NCBI GenBank assembly: GCA_030141605.1
Contig: JAQGDQ010000041.1
Location: 682,001 to 746,000 of the forward strand
Origin: Tubiluchus corallicola
Taxonomy: Eukaryota > Priapulida > Priapulimorpha > Priapulimorphida > Tubiluchidae
Length of the DNA: 64,000 bases
Direction of reading: 5' to 3'
Made by a program: the position numbers and the translations under genes
Shown here: positions 1 to 64,000 of the stretch, in pieces
How positions within the stretch are numbered: position 1 is the first letter of the stretch
Layout of the letters: each line of letters begins with the position of its first letter
Notes under the pieces: generated by a model
What the model was told of the DNA's origin: nothing
The model's input: the letters and a program-made list of their open reading frames with translations, nothing else
Databases searched by the model: none

Positions 1-3000
1 ACTGAGGATTAAAATCCACTCCAGCTATCCAATCAGTATGACCTTGTCCAGACATGATCAATTTGGCTGTTGAAAGTGACCACAATCTCCACTGCTTATC
101 GTCACTCACACTAGCTAATATTTCTTGAGCTGGATGTAGTACTAATCTACAATTGAAAAAATATCATTCATTCACAATGTTAACTCACTTTGTCATTAGA
201 AACAAGCTAAGTATCTAGGCATACTTATGCCTTTACTCTGTTAAACAATTTTAAACAACCTTTTTGTTTATGCATACAATTTACCAACATTCAACTTTAA
301 ATTTGAAAAAAAAGATCTAATACTAACATACCCGCTAACAGCCATTGAATGAGCTTCAATAGTAGTCTTCAATTTAAAAACATATTTCTCATCCAGTTTT
401 GGGCCAGGTTTTACATCCTTATGAAGATATGGGTTTGCTCCTACATCACTGGGAAAATCAATTTCCTACAAAGTAGGTATTTTACATTTTTAACATTACG
501 CTAATTTGACTTTATTGTTTGTTTAATGAAATACGCATGGCTCATTCTGAACAAGAGAATACATGTGCTTCACAGCAGGAAATGCATCATTAGTAGCATG
601 TACTGCACTTATACTAGCCACGTATTGTACTTTCAAGCTACAAGCTGTTTGGGTGCTCAGCGATAAAAAGTAAGTTACAGCAAAATGAACAGATTTATCG
701 GTAAGTTTCCCACGAAATGTAGCTAGCTGGTCCTATTATACACTGCATCAAAGGGACTATCCAATCAACGGTAGTTCAAACCTATGCCTTCTTGTTCTCC
801 CAAAGTATGAAGATTTGCATAACAACGAGTAAAACCATGTACATGTTGTTTCCAGTTCTTCCTGATGACTCCCATTCAAAAAGTAAACCACAAGTGAGAA
901 ACAGTTAGATGAGGTACTTTAGTTTACACTGAATTGTCAAAAATAGTGAAGCCTTTGGAGCACTAACCATGCAGACATAGATCAGCAGATACCATAACAC
1001 CATTAATAGATGAGTTTGCCAAAAAGTGGAAAAGTTACTACCATCTCAGCTGAGCACTCTTAACACAATGGCCAAAGTAATTTACCTATACAATGAGAAC
1101 AAAGTCATTTTTCAAAAGTAAATCAATTACCTGTACAGGAACTGCTTCTTGCTTTGTTAGAGTAACAGTTTCAGCACTTTTTCGTGCAACAGGTTCCACT
1201 TGAACAGGTTTTTCAGGAACACCTAAATCATGTAAAAATATTATTATATATTACAACAAAAATATATTAATGAACAGTCAGGTGTAGCATATGCTTAATG
1301 CCTTTGCAGGCATCTATCAACTTCTTACTTATGATTCTTGCTAGTTATAATTATCATAATCATTATATAGCAAGCTTTGCACCATGATATTATGTATTTG
1401 TATGAGAGTAATTTTTAAGTCAATTTTCAATTTTCAAGCTGTTACCTGTTATATTTTGACAGCAAATATGATTCGTATCAAACACATTCCTTATCACCTT
1501 ACACAATAAATTACACACTCAATTAAAGATTTATCTAACTATGTTAAGAACTGCAAACATTGAAATTCTTTATTTTTCAAAGTTTTTAACATTTTAAATT
1601 GTAAAACTTTTAATTTTTTTGTCAGCATTTGTCAGTTATGAATTTTCAAAGTTTGTACTGTGTAGGCAGTAGTAAAATGACAGGCATCATTTTCGGATAA
1701 TTTTTTGGAACCCGACATTACGTGCAGTGTCAGCGCTTAATATTTTATGGAATTGTGTTAATACCAAGGGAATTGGGTTTGGAATTGGTTTTTGACTTTT
1801 CATGGTGAGAGACAGTATCATAAATCTGTAGCGCAAAAAGTTATTTCCGTGAACAGCACTTTAAGTGGTCTTGCTGAACATTTTACAGTCAGATAATAAC
1901 ACATATTAAACTCAGAAGTTTAGGAGGGATATGAATTGGCACAGGTATATGTGGCTGGGAGTCAGAGGGAATTGGCTGCCTTCTCAGGGCAAAGGAATTA
2001 TATATTTTCAGGACAAAAGCCTGATATTTTCAAGCTATAAAATTCTATTTTAAAATTTCAAAATTATAGGATTTCAGTATTCAAAAGTTGCTTACACACT
2101 GCACAACCTCTTATTACTGGCTGCAATTAAAGTGTTTCCTGTGTGGCAAGTTGCTTTTAACTTTTATTGATTTTAATAATAATACCTACTATGAAATTTA
2201 GTTTACTAAATTTCATAAATCGTTTATACACTTTTTAATTGGCACATGCTCATCAATGTACTGATAAGGTTACAGAGTTGTTTGCAAAAAGGAAACATAG
2301 ACCTATCAAGTTATTATTTCCTCACACTTTGTACATTTTATTTTTTTGACAGCTTTGTTAATCAACATCCTATATAATTAAATGGGTTATTAATAAATTG
2401 CACTTATTTGGAAATCACATATTTCGGAGACTAAGGCTACTTAGAAAATTCCTTCTGCACCTTTTCTGAAACTTCCTTCGTACGCCTATGTGAATTGGTA
2501 ATCTATCATCATGTTGCCTGTATTGTAATGACAGCCATCAATTTTAGTAATTTGCTTTATTTGAAAGAAAAATAACTAACCTATACCAACAGGTTTGGCT
2601 CCGTGAACAGTAACTTGTATGCCCGTTACTTGCTCTACGACTTTATTCAACTCCATCTGTAATTCTGTTTTCTCTCTCATGGCAGACTCGTAACGTTTCT
2701 GCAGTTCTTTTAATGACGGCTCATAAGCATCACACTGCTTTTGCAGCCTAAAGAATAACAGCCTACTTAAGAAAGATGAGAAAAAGGTTTAACAATTCAG
2801 CAGCACAAACACAACTAACCTGATGTGAACGTTTTGAAAATGTTAAACACAATTTTCATTTGCAAAATCCAAAATTCTTACCGTGGTGTCACCACTTGCA
2901 ATAACTAGCTTACTACCCCTAAACGACCAACTAAATTGTTAGCAAAACGGTGCTTTTAGTTAACAGTTTGAAGTTTAACTATGCCTTCACTCGTTATAGT

Positions 3001-6000
3001 TTTCTACATTTGCATGGTTTCAACTGCATTCACGTAAAACCATACATTACATTAGTACTTACTTCCACATTATTGTAAATAATTTACTTGTTGCAAATAT
3101 TTTACGCAAGGTGTAGGGCTTGTGTTGTTATGTAATATATACGCTTTGACTAAAATGATATGTGCATACTTTTCTTACTTTTTAGATAAATTAATCAAAT
3201 GTAACTTTCAGTTTTTGTTCTCATCTGTCGCAAATAGTCAACCACAGTGCTTTACATCACAGCTGTGCCGTTTCAGTTGAACTCCAGCCAGTCATTTCTA
3301 CAGTTGACCTAGCCGGTAAAAAACCCCATTTTTGTCGTGCCAGCCGCTCAGTTATGGGAGTCGAGCTAGCTGACATTTTTGCCGGTTGCAAAGATTTTCA
3401 CTATTATGATAATCACGTGACGTTGCAAATCACTGGTTGAAATATGGCAAAAGCATTGCGGATTTGCGGTCAGATTGTACGTGTGCTGGTAGAGATACTA
3501 AACTTTAGAAATTTTTGAACGAAACGAGAAAGCATCATGGTTAATTCAAAATTAAATACACGTATGGGATCATTTTGGTGTTTTGGTATTGATTCGTCGG
3601 TAATCAAGAGAAGCCTGCCCAATTGTTGATTTAAATTATATTTGCAATAAATCCACTGGCTGCTTTTTTATAATAATAAAAAATTGATCTATAATGCTTT
3701 TTATTACATTTTTTTATACATCAGCATAATTAAATTTCCCCACAATTTAATAGTTAACTAACAATTTACCATTTATTTAGTTAACAACAATTTGTAGCTT
3801 TAGCTGACTCAGCTGATTTTTTCTTTAAGCCAACTCAGCTAAAAAGGCAGTCAACCTCAGCTGAGCTACTTGATTTACTGAGTCAGCTGATGTAGTAGCA
3901 ACTGACTCAGCTTCAACCTCTATTTATCATAACCATTTTTACAAGGCCTAAGACTATATTGAAATTAAAATAACCGTAACCTTGCAGTTAAAGTAAATTT
4001 GCTCTTATCATCAAAACATGTACAACTACAAAAAATCAGCACCTTTGCATTTCAACAGTTAGTTTCTCTTTCTCTTGTTCAAGACGCTTATGATGCATAC
4101 GATGATAATCTCTCTCCTTTCTTAGCTTAATACATTCTTCTTGAGCTTTTCTAAAAAATAACACAGTTATTTATCGATTACACAAGTTTAAGAATATCTT
4201 ATAAAAGTAGAATTGTTAGCAATAAAATTTCTATAGTATTCTGCTATAGAAATAATACAAGTGAAAAATTACTTTGCTCATTAGTAACTAATTATAATTG
4301 TTAGTATGACAGCATTAAGGAAGTGTGTTAGTGGTGTGTTGTTAGCCATTCTCTTCCTCAGAAAACATTGACCAAATTACAGTCAAATAAAAAACAATCT
4401 TGAGAATAAGCAAGAGTAAAAACTTAGCAATAAATATTGGCCAAAAGGATCCTTAACTCAGCAACATCAATATTTTACCTGAGTTGATCATTGCAAGAAA
4501 AACAAACAGCTGATGGAAGTCTGCATGACCACTGGCAATATTGTTAAAATATTTAATTCCACAAGTGATATATGTTCATTGATCCAACTTTAATACATTT
4601 AGCATAAAAAACGAAATAAATATAAACAATTTTGGGCAGCAAACAATAACATACTGGCAAGCTAACTGTTGTTGCTGACGATGACGATTTACTTGAACAA
4701 GCTCATCCTGTAAGAGTTCCATTTGCACATAGCCATTGGGGACAAAGTCCAAGTCTGCAGGTCGGATTATTCCATTGTATTTCAACTCATACCTGTCAAA
4801 AAATATACTTTGTACACAAAATTTTATGTAGATTGGAAAATACTGCTAATGAATATTGAAAGCATGAGCTTCCTGTGGATATTCTGGATGCAATACAAGT
4901 AGTAAAAATAGACTTCTACAAAAATTAAAAAAGTTTAAATAATATTGTTAATTTTTGCATAATAATGTTTAGTTTTGCAAAAAACTAGGGCTTTTTGCAC
5001 TCTTAATATGACACCAAAATAATTTAGCTTGTACATAACCACTCATGCTGGAAGGCATTCAAAGTTTTATTCATATTGACTCTTTTCAAGAAGTTACGAA
5101 TAAAATCTTCCACCACTTCTGGTTGTTTGGCAGCATGCCTTGCCTCTAGCTAAAAAATAAAAAATAAAAAGTAATAAGTTGATTTTATTAATGTGTGAAA
5201 CATTTAGCAAAATCAGAAAGTAGTAAGTAAATAATAAACAAGAAAGAAATAGCAGAATCTACCTGAAATATTAATGCACAAGTAACTACTTTACCTTTAT
5301 ACTATTTTCACAGTTTACGGGAATTTACACTGTGTAGTCTAAATGCAGAATTCTGTATTACTATTCAAACCGCAGAGCCAAGTAACAGAAAATGTGAAGT
5401 ACAATATAAAATTATTTGAGCAACATAATCAGAGTAGCGCCAATACCAACTGAGAATCTAGACTAGAAGAAAGCTGATGCGGTGAGTCTATTTGCTTCTC
5501 TTTCATTCTAATTAAAAGCAATAAACTGTAACTATAGCTAAGAATTAAAATGTGGAAAACAGGTCATGTTGTTAGGTAATGGTTTTTAATGCTGTTGTTT
5601 GTAGCCTGGGAGAATTATTATCATCAGATTAACTAACAAATTTCTGGAGTTTCTGAGCTTAATTCCTCTAATAAATGAGATGTGCAGTGAGAAAATTCAT
5701 TGAATAGCTCTTACTAGCCTATAGTACACTTAAAATTAGGCTAGTGAAGTCACAAAGATGAAAAGGCTGCAAAGTGAGAATGAAAACAGCTATGAATTAC
5801 TACATATTTTACCAGCTTTGTACAACATTGCAAGAATATATGGATATTGTAAATTAAAATAAACAGTTAAGCAATTTTCATCGTGGCACTTAATTCAACA
5901 GAATTTATAATATATGGATAAAATTATTATTGGTAATTAGAGATTAAAGCATACAAATATTAATAATCGTTAAAATAATTTACTTACGGAAACTAATTCG

Positions 6001-6523
6001 TTGTCAGTCTGACAACCAACACTGATTTTTTCTTCTTCAAGGTCAAATGGATCTGAAAAAGAAACATTTTTATTACAAAGATTGAGGAACAAAACATCTT
6101 TAATTGGGATCAAAATTTAAATGAAAAATATGCTTAGTCAAAGCAAGTTTGGTTCAGAAATTCTGCACACTATAAGATAAAACAATAAAACAGCTGAAAG
6201 ATTGCATAACTAGATTATAAAAACAAAAGTTTTTCAAACATGTACTATCCTGCAGAATTTACATTACATTTGAATGGTGCTGCATTGATATCTTTGAGTC
6301 TTTCGACGCAGTCACTAACAAGTTTACTAGTTTACTAAAAGTTCCTTGCAAAAGCAATGCAAAATTTATATTTATGATGTACATTACCTCCAGCACCATT
6401 AAACTGGCCCCAGTTATCATAGTTTTCTATAATGCTATCATCCCGATCTTCTTTAAAACTGACAACAGAACTTGGTGCTGTAGAACATATCGAAGCATGA
6501 ACTTCTGGTCTACCATCAGCCAT
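1..6523 (-). CDS. SPAG16: SPAG16/PF20 axonemal central-apparatus WD-repeat protein, 5' two thirds, C-terminus beyond the left edge
   Basis: SPAG16 (PF20 in Chlamydomonas) is a structural protein of the ciliary central apparatus. Nine exons join in phase: 6388-6523, 5988-6052, 5040-5149, 4655-4792, 4043-4150, 2581-2747, 1131-1222, 332-465 and 1-146 (partial), giving about 365 residues of a family near 630. The start ATG is at 6523-6521 (MADGRPEV). The exon probably begins at 6557 after a TTTTTACATAG acceptor and so carries some 5' UTR. Order: acidic N-terminus; a PEVVEDFIRNFLKR block; a Gln-rich helix (NRHRQQQQLACQ); a coiled coil with the family hallmark RMHHKRLEQEKEKL in exon 5; a second coiled coil in exon 6; a linker; then the first WD40 blades (HSMAVSG, then ILASVSDDKQWRLWSLS and GHTDWIAGVDFNP) in exons 8-9. 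The RMHHKR block followed by WD40 repeats makes the identification firm. The remaining WD repeats lie outside the window. The exon 3 donor is a weak GTTATG but keeps frame. Confidence 0.95.
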
Positions 6524-9128
6524 TCTTGTAATTATGTTACCAGTCACATTTATATTTCTATGTAAAAATAGAGATTTTTGTGAAAATCTAATTAGGAAAT
6601 AAAAATTCAAGCACAAACCTGTCAAGTAAAGCATACATGAGGATTTCCATTTACAACTAAAAGAACGTCAAAATCTTATGTTTTCAAATTAATTTCATTT
6701 ATTTTTTTAATTTGTTTATGAATTTTGTTTGTTGATGCATTATTTAAATTGTTTAGCTTCCTCAGCAGTATGAAGCACTCCTTAAGTGTCTTTGGCTGCA
6801 CTCGGGAGAGTTTCATAAAATTTGTTAAAGCTGAGTCGAAGAGTCAGAATAATTTTGATTGCACATGTGACATAATATAATTTGTTAAACAGTTACCATC
6901 TAAGAGAACAAAAAATTATTAAAAACTGCAAGGAAATTGAGAGTTATAATATTTCTCCTAGGTTGAGTGGCCGAGTATAATTTTCGGACTGTAACCAAGC
7001 AATCTTGAGGAATGCAGCACCTACCACCACCAAGGCATATACTCTGCATGTTACTCATTGTTTGTGTGTTACATCCTTATACTGCTATTGTTGTAAATGT
7101 AAGTTGCTAAATAACAGTTAGTGCTAATGTGGTCTGTTAAATGAGCAAAAGTAAATAAATGCTGTCTTTTTAAATGGTGTCTTTAGTTCCAAAGCATAAA
7201 CTTTTTATTTATTTGTGGCATTAAACTACTAAATTTATGTGGTTCATTACTGGATTGAAATACTTTCTTGTTAGCTACCCATAAAACATTTTATTATACA
7301 GAAAATTTGGTAATCCCGAATCCGAAACTATTCACCTCCACAATCCCTCCCCCAAACTGGCTATCTTACAGGTATCAAGGAAAATTACTTCCACAAGGTG
7401 GTCACCCTATATGCACCTTTTTTATGTGTTCCACAGACCTGGACTGGCCTTTAAACCCATGCCTTCAGATGTACTTTTGAGATTTACGGCCTTTTGACCT
7501 TTTTCACAACTGACTTCTTTTCATGGGTTAACAAAAAAATTCTGAAAGTATTTAAGCATGTTTACCCATGCTGGAAATTACAACGCATGGGGTATGGCAC
7601 AAGATTTTGTATTTACCGCTTAGTATAAAGTTATTTTACAAAGATCATTTAAATTATTTTTAGCATAAAGTCTTTTGCTATAAAAACCTATGAAAAAAAG
7701 CAGATGCAACTTTAAAATAATTTGATTAGCATTCGTGTTTTATTCTCACAAAGCACTTGTATAAGTTCTTTGACAACAATATGCACTACTACAGGCCACT
7801 CCTTAGTGTCTTTAGTTCTACTTGGCAAAGTTTGGGTCGTATGTTATAAAGAGAAATCATGAAGCAACATGTTTTACTCCAGTTAATGATATATAGGGAG
7901 AAGAATAACTGGTCGAATACATGCTGTTATTTTTCAGTTGAACCTAGATGCAATACGTCTCCAAGGCACAACACCAACGATTTTCTGCTCCCTCGTGGTC
8001 GCACGGGTGCATATCGCATAAAAACATACATAAATCTCGATTAAATAAAGACAAATTAGTAAAAGACCATTTTAACTCAAGAAAAACTCTAACCAATACT
8101 CCAAAACAGAAAATTTCAAGTTATTCCAGGTCCTTCGGGTGCTCGGCCAATCCGTCGGCGCGCTAGAACCAGTTGCTACGATAAACAAAGTAATTTGTGT
8201 CATCTGTTGGCAAGAAAAGTCATCAACGCTTATATCGGTAGCACAGATTTAGATGTGACTTTTCAGAGCTCTTTTCCATTCTGACATTTTGTCATTTTTG
8301 TATGTAGTATTCGGTCGAAATTCAAATCTATGCTATATTTTTTGCTATCAGCTTTATTTCATACACTCATCCGTATTAATTATTAGATTGTATTTCTTAA
8401 TTATTGCCTTGTTTGCTGGTCTATTTTTATCAGGTATTAACAGATTTCTGAGAATCATCATTTTTTGTAGTCAGTTTTTTGTATAATGGGCTAAATTCCA
8501 GATCTATTTTATTCCCCAATACAGTGTTGTTTTTACTAGATTTAATATGGTCCCAGATTAAAATGATTTAATAAAATCATTTTCTTTGTGGTTTTTCCAG
8601 GTTTCCCAGTTAGCTGCTTAATAGAATAAAATGTTGTTAGTACTCGTATACTTTTAATTTAATCTTAATAGCATATTGTCTAACCTTGCCTTCACTCGCA
8701 ATGCAGTTAATATAAGATAACATGAATTTATTTTCCCATGCACGATCCTCGATTGACTATCAGATTCTCAAAGTTGTTTTTTATATTTATCCAGTTTCCC
8801 AGATACTATTATACTTATGGACTTCTTTTTTCTCCTTTTTAAGTTTTTCTTTTAATTCAGGTAGTTTCATTTTGTTTTTAGTAAAATTATGTCTTACATA
8901 CTGTGTTTTCTCAACGAATTTAAGTCATTCGCTTTAGTGTTTTCATTGCCGATCTATAATTTCTATTAAATTTTACTTTTTAACAGTCGCAAACTGTGAC
9001 ATACGCAAGAATTCGATTGCGCGGTTCGAGTTATACGTAGTTTTTTGAAATTTATAAAACTTTTGAAAAAGCATACTCTTTAGAAACCGTTTATTATTAT
9101 TTTTTTGTTCTTAAGATAAAAAGAATTA

Positions 9129-9290
9129 ACTAACCGATAATGTAATAAAAAGAACTAACGCATAATGTAAGACCCCAAAAGCATAATGTGATAACCCAAA
9201 GTTTAAACTATACTGTAACACCACAAAACCGTATAATGTAATAACAAAAATTTTAACCGAAAATGTAATCACATAAAGTAATAACTAGCT
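9129..9290. repeat. Degenerate tandem repeat around ATAATGTAATAAC
   Basis: About five diverged units of 25-35 bases share a core like cgataatgtaataa (seen near 9135, 9165, 9185, 9225 and 9255), separated by aaaaactaac-like linkers. It is a decayed minisatellite with no coding potential. Confidence 0.6.
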
Positions 9291-9605
9291 GAATTAATAT
9301 TGCGTGGTTATAAGTGCTTTGGAAATACGTGGGAATGGCGCGTTTCTTTACCCTGTTTGGAAGGGTGACAGTGTTCATTCCTAATGCTCATGCATCAGCT
9401 ACTGCTTGGGACTATAGGCAGCTGCTTAAATTTATTCCTTTGTAAAATATACAATTTTATAAAAGTAGGAAGCTTTTAAGCTCACCCTCTAATTATATCA
9501 TTAAAGCACTTACGCTATAATATACAGGCAGCACTGCTAGACCGGAATGGTTGTGAATTTAATCGTAATCATGTTTTTTTGTACTTTGCAACAATGATAT
9601 AATGT

Positions 9606-9705
9606 GTTGAAGTAGCCCTTTGTCCGTGGTGGTCCTTTGACTAGTAATCTTTTGTCTGGTGGTTCCTTGACCTGCAGTCTTTTGTCCTTTAACTGCCCAT
9701 CGTAC
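9606..9705. repeat. Short minisatellite, about three 30-40 base units
   Basis: Three imperfect copies of a unit of the form cttttgtc-ggtggt-ccttgac occur in a row (near 9617, 9650 and 9680). The stretch is richer in G and T than its surroundings. I see no coding function. Confidence 0.5.
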
Positions 9706-11387
9706 CACAGCTGCGTAGAATCAATGCAACTTTGATAGTAAAAACTACCGTAGGAAGACTATGCATAATCTATGCACCAAAAATCTTCTTGTTATAAGGT
9801 AGATTACACCTCTTGTTATAAGGTTATAAGGTAGAAAAAAAGGTTGACAGTCATAGTAGAAAGGAAGTGATAAACGCTGCGTTATTTCTGCGTAGCCTTT
9901 TCTGTATATGGTAGTACAGTATGTGTTAAGTTGATTTTTGTGTATGGTAGATTTAACGTAGTATTTTAGTGTACTTCTACGGTAGAAATAACGTAGCATT
10001 AACCGTTTCCTCCCCTTTTGTCTCTACCTTAGGTGGAATTTAGAAAATTGACTCTTATGAAGAGAGCATGATCACAGGAACTTCTACTGCTGACTGCTCT
10101 GCACACTTCTACAAACTGTTTTTACCGTATCTTGGTCACATTTTATGTAAGTTTATTGCCGTGCAAATAATGAAATTGAGTGAGGAAAAATATATAGTTC
10201 GTTCATTTTTTCTATCTGCAGGCATGCGGACGCATCAATAGTTAAATGGTAAAAAGGATTAATATAATAGCTGGCCAAATGTATCAAGATTATCATATAA
10301 ACTATTCTTCCAAAATCAGTAAATTTTTCTCTGTGAAATTAGACTGCATAGAGAATTTCTAGATATGCATGTTTTTTCTTTTTTTTGCTGGCTAGTAAAA
10401 TGCTAGTGTAAAGTTGGCAGATCAAACCAATTTGCAAAGTAGACGTCATTAAGAAGTTCAAATTAACTTAATTTTTTGATGAATTCGTGCGATTTTATGC
10501 ACTACACGTCGTCTTCTGAGTCTATGCGGTCGTGAAGAAACAGTTGAAAAAAATCAGTCAACTAGCTATTGGAATTTCAGTTTTATCTTGACAACTACTT
10601 CCGTACAAAGTCTGAGTGAAAATTCTACAGGCATTATATTCAGTTTACGCCTATAGTTATTGATTAAGAAAAGAAATAAATCCACGCTTCGGAAATCGGA
10701 TGCTGCATTTCGCTCCTGTTTCTAAGTAAATAGTTCCGTTCAAAACTAGAATTATATGCCATCATGTGGAGCTATTGTCTAGGGCTTTAGGCTGAAACTG
10801 CATACTATATATTTATACGATACCAGTATTCTTGAAAATTTTATTATCGGCAACAATGTTTGCAACAATTATTACAAGTATGCCTCAAAATTAGCAAAGA
10901 ATCTTAACATTACATACAAAATCTAAATACTTTCACTTAATATCTCAATCCTTCAAATAAGCAAGAAAAAATAAACTAAATCCGTTTAATTAAGTTCAAA
11001 ATAATAATGTTAATTTATTATCACTCCAGTAACTGCAATATTCACACAATTAAACTTTCATCGTTCCATATAAGTACATCAAGGTATTGTAAGGAAGTGT
11101 AAAAGTTATAAAAGCACTTCATGATGGTGATATATTTCCATTTCATAATGTCAGTATTATAGTAATGCCAGTGTCTATAGACGTGATGCTGTTATAGCCT
11201 GCATTTTTCTTAGGAAAGTGTACAATCTCTCACAATAACGTTTCAGGCTTATTAGTGCACCCTAATACAAGCAGAATTTATGCTACCTTATCACTTATTA
11301 CATGTATCACTCTTAGCAAAGCTTTACTTTTTGCTAATAAATATTATTAAAAGTAGTATATTGATAGCAAAGTGAATTAGACACACA

Positions 11388-14300
11388 TCAAGGAGCAGGA
11401 GGCACAGCTTCTTCGTCATCTACTGGTACAGGAACATCTAAATTGTCGATTCTGTACTGCGTCATGGCCTCTTCCTCTGAAAAGGAAACACGGGATGAGT
11501 CATTCTTTGATTTGTTATAAATACAAACTTATGAGAAGAGTTACAGGCTATTTACAGAAAATTTTCTGGTGGTGAAGAAGTGAAAAATACGAAATATTAT
11601 TTAAACACACCATTTTAATTTCAAGATTATTTATCAATTAACCCTAGTGAAAGAATGAACCATTAATTGACCAAAAAGAAGAAAATGCCAAAAATCTAGG
11701 AGTAAAGGCGCCATTCAGACTAATGAGTTCTCTGCTTGTACTTGAATCAGCCAGGGATTCTGGGACTCTTTGAATGACAAGCCGAACATCCTTGACCACT
11801 AAATTTAACAGCCTGCTGACAACAGAGAGAGCGAGAACAAGTGAACAATAAGAGGTTTGTACTCCCCTTTCACATTGCATAGTTTGTTACTTTTAAAGTA
11901 ATTAATAGTTTGGTCTGATAATATCCCTTACAGACCCAAACATTGTTGAAAAGGCATTTCATAACTTAGCCTTTATAGAAAGTTTATATTTTTATTTATT
12001 AAAGCCCTATTTGACAGCTAGAATAATTGTAAAGTACTCGTTTTAATACGTGTAGGATTTTTTTTATCAGCCAATGTCTATTGAATAACTGTGTAAATGT
12101 TATCAGGTTATAATTTCACCATAAAATTACGTTCATTTCACAGTGGAATGTTACATTTACCACATGTTAGCTTTATATTACATAAATGTAATTAGATCTA
12201 GTCACTATAAAATGTAGGGAAAAATTAAGTGCAGTTTACTCACCAGTGTTATAATAAGAATAAACTCGAGCTGGACTATCTTTTAAGTTATCTACAATAA
12301 ATACTCTATTTGCATGCACTCTTGCGCAGGCGTCTCCATCATTAGGAATCTGCAAATTAAGTAAATAGTTAAATAGTAAACAGTAAAAACTTAGTGAAAA
12401 GGCACTGCCATATTACTGACTATCTATGACAAAACTTTATATTTCAGTCATGCTATTTACTAAAATCATCAGTAAAGCCTTGTACTCAGTAACTACAGTA
12501 ACTAGCTGGAAAAATGCTGGTATTAGCTTCATGAAGTGTTCCTATGTTTTCCTTTTTCCTTCCAATTTTCTGACTCGTTTACCCAAGTTTCATTCTGGAA
12601 ATCTGTCAAACATACCTGATTATAATAAATATTGACTGCACTGCCTTCGTCAGCAGACTCGACTCTTTGTAAATCTCTTAACCGCGTCAAATCGTTGAGC
12701 TGATCTTCATCAACTTTAAAGCCAGACGGCAACTGAATTTCTGCCACAGACATACCACTTGGACCATCATTCAGATATCTATGAAAAAGATTCAGTTACG
12801 TGAAAACGGTTGTAAGTAGAACAACTAAACTTTAAAAAACAATAAGGAATAAAACTTTAATGTAATCAGCTCTCTATAAAGAACAAAACAATAACTAACC
12901 TATAGTATCTTGAAAGAGTACAATAAATAAAAAATGTTCACACAATAATTTAACAATAACAGTCCTTACCTGGAACAAATTTCTACAACTATAATATTTT
13001 CATCTGGACTCCACCCTTTTGATGATATATTATACGCTGGTGGTAAATCATCTACAATTTCATTGTATTGCCATGACACCTGCACTAAACTGGTACCAGT
13101 TCCAGAAGCTGTGAAAGAAACTGTTTGCTCGGGACTGCCAACCTAAAGTGAGTGCACAATTGTTAATCCCATGTGTAGCATTCATCTATTAAATCATCAC
13201 TGAATAGAAGTTTTTACACAAAAACTATAGGCAAAAATGTTAGATGATTTCAATTTACTTACCACCCACTCTTGTAGTAAGTCAGCATTTTCTGCATTGA
13301 CAACAAATTTATTATGAATAGGCCCGGCAGTAATATCTATCTCGATGTCTGTGTCTGGTGACTGTGTTTTTTCTCCAAACTCAGACAGAGCTTGTAAACC
13401 AATTATTGTATCCTAGAGAAAATTCAAAAAATCAAATTAGCAGAATTTGTAACTATAAGACTGCATAGACTGCTGTTTTATATTAACACAGGGCACCATA
13501 ATGCATTAATTAAAACAACATACTACTGTTTAACTTACTACAAAATACACCCATAAAAGAGTGTCCATAGAAGGTACAAACTACATTAAAACATCAGGTT
13601 AATTTTGGCTATCTGTATCTTAAAATATACTATCCGCATTGCATATTGAGAAATGTGTGTTAGCTTTCCAGTACACATCTTCTAGTAGACTAAGTAGCCC
13701 ATTCTATTACATAATACATATGCATACCTGTGTTGAAGAAAATCCACCCAAAGAATTCCTCTGGCTAACTAACCATTTCATAACTGGAATAGCGTCCACT
13801 AGATTATCATTGGCTAAGTACGTGAGGAGACCATAAGCAGTCATCTCAATATCCACAGACTTGTGATTGTGGTATAAGTAATAACTAGATGGCTTTTCCT
13901 CTTCTTGTGGGTTCATCCAGTACTTCTTATCATCTGTGTGAAATAAAGTTTAGCGCTAGTATACAAACACGGTAACTTATTTTCGGCCAAGTTGTTTGTG
14001 TTTATTCTTGAGAACTGTTTAAAGCAAAAGCTAATACTTGCCTATCTATGCCCATTTTAATGTCTAGATAGAGAGCATTAATAAAAAGGACTGATGCCCT
14101 CACACAAAGCCACTGTGATTAAAAATTTGTTTTGAGTTTTTGACCTTGTGAACTTGGGCTTCAACCTTTTAAACCAAAAAGCAATTGGTCTTCAGGTCTT
14201 GCTCAGACCTATCCCTGTCAAGTTTGGTTATTATAATTTCACCAGTTTTGATTTCATTATAACAAAGTTGTACAGATAGACACATAGACTCAACTAATAA

Positions 14301-17300
14301 TTAATCGCCTTATTCATGACCAATTAATTTAATAATCCTCTTATCTGCAAATCAGAGTGAAAACCAGAACTAGTCTACATAAAAGAAATTTATCTAGTAA
14401 ACTGCTTATTACGCTATGAGCTCTGGAACATACCGTCAGTTATGGCAAGGTCGCCAAATTTCCTTTGTGTAATAGTAGCCATTTCATGATCCATTAATGT
14501 AAATGCATAATTCACAAGCGCTAAATCATATGGTGTTTCCAATGTGTCCACCTTTGAAGCTAAATAGTCAGCAGCCCTTCTGATTGCGTCTTTAAGACCA
14601 GAAACGTCTATCTTGGCAATACCCTATACAATTGAATTTAAATTGTGATTTGATAGTGAAAAGGAAATCTTTCATACTTGTTGTATATAAGGTACATTCA
14701 ATTACAAGATAAACTAATGTGCAACTTCATTAAAATAACATTTGCAGATGCAGTTAATTATACGATTAAAAAGTTACCTCATCTTGCATGTTTTTATCAA
14801 CTTCTAACAATGATATAAGAGTGTATGCAGAAAGAGCAATTCCTTCGCTAGCTTGCCCCTATAACAAAAATGGTATCAACATTATACAAAAACCGAAAAA
14901 TGACATATGTAAAAGCAGAAGTTACTCCATACTAAGAACCACTGCACTTTCTTTCAGAATTGTATATTCTGTCAACAGAGTTTGAAGTTTTTTGATATGG
15001 AAGCCTGGTGCCAAATAGCTTGCTGGCAGCACATATTCACTCAGAGAGCAAACTATATTTACGTATATTACCTGCATTTCTTTGTGTATCACACGACCTC
15101 CCACTTCCTTAAATGCTCCATCTGCTTGCTGATGTCTAACCAGCCATGATACTGTTCTGGTCATAACTTTAGGATCAATGAAGAGATACTTGTCAGCTTG
15201 AGAGAACGATTTAGCAACAAATGCTGTCAACCTAAGAAAATAAAAATGGTTCTGGAACACCCACTTTCAGTGTAACACTACTCTTATTTGTTAAAAAGCA
15301 TGTGTTAACTACAGTAAGGCTAACTATTAAAAAATGCTATTCGATGAGCACACGTACATAGCACCAATTTTAACATCAGCGGAAATAGGAGAAATCAGCA
15401 ATTCAAACTAATTCTGATGACTGTTCTGTAGAACAGAAATAGGAGATCATGAGAATTTCAAATATTATCTGGTCAAATAATAAACTTCATTGTCAGCATT
15501 ATAACCTGTTATGTAATTTTAACTCATTTCTATTTTCGAATTGTCATTTTGCAGTTCAAAGAAATGCAAGGCATGTTATTGCTAAATCTTTTAGTAACAT
15601 TGGTACTCAACTATCTCTATAATGCAAACAACCTATAATATTATGAACCTTATTATACATCTGGTGTTTATCTGCAAAATGTCCAAACCTGTGGTACATT
15701 TAACATAATGGTAAGCCTTCTTGTAATAATCAGACTTTCCTGGGCTTTCCTCACATAGAGTGAATTTTGCACATTATTCTTAGCTTTAAACAAGATATAA
15801 AGTTTCACGAAACAATGTAAAGAATCATCAAGCCTTTGTTTTTGTTTGCACTTACCATACGCTTCCATAATCATCACTATTACCAAATGCACTAAATGAT
15901 CCATCTTCTCTTTGGTATTTAAGCTCCCGTTGATACCCTTTAAAAACGCAATATTATTTGTAAATGAATGCAACTAATTCTCTTAGCGAGTTATAGCATT
16001 AAGTAAATCGAATAATAAACAAAAACAAAAATTTTGAACAAGCTAAGTGATAACTCAAAACAATGTGTGCTACTCTTAGCCATTATAAGAAATAATGTTA
16101 AAACCTACGTGTGCTAAAAACTGGACAAATCTTAATAGCTTACCTATATCCATAAATTGTTTGGTTTTAGTTTGAATATCAGGAGTGTACTCATCAACAG
16201 CTACGAGGTAATTGGACACGAAAATATTGGGAGCAAACAAGACCATATTCTGTTCACCACATCCTGTCGGCATACGAATCAACCTGTCCAAATTCTTTAT
16301 TGAAGGTCCCATCAAATCTCCTATAACGGATACTTCCAATCGCTCAGAACCTTCAATGATGTCAACAAACCATGGTATTGTAGTCCTAACTTTGACATTA
16401 TCTTCCTGTGTGAGATCTACAAAGTGAGCTTTATTGAAATAGCGAGTGACTCCCTCAGGCTGAAATGAAAAAGCTGATTCTTTATTCTGATCAAGATTAA
16501 CTGATGTGAACTGCGTTGTCTACGTATTAACACTAACTATACCAACAAATCCGAATAAAAATCAAAATAAGAACTAGATTGTACCTTCACTCGAAGATTC
16601 TTTCTAACAGCGTCAGCCGCTGTTTCAGTTTGTCCGCTAATTTTCAGTGATATTTCTCCAATAACTAGAGGTTTGATTCCAAATAAAACAGCAGTTGGTT
16701 CTCCGGCTGGTGCCTACATAAATATTATCACACATTAATAGCCATTTGACACATTTATAGTACACATATCAATTTTAACTTCAATGAGATACTAGACATA
16801 CCAAATAATGTTAAGAACGTTACATAAATACCTTTTATAACGTGTACAGTACCTTGATTGTTTTGCTTCTGCTGTCGAACTTGGCAGAGCTGGGCACACC
16901 AACGTGTTCAAACGTTTCCCCACCACCGCCTAGTGTCAGGAAAACGTTTGTGTCATGATTTAGGTAGTTAAAGACCAGAACTCTGATAAAGACGTCCTCA
17001 CCACGAATAACAGAGTAAGGAAGGTCTAGTTGAACGAAAAATGGTCTTGATACTGTAATCTAAAATATATAAAAATGATATTTTAACCGAATTAAATCGC
17101 AACCAGTTTTTTGTTTGTTCTAAACCGAATCAGAATCAAATACCTCAATTTACATAAGGATAATTTCGTTTTCCTCGTGTACTAATTGCTAATTGGGCAG
17201 CCGGGTAGGCTCTAGAACTTAAAATATCAATTTGGTACCCAAAATTCTTTAAAATATAAGGTACTTCATTAGTCTTTTTTCTCGCAACTGGTTTATTCTT

Positions 17301-18644
17301 GAAATTACTGTCTATGATATATATATATATATATAGTGTTACGAAGGCGAAATGCCCTTTATTATCTTCCCCCTATACACGCCCCCCCCCCCTAGTATAT
17401 GGACGCTATAGCCAGTCTAACATTCGCCGGTTTCGTACACATGGGAGCAGTTGCGTGAAGAGACGCAAAGAGCTTCCTGATCTGCTATCGTCTCAAAGAA
17501 GGGGAACAACGGTGCTACGTTAGTTGGTGCAGTCCTTACGAGCCTGCGGACCTACTCCAGCCATCTGGTTGAGGAACACCCACCTTGCAAGGGAGACGCA
17601 CGTACACGAACCCCAGGAGTCTCCAGACCGCTTTCTGAATCTGGCCGGGACAGAGCCAGCTCTCCGAGCCTCAACTACAGTCATTTCTTAATTCTTTTTG
17701 TTTAAAAAAATTTGACACAAGCCTTTTTCGTAAGCGTTATGCTCTTAAAATGGCAAAAACGTTTTAGGCATAACAGACATTTTATACTCCCGTAAAACTT
17801 GTAAATCCTGCGTGCTTCATTCTGGTTCGAGGCCGAACCATTTTCTGTAGAGGACGGCAGTGTTACGAAAGCGAAATGCCCTTTATTTTCGACCCTCCCC
17901 CTCTACATTGTGATGGTTTCATTCATTACGAAGCCATTGCATATCAGCGTTTCATAACAGCTATAAAGTAGCCGGTATGGAATGGCCTCGTCGGTTCAAT
18001 GATACACACACATGTATTTACATCCATATAGTGGATACACATAAAGCATACATATAGGCAGTAATTTCAAGAATAAACCAGTTGCGAGAAAAAAGACCAT
18101 AAACTCTGTAATGAGAGTAAAGTGCCTTACGTTTTAAAGGATTTTGGGTATATATATATGATGTGTATATGCGAATGTTAAAACTAATTTTTGGGTTATT
18201 CACGAAGTAACTCTATAATGTCATCAACACTATGATGTTGTTGTCATCTTCGGTCTTCTTGTTGTTCGTGCAATGACGTCGCAATAGAGTTACTCTGTAT
18301 TTTAATTTTTTGCAAAAAAACTGATCCTTGCCAACACTACATGGTGTTCTGAATAACGTATCCAGGCAGTTGGACAGTAAAATCATCAATAAGCGAATAA
18401 TCCGATGCCTCGTATTCTTGACTAGTTTTACATGTTTAGCCATTAATTATTTTTAAGATAAAACTATATACAAATAAATGGCGAATTTATTTTGAACTCA
18501 GTTATTGCAATTAGTAATAAACGCACCTTAGCTGTTTCTTCTCCAATTCCCAAGCCATACGTATCGCTTATAGCAAATGCACTAGCAATCCATGACGTAA
18601 TTGTATCCGGAACGTTTGTGCTGATTTCTGTAGAGCCGTCAGAG
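11388..18644 (-). other. TEP: TEP constitutive exons 19-32 (MG7, CUB, thioester domain, receptor-binding domain)
   Basis: Exons, in transcription order: 18527-18644, 16853-17059, 16585-16713, 16144-16459, 15856-15937, 15072-15231, 14778-14858, 14434-14623, 13728-13933, 13263-13412, 12970-13142, 12616-12778, 12244-12349, 11388-11476. Exon 19 opens with one base completing the codon begun by the variable exon and encodes [16 protein letters not shown], the usual sequence after an A2M-family bait. Exon 22 (16144-16459) contains [16 protein letters not shown], with the thioester Cys and Gln both intact. Exon 24 has WLTAFV and the catalytic His in [10 protein letters not shown], 115 residues after the Cys as in C3. 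Exon 27 ends GGFSSTQ and exon 28 begins DTIIGLQAL, as in the family. The last exon encodes an acidic Pro-rich tail and a TGA at 11390-11388. Confidence 0.96.
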
Positions 18645-21600
18645 CTAAGAAGTCATAAAAATAACTATTATTGTTGAAAGTAGCACCACTAGTAATTTGT
18701 TAACAATTGTCGTATTTTGTAAAATCACGAAAAATTAAAAAAGCTTCTTCTTAAATTTTGACGTGTCTATCAAGATTTAATTAAATTCATGTTAAAAGCA
18801 AAAACTTTAGTATGTGCTTTTTTCGAAAACACGATAAACATAAACATGAATTGGCATTTGACGTACGTAACCAGACACAAATTCGTCATGCTAAATTATA
18901 ATTAGAGCATTCAAAAGTTATAATTTGTATGTATCACAATGCAATAATTTTTCCAGTAGTTGAAACAGACAATGTGATGTGTTAGTAAGGAAGCCAAAAC
19001 GATATCTACTATTAGCAATTAAATAGAGATAGTTTAGAAACTGTGCGTTGTTAGTGTGCTAACCAAGCCGAAGCTAGATTAATAGAACACAGATGAACTT
19101 AACAGCTTAACTAAAGCACCGCAAATTTTAATTAGTTTTAGGTTTCGTTAAGTATGTAAGAGAGAGAGAGCCACCCAAGACTATACTAAATAACCGCATA
19201 CACGGGTGCATGAAGAAGGTAGAAACAGCCAATTGTTCATTTTTGTCAGTACTACACTGGTGTATTAATAGTCTTGTTTTAAGAAATAGTTCCTGCAAGT
19301 AAGATTGTATGTAATGACTCTGCCTGAATTCCACCTTTAGCGAACATTATCATAATACGTGTACTGAAAACCGCTTGTTCCATATTGAATAGAACTACAC
19401 ACATCTACGGAGATTACAAAATCACCAAAATTGATGTTAACTCGTCAATAACTACCCAGCATCTGTTTCAGTCCAGAGCCACGTTTCTGGAAAATTGCTT
19501 CGCGTCTGTTTTGGTTTCAGCAACTGCTTTGGTTTACTTTCAGAAACAAAAACATCAATTTGACCAAGTGCATCACTACCAAAAGCACCAAGAGAAATAT
19601 CCGATAGTGGCGCAAAAGCGAATTCCGGTTGAAAGTCAAAGTCAAATTCAAAGTCAAATTCTGGTCCAATTTCTTCAGGAATACCTGGAAACGAAGATAT
19701 CGCGATAATTCAATCTCACTTACCGAGCACCTTCCCATCCCAAGTTTTTAATTCTCTCCTGTGTTTGAAAGTGTTTACTTTCTTATAATATAATTACCCA
19801 GATTTGTTTCAGTCCAAATATACGTTTCTGGAAAATCATGGCGAGTCTGTTTAGGTTTCAGGAAATGTTCTGGTTTATTTTTGGATTTTTTACGTAGGCC
19901 TATGCTGTCAGAGAAAGCAAACGTACAGGCAAAAGGCTGAGGCGCAGCGGCAAAACTTGCAGCTACAACAGTAAATTCCGGTTCGAACTCCTCAACCTCA
20001 AGTATTGAGTATAAAATATCTGGTTCGGTGAACGCTCTTCGGTGAGCGGTGAACAAGTAAAAGAACGCTCTTGGAATCAATTAGTCTTGCACTGCATGGT
20101 CTGCACCGGTCTCATTTTACCCCACTTTCTGATATACCTCTATTCCCGAGAGACTGACGGGTGCATTTTTTTTAGATGATTCGTAAATTTAATGCATGGC
20201 GAGAATTTCACCAAGGCGGCTAAGATTTTGGGAGAGCGGTTTCGAGTTTGCTTTGCTGTCACTTCTGCAGCGCATCCTTAAACTCATTTAGTCCACAAGC
20301 AGCCTGCAAGAAAAACGTGCAATTCACAGTGACCCGGGGTCCGTGTCTCCGTTTACAGTTCCCGTTTACATCTAGGTAATATAATCGAGGATTCTGCCCA
20401 AAATTATAAAGAGTAAATTTACATCTCGGAATGTCCGAAAACAAATACATTTTGTTTGAATCATTCAGTCTCACTTATAGGGCCATTTTAATATGCTAGT
20501 TTTACAACCCATGGATGCGTTTTGATTCTGATAGATATACTGCTTACCCAGCTTTTGTATCAATCCAAAGCCAACTTTTGGGAAAGTTGCTTCGATTTTG
20601 TCTTGGTTTCACTAACTGGTTTGAATCACTTTTAGTGAATCTTTAGACTGCGCTATATGAGCAAAAGCCAGAACGCGAGGCCGTGGCGCTTTCCTAAAGG
20701 TGGCTGGAAGTAAAAAAGACCTGCTGCAGTATTTCAAGGTGAACCTAACCCGCATTTCTTCTTATTTCTCTTTGAATTTTCTGATGAAAATGGAAGCGTG
20801 ACACTGGATATTTCGTGGGAACAAAATTTCCTGAACTAGAAGCAATGATCTAAATTACTTATCCAAAATCCATATTTTGCATAAAATTAATAACAATTAC
20901 CTTTGTACTACCAAACGTGGCCTTTGCTTTGGCTTCCCTAAATGCTTTATCAGTTTATGATTTCAAAAACCAAGCATGGCCACGCGTGAAATCTGGTACC
21001 ATTTGTAGGATTGCAAGACATTTACTATGGATTTAAATGTAAATGCCACATGCATACATTTGAAGCAGGGTTTGCTCATCTCAAAAGTTTGTAAGAGTAA
21101 TTCTAGTCAACTCATATAGCTCGACGAACACGGTCTTTATTCAAATATCATTGATATATCGATCTATTTCAGACTTTTCCGGCACGTTTTTGGGCCAATC
21201 TCATGGATTCAAAATGAAGGTGGTAGGAGGGAACGAAGTGCAAACGAGTCTAAATTAAATAAACAGAGCTCTCCAATCCAGTTCCAATTCTTTAAAGAAA
21301 ACTTCGCAGGCAAAATATTATTAAGCTTTTGTAAAAAAGTTTTGTGAAATGTGTTCTCGCCTGGAGGCCGTCTTTACAAAAAAATCTGACCAGTTGTTGA
21401 CTTCAGCAAATCAGCAGGTAATAGAACATAAATCTCATAATAATACAATTGTATTCATGTTTATCATTCAATACATGCACATGGAACAATATTTGAGAGG
21501 TGGAGCATGTTTTTATCAGAGACTTTAGCGCAAGGCTTAACTTCACTTTTCATTAAAAGAACACTCTCTACTTCAACGAAGATTTCACCAAATCTGTACG

Positions 21601-24600
21601 AAGCATGACGTAAAATCTGTTTTAAACTTGTGTACGCCACGTGAAATCTAAAACTTTACAGAGTAATTGGTGCAGGCTCATGCAGACACGATTCCTTTAT
21701 GGAGGATTCTGAAGAACAATGTATTTACGCTTCTTTGGGTATGTGAAAAAATGTTAAAGAGGAAGAAAAGGTAATTTTATAGTATATCCCAGAAAACTTT
21801 CTATACAAAGTTATGTTACTCAGCATTACTTTCACCTGCTTGAAAGACGTATGGTTACTGGAAGAAAATTCTTAGTTATTCAAAGTAAAACGTCCTGACT
21901 CATCTTCCCAGTTCGCACCACTGACTCGCTAAAACGCATATTATTAGCATCACTGAGAAAATAAAGTAGGCCTAATTTAAACTCTTGCGTGGTTAGTTAA
22001 GTGTTCACTAGGAATACTTTGATTATTTTTTCGAAGTTTACTCAATGTTAACTAAACTTCTTTCAAACGATTTACGTTAAAATGCCCGACGATCGTCCTA
22101 AGAGTTTAAAATTTCAAGTTTTATGTAGTGTTGCTACTAATACAAGCTGTGGGCGTATTACGGCAGTACGTAAGTGATACAAAATTTCAAGACAAATTTT
22201 TAGCTTCATGTAAGTAAACGGTTTTCTTGTTCTTTAGTTTATCTACCCCACACGTTCATGTACCAAAAGTCAAATTTCTGAAAAGCTTTTTGCAGAAATT
22301 TTGGTTTCAGTGAATTGTTTCGAGTTCGAGGTGGAGAGACAGAAAAAACCTCTGTCATGCTGACGCTCGAAACAGAATCAGCAGACTCTTCAAGACAACT
22401 ATTAATATATTATAAATCATAAGAGGGATCCATTGTCAATCACACAGAAACTAATCATATTTATGCGGCAGTAGGTAAAAAAAATCAATAAGCGTTTAGT
22501 GATATTTTAACTGATCATAGGAAACGGGGGCAAAACCATGACGATCGCGATATTACGAATGTAGGAACTACACAAGCTTAAGTAATTTTGCGCGCACTTT
22601 CTTAAACAATGACCGTTGGTCTTTAAACAAGGAAAACGTGTTGCAAAACAGAAAGATCGCGTAGCCGTTAGTAACTTTCGTTAGGTGGCTGTAATTTAAA
22701 TAAATTCCACTGGTTGCCAAATCACAATCGCATGGCTAAATAAAAATTGTGATGCGATCAACGTAGTTATAAATGTACTTAAATACTTGTAGGTATATGA
22801 AACATTCGCTGTTTTGACTAACCAAAATTTGTTTTTTAATCTACGAGTGCGGGTTATACTGGAATCGGATATTTTTTACTAGTTTCACTTGACGTTTTAT
22901 CGAAGTTGTTTCAAAGCTGGCCAATGCAGTGCTTGGTTATTTGGAAGATATTAGGAGAAATTGTTTAAATGAGCAAGAGGAAGTAGATTTTGATGAGTCT
23001 GAGCAGTGTGAAAAAGCAGCAACTAAATTGTAACCGAAACTAAAAAGGATCGTGTAACAGTGTCTGTTTCAAAATCACTGGTCAAATTACGTTTAAATAA
23101 GTGAAATAAATAGTGACGCAAATCTTTGCTACTACGTTTCTTCCACCTACCCCACAAAGGTATTGAGCCAGAGCAGCGTTTCAGGAAAATCTGTTCTAAT
23201 CTTCTTTGGGCGCTGTAAATCTTTGCCAGTTTGTGGCTGGTCAAATGGATTCTGCGCAGTAGTAGGGAAAAATGTTGTTGTAGTAGGAAATGGCCGACGG
23301 GTAGCAGTAAAAGTAGTGCGTCTATCTAGCGAAAAATAATCCCAGTCTCTGGTAGCTGCCTCTGCAAAACGTTATTGTTTTGTAAATGGACGTTTTTATT
23401 GGAATGCCTAACGATCTAGAGATATAAACGTGCTAAAAGTAAGCTGTTCAATGAATAACAAGCTGTGCAAACATAGCAGCTGCTAACAAGAAACTTGAAC
23501 GCGCCAAATCTCGGGCAGTAGACTGTAGTGCCATTTCTTCGCCGCTAGGTTTAAGATCTAGTTTCTTTGTACAACTTCTGTTATATTAGAAGTGACTGTA
23601 CTAATAATGACGTTTTTTGCAATATGTGCAAGGAACAAGCTGCACAATAATGCTCGGCATAATACTAAAATTTAAAGGCACAAATGCATGCAAGTAATTA
23701 ACATAAGTAGGTTAATCAGCATGATATGTAATGACAGTTCACAACAAAACACTCAGCTAAGTTAGTACCTAAATGCATCTGCAAAACACATTACTTAAGT
23801 ATAACTTGAAGTTCAGAAAGCCATTCGGTACATGCAAATCAACACACAACACTCTTCTCACCCAGACTCAGTGTCAATCCACAACCAGGATTCGGGGAAG
23901 TCCTTGCGCACTTTCTTTATGGGGACAACTTTCTTGTTGCTAGCACTCTCGGTTCTTGCGCCTTTAAAAGCACGAGCAACGGCTACACCAGCACCAGGCG
24001 CTGGCCTTTGAGCCATAAGCGGACGTTCAAAAATAGGCTGGATCGCGTGGTCAAAGTAAAAAATAGGAGGGTGTAGTTCTGAAACAGAATATGTTGGCAA
24101 CAACAATTTTTCAAGCTTTAAATTTAATGCTAAAATAGTAGTAACATCTATTCGTTGTCTCCTGGAGCACCAATCGCTTCCTCATAATTCAAAAGTTGGC
24201 TAATGGAAAGATAGAAAAATTAGCATGGTGTCAAAAATCAACTTCGTGTTCAGGCTGCGCATGAAATTTAATGAGCACTTCATCTTTTTGCTTCGGAAAA
24301 TTCTAGGTATTAATAAATTTAATAGAATTTGGTACTCGGAAAGCGGGTACCCAGCACTCAACAAGCAGGGCCTACACGATGTGTATGGTTGTGGGAGCCC
24401 CGGCACAAACTTATGGAGCCTTTGAGCCGAGGTAGGTATGACAGACAAAACCGTCCTGAAGCAATGTTGCCAAGGGCCATTCATCCATTTACTGACTAAG
24501 CTCACGTTTGTTTATCTTTGGTTGCTAAGTACCATCTAGTGAGCTAAAATTAAACTAAACAAAATACATTTTTATTAATCTGATTTAATAAATTAATTAT

Positions 24601-27600
24601 AACAGCTGAATTGTGTGATTACACTATTGTCTCTCATTAATTTAAAAGACATAAATTGAAAACATAATTTCATTCAATAATATAAAAATCGGTTTTGTCA
24701 AGGTAAAAACTTGATATTGTCAACGAATGTGTCGATGTTATGAAGACAAAGTTTGTAATGTCAAGGTAGAAAATTGATATTGTCAATATAAAGGTCCGAA
24801 AATTGGAAAGTGATTTTTTCATATCATCACCTAATACTCTTCGGCACAAAACTGCACTCTATCACTAGTATTGAAAATGCCAATTTAACGAGTTTAGCGC
24901 GTAGTGTCAAATGCATTTTGAAGTTTATATTTGTATGACTTGAGATATTTGTTGACGTTAATGTTAAAATGATAATTAGTGTTAACCATAGTTTTTGCGC
25001 TCTAACTTCACAATATTAAAGTCCACAAATTCTTTTTCCGCAAAATGCCTAAATGTTAGCTACGGGTCCTACAAATGGCAACTAAATGTAGCTGCGCATA
25101 AGTGCACCATGTTTCATTTAGGATTTGGCAATCTCATCTTCAGTATTTTCTTGATGGCACCCCTCCCCTTACCCATAGTAACAAATGTAATGACTTGGGT
25201 GTTACAGTATCGTCCGATTTGAAATTCTCGACACAGTGTAAAACCATAGTTTCTAAAGCACTTCGTATGGTAAATATGATTTTTAGGGTGTTTCTACACT
25301 AAAAACAAAACTGCACTGTTGACTGCTTATAAAGCTTATGTGCGTCCCTTGTTGGAGTACTGCTCGTCAGTGTGGTCCCCGTTAGTGCCGTCAGTTTAAT
25401 TATGTTTCTTATTTAGACAGACCTGTCAGAACTAGAATTGCAGCCAGTCGAATTAAGACGCATTGTCTGTGATCTTAAGATGGTATACAAAATTTGTCAT
25501 AAAATAGTGGGTTTAAGTTTTGATGATTTTTTCAAGAATGCTTCAAAAAACACTCACTAAAAGACTAGCTAATGTTAATTTACTGCCCTATTGCAACTTT
25601 ATCCGGAACATGTAACATTGTCATTGGCGTAATTGGCTCTCTCCGAATCGTATTATTGTATAAAACGTGTTGTATATGGTATATAATTCATATTTAGGTA
25701 CATTTATTAGGAGCTTTTTAATGAGAGATATTAAATTTTAGGGAATTGTTCTATTTTTGTGCATCTTTTTATGTCTTATAGGATCAGCGTAAGTGCGCAT
25801 GCGCCTACTTATTCTTTCTTTTATACAATTTTACTATATGTATAAATGTCAAAATAAATAAATAAATAATGTATCAGAGAGGCCAACAAACATAACACGC
25901 ATACACATAGATTACAGACTAAGTTACTTAAAGAGATTTAGTATTTTCAAAGATTTGGAAGGAATTTCCATGAACTATAGCCCGACTGAGAATTTTTGCC
26001 CGGGAAGACAGATTAGTGTGAAATATAAAACCAGTCAGGAAAAAACCTTTGTCGACAAAACGACGATAATTTTGATCACAAGAACTACCGCTAAACTATA
26101 AACATGATCTTACAAGACACAAAAGAAGACTGACGAGGGGCACGAAAACCCAAGAAGAGAAGGGATTTACTTTGAAGCATAAACCAAGTTAAACCTATGT
26201 GGTGCAAAGATTCGGAGGCGGCGACTAGCACTTCTAATTTACGTCTGTGTATAAAGCGAAATCCAATCATTTAGTCAAGAAAATGCTGCACTCTAAATAG
26301 AACAAACCTTATGTTTTCGATCAGGACTAGCAGGATATATCTCGCACGCTTTAGCTAAATTCGAACTCGAATCACTATAGAGCATGCCTAAAACCATGCG
26401 CATGCAGCATAGCTTTACTATTCTCTACATCTGAGGCTCTATGGAATATATGCAAACAAGATAAATACGTCCTCTCACCCAGCCGTAGTGTCAAGCCACA
26501 GCCAAGATTCTGGAAAGTTCTTACGCACTTTCTTTATAGAGGCAATTTGGGTAGTAGAACTAACAATGTCAGGTTTTTTGTCGACGGGAGGACCAACTGG
26601 ACCTCCAGCAGGACCTGGCCGTCCTAGGTCTTGAAATGCGATGCCCACTCTCCATCTAATGCCAGGTAGCGCATCGGGACTAGGAGGGCCAGGCAATTCT
26701 TTAAAGTAATAGGGAAGCGGAATGTCTGAAACAAAACATTACTGGATCTTTAGTTAATATTGCAGTAGTTGAGGAGTACGGCTTCCAACAATAATGCACA
26801 ATTGTTCGTTTAAAACTGTTTTAATCGATTTTGGTTTAGATATCGTGTTTTCATGCAATAATTGATGGGATTTATATACAGGTCTCATATACAGGTATAC
26901 TCATTGAAATTGAAAAGTGAACTAGTAAATCATCTTCAACATTTATACACGGGAAGTGATTCTATGATGATGATGATGACCCGTTTTAGCAAATTTATTT
27001 TAGCATCACTACCCTACTGTGCAGTTTTTATTTACTACGGGTAAACCTATCACTTATTTCATTCCCATACAAGGTTATACGCCCAGAGATACCTGACCTA
27101 AGTTGGTTTTTATTTTTCGTTTTCCTCCTTTAGTCCTCTTCACTGATGTTGATGGCTGAAAAAAAGATTACACTGATGGCTGAAACTCAGTGTAACTGAG
27201 TGAAAGTTTAAGTTTTTCATTGCGTAAGAAGCATTTATCATTTGGTAAACCCCCAATTTCTGTGCACCATACGCGCATGAGAATCGGATTTTCTCAGCTA
27301 AACTATGACCTTTTCTCTAAAGGCTGTAAAGATAATAAGTGTCATCCAGTATTGTCGATTTGAGTCTGTTGAGCACTTCTTCTTGCACTGCCCATTGTAT
27401 CAGCAAACTAGGGTTGTTATGTTTGATAAACTGAACGAAATACTGCTACCTGAAAACCTTAATATGGCTGTCTTGTTATGAACTGTTGAAGTTGTTATAG
27501 TTTGGAAAAGATGAATTTAATTATGTTGTTAACTGTAAAATATTCTAATGTATACATAACTTTATATTTCGTACTAAGCGCTTTCAGTAGCTTTTTTCTG

Positions 27601-30600
27601 ATATGAAATGCGTCAGTCTTAAATATTCGTAAATTAATATTTCTTAACTGTCATTTGGTACTAATAGCTAATGTAATCTTGTAGTGAAACTTGTTAAGCT
27701 TGTGTTGATAGAGTCAATGCTTACTGTAAATGTTTTTCTTAATAGTGTATATATTTTGTTGTGGTGAGGATCCTGAATCATGTTTTTTTAAACTGTCTGA
27801 TTCAATCCTATAATAAATTATGTTTAAGCTAAATTGTAACGAGTTAAAATTTTTTAGCGAGTTAAAATTTGTATATATATAATCTCAGGAACAGGAAGCT
27901 TCTGTCAACACAGAATGGAATCCAGCATTTTCCCTTGGCTGTTGCAAAGTTTCAACGGAGACAAGATTCTGTAAAATGTTTCGTACTTTCAACAATCGCT
28001 AAGGGAAGTTTTCTTGTTAGCGCGAAGATATTACTGCTGGCCCGGGATTCATCGCAGCAGTGAGGTTAGGCTTATGATACATTGATACATGATAGAAAGC
28101 GTCCAGCGTCTGGCTGCTCGCTTCCAGCGTTCAGCGTTCACTGGGTAATATTAATAATGTGCAGTAATTGAGAGCGTCTTAACAACATCCCTCACTGTTT
28201 GGTATGGCGCTACCACGCAGGGAGATCGCAATGCTCTTAATCTAGTTGTTAAATTATAGGAATTGAACAGCTATGAGTGAACAGCAATCTATGGCATACG
28301 AGGAAGAATGAGAACATACAAGTATTCCAACTTTCATCATCAAATATGCTATTATTATTAATAATATTATTATTATTATTATAAAGTGCCGAGAAAACGT
28401 AAAAAGCGTTGGAAGTTTACAAAGCATAATTATTTAAAACGCTCCGAACGTATTTCTGCAGGTATACATGTTTTTAAAGCATAATTGTTTATTGTAACTC
28501 ATCAGTAAAAAGTTTTTATTTAACTTGGTTTTAATAGACTTTACACTTTAACTTTAACTAATAGGTTTCAATATTTGCATGATGTTACTAGCCACTATGG
28601 TTTTTGTTTGCTGATTTGTTTGCATGCTTATTTTCCATTTGTTTGTTTATGAATTTATGATGAAGTATAATCTCAGGGCGCAAAGTTTGTCGCTTATCAG
28701 TGAATCACTTGAATTATATTATTTGTTAAAAAGTGTGCTAGATAAGAATAAATATCCCAAGAATTTAAAGAATTCGAAATTTGAAGGAAAAAGCGAAAAT
28801 CCATGGCCCTACAATTTGTGGTTTTTAGGTGTCTATTTTGACCCCATAGTTTTGACTGACAAATTAGCGCCTGCTTGTCTCGTTATCCAGTGACAATTAA
28901 TCTGTGTTAGAAAAGCAACCACCACCACCACCGGTCATGTTAGTTTAAATTTCTAAATAGCAATAATTGCGGTGCTTATTCTGGCTAGCAGAAGGCTGAA
29001 CCTGCAAAGTGAGGTGCGAGCTTCTCACCTTGCTGTTGTATCGACCCACAGCCAAGATTCTGGGAAGTTTTTTCGTATTTTCTTTATTGGGGCAAGTTTT
29101 CCTGGTACTGAAGATGTTTCTGTAGCCACTTTTGGAACCTGTGAACTGGGACCTGAACCTGCGAACGAGAAGGCTAACTGCGGCAAGGCACCCCCATCAG
29201 CAGCACCGAAAAATAATTCTCTCCGAAATATAGGCCATATAGGACGTTCAGGGATCTCTGAAATAGGTTTAGAAAATGAATAATTTAATAAAAATTTATT
29301 CTAACCAAACCCGATTAAATAAAACACCGGATCCAATGTACATATTTGGTTTCGGGAGAAATAATGGTTAGTACCACAATTGCAGTAACCTTTGATGCAA
29401 TAATAATTTGCTGAACTGCAATTATCCGAACCGCCACCAAAAACAATTTTAACTTTATAGGAATATATATATATATATACGTGTGAACTGTATAAAAATA
29501 ATGAAAATATCGTTTTTTGCTAGATTATATACGAGCTGGCGCTTTTTAGTGGGGAAGCATTTGCCGAATAAACGCACTTTTCTCACTCAAACGGCAAATG
29601 GCAACAGAAGCTACAATGAGACCGTGTCTCTGTCTCCTTTAAAATGTAGTCTACATCCAAAGTTTTAAAAAAGGCTATACCTACCTCTGTATAGGTAAGT
29701 ATCGGTCACAACAGCCAGTTTCGCCTCCCTGAATGTCTCGTAAGCGTCAGAACTGCTGTACCAGTGCCATGGATACAGGATAAAGCTGCGTTTCTTTCTC
29801 TCAGCACGTATGGGGGGACCTCCAGAACGGAGAAAAGGCACAGGCAGACTATCATCGTCGTCAAAGCCATATCCTCTTACGTCATCCAAAACCTGAATCG
29901 AAAAAGAAAATTATTATTAGACGACGGGTTTTTACCAGTAATTACTATATTAGATCTAATCATTATTAGAACGTGTAGCAAATTACAAAAGATGCATTTC
30001 TGTAGACATACTTGATAACTTTGACATAAGATAACTGTTAATAGAGTTTTCAGCCTTTGTCTCACTTGGCCGACAAAGGATTACAACAGACATCCGTGTT
30101 CCCTCTCCTTTTCTCTGATTTACACAGACATTTTATATCAAAGTTATCAGGGACAGAAGTGCAAAGTTTTCTCTAAGTTTTTTCCAAAGCTGCTTTTACG
30201 TGGAGTTTTCGACAGGGATTGCCTTTTCTTCAATTATATAAACTTTAACCAAATTAAGAAGAATATCAATATACATATATAAAGCTTAACTACTTTGCCA
30301 TGGTAGATTATAGACATAGCATTTTTACTACACGTCGTTGCTGCTTGTCAACTTTATTCCGTATATTACATGTATAACCCTTTACAACTAGCAATTCTGA
30401 AGACTCGTTTCGGCTAATTTTTCTAAAACGTCTTTTGAATTTCGAAAAATGATCACAAACTCACCGAATCTGCTGTGATATCATTTCCACCACGTAGTAA
30501 CAAAACTGACTGATCAACTGCCAGTATGCCAATAAAGGACCAAGGTGCTGTGGTGATGTGCAATTTTACTTTGTCTCCTGGCTCAGCCGATTCTTTGTTA

Positions 30601-33600
30601 AACCGCAATGCAACCTGCGAATAAGAGACAGCCGTTGATTTGCAATCTCGACAGTGGATTGGGCAAAGGCGGAGAATGTAAAATCCACTTAGTGAATATA
30701 TTACATTTTCCAGCAATGGCATGGCTCTTAATAATTCTAATGCCTATTTTTCGAAATAAGTGCCATCATAGATTACTGAAGGTAGGGCGGTAGGGACATA
30801 GCGCCAAATTATATTTTCTGTAATACAATCCATATAAAGAGAAAATATAACAATTACCTGAAGGGGAAGAAAAGGTAATTTTACCGTATGCCCCAAAGAA
30901 CTTTCCATGCAAACTTATATTACTTAGCATGATGCTCACCTCTGTTTGAAAAACCCATGTAATTGGAAAAGAATATTCTTAATTCTAAAACAAAACCACA
31001 TAATTGTTCATACTTACAATATAAAGTAATTTAAACTTTTGCTTAGTTTGGGAAGAATGTGCTACATATGCGCTGATTATTTTTTAAAACTTTGCGCACT
31101 GTTATCTAAACTTGTTCAAACGACTTACAGTTAAAATGGCTGTGCTTAACAGTCCCCGCAGGTATCTAAATTTACAAGTTTTTCAACGTTATTGCTAATG
31201 CATGCTCTGTATGCAATAAGACCGCATGTAAGTGATACAAAATTTTAAGACGAATTTGCTCAGCTTTATTTATGAAGAGCTTTTTCTTTTGCTTTAACTA
31301 TTACACGGACTAACTCATCAACGTGAATATTAATTTATTACCTATAGTCCTATATCTTCATTTCTGATGGTTGACAGATGGCAGCACTTGTGCCTCTGCC
31401 AAGGAAAATGACGATAAGAGAAGTGGTAAAGAATTAAAAATGGTATCAAGTGTGCTAATGCTAAGTGTGATTTTTCTAATTGCTATTAATAACAATATTC
31501 TTTTCAACTAACCTGGTTGTCAAATCCACCCTGAACTTCAAAGTTAGTTGCATCAGTTATCACCTCTCCACTTCTGTGTATGTAATAAACAAGCATTCTT
31601 GAGCGAGGAGCCATGGCATTGTTTATCTCAATATTGAACTCTTGCTCATTATTTCCCATTGGTACGTAGCCATTGTCTTCAATGTTTCCACGTGATATAA
31701 CCTAACAAAAGGGTTTGTACTTGAAAATGGGCAAGAAGTTCCTCAGATTTAGACAGAAAATTTCAGAGACTGGTAATCGTAATAAAAGAAGAAACAAGAC
31801 AGAATAAAAAGAAATTCGTTCGCTCTCCGTTTTGTCTTCATTTATTCATATATTTATTCATTTACTCATTCATTTCATTATTCTGTCATTCATTTGGCTG
31901 GCCAGTAAGTCAGCCAGTCAGTCGGTTATGCTTTTATTCATTTGTTTTTGTTTATTCACTCACTCGGTCATTTGTTGCTGATTTGTCAATCACTCATTTC
32001 TCACTCATGAGGAATTATTCACTCATTCACTAACGTTTTCACCTTTCTCACCCCATAATTCACAGTGCACCTGCTTATTTTCTGGGCGAGCCCACTAATT
32101 AATCCTTGCTTACCAATTAATTACTTCATTTATTTATTCCGTTATTTGTATCATTAGTTGATTGGTTTTAGACCTGCTATTTAGATTCTTTTATGGAAAA
32201 CTTTCGTTTTAGCTATATAGTTTCCACAAAAATTATCAGAAGGTATGAAATGCGCAAAAAAGTTGAAAACCTACCTGATAATATACTCCGTCGATCACAT
32301 CTGTTGATTCTACAAGAAAAGTGGCTTGGTCTCCAGCCTGTTGAAAAGAACATTTCTAGTTACATTTCTTATGTTTTGGACAAGATAAAAAATTCACACC
32401 GCAAAGTCAAGTATTTTTATCCATCTTGATAACACAAATGAAATCTCTACTTACCACTAGATCTGCACTCCTTAATCCAACTTGAACAAAAGCTTTCACA
32501 CCAGCTTTATATTCCGACGCACTCTTCCCGGCAGTACTGTCGCCAGTTGATTGAGTATATTTGGCCTAAAAATTACAAAGCAGTGTTTAGTTTTTTCTAA
32601 ATTTAAAATTTTATTAAAATAGACGTAGCAAAAAGTGTAAAAGTATACAATTCTTTGTATAATTAACATGTTCTTCAGATGAAGGAAAAGCAAATTGCAA
32701 CGTAACAATTAATTTTTTTGCGACTGTCACTTTCTCATTTACAGTACTATGCAGAACATGGCTAAAAATTGTGCAGAGAATTAAACCCAGATTCTTTAAA
32801 ATTTCTTACGGCAAAGTTAAGACTTCCATAAATCAACGAAGGAACTTCTACTTGAACCACAACGCGTCCATCAGCTGGTATTGTGTAAGTTTCAATCTTA
32901 CGTTTTGGAAATCTGTGTCTGCTATCCCAACTATAACAAATGAAAAAACAACATCGTTACTGAAGTGGTAAATATTATTTATTATTGCTACCTTTTAAAT
33001 TTTTTAAATAAGTTAACTGTCGTGCGAAAATTTTATATAAGTGCAATCAGTAAAATTCATCATTTGAATAAAGGGTTTTTCACAAAAGCTTGAACAACTG
33101 ATTAAGTGCGCCAACTTTTTTATTTATTTCAACAACTGAAATTGCAAGCTCAAACCCTGTTTCCTGAAGACTGCAAAGTAACAACAACAGCGATACAGCT
33201 ATAGTGTATACAATTTCTATTACAAGCAAAATAAGCTTTTTTAAGGGACGAAAAAAGTTGCAACAAAGAAAGTAAGTTTAATATAAACAGTAAGCCACAG
33301 GCCCATAGCAGTAACTTTTAGACATAATTGGTGTTTATCTTTAATTCTAATTCTACCTTGGCCAATCTGGATTAGCATCTGGATTTTTTTCATCCCATCT
33401 ATAAGTGAGTTCTACTTCTTGAGCATCTGAATCCAACAGCGGCGACCCATCTTGACGTTCAAACGTTATCTAGAAAACAAATTCCTTTATTCTCTAGGAA
33501 ATTAAGAATAATTATAGTTTTCGCAAGCTGTCTTGATAATAAGCATAAAGCGTATCGTAGTAATAAGTACTGAAGTAGAGAAATTGGTTTCGAAAGTTAT

Positions 33601-36600
33601 GCATACCACAGCGAAATAAGGTAGCCCGGGCTTGTAGTAATCAGGTCCTTGAAACGTCATTTTCACTGGATGCTGGTACTTGCTCACGTAAGCTTCACCT
33701 GTCAGCTCAACACCAGTTGCCTCCTCGGTCACAATGGCTTCTATTTTTACTCTTCTACCATCTCCAATAATTGACAGGACATTAAAAGTAAAAGTTGCTT
33801 CTCCGTCAATCTGAAAATTCGTAACTGGTTACAACAAGCGTTAGTGCGAATACAAAAATCTATGTTTCAAATAAAATGAGGTATACTATGCTCAACATTT
33901 GGTCACTTTGGTTTTCTTTATTGTTGACAGGTGTACGTATTAACATTTTTACCTGGATAGTTTTTGCGACTATTTTTCTCTCACCATCTAAAAGAGAAAC
34001 CACGGCTTTACCTTTTACTGGACCACCGTGGGTATATCTGAAAAAAGTTAAAAACTGAGTGCTGTTTACACTGAAATCCTATCAATTCATTTTCACTGTT
34101 AAAATTTCCATGTTTGATCGCAAGGAATTACTTTTCACTAAATAATTTTCATGTTTAAAGAATGCAGATGCAGATCTTACTTCATCATTATTAAATTACA
34201 AGCATTTGAAGCAAATAGAATTTTGTTGTTATCGCATAAGGTAAACTAGCCGCTTACCTTGCTCTGACAACACCAGAAAGTTCAAAACTGTCTCCGACTA
34301 AGAACGAGGGAAGATCAACTTTAACTTCAAATCGTGGTAGAACTGAAAAAAGAATAAATTATACTTATTGATTTTTCACCCAATTCATTTTGTAGCTGAT
34401 TAAACTAACAACGTTTCAGCCAAATTGATCGGTTTACTTACGGTAAGATCTAAAACACCAAAGTCATTATTTTGATGGATTCTACTCATTATTCAAAGTT
34501 ATTGTTAATTTTTGGGATTCGGTTATTTGACTTCGGTGATTAAACATCACCGCAAAACGAGCAAAACACAAAAGTTATTTATGCTGGGAGTTCGTAAAAT
34601 TTTGGAAGGCAAAAAACTTACCATATTCTTCGACTTCAAAGTTCTTTGAGGCTTCCTCTCCCTGCATTTGTGAAACAAAAAAAGAGTTTATTTTATACTA
34701 CTCATGTTAGTAAATAGACAATTTTGTTGTCAGCAGGTTAGACTTTATATATGACTTCCATTCTAAGTGTCTGACTGATGAAAGAGCTATTTTAAGAAAA
34801 ACCAGTAAACTACTTACATCAGAGTTAACAGTGATTTTCCACGTGCCGAAAACAGGCTGATCACTTAACATGAAATCCAATGTGGCAACACCTGAACAAA
34901 ACAGGAAAATTTAAAGAACGATAATTTCATGTTTTTTTTTACTGTTACGGTACGGTTTATCATTAAAGTTTGACTCATTCATTACTGCTAGGATGGGCGT
35001 ACGGGCCTATTTTTCGAAGGAGGGCTGAGCCGTTTTCGCTCGAAAAATACAGCACCAACCCGAAAAAAACGCATGCCAACTTCGAGTCGGGAATTGGTCA
35101 ATTGAACCCCATGATCAAAAAATACCCGAATTTCGGGCACTTCATTTGGCGTCATGGAGATATTTCGAGATTTCCTTTTATGAAAAATGTTTTTCATCAT
35201 TTGGCCGGCGCCCGAAAAATTTGGTGATTGCCCGAATCCGGGAGGGGAATGCAGCCCCCAGCCCATACGCATATGACTGCTAGCCTGAGCGAAATGGCAA
35301 ATTTTTTGATTTACTGATACCTGATCGAGCTTTTGCCAAATGTATAACCAAATTGGTTTATGAAGTTTTTTGACTTGTAACTTGAATGAGAGAGAGAAAT
35401 CGCTGAATAGCTCGCCTGCAAAGTTAAGCAACACCAAGCCGGGATAATAAAAGATGTATAAAAACTGACAAAACGGGCATATGCCTCACGTACTACAGAT
35501 GTCTTGGTGAGGGGGTAGGTGTACACATACGAACATGGCTAAGCTGCCTCTGCCATAATGCAGTAAAAATAATTTGTTCTATTGAGCGAGCATGCTTACC
35601 ATTCACTGTAGCTAAACCGTTCCACTCCACCATTTTATTTCCATTTGAATCTTTAATGTCAACATCTAATGTCCCTCTGTATGGCCTTAGGTAAGGGTTA
35701 ACTGTAATAGCTCTAAACTGAACTGCAAATTTAATCAAAAAGTTTATAGAATAACTGTAGTTGTATTAAGAATGCAATAAACACCATAGAAAACGATCAA
35801 TGGCTAATTACTATTTACCACTAAGTTACAAACAATTTAAAAAATATATCCACGTATGTGGATAACTTCTCCTAACAAAGTTCCTTAGAAAAATTTGTAA
35901 AGCCCTATAGCCGCATATGAGCCTAAATTATGTATTTCTAGCTATTGTAAATAATAGTCTAGCGACGTGCACGGGGGAGTGCTACGGAGCTTGAAATAAA
36001 AAAGGATTTTGACAGAAGAAAATGAGCAATTGGTTTACACTATACATTTAGAATGCTAAATCACTATGCAAAAAGTTTGAACAATAGGAACCCTCTGGTT
36101 TCCTTTTGTAGGTACCCCCAAAATTGTGGATGTAGGCAAAAATAGTGCAGGAAAAGATATTACAGCGACTAGGACACAGAACCACATTACAGCGTCATTA
36201 TTATCTATTCACATCTTGCCATTTTACCGGATCCAACAAACTATGTATTGAATTACTCCGTCTACAATACAGGTACACAATCGGTACGTTTCTGAAAGCT
36301 CTTATGCTAACCTAAACGTACTGTTCTTCTCAATGATATTATATCTTGTTTATTGTATCTTTTTCACACGGGATATAAGCCTTTATTATGATCTCGAGAT
36401 CTACTGTTTAGTTCAAAGGTTTTGTTTAACCTTTTATTGGTATATAAAACAGTTTTGAGGGTAGGGTGGGGTATACGATCTCTTTGAGGCATTAAGCCAG
36501 TGTATCTAATTCTGCTTATGGGAACTCACTGTCCTAGGAAAATTAATGATCTTTTGCTCATTGGAATAGCAGCTGCTGCAAGAGCCGACAGCTGAGCACT

Positions 36601-39600
36601 TTCACTTTTCAACAGCACAGAAACAACTCCCAAAATAACTCTCCAGGGAAGTAAAAGTACCTCCCTGGGACTCTGTAAAATCATAAACTGTTGAATGGCA
36701 AGAATGTGGACTATATTCATTCGCCATTCTATTCAGCCTATTGGCCAAATTTAGTATAAAACTTCTGGGTCGAGTTCTTTTAATTATAAATCATCCATTA
36801 TTAAGAAATAAGTACATCGTGTGTTAATTTTTGTACGTACCTTTATCAGACGGTTTGTAAGTTGCTTTGTCTGTCTGTATGAAAACGGACCTTCCCTTCG
36901 AATTGTAATCTAAATCGGTTGTATTATAAAAGCCAAATCCTTCGCCTACTGAAACTGTTCCCCTTCCTTCCACTTCTAATAAATAACTGCCCGGTGTCAA
37001 ATCATTTGGAAGCTAAAATAAACAAGAGGGTATATCAAATACAAGTGTTACTTATTAAATTTAATTAACATAATTTACATAATTGAACAGCGTAGAAATA
37101 ACGCGAGTCGTTTTTACGGGCTATTTAAGCATATTTTGTGCATCTTTAAACACGATTACAATGTTATGTTTACTACAATAAACTTTGGCTGCATTATCTG
37201 CCTGAAAAACAAGTTACTAAAATTACGATATTGCAAGTTATTCTAAACGAGTGGGCCTAATTTAAGAATCAACTTTATTCCGTTTGAATAGCTAATTTCC
37301 AACGAGAATAATAAAACAAAGTTCAAATTGAAATAATTGGGCACGACAATCAAATCAAGAGAGTTGTAGGCATAACTTGTCTCTTCGTTTTACAAATTAG
37401 CCAGAAGAGCATTTGCCACACTTCTCAATTTAAGTAGGGTGATTTTCTGCATACAGTTTAATTAGTCATTTTGAGACGCCCTTGTAAAGCAATCATCTAT
37501 ACAAAGTACAAACTACGTACTCCAGCAATTAATACGTATATATTACGTACTGCACACTCTACACTCTAGCGAGCATACCTGTAACGAAACACTTCCGGGA
37601 ATTCCAGGATCAACTTCAAGTGTTTCTGAAGCAATGACGGCTCCAGGACTTGGCTTCTCCTCTTCCGCTTCTAAACATGGCAATAATGAAAATTTATTGT
37701 ATTGACCAAATTCGAAAATTGATGTTTCTAGTTTTCAAAGTATTATTGTATACCTAAATTAAATGGGACAACGTAAACTAATGTTTATGAAAGAAATTAA
37801 TAGCATCATAATTCCGAATTTTTAAATCTCTAAAATTTCTAAGCTGTTTATTTATGGGTAACGAATTATTACATTCTCTGAAAATAACACTGCCAAACTA
37901 TTGATATAAAAAGTCAAAGTCTTTGTTTAAACTAATTACGACTTTGTTTGGGCAGCGGCTTTCAATGTTTAGACTCAGGAAGTTATCAGTGACCAGTAGT
38001 TAAGTATAATAACCGTTACTATCGAGATACGAGCGAAACATGAGCTTAATGAGCTTACGCAAAGTGAATTGGCTGAAATTTATCATGAAATTTCTAAATT
38101 TCATATTGCCAGCATTTCAGCACTTGATTTCTTGAACAACTTACGCGATGTCTTGTCCCGCCCTGCTATTCCGAGTAAGAAATCTTCTATCTTTTTGTAT
38201 ATACTGACTGTCACTGTTACTTTAGACGTTACGGTGTCCAATATTGTCACAGCGGCGTTGTACGTCATACCAGGGCGTATAACTTGAGGTCCCACAATTA
38301 CGTAAGAACTGGAAATAAAAAAATGTGCAAGAAAACATTAGTTTTTATCCTGCGATGTCAATATTAATTAATCCTTTACACAAATTGACGAGGTGAATAA
38401 GCTGAGTGGAAATGGCGCGGCTGGGTGCTCATAGACTGTGATGACAAGCAATTCCGGCCCTGGCAAGTTAATGAATTGATGTCTGTTAGGATAATTGGTT
38501 CTGGGGATGTTACCGGTTGAAACTATATATCTGGTTAAAGAAGATGTATACACATTTGAACACATGCCTCGGCCAGTTCAGTATTATTTCTATTTAGAGC
38601 ACTGTCCTTGATGACTAGCAATGTTCCGGTGGAGCTCGCCACATCTATCTACATTAAACAGGCCCTGCCACTCAGTGTTGGATTCTGTCTTACAGGTTGC
38701 CGAAACGTGTAGAAAACAATCAAAGCTCGTATGTTTGTCTTTTTTAAAACCCTTGTACCGCGCACTTTAACTTGCATTTTAAACAGTTCAATTCATTTTA
38801 ATCAAACCTGTACTGTAGCTAATTTAAAAAACATATTTTCGTTTCTCTTCTTTTTATGCTTTCCTTTTTTTCTGGAAAAGTAGTGACATTTTCGGTGCGC
38901 TACCGACGCGAGATAATCGCTTGATTTTCTAGAATTGTCACTGCTTATGAACTTCTCGTAATGCCGCAAATACCGTAACACTAGTCTACAAGCGTCATAA
39001 TAGTCTGTAGTACTGTGCAGGACGCACACGACGCGAAATTTGTTTTTGTCGCGTATTAATATCTGAGTCTCTGAGACAATTTTATCAAGCAAATTTTGCT
39101 CGTCTGCCGGGTCGATAAATGCTGTTGATCAATTTTGTCGCACCCACATTTGCATTAAACGTGCTTAATTTTTGTCTCAGACGAACTCCTGTTTTCCTAT
39201 GCTAAAGCGGTACAGAAATTTGTGTTAGACAAAATCAGATCAGTAATCGCTTAGTCACATGTTATCTAATAATTGTTTTTTGTGGTTACCAATGACACAA
39301 TTGCTTCAACAAAAGTTGCCATATGATTAATGTGTATTAACAATGTTTTTAAAATAAATTTCGGTGGTTACTAGCTGACCAGCCGTTTATAGCACCATCT
39401 CAGTAAATTTACTGTAATATTACATCGTTAATGATATTTGTACGACTTGTCAAATGAGACATTTAATAAAGTCTAATTCATATGCAATAGTGGCGTAAAA
39501 CATTAATACTCGGCATTGGTGTAATTATAATTATAAATATGAAACATGGTATGGGAATGCAAATAGTGCGTTACAGATACAGAATCTTGCCATAAATTAT

Positions 39601-40365
39601 AAATTAAAACAAAATAAAATTAACAACAAATAAATTAGCCAATTTTCAAACAACTAAAATGCTGTAATAGGATATACTGATATGTAGTATTATTTTTGTA
39701 CAGAAGGACAAGTCTGTTTTGAAACGACCGAATTAGAATTTTTATTTGCACAAAGAACTGAAAGCTATATTTTTATCCAGGTTTTATTCAATTTAGTCAA
39801 ACATACGCTCAGCTGGACTTAACTGGAAAACATTTTAGTTCTGAAAATCTACATCCTGCTACACAGTATGCCATTATTTGTTTTGTAATAAACGGTAAAG
39901 TTGTCCTTGAGCATTGAAATGCAGAACTATTATCCACTCAAGGCTGTTTCTTGCTTTCTCTCTCTACACAAAGAAATCATGAACTTGACTTTTAACCTAT
40001 TCATGCAGGCAGTGGACTCACTGTGAAATATTACTTTTGTTTAAAAATGGCTAGGTCTTGCACAAAACATAGACGCACCCAGCAACAATTTAGGTATTTG
40101 TCTAAAAAGTTTATAAAAATGTTATCATTTCATTTTTTTCTTGTATTTTGCTTTTATATTTTAATTACCGTTCCATGTTTAAATCATCAAATCTAAACAA
40201 AGAAAAGACTGTTCTGCTAAACAACCTAACATAATCGTTAAAACTCTTGAGACTAACCAGTAGATTGAATAACAAAAGAGTAACTTACTTATCAGCCGAA
40301 GTTTCACGACATGTCAAACAAACAATTGCTATCAGAAACAAGTGGAAAACGCGAATTCTTGCCAT
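11388..40365 (-). CDS. TEP: Secreted thioester-containing protein (alpha-2-macroglobulin/CD109/C3 superfamily) with alternative bait-region exons
   Basis: TEPs are humoral immune proteins. Cleavage of an exposed bait loop triggers a conformational change that exposes an internal thioester, which binds microbes or proteases covalently. The gene has 32 exon positions, and every junction follows GT-AG with matching phase. With the first variable exon the product is about 1,489 residues, normal for the family. Order: signal peptide; macroglobulin domains ([27 protein letters not shown]); MG6 with [10 protein letters not shown]; an RKKR site at about residue 653; the variable bait exon (about 691-767); [13 protein letters not shown]; thioester GCGEQ (Cys about 985); catalytic His about 1100 in RVIHKEM; receptor-binding domain; stop at 11388. 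The tail ends in PPAP with no hydrophobic GPI or membrane segment, so it is probably soluble. There is no C3a-like cysteine block, so it is a TEP/CD109-type protein, not complement C3. Confidence in the family is very high; the exact orthology is not fixed. Confidence 0.97.
17251..18140. mobile_element. Insertion with long inverted repeat in TEP intron 19
   Basis: A perfect 39-base inverted repeat (17272-17310 against 18059-18096, allowing one base at the edge) starts gtctttttt and ends aaattactg. Weaker matching continues outward (ataaggtactt against the complement of 18110-18135). Between the arms is a GC-richer block containing a 28-base direct repeat, agtgttacgaa[g/a]gcgaaatg..., at 17335-17363 and 17859-17887; its TGTTACG start resembles an LTR end. 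It looks like a foldback insertion with a nested, LTR-like element. No long ORF is present. Confidence 0.6.
19456..19684 (-). other. TEP variable exon 18-I (bait region, Asp/Glu/Phe-rich, acidic)
   Basis: Acceptor CGTTTCCAG, donor GCTGG|GTAGTT, 229 bases, phases 1 in and 2 out, no stops. The peptide opens GIPEEIGP and then has an alternating acidic-aromatic run ([17 protein letters not shown]), a Gly/Ser/Asp loop and the anchor [20 protein letters not shown]. It is the last copy before constitutive exon 19 and the only strongly acidic intact one. Confidence 0.93.
19779..20019 (-). other. TEP variable exon 18-H, open but with a displaced donor
   Basis: The frame is open from acceptor GAACCAG. 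The peptide opens [16 protein letters not shown], continues through an Ala/Phe-rich loop with one Cys ([15 protein letters not shown]) and ends in the anchor [20 protein letters not shown]. The homologous donor CTGG|GTAATT at 19798 would give 222 bases and break the exit phase. A second donor AGAAA|GTAAAC at 19779 gives 241 bases and restores phase 2, adding GNYIIR. The acceptor has a weak pyrimidine tract. It is either a functional exon with a shifted donor or one at the start of decay. Confidence 0.6.
20548..20703 (-). pseudogene. TEP variable exon 18-F, good splice sites but frameshifted
   Basis: It keeps a strong acceptor (TCTTTTTTACTTCCAG) and donor (GCTGG|GTAAGC). Its final block, [16 protein letters not shown], is a near-perfect anchor in the correct exit phase. 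Reading from the acceptor in the entry phase gives about 28 open codons ([20 protein letters not shown]...), then a stop, because the exon is 156 bases (0 mod 3 instead of 1). A single indel between the two open parts explains it. A tiny in-frame version from TTAG at 20613 is possible but has a poor acceptor. Probably a recent pseudoexon. Confidence 0.7.
21761..22240. repeat. Diverged 480-base segment duplicated at 30865-31310 (copy 1)
   Basis: It begins ggaagaaaaggtaatttta and keeps patchy collinear identity, by eye around 65-75%, with 30865-31310 in the same orientation, including a shared gtaagtgatacaaaattt. It ends immediately beside decayed variable exon 18-E. Confidence 0.65.
22247..22351 (-). 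pseudogene. Decayed TEP variable exon 18-E
   Basis: Downstream of copy D the minus strand keeps the end of a bait exon. KPKFLQKAF matches the RPKKIRTDF of copy D, then comes a Trp in the right place and a donor GG|GTAGATA like that of D. The copy has lost one base relative to D between the Phe and Trp of the anchor, so the end phase is wrong. The best in-phase acceptor (ACAG at 22353-22352) leaves only 105 bases, which is 0 mod 3. An older acceptor, TCTGTTTCGAG near 22367, may have been lost. I read it as a dead copy of the D type. Confidence 0.65.
23151..23361 (-). other. TEP variable exon 18-D (bait region, Thr/Phe/Arg-rich)
   Basis: Acceptor GTTTTGCAG, donor GG|GTAGGTGG, 211 bases, phases 1 in and 2 out; the shortest intact copy (70 residues). 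The loop is a run of Thr with Phe, Pro and paired Arg ([20 protein letters not shown]), which could carry O-glycans. The anchor is divergent: [17 protein letters not shown], with Leu in place of the first Trp of ESWLW. It sits only 500 bases from copy C. Confidence 0.93.
23862..24078 (-). other. TEP variable exon 18-C (bait region, Arg/Ala-rich, basic)
   Basis: Acceptor ATTCTGTTTCAG, donor GG|GTGAGAAG, 217 bases, phases 1 in and 2 out. The peptide opens [11 protein letters not shown] and carries a basic loop with many Arg and Ala residues ([19 protein letters not shown]) followed by KGARTES and the anchor [18 protein letters not shown]. The Arg/Lys content suggests sensitivity to trypsin-like proteases; that is inference. 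Confidence 0.95.
24995..25560 (+). mobile_element. Decayed non-LTR retrotransposon (reverse-transcriptase C-terminal part)
   Basis: Translated plus-strand pieces in shifting frames read [10 protein letters not shown], then [19 protein letters not shown], then [20 protein letters not shown] followed by SVWSPL, then [20 protein letters not shown]. This is the standard order at the C-terminal end of CR1/Jockey-type LINE ORF2. Several frameshifts and stops make it inactive. It sits in the TEP array between variable exons B and C, in antisense orientation to the gene. Confidence 0.8.
26479..26725 (-). other. TEP variable exon 18-B (bait region, Pro/Gly-rich)
   Basis: Acceptor TTTTGTTTCAG, donor GG|GTGAGAGG, 247 bases, phases 1 in and 2 out. 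The peptide opens [17 protein letters not shown] and has a collagen-like Pro/Gly loop ([17 protein letters not shown]) before the anchor [20 protein letters not shown]. It is the longest of the copies that use their own canonical donor (82 residues). It shares the first-block motif [DE]-I-P with copy A and the donor type GTGAGA with copies A and C. Confidence 0.95.
27345..27485 (+). mobile_element. Small LINE ORF2 C-terminal relic
   Basis: The plus strand encodes [20 protein letters not shown] followed by a hydrophobic stretch, which matches the x-E-H-F-L-x-H-C-P-x-Y block found near the end of many non-LTR reverse transcriptases. It is only about 45 codons, so family placement is not possible. 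It lies between variable exons A and B. Confidence 0.6.
28343..28382. repeat. (TTA)n microsatellite
   Basis: An interrupted run of att/tta triplets in the TEP intron between variable exons A and B. Confidence 0.8.
29029..29257 (-). other. TEP variable exon 18-A (bait region, Pro/Gly/Ser type)
   Basis: Acceptor CTATTTCAG just above 29257, donor AG|GTGAGAAG below 29029, 229 bases. It enters at phase 1 (G|AG) and leaves at phase 2, fitting exon 17 and exon 19 exactly. The peptide opens EIPERPIWP, runs through a neutral Gly/Ala/Ser/Pro/Val loop ([13 protein letters not shown]) and ends in the anchor block [20 protein letters not shown]. It is the only intact copy whose last two bases are AG, so the residue shared with exon 19 becomes Ser instead of Gly. 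It is the first of the array in transcription order. Confidence 0.93.
29463..29480. repeat. (AT)n microsatellite
   Basis: A short run of alternating A and T between exon 17 and variable exon A of the TEP gene. Confidence 0.8.
30865..31310. repeat. Diverged 450-base segment duplicated at 21761-22240 (copy 2)
   Basis: It lies in the TEP intron between exons 15 and 16. Collinear blocks shared with copy 1 include the ggaagaaaaggtaatttta start, an aactttc-atgcaaa block, ctaaacttgttcaaacga and the gtaagtgatacaaaattt block near the end. Either both are copies of one old repeat family or the intron was segmentally duplicated within the gene. Confidence 0.65.
31830..32160. repeat. Degenerate ATTC/TCAT simple-repeat tract
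   Basis: The intron between TEP exons 14 and 15 contains over 300 bases dominated by ttcattcattt, ctcactcatt and cagtcagtc tetranucleotide variants. It is an old microsatellite with many substitutions, and not coding. Confidence 0.8.
34987..35275. mobile_element. Short inverted-repeat element (MITE-like) in TEP intron 5
   Basis: The ends gggcgtacgggc and the complement of gcccatacgc match at nine of ten bases, and the roughly 280-base interior is GC-richer than the flanks (cccgaatttcgggcactt and ggaggggaatgcagccc). The open frames on both strands are by-products of this composition. Target-site duplication is not clear. Confidence 0.5.
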
Positions 40366-40436
40366 ATTTATCAATTTCAGTAGTCACTAATAAAACAGCA
40401 TACAGACTTCTTAAACACAGAGTATTTTAGTGTATC

Positions 40437-40444
40437 TTTTATAC
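40437..40444 (-). promoter_or_regulatory. TATA box of the TEP gene
   Basis: On the minus strand TATAAAAG lies 72 bases above the ATG, in the context GTATAAAAGATAC. A TATA-to-start spacing of about 30 bases would put transcription start near 40410 and leave a 5' UTR of about 45 bases. A partial NF-kappaB-like GGGACTCTGC (plus strand, 40468-40477) lies upstream; it misses the consensus at its 3' half, so I give it little weight. Confidence 0.5.
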
Positions 40445-43400
40445 ATAAAACATATATATAATACTGCGGGACTCTGCAAAGCACGAGTTGATCTTATAGC
40501 ACCAGGCCCGGATCCGATCATCCGTAACCGAACCGGAACCACAAATGTTCACGTATCTCATCGGTCGCGATGCTAGTTTCTAAGAAGCAGTCACGACGCA
40601 AATAACTTTGGTTTTACTAGCCACTAGGCAGTAAGCAATGGACTGTGCGTGCATCTTTTGAATGAGGCTAAGTCTTTTCCTACAGAACGTGCCAGGCGTC
40701 AAATGACGTTATTGACAAACAAGAATAGGATGTTAATAATAATATGTATCTCTATCCCGGTTAAACGTGAACCGAATCAAACCTGCATTTGTGGCTAGAC
40801 CAAACTTCCTGTTCTTTGCTGGTGAACTGCGAGCGATGCAGTTCATAGCTAGATTTAATAATAGCACAGTTACAACCTATTCCGTTTTAAAATACTATCA
40901 GCAAATGAACAAATTCTATTTGCTACGTTATGAATGCTATGAAATTATGCTTGATTTTGCTCTTTTAAGTGCAATTATTATATCTCTTAAAAAGACAACT
41001 TTTTAACAGAGAAAAGAAAAATTTAACTAAACTAAACTATTATGTTGGTCCTTTCAGGCAAATTTATCGTTTTACAGTCATTTTGACAATGTTTCAACAA
41101 TGGTGTTGATGTCAAGTTACATTACACAGAACGAATGCAAATTCGCCAAATCTTGTTTCAAACAAACTGAATTGATTGGTTGATTGGTCGTTCATTAACT
41201 GCATGTAGGCACAACAGTATTACGACGAAAACGCTTTTACACGAGCGCTAGTGTTGTGGATCTCAGAGTGAGAACCCCTTACGCTGATTTTTTTTATTTC
41301 ATTGTTAGGCATCGAGTTTTAATTTATATTAATTCGCAAATGCAGAGGACTAGAGTCGCGAGTAAGTAACTGGGGTGGCTGCAGGTCAAAGCACAACCGG
41401 AAAAAGAATCACCCCACACCAGTGGATGTGCTGACAGCAGCTTTAGTGAAATGCGACAGTCCAAGGGATCAAGAACCCTGGGCATCGGTCAGTTTTTCGA
41501 TTTCCTCCTACGGCTTTGAGTTAAATACATTGTTTTTAATAAGTGTTTATGTAATGTGGGTAGATGTGAATCTGGTCCTTTAATAAGGTGGGATTCTTTA
41601 ACAAACCGAAATAGGAGACAAAATGCATAAGCACTGAATAACTCCAACTTACAACATTACTGCAACCTTTGATTAACCAACAAAATAAAATAGATAAGAT
41701 AATTACGTTTGCTAAATTTAGAGATCATGCCACTCCTTCTTATGCTAAACTCAGTTTACTCAAATTGTCTGACATATATAAATTAGAACATGCTAAATTT
41801 GTGTTTAAATTTGAACAACAAATGCTTCCTGGCCTATACGCAAATTGTTTTACCCCTGTTTCTAATATTCGTACACATTATACTAGGTCTGTTGCAAATC
41901 ATTTTTATTATGTCGAACGTTTTAATACTTCACTGGGTCAAAATCACTAAATACCAGGGTGTAAAACTGTGGAGCTCGTTACCGTCTCATATCACAAACT
42001 CTGTTACCCTCAGTATATTAGCCATTAGATATAAAAGAGAATTATTGTCAGCTTATGTCATCAATTAAATGTTAATCAAGTCAGTTTTATTTTGACTTGT
42101 TTCATTTCGTTTCGTAGATTTTGTTATGCTTTCTTTATTAGCCAAACTAATGCATTCTATGCATGCCAACTGTTCTACATTTTTAATTTAGCCTTGAGCT
42201 ATTTTGAATTGTTTTGAATTGCTTCACTTGACAGATTTCAATTTTGTTTCCAAAATTATTTGTTTACTGTCCAAACTGAACATAATACACATATATTGAG
42301 CGGAATTATCATTTATCATTGTCAAATGTCCTGCCTTTTTTTTTATTAAGTCTTTATTTATTTTGAGTTATGTCATGTATAGGCTTTTTGACTTTCTTTT
42401 TGTTTTGCATTGTACTAGTACATATTGCACAAATTTGAGTTTTATGCAAGCATTTACTTTTACAATCACCGTCCTCATATACAACATGCTGCTTCTCAGA
42501 TGTCATGTTATATTACCATTATTATGCTATATCATCTAATTTTGTTTTTGCTTTACTTAATCGTCCCTTATAATATGGATAACTTTTGCATTCTTTTTCT
42601 TTATTACGCTAAAGTGAACTTTGTTGAAAAAATGTCTAAAATCAGTAGTGTTATAAATGAACTCTAATCCACCCATGGTATAACCAAAAGATGTATATGT
42701 GTCTAACGGCTGCTGGACAGTACTGTGTGCATAGGAGTCAAGTCCGTCGACTTGCACAAGGAGGTCCTTGACTTGTACTGTAGCATGTGCCTAAATTAAT
42801 AAGCAAATCAAAACTTGTTTCTGAAATCTTTTGACTAAAATAAGAGTTAAATATGAACGAGAAACCCCAAGGAAACTTATATACAATAATGCATTTTTAT
42901 CAGCGATTCATGGCGATAGTAGGTATATAGTAGTCGGTATTTAATTGTACTTAAAAGGTAATAATGTTAGGTTACGTTACGTTTCTTTGTTATTCTTAAT
43001 ATTGGGCTAAAATCGTGACTGAGTCACTGAACTGTACTAATTATACGTAGCTCAAAGTCACGTTGATGTACGTAGTTAGTAACTAGGTCATAAAGTGCCT
43101 CAGTCTGTTGGCGACTAACTTGCAAAAGTGACTTATACACTGCAGTTATAACATTTAATGTTTTTTATTCGTAAATAGATCCGCTAATTAATACCAATTA
43201 CGCTGGTATTAATTAATAACATGAGACAAAAGTACCGACACATCACCAACTAAGATCGTCCAATTATAGGCTGAGTAGGTGTATCATGTAGTCGTCCCAG
43301 AGTAGCCGTCTACATCTGGCCGAGACTGGAACCTAAAATTCGTCCTCCATGAAGAGATAGTTTACATTGATACAAAAAATGCGCGTGTGGTAAAAAAATA

Positions 43401-44550
43401 AATCTATACAGACATATGTAAATGTATACAGACATTTATACCCGCGCACCAATTGTTACAGGCACCTTTTGAGCAGACGTCCTAAACAAAACGATCTTTA
43501 TGACATTTCACTTTATCTGCGGGAATGAATCACTTGGGATATTGAAAAACATTCCCAAGTGTTCTCGTCAGTTTTACGTCATTCAAATTATCCTGCTATC
43601 ACATATGGTGCTATATCGTTCAAAACAGCAAGGAGTGGGCCTAGAATAATTGTCACACGAGTAATGTAAAATAGGCTATTGTACAAAACAAGTAAGTTCT
43701 TTTAACCATAGTATGTGATCATTGTAATATGTGTAATAATATGTGGCACTATGTGCTTATTATTCCAAAAATAAATCTGTTTGGTTTTGTAGAAAAATAC
43801 TAGTTGATGAAAACATAGTTTTTACCAACTAGGATAAGTTAACACATTAAGTTTTGTGTTTTTTGTGTTTTTTAATGCAAATGCATTTTAAATAGCATTC
43901 GGTCAGCCAATACATTTTTGCTGCCCCATCGGTCAAACAGAAACCATATTTAACCATATATAGATCATTAAGCCGATTAAGACCATCAAGCCCATCCAAC
44001 ACATCGATCCTTCGATTTGTTATTGTTCCTTTGCAAACAAGTTTCCCTCCATTTGACCCTCAAAAATACAAATCATTTTTACCAGGATACTTGAATCCTT
44101 CAGTAATAACCGCACGAAGAGCAATAATGGCAAGCACGAGCGCAAGAATTATTAAATGAAAAAGAAACATCTGTGGTTCACTGAGACAACCAACTAAAGG
44201 ATTATGGGCCTATGGGAATAATCGACATAGTAATGGACTAATCAAAAAGTCTACTGGGCGGCGGTCTGAGTGATCAATTCAGTATATTTTATAGAGCGCA
44301 CCCCGTCCCCGTTTTTGCGACGTTTCTTGAAAAACGCATTTCGATCGAATTGGTCTGCGCATATATCTGGGTACAGTTGGAAAACCTGCGCGCCGCACAT
44401 TATTGTCAAAACTTAAAACCATCTGCACACAGCATTCAAGAGGAGAGAGAGAAAATAATTAAAAGTTTGGGGTAAAAGCACGTTCATGTTGTACAAGTTA
44501 AGAAAATCGCTTGGATTTGGTGCTTAGGTTAAAACTTTTGAGCAGTCACC
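40445..44550. other. Intergenic region between divergent TEP and GPCR genes
   Basis: Apart from a LINE relic at 41650-42068 and a small hairpin near 43182-43216, I see no gene. The reading frames are short. The right part holds the promoter of the GPCR; no TATA box stands out. Confidence 0.5.
41650..42068 (+). mobile_element. Decayed non-LTR retrotransposon (ORF2 C-terminus)
   Basis: Two overlapping frames carry LKLSDIYKLEHAKFVFKF, ANCFTPVSNIRTHYTRS and, after a frameshift, KYQGVKLWSSLPSHITNS ending in RYKRELLSAYVIN and a stop. This order (IYKLE, THYTRS, G-x-KLW-x-LP, YK-x-LLS-x-Y) is typical of the tail of CR1/Jockey-like LINE reverse-transcriptase polyproteins. Only the last 130 or so codons remain. 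Confidence 0.8.
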
Positions 44551-45578
44551 ATGACATGGAACTTCACAAGGAACTCAAGCAATACGTATACGACGACAGA
44601 ATTAGACACATTTTGTCATGCGAAATTTTTTTATGTAATTATCTCTTCTCTCCTATTTTTGTTTGGCGTCATTGGAAATATCATCAACATTCGTGTGCTG
44701 TGGCACTCCAACAGACTCCGAGAACTCAGCTACAACTTCCTTCGATGGTTGGCCATTGCTGACTTCTTGGCTCTTAACTTTTGTTTCCATTTCATTCTGG
44801 CCATTAGTAGAGTGTTGCCGGGGACCATCCATCTGGCTAGGTACATTGCACATGCACTTTTTGGACTCTTCGGCTGGTTCACATTTTCCAGTAATTTTTT
44901 AATTGTGTCTTTGACGCTTGATCGCTATCTCGCCGTGTCTTATCCTATGCACGCGAAGACCTTTCGGACTTGGAAGGGCGTTACTGTTGGCATCTGGACG
45001 TGCTTTGTGTGGGCGTTCGTCATCGAACTGCCCGATTTTATCAACAGGAGAATTGAGGAAGCAACGGAACACCAAGCAAACACCACAGTCTACACATGGA
45101 CCTGGAACGATGAAGTTACCCGGACGTCCGTTTACTCGGCATACCCTTGGATAAGGTCCATTTTCGGACAAATTCTACCGGAAGTGTGCGTCATAATAAC
45201 AAATCCGTTGATCATACAAGCTCATCGCCAAGTACTGGCGAGAAGACGTCTTATGAAACTCACGGCAATCCAACGAAAAGCCGCCCTTGAAGAAAAGCGT
45301 CTCTTTACGCTCCTCATAACTGTGTCAGCGGTTTTCATTTTGTGCACAATCCCTAATACAATACTGGGCATCATTACAAGAATGGGAGATGATAGCCTTC
45401 TTGTGGACGTAAGATTCAGCACTTTTCGTATCTGGCAACTATCATATTAATGGTAAATCATGCTGTGAATTTCTATGCATACAGCCTTGCCAGTTCGGTT
45501 TTCCGGCAAAGTTTGAAAGAAGTTTTATCTCGAGATTTGCGGTGTAGCAGAAGACACGTAGAACCGCTACAGGCATGA
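44551..45578 (+). CDS. Intronless class A (rhodopsin-like) GPCR, neuropeptide-receptor-like, broken by a frameshift before TM7
   Basis: A seven-transmembrane receptor in one exon. ATG at 44551; residues 1-25 are a short outer N-terminus with two N-glycosylation sites (Asn4, Asn8). Landmarks: TM1 GNIIN (42-46), TM2 LAIADF (67-72), TM3 end LTLDRYLAVSYPMH (DRY at 124-126), a long third inner loop rich in Arg/Lys (about 225-251), and TM6 VFILCTIPNTILG. The first frame ends at 45450 after 299 codons, in FRIWQLSY. From about 45420 the next frame continues with FSYLATIILMVNHAVNFYAYS, a proper TM7 and inner helix, up to a TGA at 45576-45578. One missing base near 45415-45419 explains this. Cys at the start of TM3 and in outer loop 2 seem absent, which is unusual. 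Similarity in style is to invertebrate FMRFamide-type receptors; the ligand is unknown. Confidence 0.85.
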
Positions 45579-46516
45579 TTTGTGTGAACCAATGTCTTTT
45601 TATTTTTAACGTATCTAAAAGTAAAAGTATGTCTAAAGTATATAATGTTGTGTAGTTGACGTGAAAATGCAGCTTTATATCTGATCAAACACGTCGAGTA
45701 CATTGGTGTTCGACTGTACAAACTCTAAAGATGATTTTATTATAAAACTGGTAATAATTTAACCAAGCAATAATGATGCTATGAATGCATGTTCATCATT
45801 GTTCATGTCCTGCAGTGGCGACAACAGTTTATGTAGCACAATGATAATTATGGCAAACTGCGAAAAAGCAAAGCCATTATTTAATTTACAAAATAAAATG
45901 AAACAAAATAACCTATTTAAACTAGGCAGAAAATACTTTAGCATTAAGCCACATTTTACATATGGATCTAAAATAAACAAACACACAGACACAAAGACCT
46001 CCTCTGGTAGTCACAGATGTACACACATCCAGGATTAATTTTGCATATAAAGACGATATTTATTTTCGCTGAGTTCTAATAACAAAGCACTGTATTGCAC
46101 GCGGGGCAAAATAAGTCCAGATATCTACATGTACTGCAACAGGAGTTCAAGTGGACAAAGTCATTAAAATTGTGAAAAGGATATTAAATCGTTATTACAA
46201 TTCTGATGGGCTTAATAATGAAGCCGTAAAAATTTCTTAGTCCCCAAAACGGTGAAATGTTAATTTATTATTTTTCAAAGTAAGCAACTGAACAAGGAAT
46301 TTGTTATAAATCGTTGTTCTGTCTATGTATCAATTGTTTTTAGTAATTTAAATAAGTTCTTTTGATTGCGATTCCAGTACGCGCACATGTCTTCTGCATA
46401 CTGTAAATAGGATTAAATGCAGAACAGCTGTATAAATATAAATTCAGTTTTTTTGCTCATGCTTATTTGTGAAATTATCTACATAAAAAATTTCCTGAAA
46501 ACTACAACCTCCCTCC

Positions 46517-47405
46517 GTGCCGGCTCTAGGTAGTTTGACGCCCCAAGTAAGTCAACCTCTATTCAACGGTCAACCTCTTTCCCACGGTTCCCACCACACG
46601 CGAAAATTAAATGTTTCTTGTATAATGTTGTAATTAAGTACAATGTTATCTGTGTGTTAGGCTTATACGTGTATTATGTGTACTAATTTAAGTGTAGCTT
46701 GTTACTTATGCTGGGGTTGGTTTAAATTGAATTCATGACGCCATTGTATGTACTGGTCTTCAGGAGCAATTGCATTTCTGTCACTTTCGGCTAGGTTCCC
46801 CCCAACCTTTTCATTAGAAGATTTTTTGAAACCATAAACTTCTGTTTTTCACGTACACGTCGATTTCACTTGTTTCACCACAATCACAACTATGACTCTG
46901 TTTTAGTTGCAAACACTTCCTGATCGATTCTTTTTGCTGTTCAACGTCCGCCAATTTTTTTACCTTTCGTTTCCTGTATTTCTCTCATGAAGACGTCGAT
47001 TCTTGTAGTTCATCTGCCATTATTAGATAAATGCCATTGCACATGTAAGAATTTTTTTCATTAAACGATAGATCAGCACTTCCATTGGTCTGCAGCTCTG
47101 TGCATATAATAGAAACTGGGTGCAAAAAGCAGAGAGACGCGTCAGTAACGTCTGAGTGAAGTGATTTAATCTTAGGAAACCAGATAAAGTAAAAGTACAA
47201 AGTATTTTGCTGGTTGAATACACGCCTCGATGAATCAAGAAAAATAACGCAAGCAGTTCGTTTCGTTTAATTTAAGTATTGTGCACATAAGGAATTACAT
47301 GTAAGCATACATTGTGAATTATTATTACTTATGCTAGACCTAAAAATTAAAGAATAATTACTTTCAGAATTGGGCGCCCTAGGTAACTGCCTAGTGGTAG
47401 AGCCG
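46517..47405. mobile_element. DNA-transposon relic with GCCGGCTCTA ends
   Basis: The left end gccggctctaggta and the right end, read in complement as GCCGGCTCTACCACTAGG, form a terminal inverted repeat with a perfect 10-base core; a gcgccc/gacgcccc block follows inside each end. The element spans about 890 bases and contains a broken minus-strand transposase-like frame (46814-47020), which supports an autonomous origin followed by decay. Confidence 0.6.
46814..47020 (-). pseudogene. Broken transposase N-terminus-like frame
   Basis: ATG at 47020 begins MADELQESTSS and meets a stop at 46985. The same frame continues EKYRKRKVKKLADVEQQKES and then a Cys/His-containing stretch (HSCDCGETSEIDVYVKN) to a stop at 46814. 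The basic KRK...KK start followed by Cys pairs recalls the N-termini of hAT-type transposases, but I cannot assign a family. It sits inside the inverted-repeat element. Confidence 0.45.
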
Positions 47406-47770
47406 GCTTTGGGCGTCTCTCTCGACTGAAGAACGTCAAAAGATATCATCTATCAGCAGCAAATTTATTACATGAATTCTTTTCCTTTGGACATTCCCAT
47501 CATCATCTTTATACTGTTCAACGCCTTATCTACCCAATGCATGGTCATGTTTTGCGAGGAAAATTTTGATCTATAATATTTTTATTGTAAGGCTCAAGAT
47601 GATAGTCGTTCTTGTCGTAAATTCAATGTAGAGACCCCTTTTTTTCATCCGCCTGCAGCTCATGTGTGGCCGTATTCTAGGAAAACACTTAGCATAATAT
47701 ATTTTAGAAACATATAGCTTAACATTTTAAACTGCACACTCAGTCACGCGCAAAATTCAGCTTTTTTACT

Positions 47771-47908
47771 ACGTTATGGCGCGTTCAGACGTAGAGACTT
47801 CTCTCTGAGAGCAAAGTTGCAACGGTTTGGCAACTTCTCTCGCAACTTGTGAACGGCTTGGCAACTTACCTCAGAGAGAAGTCTTTACGTCTGAACGCGC
47901 CATAACGT
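47771..47908. mobile_element. Foldback MITE, 138 bases
   Basis: The arms 47771-47809 (acgttatggcgcgttcagac...) and 47870-47908 (...gtctgaacgcgccataacgt) are a nearly perfect 39-base inverted repeat with two or three mismatches. They enclose 60 bases that hold smaller repeats (gcaactt, cggtttggcaactt, cggcttggcaactt). The RNA or single strand would form one long hairpin. There is no coding capacity. Confidence 0.85.
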
Positions 47909-50280
47909 GACAAGTTGATAGAGTGATTGTATTTGAAATGACGTTTATACTACAGTAAATTTAATAAGCAGATATAACTTCTGCGTTTAGATTTGATTTT
48001 AGAAACTCATTCTCCATACATTTTACACCTCTACGCATACGTGAAAATATAACAGTGAACGACACCCTTAAGCATTCTTTCCGTCAGAGACAACGTTATC
48101 TTCCCCTTTTTATTTTCTTATTGTAATCAGGACATACATGCAAATCTCTGCATTCTAGCTCATTTTCTGGATATGATGAAGTAACGCCGACTAAACTTGT
48201 CTGCCGTCAGTAGAATTGAATTTAAACAGTTTATTACTACCATTAAACTTTTGTATATTTGGCATAGTTGATTTAACATTATATTCATAATTTGTATGAG
48301 GCTGTTTTTGACAACCTTATGGCAAACATACTAATGTGTTTAATTCACTTGATTCGTAGGCCACCCAGGCCTACCACGCTCCCAAACAAAAAAGAATATT
48401 TTGGACTTGCACACTTTAGTTGATAGTTACATTTAGAAACCTTTTGTATTTCAATGAATATTCTCCGAGCTTATATAAATCGTTCATCAGGTAGAAAACG
48501 ATTACTGCGAACAAATGGCATACCTAGTCTGAATGTTGGTGTGAATATCATTATCTCATACGAAAAGCTACTCGTCAACTCGATAAATATTTGTACAGGT
48601 GATGCTTATTGTAACTATTATTATTGCGGCTGTTCGAGTGAAATAGTGTAATAATTATTGATAGTTAAATATTTACTCGCTCAGAAAGGTGCGAAATAGA
48701 CTAAGGAGAAATAAATTCACAGTTCTTGACTGTGGCCTATACCATAAGAAATCGAACTTTTTGAGGACATGTAAATCAGTATCATAAGCTTCCCATTAAT
48801 AATTAGCACAAAACTTACAAAAATTTAGTATTGCAATACAACAAACGACTTCAATAAATAGATAGAAAACTTCAAAATTTTCTGCACTGCTTTTACATAC
48901 TTTGTTAATAGAAACAGCTAGTAATCCAAGAAATTACTGCTAACTTGATTCCTGCAGCTGAGGACAATAAAAAGACAAATGCGATTTATTGACATGAATA
49001 AACAAATTTGTGCAGTACAGTACAAACCAAAAAGCACACATTAAATAAATTTGTCCATTGTAAATATACAAATGTCATTGCTACAACAAAATTTAATTTT
49101 TCTAGTAACTCTCTAGACACTGCATTACTTCCATCCAATTAAGTATTTCTATCAACAAAAACCAGTGAAAATCACACAAATATTCACAGCCAACATAAAA
49201 ATGTAACACATTTTTCAAAAACATTTAAGTAGGCCGCAACACGATAAACACGCGTTTTTACAACATATCAACGTGTACAATTCCCTTACCTGTCAGTATT
49301 TTATATTGCAGAATAGGTCCCTAAACTTCATACTGAGACTGACGTACCATATGACAGCCATTGATAATGGCGTTCAGGTAGGCACAAAGTTTTTTTCAGC
49401 AAACAGCATATAAAAATGATTATAGAATAAATGTTAAATAAAATTACATATTGTCAAGTATTGTAATAATCATACCACATATTCATTGCATACCAGTATA
49501 CTTGTCATATGGATATCAATTGGTTATACATTTGCTTTCACCTGGGAGTCAGAGGCTTACCACTTATTCAAGAAGTTGATATATGTAATGTTTTCCGTAA
49601 GGAATTTAAAGGCAAAAACACAATTCATCATCGATAATCCTTATGACATAAGTTTAGTTTGTTGTATCCAGTTAGCATTTATTAAGTGTTACAGGATTAC
49701 ATTACTTACTTACTGACAAACATTCAATTTTTAATAAAGATTAGTTATGGATAGCTGTTGCCACTACTTAAACAAAAGCAGAATAGTTTTCCATATTTTG
49801 CTCCAAGTACGGTAAAAAGTATACCTTTTAACATCTATAATAATGCTAAACTGTTTCTGATAATTAAATAATAGCAAAAAATTTAATTACTGGCCAGAAA
49901 GCACATCCAGCAAGTGATGTTCAGCTAGAAGTGAACATAATTTTGTAATATTACAAATATACCATGAATGGGTTGTGCATGTTTACAGTGTTACTGTACA
50001 AAATGGAATGTGATACAGAGAAACTGGGCAAATTTAAATTTTAAATTTTAAACTCCAAGCTTACTGTTGCTGTGTCATCACGTGATTTCAAAACAAGTGT
50101 AATGAGTTAGACCTGAACTGAGATGTTCAACACCTACTTTTGTGCAATACATTTCTTGAGATGCAGGTGCAGTGTCCATCTAACAAGCGAATGGCGAAAT
50201 GTTTGTAACAGGGTGCAAACGTGAAACTAAACTTCCTTGGTAATAATTCTTTCACGTATGTCACTCTTAAAAACCAATTT

Positions 50281-51142
50281 CAGTCAAACCTATTTATATA
50301 GCCCAGTTTGAGACCGGAGGAAAGATTGCATTATAGCGAGTTTGGCGCTGTAAGGAAGTGTGTTAAATTTTGCCATAGACAAATCACAAAACAGTCAGAG
50401 GAGTGTACACGGATTAGAGTTCTTAATTTTTGCTCTAAAGGCTAATGGATTTAAAATAAAAATATTAAATTACTCATTTGTGAGTTAATGACTCGCTCAA
50501 AATCAGTCATCTTCATTAAGAACTTTTTACTTACATAATAAACATGTCCTATACTCAATTACATATATAAAAGACTGTAGGCCAACTGCTCTACTAAACA
50601 TGTCTGGTTGTAAAAAAAAGGTTAAGTCATAGCTACGAATTTCTTGCTGGAATTTGCTTGAAAAATTTCTAATACAATAAGTTTATTGATGAACAACATA
50701 ATAATAACACCCTCTTGCTGAAAAAAAATCCACGTGTTTTCTTGTCAGTTTCCGTTATAGATATGTGCCAGTAAGTGCTGCATTCATTGTGATTATACAA
50801 TGTATGGTAAGGCTTGCAAACAATTAAAACGTGATGTCATGCATTTTATTATACAACACATGACGTCTAGCCAGTGTCTACGACTTAGTCAAACAGGTAG
50901 TAGCCTCATAAGTGGGTATCATATCAAGAAGTCGCTGGCCTTAGTTGAGAAACTTGAGACTGCTAACAGTATTTCCCCAATGAACACATATATTAATTTG
51001 CCTGGCAGATGGCGGGTAAAGGGTGGCGATATAACAGGTTATTTTTATAGACAGTTGAATACAGCCATTTTATTCCTCGCCACGTTGCAGGCAGCAAATG
51101 AGTTTGGCAGTATAACGGGAGCATTATAACGAGGTTTGACTG
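50281..51142. mobile_element. pogo/Tigger-like non-autonomous element
   Basis: The ends cagtcaaacct and aggtttgactg form an 11-base terminal inverted repeat. Inner flanks also pair loosely (ttatagcgagtttggc on the left, gagtttggcagtataacgggagc on the right). CAGT-AAACCTCG-TATAACG-like ends are typical of pogo/Tigger elements. The 109-residue plus-strand frame at 50800 shows no transposase motif. A TA target duplication is not clean. Confidence 0.5.
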
Positions 51143-51293
51143 TATGCTCTGTTTCAACACTTTACATTTAAATTAAATTGAGCTATAGTTTAAAAATGGA
51201 CCCTGTTCCCTTTTAACCCTCTGTACATAGTGATAGCACTCACATTTAGAAAATAGCAAAATACGTTTGTATAACCTAAACTATAAACATATA

Positions 51294-53217
51294 TCAAGAA
51301 TTCTTTTCGTGTATTTTTCTTGAGCCTTTTGCCTCTGCATCAATCATGATAAGTGCAGTACCAACCAAAATAAGTGAAGCCCCAACAGCCCACAAGAAGC
51401 TCAATGGCTCGTTGAAGATTAACCATCCAAAAGCCGCCTGAAGTGAAGAAAATACTGTCAATTATATCGTTACATACATTTTAAAAATAATGGAATTACG
51501 TAACATACTTGTTACCATATTGTGATTAAAGCAACAATATTTTCTAAGTATATACCTGCAGAGGGAAACAGCTAAATCAGTCACATTACTAGAAAATCTG
51601 GCATAACTGAATCTATACACCATACACACCCAGCAAGCATGAAGTGCACAAACTTTTCATACAACTAAATGAAAGATGCAGTATATTTCAGCCAAATTAA
51701 ACCATTTTAAGCAAATAGTAAATATCTTATTAACACTATTTGCAAACTGTTTCAGTAAACACGTACACAAAATTTCTCACCGTAAAAAATAGATTGGCAG
51801 CAGTATTTGTTAATATTGCATGTATTGTGGTTTCACAGACACACAGCGCTTTTGTCAGGACAGTCCACATGATGGCATTCAGAATGAAAACCTGAATTAA
51901 GAACAGTATCCGTAAGTACAATGATACCTAAAACAAAAGCACAATTGTTATTGTTACTGTTATTATATTATTATTATTATGTGATTTGGCATTTAGAAGC
52001 TTCTCTGACAACCAAATTAATTTAAACTATGCTGTAAACATTATGAATTTGTGCAAGCAAGGTTTCGCCGACTGTGTACTTCGACAAGAAAAAGACAAAG
52101 TTTCACTAATATGGAGCACTAAGCTTGCCATGGGGACCGGTGTACAGACAGACGACTTCTGCCTGTCCTCGGGCAGATTTACCGGAGTTACCATGATGAT
52201 CAAAGTTAAATTTGCTTCCTGATTATTGATAAAAAACCTTTAACATTTTTTTTGTAGACATTGGAAAAAGATGTACAGCTTCTTTTTAAGAAATAGGTTC
52301 AAAATACTATACAGTGCATCAAAATCAGGTAAAAATGTGATGCTATTACTGAGTACTATGTCAGCAATCTTTCTAAAATCTATAATACAATCTAGGATGA
52401 ATTAAAAATAAATTATTAAAAGATTAAAAATCAAAATTTCTCCTAATAAAAAACTTATCTGCCAAGCTGACACTGTCTATATGTTTGCTTACTGTACTTA
52501 CTGGACTAGTGTCTTACTGGCACTTTATAGCCTTACGGGATACACTGGGAATCTTACTGTGTAATGACACAACATATTTAAATTACCGAGCAAAGAGCGT
52601 GACCAGGTTCCAAAGTTAGGGGGAGCAAACACATAAATAAGACGCCACGACACATAACACAATTACGTGTTTGTCTATGCCACAACAGACAGTATCAGCG
52701 TGTGACAAGAATGTATTATAATAATTAGATTTAGGGCAATTTGATCATTGCTTCGATTCAAAAATTTCATCATGCTCATTTAAAAACATAGGAGGCAGGT
52801 TGGTCAAATACACTAATAAGATAGGTTGTTTAAAGGCACCGAAAAATGTTCTTGGGGGGGGGAGCAGTTGCTCCCCCTTGCTCCCTTAGCTAAGCTACTG
52901 GACCGAGCATTCAAGCAAGGAAGAGTGTTGAAAGTTACTTAACCTTCACTTTGCAAATTCATTTAAACGTGTTTTAAAGTTTGCTAATTGTTCGTTGACT
53001 TTTCTTGACATGCTCCTGAGCTACATGCTAACAATTAATAACTCACAGTGCTGCAGTCCAGTGTAATGTACCCCAGTGATTCCTGCACTGACTCACACAT
53101 CCGTGGAGTCTCTTCACTTGCAGCTGCTAGTTTGGCACTAAGTGATGCTAATGCAGCAAACCATCCGGAAAGAGTAGCGTACCAAAAACCAAGATATGAT
53201 GTAGATGTTTTATGCAT
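51294..53217 (-). CDS. TMEM42: TMEM42-like membrane protein (drug/metabolite-transporter superfamily, EamA-like)
   Basis: Three exons join in phase: 53047-53217, 51781-51891 and 51294-51437, giving 141 residues (human TMEM42 is about 159). The start is the only ATG after an in-frame stop near 53266. Exon 1 has GFWYATLSGWFAALASLSAKLA, with the small-residue-rich first helix of the family. Exon 2 has LNAIMWTVLTKAL, then TTIHAILTNTAANLFFT. Exon 3 has FGWLIFNEPLSFLWAVGASL, then VGTALIMID, and a basic soluble tail (KGSRKIHEKNS). About four hydrophobic helices are visible, consistent with a half-size DMT protein. The transported substrate, if any, is unknown for this family. It follows RP9 on the same strand with a 600-base gap. 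Confidence 0.88.
52598..52904. mobile_element. MITE-like element with AGCTAAGGGAGCAAG-type ends in TMEM42 intron 1
   Basis: The left gaccaggttccaaagttagggggagcaa and the right end in complement (gtccagtagcttagctaagggagcaa) resemble each other as imperfect terminal repeats. A poly-G run and a gctccccc palindrome lie near the right end. GC-rich ends of this kind are common in hAT-like miniature elements. I see no target duplication. Confidence 0.45.
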
Positions 53218-53819
53218 GACAGTAATGAAGCAACCAAGTAATGTAGAAAATTCATGCAAGTTTTAAAATAGTAAACACACTATAACTACTTCCACATAGC
53301 AACACTCAACAGTACTATTATCTTACCACTTCAGTAAATAAAATGTCAATTAAACACATTCTGCTGTCTTTGTATTCCAATCTTTCTGCGACACAGTTTT
53401 GGTAAATTTGTGCTGTTTTAGTAAATACTCTATACGAAACACATTCCAAAGATTGGCAAAGAGAAGCTAAGTTTGCAAAAAATGAATGGCTTTAGATTCT
53501 CACGGCTTATTCACAGCCGATATGTGAAACACGGTATCCACTGCCCAGCTTAAATAAAGCACAGTACGTTTCCATTATTTATCAATAAAAACAAAAACAC
53601 ATTAGGTATAGCTCAACAACACTGCATGTATAACTCCAGCATCCTCTCATTGTGAGAAACAGGAATCCTTCCTTGATTCGCACAAAATTCTAGTAACAGT
53701 CTACAGCACAAGAACTTCAGGGTGCAACCATGTTGTATCTCTGGTGCTGCCATCTGTAAGCACTTTCTTAAATAAAAGTGTAATTATAAGTTTTGCAGGA
53801 AGTAACTTGATAACGGATT

Positions 53820-56800
53820 TTACACGTGACGTCTTTTTGATTCTTTTTTCGTTTTTCTGGAATGTTTGTGTTTATGTTTTCTCTTTTTCTTCTTCTTCTT
53901 ACTACATGAATGAGCATTGCTAGAGTCTGAATGGTGCTCGGATTTTCGGCGCTTTCGCGATCTATGTTTACAATCATATTCACTATCTGAGTCACTGGAT
54001 GTTTTCTCTTCTAAAAGACTTTGCAGTTGCTTTATTCTTAAAAAAAATTAAAAATAATTTATAATACGTATTCTTTTAATATGCTTGTACTTCAGACAGC
54101 TGCATTCAGATGTATATACAACTGACTTCAAAGAGATAAACACAATGAGGCAGTAAAGCACATGAAACTACTCAGAAAGGAAATCACAAGACAGCCACCT
54201 GTTCATTTGCCAACCAACTGGTAGAGCATGGTGCAGGCTCGCAGCTATAAATTTTGAGTGAACTGTATGTGTTTCTATGTGTATATAATGCACGATCCGT
54301 AATGTGTGATGTGTGATCCATATTCATTCAAACATGTTCACAAGTCACTGTTGCCTAGGTAGTTCTAGCAAATTTTCAATCTCCAGTGACCATTTTCACT
54401 AAATGGCACCCTGATCTGGTGCATTTTGGTCATTTCAGGACCTACACACAATAATATTAAATTTCTTCCATTTGAGGGATGGAAGAAGCAGATAATTAAT
54501 TATGTTGTTCTGCATCTAGTTGTAGTTCTTTCACTAAGTAATGATATGCACCATAATGTTCTATTCCCTACAAAATGCAATCAGCCCAAAACCCACTCCT
54601 TCAAATTTTTCTTTCTACTAGTACAATGCCACCAATTTCACTCACCAAAATTTTGGAAGAGACATGGCTTCCAAAAGTTATTACTTTCATTTTTCAAAAA
54701 CAGCAATCAGACAGGGCAGAAAAAACACCATGAGCTTTGTTAATACACTTAACATTCATGGACATGTGGAAACAGCATATACATCACGCATTATGGATCA
54801 CGAGTCACCCTCTAAGCAAGCATGGAGTCCGACCTTAAAACTGTAATTAGAATCCAGTAGTCCTGAATACATAAAAATTGAATCTTTATAAAAATTGCAT
54901 TACACCTACTTCTCTTGTTTTCGAATTCTCTTGCTTTCAGTGACAAATTCAAACATAGGGTCTTCATGTGTCTAAAAATGTAAATTCATCATTAAAAAAC
55001 AATTAAGGTTTCTGATAAGCTACAGCAACATTTACTGTAATTATTTTAAAATTTAGCTATATTGATTAACAAAACACAAAATTTTACTATTTCATAATAT
55101 TACATAGGAGGCAACTAAATCTCTTACTTTACTTTTATTAGTTAAGCACCTGATTACATACTGGCAATAAAAAAAATACACTTACTAATGATTCCAATAC
55201 TAGTGAAGCAACACATTAAAAATAATTTATATAAATCCAAATGCATTGTAATAACTTACTGCTCTAAACATCTCTATCTTTTCGTTTCCACTAACAAACA
55301 TTGGGCATTCTTTATCACCTGTCCTGTGTCCATACTGCTTGCAACGCCAACCTGCAAAAACAAGTTTAATAAACACATTAAAAACATTACTGCAATAAAA
55401 GCAAAGAAATCAGTTTATAGAAAAAGCATCGGGCCCAAGTTATGAGAATTATATTACCTAGCAAGTTTACTATGATATGTAAACATAATTTGACTGCAAG
55501 CTGGGTATACTAAGCATAATAATTTTCTTGCAACAGTATATATATATATATTGATACAGTTAGATTTGCTTGTGAACTGTATGGACTTTTTACACAAAAT
55601 GTAATGTCTGCTTTTCACCGGATGTTACTAACACAAAATAATTTTATCTTCACATTATCATGATTATTCTATCATTAAAAGGTGGTTGTTAGATGACCTT
55701 TGGTTTTACCACCTTGCCTCTTTCTAACTACTACTGCACTGCAGTGTAATGGTAACGATACGTACAGATAAATATCAAATTGTTTTTATCATTATTGTAT
55801 CGATGGTATCTAAGAATATCATTATCATATCGAATTGGGGTGTATTGTTGCTTATCACTTGGCTATATAAGATCGCTTCACTTTGTTTTTCCATTTTTTT
55901 TTAGAATAAATATGCAAAAAAGTGGATGAAAAGAATTATTTAACATTATAGGGTTGTCAGACACTGAATGATTTTCTTGTATTTTTACCTGGCAATAATG
56001 GCTACTTTCATTCTGAATCATACTAACGTGCGGTTACCAAATATACTGTACCATATTTTTAGTTTCACATTACGATTACAGTCATGTGCAGCTTGCATAG
56101 ATAAATATTTTTCATGGTAGTAATAAATAATTATCAGAACCGTTTTACTTTTATTAGTGAAGGTTTAGAAATTTTTGCTGTCTGTAAGTACTGCAAATGA
56201 AAGTCCACGTATTACAGCTCAAGGATTATTATGGCTAAACATTTGAAGAGGCAAGCGTCAGTGACAATTATTATACATGTAGTTGGTATATGATTCACTC
56301 CATGTGCCTGGCTTCTTAATTATTACTGTGCAAGCAACAACGGTTGCTCTTTCTATGTCATTTACATAATCAGTTCGTATTTATGCGAAGTTCCTTCTCT
56401 GAGTTCCAGAAATTAAACCAAGCAGAGTCAAGCAATACCGAGAGCACATAAAAATATAATTATATGCTGACTGACTAACAGTGACAGATGTGGATTCGTG
56501 AAGTTAGCTCTTTTAGTAGTTGCCTATAATTGTGATGTGCATAGTACCATCATGTTTATCTAACTTAACAAATAATCTAAAGATTAAATGTGAACAGTGT
56601 GTTAAAAACATAAAATAATTATAGTTAGATATAATGCCTCTTTATTAGACATAAATACACAGAAAACTTGCATTTCATAACTAGCAGCCATTAAGTATAC
56701 AACACTTACTTTTTCTGTTGTTGCAATAATTGTCAGTATCATTTTTATCACTTAAAATAATTTATCGTATCGTCTAAAAATAGATTATCATTATCGTATC

Positions 56801-59011
56801 ATCAGAAAAAAATTATCGCATCGTATCGTTATCGTGTCGCCAAATTTGTATCATTTAACATCCCTACAGCACTGTGAAACAATCGTTTTGTGCAAGCATT
56901 TTTTGAATTGTATGAGGCTATCAAAGGCAATGAATGAACAGTGTGTCCTCACAAATTATATTCCAAACATTTTATATAGTCCATTAGACTCGCTTTCCAA
57001 TCTTTAAATACCTTGTAAGCCATTTATGCAGAACTATTATGTATTAGATGTTAATAAATTAAACATCCGAAAACTTTCTGCTCATGTTGCAGATACTTGA
57101 AACTTGAGAAAATCTAGAGAAATTTATGAAAAAAAATTTTCAAAAGAGAAATTAAAGATAAACCTGGTCCTATAGATAAACACAATCTGCCCAATTGTAA
57201 ACCAGAATCCAACATTACTTAATATTGACGTTTGTGTCAAGGATAGAACCTAGCTCATTATCAAGACTAAGCATTTAAGGTGAGTCACTGAACCAGCAAA
57301 GGTGTCATAGTCATGTTCACATGTTTAAACAAGACAGCTTTCCTGAAGCTGGTAAATGGTCAGAATCAGTATGACAAACTAAACTGCCCGCAATGAATAT
57401 TTTGAATCCCGGATTCACTGACCACTGACCATTGAGACGCATGCGTCATGACGAATGAGTTATACAGAATGTCACCTCATTGTTGCAACTTTAGCTAATT
57501 TCAAATACAAATAAAATTAAACATTAGCCTACATTTCATGACTTTTACTTCTTTGCCTAAAGGCATCCATAATCCCTTTTGTGGAGCATTTGCCAAAAAG
57601 TCTCGTGCGGCTTTGTTCTCTGGAAGATCTGGAATACAATCTTCTGGCTTTTCTTGCTCTTCCTTTATTAAAAAAAAACGATAAACTTTAGAAAACGTAG
57701 TGTCAACAATGAACAATCTGATCATTAATATTCACTTTTTGCGGCACTAATAGCCAATAAGAACAATAATATAGACAAATATCATCAATAATATAGTGAA
57801 ATGTCGTATATAACAAAATGTTGTTTCTTTGCATAACTCTAGTGATTTCGATATTTACTACTCACTGTACTAAAAAACAGAGATTACAATAAAAAAAGCA
57901 AAAAAAAACATGCAATGACTGATATCTTCATTGCTTTGGTCATTAGATAAGACAAATGACAAAATGACGCTTGTGAAAAGGTCTTAAGTATTTTCCCACT
58001 ATATATATTTATACATTCTCCACGTGAAATTAAAATCTATGAAGCAAAAGGTCAAGCCCATCCAGAACTAGGTTTAAAAAAGTTTACTTTAACAAACAAG
58101 CTATGTTTTGCAAAATATTATAGTTCTGTCAACTATTACACTACTTGAGAGATACTATAAGTTTACATAGGGCTGCTAAATAACAAAATTTTTTAGTAAT
58201 GGAAGTTTTTAACCTTTACCTGTATCAGTCCCGGTGGCGGTGCTTCATAGCTGTAATGGCAAATAATAAACTTATTAGATCCAATAACTGCTAAAGGGTC
58301 ATAAATTAATGAACAATGATGTTGTTAAGATGTAGTCTTCACTTATTCACAATTATCTCGCATAAAGTGTTGCAAATTCATCTGAAGTTCGATTGCAAAA
58401 AAATGTGCATGAGCTGCATTAATGCTGGTAATAATTTGCAGCAAGATGTACAGCAACAGTATTTTAATTAACCAAATGTATCACTGTAAAAAAACAAGCT
58501 TGAAAATGAACCACTTTTGTCAAGAAAGTTGTTCTTTAACTATTAAAAAGTCTATTGCTATTTATTTTGTGTAACATTATTATTAAATGTCTCTGTGTTT
58601 TCTTTTTCTCTCTCGCTCGTGAATGTATACAAACTAGTATGTTCTACATAATAAAGTCCACATTACAAATGTTTATATTGTAAAATAACATTGGCTCTGA
58701 TTGGAGCACAAGTTGGAGTGATGAAAGATACTGGCAGTTATAAGAATTTTTTCAGCTATTCACATGAATAAATTTAGTCATATGAAATAGATGTGGACTT
58801 CATAAATGGAAATTGAGCCAGTCAGGACTGAGTCGTCATGCATCAAATTATACATGCTATAGAAGTGTAATTCATTGCAGGTATAGGTTTAGCATGCCCT
58901 TAAGCAAAAAGGATGTGCTGATACTCCTGATGACTGCTGAGAAAGTTTAGATCGGGTATCACGAAAACATAAAAAGATGACAAAACACGACACACACACA
59001 CCACACATATA

Positions 59012-59048
<37 letters not shown>

Positions 59049-59205
59049 GTTTTCATGTACTATTGCCATTGTACAAGACAGATACTTACAACACATCAAA
59101 ATGCTTTAATGTATTCACAATCTCCTTTTGTTTTTTATCTTTTCTTCTGTCCTTTTTAGTTTTTCTTCTCTGCTTTTCACTTTTCTCATCATTACTGCTA
59201 CCCAT
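53820..59205 (-). CDS. RP9: RP9 (PAP-1) splicing-associated zinc-knuckle protein
   Basis: Six exons in phase: 59090-59205, 58220-58250, 57533-57662, 55260-55351, 54910-54971, 53820-54036; 215 residues against 221 in human. RP9 is a nuclear protein that binds the PIM1 kinase and splicing factors. Visible parts: a charged N-terminus (MGSSNDEKSEKQRRKTKKD), HFDVFYEAPPPGLIQ across exons 1-2, the family signature KPEDCIPDLPEN and KGLWMPLGKEVKVMKC in exon 3, and a zinc knuckle (Cys93, Cys96, His101, Cys108) in CWRCKQYGHRTGDKEC. Then come THEDPMFEF and a Lys/Arg/Ser-rich tail with SSDSDSE and a run of six Lys, probably a nuclear signal. The start ATG is at 59205-59203; an acceptor (TTGCTAG) just above it suggests a further 5' UTR exon upstream. 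The stop is at 53820. The match to RP9 is unmistakable. Confidence 0.95.
55741..56876. mobile_element. hAT-type DNA-transposon relic with BED zinc finger, in RP9 intron 3
   Basis: The left end cagtgtaatggtaacgatac and the right end in complement (cagtgctgtagggatgttaaatgatac) match as imperfect hAT-style terminal repeats, followed inside by tatcgta-rich subterminal repeats. On the plus strand at about 56163-56262 a broken frame reads FAVCKYCK, a stop, KSTYYSS and MAKHLKR, the C-x2-C...H-L-K-R layout of a BED finger. The rest of the transposase is gone. Confidence 0.6.
58989..59048. repeat. (CA)n(TA)n microsatellite
   Basis: Pure ca repeats pass into about 45 bases of ta repeats interrupted by one tac, in RP9 intron 1, 42 bases downstream of the exon 1 donor. 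Confidence 0.9.
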
Positions 59206-59454
59206 AGTGTCTACTTCGGAATTTCTAGCAATTCAATACAATAGTATAATTATTCACAAAAAGTTCGATTATTAACAATTGCTCCAAAACTGTCTCATAC
59301 AACAAGTTAAGAGACAACTATAAAACATAAAACACGACTAGTTTGACGAAGTAGAAGCTGATTAAGCTATTGAATTGTCTTTTACTTATTGATACAAAGT
59401 TAGTATATAATGAAAAAAAGCAAAAAAATGTCAATTTGATATCATTAGTGAGCA

Positions 59455-59963
59455 TAGGCGGATCCAGGAGGAAGTGCAGCTAGCACGTACTCCCCCCCCC
59501 ATTTATGCCAATTTCTGTTAAAATTATTTTGTTTCAAAATACATCCATGTTCAGAATACAGCATGTTGTTTGGTTCTGTATCTAACCGGGTATGTATGAC
59601 TATTTTCTTGTCAAGTCCGGAAAAAAGTAAGAAAATAAAAAGCGCGGCCGGACCAGCTTAGCACAGTCACAGTTTGAAAATCAGGCCCTATGAATATTAG
59701 TTAGAAATCTGACTTGAGGATTTGTTCTCAGTAGTGAGTCTTACGAAGAAACTTGTCGAAATTGAAAGAATGATTGGTGTCATGGCCCTGCTTATTTTGG
59801 ACTTAGATTGCAGGAAACCAGTTCCAAATTTTCAAAATCTTCCTGGGGAGGAGAACCCCCGCAGACCCCCTCTCGGCTCCCACCTTTAGCACTCGAGGCA
59901 TATACCAAATATTCTTTGACATTCGGGTGCCCCCTTTCAAAAAATTCTGGATCTGCCCCTGGT
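59455..59963. mobile_element. MITE with GGCGGATCCAGG-type ends
   Basis: The left end ataggcggatccagga and the right end in complement (caggggcagatccagaatttt) share a GGC[G/A]GATCCAG terminal repeat. Runs of C (left) and ccccc/ggag blocks inside are typical of miniature hAT-like elements with CAGGGGCGGATCCAG termini. About 509 bases, non-coding. Confidence 0.65.
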
Positions 59964-60959
59964 AACAACTCACACAGATGATGAATACAATAAATGTCTC
60001 AAAAACTTACAGATTATTATAGACAAAAAGTGGGAGATCAGCTACAAGTTATTTTGTCACATTTCAGCTTAAGTGGAACATTATAACTTCACTATTCCTG
60101 ACAGTGTTTGCTTGTGAGAATCATCTGCTAGAGAACATCTTTATTGTTCTGTGCTACATAAAGTCTTAACAATGGTATGGTCATTAAATTTCTTGTCGGT
60201 TATAAAGCATTTTGACGAGTTCACTTCTGACATTGCATAGTGACTGCTGAATAGGTTCATAAACTGTAGCTCCTAGCTAGATGACTGTGCAGGTGTAATC
60301 TAATTTTGTATATTCAAATTTTTATTAGTGGATAGAAGATGATCAACAAATTTTTGAGGACTATGATGCTAATATTAGTCTAATCGTGATTTAAACTAAG
60401 TAGGGTTAGAGGCTTAAACTACATTGTTGGATGATTTGTTCCACTCCTTGACCAACCGGATTAAAAATATTTCCTATTTTCTACTCCTGTTGTAAACTGT
60501 GCTCTTGTTAATCATTGCGTATAATCCTTAATCTTTACTGTGCAAGTGAATTTCAACAGCCACTCATGAGCAAGTAAACTTTGGCGTAAGGTCAGCTCGA
60601 CAAATGTTGTAGCTTTTGTTTGCTAGTTGCAATGTCGAAGATTACTAAAAGAACATTTAGCAGATTTTGTTCAAGGTAGGCTGCTGTCTTCCTTACATTG
60701 TAATATGTATTTCGAGTCATTTTCACTTGTCAGTTTCCATCCAGTTACCCCAGTGTAGGCCGCGAGAGACTAAAAAAGAGGAAAATTCACAAATATACAT
60801 TTATTGCAATAGCTCTTACTATATTACTGCAAGCGCATCTTATTAACAAATTTCAAAGAATTCGTAGTGCAGCTGTTGCAGCACCTTATAATCATTCATA
60901 ATCTTTCATAATAAATCTAGCTTCTTGAAGCACAACTATCATGAAGCCCTCAATCTCTC

Positions 60960-61470
60960 CTTAAAAAGATTTAAATTCGGTGCACTAACCATCCTTTCTG
61001 GCAAACTGTTTCACTTATTCGCTACACAGTTTGAAAAAAATAACTTTTACAATTAGATCTTGCATAAGGTTTAAACAGTTTCTTATCATTACAGCGAGTG
61101 GGCGTTAGAGGTGCAGCCTTAAATAGTGTATCACAGATAACGCGGTTGTCTCCATTTAGATACTTAAATATCTCATACATGTAAGCTGTTTCCCTTCTTT
61201 CAAGGAGTGACTGTGAACATATCTCAGGACGCAAATCAGCTGCATAACATAATCGCAGGCATCTTGAACTCTCTGCAATCTCCTACACTACACTAGAGTA
61301 TTCAAGTAATAAATTTGTAGAGAGTAAATACCTGCTTAGGATTCCAGTTAACAAAACATCTTTTAATCAATCCAATCAGCCAATTTGCTTTCTTGCATAT
61401 GTTGGTGATGTGTAGTAGGCTTCACATCATTAGATATAATTACACCAAGGTCCTTATGTTCTGACCATGT
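60960..61470 (-). mobile_element. Decayed non-LTR retrotransposon (ORF2 C-terminal part)
   Basis: Minus-strand frames read SEHKDLGVIISNDVKP, then RCLRLCYAADLRPEICSQSL followed by LERRETAYMYEIFKYLNGDN, then NDKKLFKPYARSNCKSYFFQ. The order DLGV-IS-D, R-x-LRLC, ERR, L-F-KP-R-SYFF is the usual tail of a CR1/L2-like LINE polyprotein. Frameshifts and stops show it is dead. Confidence 0.8.
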
Positions 61471-62589
61471 GGTAACTCATATGTTAACCTTGTAAACCAC
61501 TTGGTTTCAAATTTTCTGCATTATATAATGGACAATCTTCGATCTATATCCATGTTTGAAATCACTTGTCATGCCCCGCATACTGCCTTCTTGTTCCAAT
61601 ACCGGCCCACCTCAACTTGATGATTCGAGCCTCAACTTATATCACTTGTCATGTACTGCATCACCATGTTCTCCAGTGCCCTGTACTACAGTATACAGTG
61701 AAGCGGACATGGTGCTACAGTACACAGCGAAGTGATACAAGTGAAGGCAAGACGGTATGCGACCCCAGCGCGCTAGATACCGGTAAGTCCAGTAAACGCG
61801 AACGTACCAGGTATTGTTCCATTATACGGTTTCTACAATACGTCTGCTGCTTGAAGGTGGTGTGGCAGCTGTGGCCTATTCATGAATCACGTAACAGGCT
61901 AACTGCCAGTCACCGAAATATTGAGAAGCAAAAAAATCTTGAATAGAGCAACACATTTACCTATACCTTTTGTGGTTTTCTTCGTCCTTCTTCGCTCTGA
62001 AACACTATAAATAATAAAAAAGCAAAAACCGTAAGCCTTCTTTCACACTTGACGTTAACATTCATTTTTTAAAATACATTTTTATGTAAACTTGCAAAGA
62101 GGCTGCAAATGACAGTTCGCACTTAGTATTATCTTTGGCACTGTTAAAAACTACTCGGCATTCAAAGATTTCTTGGCTTGCTTGGTCACGTGCAGAAAAA
62201 TGTCCATAATAATTTGTACGTTTTAGTTTTTCTTCCGTTGTTGATAATTTTATAATAATTGCGACAAACTGTGAATTCGCAGGTTTTACAAATATATGCA
62301 AAGTATTTTGGAAAATTTGTGCTATTTTTCGTCATTATAAAAACTTTGCAACAACCCTTTTACATCTGAATTAGGCTTTTTGATAATACCGGCACAGTTG
62401 GGGTACACCCACTGAGATGCTTTTTACAAACTGTTAAAGGAAGACTAGAGAGTACCCGTTTTTACAGTAACACTACGTGGGACGCTTGCGCTTACTCGAC
62501 GCCCAGTGTGCCGCCTTGTTCTGGTCGCCATGCACGGTTCCACCTTGCCGTGAAACATGAAAGGTCGTGGTCTAATGGGTGCGCAGTCA

Positions 62590-62760
62590 GTTTGGTACTG
62601 GTAATTTTGGTACGAGGAAATTTTGGTACACGCAAATTTTGTACAGAGTAAATATGGTACTAATGAAGTTTTGTTACACATTTTTGGTACAAGCAAATAT
62701 GGTACAAGGTAAAAGTGGTGCATACAAGTTTGGTACTAGGAAAGTTTAGTACTCGGAAAA
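62590..62760. repeat. Degenerate minisatellite of TTTTGGTAC units
   Basis: About nine units of 14-24 bases share the core ttttggtac followed by a few variable bases and caaat or gaaa. Related fragments (ttggtac, tttggtat) recur near 63660-63760, so the family may spread over a kilobase. On the minus strand the unit yields a meaningless LVPYLL-type periodic frame. Confidence 0.75.
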
Positions 62761-62920
62761 TATATTTCATATAACCTACTAGAACAAGTTACAGAGGCTC
62801 ACATTATTAAATTTCTTTCAATTTGTTTTTATTCGCATCTTTGTTTGTAAGTCTTTCGTTTATTATTTGTCATTGTTGTTATTTGTTTGTTTGTTTCTTG
62901 CTCATCCTTTTGTTGTGATT

Positions 62921-63260
62921 ACTACCACCACCACCACCATCGTCATCATTATTGCTGTCATTGTTACATTTGTCATTTTGTTGCTGTTGCATTGTCATGG
63001 TTGTTGTTGCTGCTGTTGTTGTTGTTGTTGTTGCTGTTATTGTTGTTACTGCTGTTAATATTGTTAGCAATGAACATCATAATTATCATCACCGTTAGCA
63101 CGGTTACTGTTGTTGTTGTTGTGCCTATAAATAACGATAGATGATAATAGTAATAGTGATGCCAACGATGACGATAGTGATGATGATGATAATAATGATG
63201 ACAACAGTGATGCTTATGGCAAGGATAACACTGATGATGATGTTGACAGTGACAGTGATT
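62921..63260. repeat. Mixed trinucleotide-repeat tract (ACC, GTT, GAT)
   Basis: Runs of accacc, then ttgttgttgctg, then gatgatgat follow each other with interruptions. Frames here code only for homopolymeric runs and are not genes. Confidence 0.85.
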
Positions 63261-64000
63261 ATTACAACTCTAGAAAAAGTGAGAATGGCAGTACAATAGT
63301 TTCTGCTGGCACTACACTATATGGTGCATTTGTGGCACTTTTGATAGTTCCTATGATTTAAATTCAGTTCCCATTTTATGAAAACTTTATGCAGCTTTTA
63401 CGGAGCTTGGCTAGTGGTAATAAATAATATTCACTTTTCAAATTTGGCAAAACTTTCTTTTATTTATAACAAACCATGCCCTATATAAGACTAGACTGTA
63501 TAGTGCAGTGGTCGTTTTTCTGCGGGTGATGGAGTTTCTATCAATTAAATCAATCCTTGTTAATAAAAGTTAATACGCATTCATAGACAATAATAAATAT
63601 TTTATTATTGCTCCGTGCTGTGAATAATCTTTTAAATTTTAAAATAATATATCTGCGATATTGGTACTTTTTCTGAAGGCTTATAAATGTAGGGGTCATG
63701 GTAAGGTTGGTACTACTGAAAGGGGTCACGTACTTGAAAAGTTTGGTATATACAACTGGTATAGTGTAATGGAAAAATATACAAAGAATTCTCAAATGTA
63801 CCTACATGGATGGGATAATCACGGATAGAATTTTAGCTGCCACGCACTATTAATTATTATGTTTTATGAACTTTTTAATAAACCAGACTTCCCTAGTGCC
63901 AGGTTTCCTCTTTACTGAATAAACTTCTTTATTATCTAGTTGAAACAATTATTTTATACTGAGATATAGAAATGCTTTCTTTTTCGTTTAGTAGCAAATT

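Follow-up and report, generated by a model that had tools for sequence, protein, structure and literature searches.

A CD109/TEP-type thioester gene of the priapulid Tubiluchus corallicola with five intact, probably alternative, bait-region exons

The stretch of DNA analysed here, which we call the window, comprises 64,000 nucleotides of the T. corallicola assembly GCA_030141605.1 (contig JAQGDQ010000041.1, positions 682,001 to 746,000), without an assembly gap (0 N). Its minus strand carries one CD109/TEP-type thioester gene, whose rebuilt coding sequence is open over 31 modelled exons. The gene model that includes the first bait exon (c1) starts at exon 2 (38308), reaches its stop codon at 11388 and gives an uninterrupted ORF of 1483 aa, with AG at all 31 acceptors and GT at all 30 donors. 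A mechanical scan of positions 42500-38320 for an ATG, a hydrophobic stretch and a phase-matched donor printed a sole candidate for the first exon. The constitutive exons that the first-pass annotation had placed on either side of an array of bait exons were both recovered, exon 17 ending at 29685 in phase 1 and exon 19 starting at 18644 in phase 2.

11388..38308, minus strand: CD109/TEP-type thioester gene from exon 2 to the stop codon, 31 exons including one bait exon
40289..40365, minus strand: candidate first exon with signal peptide (25 residues), from the mechanical scan
29685..29892, minus strand: constitutive exon 17, ends in phase 1
29788..29799, minus strand: RKKR in exon 17, a furin-like basic site on the upstream side of the bait (sequence checked)
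18527..18644, minus strand: constitutive exon 19
16250..16264, minus strand: thioester motif GCGEQ at residue 978, in the TED_complement domain (sequence checked)

The protein belongs to the thioester-containing/alpha-macroglobulin superfamily, since the Pfam domains MG2, MG3, MG4, A2M_BRD, A2M and TED_complement score over their curated cut-offs (in the first 1044 of the 1483 residues) and the GCGEQ motif is present. Its top match in the PDB is human CD109 (444 bits, E 8e-132), followed by A2M (305 bits), mosquito TEP1 (297), cobra venom factor (153) and complement C4, C3 and C5 (147 at most), which places it in the CD109/insect-TEP branch by sequence ranking. The RKKR site in exon 17 may have a furin-like role. 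As for the C terminus, where the last exon is our own assignment from the genomic sequence, which limits both of the following tests, the modelled protein shows neither the cysteine stretch given as the defining feature of iTEPs in PMC7016707 (one cysteine in the last 60 residues, near their start) nor a GPI-anchor signal of the CD109 type (no hydrophobic tail, and at most 6 hydrophobic residues in any 15 of the last 45).

Between exons 17 and 19, versions of a single exon recur in tandem. The five intact copies that the first-pass annotation had reported were found at the same acceptors (29257, 26725, 24078, 23361 and 19684), each of them open and bounded by AG and GT, and two damaged copies lie between the fourth and the fifth.

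29029..29257, minus strand: bait exon c1, 229 nt, intact, with homologs in the paralogous loci C1395, C1689 and C2311
26479..26725, minus strand: bait exon c2, 247 nt, intact, with a homolog in C2311 that has a shortened anchor
23862..24078, minus strand: bait exon c3, 217 nt, intact, open, AG and GT present
23151..23361, minus strand: bait exon c4, 211 nt, intact, open, AG and GT present
20548..20642, minus strand: decayed bait copy with an anchor stretch (22 residues), its upstream part out of frame
19798..20019, minus strand: bait exon c6, doubtful, 222 nt, with a frame lesion, in frame only when joined to c5
19456..19684, minus strand: bait exon c5, 229 nt, intact, open, AG and GT present

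All five intact copies have lengths of 1 mod 3, with AG and GT at homologous places, and the top-scoring donor is the in-phase donor in all five, a result that is not forced by the choice of edges. The automatic choice of acceptor gave inner AGs for c1, c3, c4, the C1395 copy and others, and the acceptors of the first-pass annotation or the homologous ones were used instead. The C-terminal part of the copies is conserved and the remainder hardly at all; the eight invariant columns all fall within the last 19 residues of c1. This shared anchor, announced in the first-pass annotation as x-F-P-E-[ST]-W-L-W-like, stands far above chance. At E up to 0.05, an anchor profile matched seven coding-strand stretches of the window segment, with E-values of 2e-14 to 4e-12 for c1-c5. 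At the same threshold, the twelve scanned pieces gave no match on their opposite strands, nor in five sets in which they were shuffled in two-base blocks. The controls weigh more than the E-values because these and related copies served to train the profile.

The alignment with CD109 indicates where in the protein these exons belong. Query residues 604-722 are left unaligned between two matched parts, c1 starts at residue 665, and its anchor falls in the second matched part, opposite the RKHFPETWIW of CD109. On this alignment, c1 occupies the bait position. Upstream of their conserved anchors, the baits of c1-c5 differ in composition as well as in net charge, which ranges from -10 to +3: the c5 bait is strongly acidic (net -10), that of c2 is rich in proline and glycine (21% and 13%), and that of c4 is rich in threonine and serine (27%) with two Arg-Arg pairs. 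The locus thus has the anatomy of a bait array of the BgTEP2/CfTEP/Tep2 kind: homologous exons stand in tandem where the bait is encoded, share the same phases and have a conserved anchor in their C-terminal part.

The first-pass annotation had counted eight recognisable copies, including one doubtful and two decayed, and seven of them withstand scrutiny. The doubtful copy, c6, is recognisable, and its description had to be corrected to 222 nt. Its length is 0 mod 3, one base short before the donor compared with c5, its top-scoring donor is out of phase, and used alone it leads to a stop. The decayed copy at about 20.6 kb is supported as a genuine relic (protein E 4.2e-8, DNA E 1.2e-7). The other decayed copy, reported near 20.26 kb, does not rise above chance, with a DNA E of 7.8 and no protein match at E 0.05.

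The reading frame bears on how these exons could be used. Any one of c1-c5 alone gives a full ORF of 1477-1489 aa from exon 2. When all copies are skipped, a stop arises 25 aa after exon 17, and 14 of the 15 ordered pairs that the six copies allow, including all 10 pairs of intact copies, run into a stop 73-95 aa after exon 17 (only pairs were considered among the combinations). Overall, with no copy, with c6 alone or with any of these 14 pairs, the stop falls 25-99 residues after exon 17. The frame therefore favours the inclusion of exactly one intact exon, because the interval is entered in phase 1 and left in phase 2 and each intact exon is 1 mod 3 in length, so that none or two lead to a stop. 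The sole pair that stays in frame through to the natural stop is c6 followed by c5, which would therefore break strict exclusivity.

A single gene with alternative bait-region exons, as had been proposed at first pass, is strongly supported by the gene model, the phase logic and the position of c1 in the bait gap of the CD109 alignment. Mutually exclusive cassette exons encoding the bait of one secreted thioester protein are, as far as the genomic sequence allows us to judge, very probably the right explanation. The spliceosome would place a single copy between exons 17 and 19, each copy contributing a variable protease-sensing loop of about 50-60 residues and then a conserved strand (R-x-x-F-P-E-[ST]-x-L-W) that would enter the next macroglobulin domain. 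We infer that all five copies are expressed and that the choice among them is regulated. From what is known of the action of A2M-family proteins, different baits would respond to different proteases, springing the thioester trap. In docking/selector clusters of the Dscam type, an intronic docking site pairs with a selector before each exon. No convincing pairing of this kind emerged when the intron after exon 17 was taken as the sole docking site and paired with the stretches before c2, c3, c4, c6 and c5 (the last of about 94 nt): the best summed duplex energy, -111.8, lay slightly beyond all 12 shuffles (-95.8 to -111.0), but a control segment, out of seven, went further, to -112.4.

The same exon design recurs at other TEP loci of the assembly (343.5 Mb in 2344 contigs). 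A search with A2M_BRD gave 29 matches, some of them in bacterial or intronless genes; one bacterial A2M gene (L004) has relatives mostly in Bacteroidota and Fibrobacterota, at 31-38% identity among the best 80 of 142 matches. Probes for COX1, for molluscan haemocyanin (PF14830) and for the annelid linker (PF16915) had no match; the latter two were equally blank in the controls and so carry no information. Exon 17 is matched at five other loci at 60-99% identity (six loci with the window), and exon 19 at the same five at 66-97% plus three further loci at 43-47%. Eleven further pieces around A2M_BRD matches were scanned for the bait anchor at E up to 0.05, those of C1567 and C77 containing 5000 N each; the pieces of C2014, C77, C215 and C586 (26900-36899) may not span the whole bait interval, and their counts are lower bounds. 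One match was found in C1395 and one in C1689, two in C2311 (one with a shortened anchor), two in C2127, at least one weak match in C2014 (E 0.023), one at each of two places in C586 (at least one in the 26900-36899 piece), and eleven in C2265. None was found at this threshold in the scanned pieces of C215, C1567 and C77, the counts for C215 and C77 being lower bounds.

The eleven matches in C2265, a diverged paralog, correspond to ten open bait exons and one fragment. The open exons extend from 790359 to 764069, inside the 28 kb between exons 17 and 19 of that gene, so the window gene does not hold the largest array even in its own genome. The top-scoring donor is in phase in all ten, as it is in the five intact window copies and is not in c6. 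We withdrew the 1 mod 3 lengths at C2265 as independent evidence, since the exon edges were chosen among in-phase sites and the rule was thereby built in. For k4, k6, k7, k9 and k10 (numbered in gene order), the acceptor is not the top-scoring AG but one placed by eye, with the least certainty at k10. C2127 has two open copies, and the exon edges there and in C586 are automatic choices and provisional. At the other extreme, the close paralogs C1395 and C1689 keep c1 only, and C2311 keeps c1 and the c2 copy with the shortened anchor. A large array is therefore not required for such a gene.

The close duplicates also give the array a relative age. Fourteen blocks of more than 1 kb, introns included, align the window gene with C1395, C1567, C1689 or C2311 at 87.9-94.4% identity. 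These loci are not all alleles, as the window and four further loci are too many for a diploid. In the three loci that match beyond the 3' end of the gene, the similarity stops after about 1 kb, and C1395 has no match there (40 scored of 179 candidates); in the 5' flank it is patchy (40 scored of 391). C1689 shows partial collinearity on the 5' side and could be the other haplotype. The anchors of c1-c5 are mutually 48-81% identical in DNA, against 87.9-94.4% for the duplicate blocks, and the exon copies are on this measure older than the close gene duplicates. A tree of the anchors, built on 62 bases and with modest supports, does not unite c1-c3 with c4-c6 to the exclusion of the C2265 copies, a hint that an array predates the split between the window and C2265 genes.

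Part of the window array is absent from its close relatives, as comparison by blastn with the paralog pieces and the junction sequences revealed.

19026..25553, minus strand: block with c3-c5, missing from C1395, C1689 and C2311, which have one junction in common

No second copy of this block was found in the assembly with two probes (1.2 and 1.4 kb of its 6.5 kb): the probe covering c3-c4 (23000-24200) matched elsewhere over 102 bases only, at c2, and the probe covering c5-c6 (19400-20800) was found at the window locus only. Loss of c3-c5 in the other loci is favoured, since divergence among the exon copies exceeds that between the gene duplicates. Alternatively, the block may have been inserted into the window gene from an unsampled relative.

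Three other explanations of the array have to be set against mutually exclusive use. Use could be confined to one or two copies, for instance c1, the others being leftovers of old exon duplications that decay has yet to erase. Such a history would account for the one decayed and one frame-broken copy, for the single copies of C1395 and C1689 and for the poor scores, under a simple matrix, of the c5 donor (-1.1) and the c4 acceptor (-0.2). What it does not account for is the age of the copies, whose anchors are far more diverged than the introns beside c1, which differ by only 5-10% between whole-gene duplicates. Unused copies that old should have lost their frame or splice sites, as c6 and the 20.6-kb copy did, yet five copies in the window and ten at C2265 are still intact, and we consider this history unlikely. 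Only a little less likely is the splicing of c6 to c5 as a double exon, which would lengthen the bait and furnish it with two anchor strands, while c1-c5 are also used singly. The c6 anchor, FPETYIW where the other copies mostly have FPE[ST]WLW, speaks against it, as does the c6 acceptor, which by eye lacks a pyrimidine tract, although its score (-0.5) is not clearly worse than that of c4. The two exons are only 113 nt apart by coordinates, and theirs is the one pair that preserves the frame to the natural stop, a fit that we estimate would occur by chance about one time in three.

The copies might instead stem from more than one gene, in a tandem set of TEPs whose other exons were lost or left unassembled, and the presence of several close TEP paralogs in the genome gives this idea a basis. 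However, neither exon 17 nor exon 19 recurs within the array, each having one match at the locus at E up to 0.001 in a genome search, and the window is free of gaps, so a multi-gene origin seems very improbable. Mutually exclusive use of the intact copies within one gene is accordingly the reading that we retain.

Comparison of c1 with its three homologs (C1395, C1689 and C2311) exposes a marked contrast within the bait exon. About 400 nt of intron on each side are 90-95% identical and the 70-nt anchor is 96-100% identical, whereas the rest of the exon is 58-71% identical with many indels, even though the four lengths (229, 220, 136 and 220 nt) all stay at 1 mod 3. The difference between bait and introns is significant in Fisher tests for the window gene and C1395 (p 1.5e-14), the window gene and C2311 (4e-10) and C1395 and C2311 (1.5e-10), these pairs being non-independent. 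Between the window gene and C1395, pN is 0.33 and pS 0.38 in the bait, against 0.027 and 0.055 in seven constitutive exons, the alignment over the bait indels being uncertain and capable of inflating both values. This comparison is limited to exons matched in the fetched pieces, and exons were dropped for gaps or short matches (one each in C1567, C1689 and C2311, two in C2265).

Positive selection on amino acids as the sole cause of the bait divergence is not demonstrated, since silent sites are raised as well. Slippage, exchange or alignment error could contribute to the divergence of the core; the C1395 bait contains a repeated QMAMP unit. In the constitutive exons, pN/pS is near 1 for C2311 (0.99) and 0.80 for C1689, and constraint on these genes could be relaxed. 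We tentatively propose that the bait core is a hypervariable patch between acceptor and anchor with a rapid turnover of its own, by slippage, short-tract exchange or raised mutation, which, together with the duplication of genes and exons, keeps yielding new loops across the TEP family. Two genes of this one genome, those of the window and C2265, already hold 15 open alternative baits. A fast core would be in line with what is described for Biomphalaria, where strain differences concentrate in bait or hypervariable regions (PMC9363628).

Among solved structures, human CD109 is the best match of the window protein. It is a GPI-anchored protein, a difference from the window gene model, which lacks such a tail, and CD109 is not known to have alternative bait exons. 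Closer parallels come from invertebrates. In Biomphalaria glabrata, BgTEP2 has 12 tandem mutually exclusive exons over about 30 kb, with variants recovered from transcriptomes (PMC7016707). The expectation of the first-pass annotation that the priapulid array would be of similar or larger size than those known is contradicted by this case. In both genes the tandem exons encode a variable bait-like region, with the conserved residues in the C-terminal part of each exon; they differ in that BgTEP2 has 12 variants recovered from transcripts and the window gene five intact copies known from DNA alone. In layout, C2265 comes closer to BgTEP2 than the window gene does, by the number of its copies (ten open) as well as by their span (a 28-kb interval).

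The precedents that had been named at first pass, scallop CfTEP and Drosophila Tep2, are borne out by PMC7016707 and PMC5489563. CfTEP of Chlamys farreri has six mutually exclusive exons and seven isoforms, with a pathogen-dependent choice among them (PMC7016707). Expression is thus known for CfTEP, which we liken to the window gene by description. In Drosophila melanogaster, Tep2 has five alternative forms of a hypervariable, bait-like exon (PMC5489563, PMC7016707), as appears to be the case in the window gene, although the fly and mosquito TEPs are intron-poor, with 11-15 exons (PMC7016707) against the 31 modelled here. Alternative exons or variants at the bait position are likewise described, in PMC7016707, for other members of the superfamily: BgA2M with three variants, BgCD109 with four recovered of eight predicted, and A2M-2 of the shrimp Fenneropenaeus chinensis with six.

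The array in the window is hence real and well formed, and was read correctly in kind at first pass, its size being unexceptional. With five apparently usable bait exons, one gene could make several differently triggered proteins, and such arrays are a possible invertebrate route to diversifying a complement-like trap without adaptive immunity. The design is already published for a snail, a scallop and a fly, and the window array is one more case. More interesting than the array itself are the ten-exon paralog C2265 and the hypervariable core: the copy numbers of one, two, five and ten among its related genes make this genome a natural series in which the building and loss of arrays can be tested, and the bait core of its young duplicates has diverged far more than the surrounding introns.

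The bait exon array of the window TEP gene is exceeded in size by that of a paralog on another contig of the same assembly (C2265:764069-790359, loci L011-L013), which carries ten open alternative bait exons, several with provisional acceptor positions, and, near 772.9 kb, a decayed bait fragment. Two closely spaced bait-anchor exons in tandem, with provisional upstream edges, occur in a more distantly related TEP gene (C2127:273852-274177, L018).

Two animal-type A2M/CD109 genes each occupy one long open frame, of 1520 aa in L001 (C1874) and 1453 aa in L002 (C1915), the latter with SGEQ at the place expected for the thioester motif GCGEQ. Both may be retrocopies that have retained an open frame. 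The assembly also contains bacterial A2M genes, L003 (C782) and L004 (C1830), which stem either from associated bacteria or from contamination. The match score and frame length of L004 recur identically on C1658, C1700 and C1721, making four contigs with C1830, and its nearest relatives by identity (36-38%, best 80 of 142 matches) include marine Crocinitomix.

Two features of the window lie outside the bait exons:

2-163, minus strand, WD40-like open stretch, with Pfam matches under curated cut-offs
29788-29799, minus strand, RKKR, candidate furin-like site in exon 17 of the TEP gene, upstream of the bait

The former is probably an exon of a neighboring gene. Within the array, bait exon copy c6 (19798-20019) is out of frame singly and in frame when joined to the intact copy c5 (19456-19684), and the two could possibly form a double-exon bait. 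As for the RKKR motif, it resembles the beta-alpha processing site of C3/C4.
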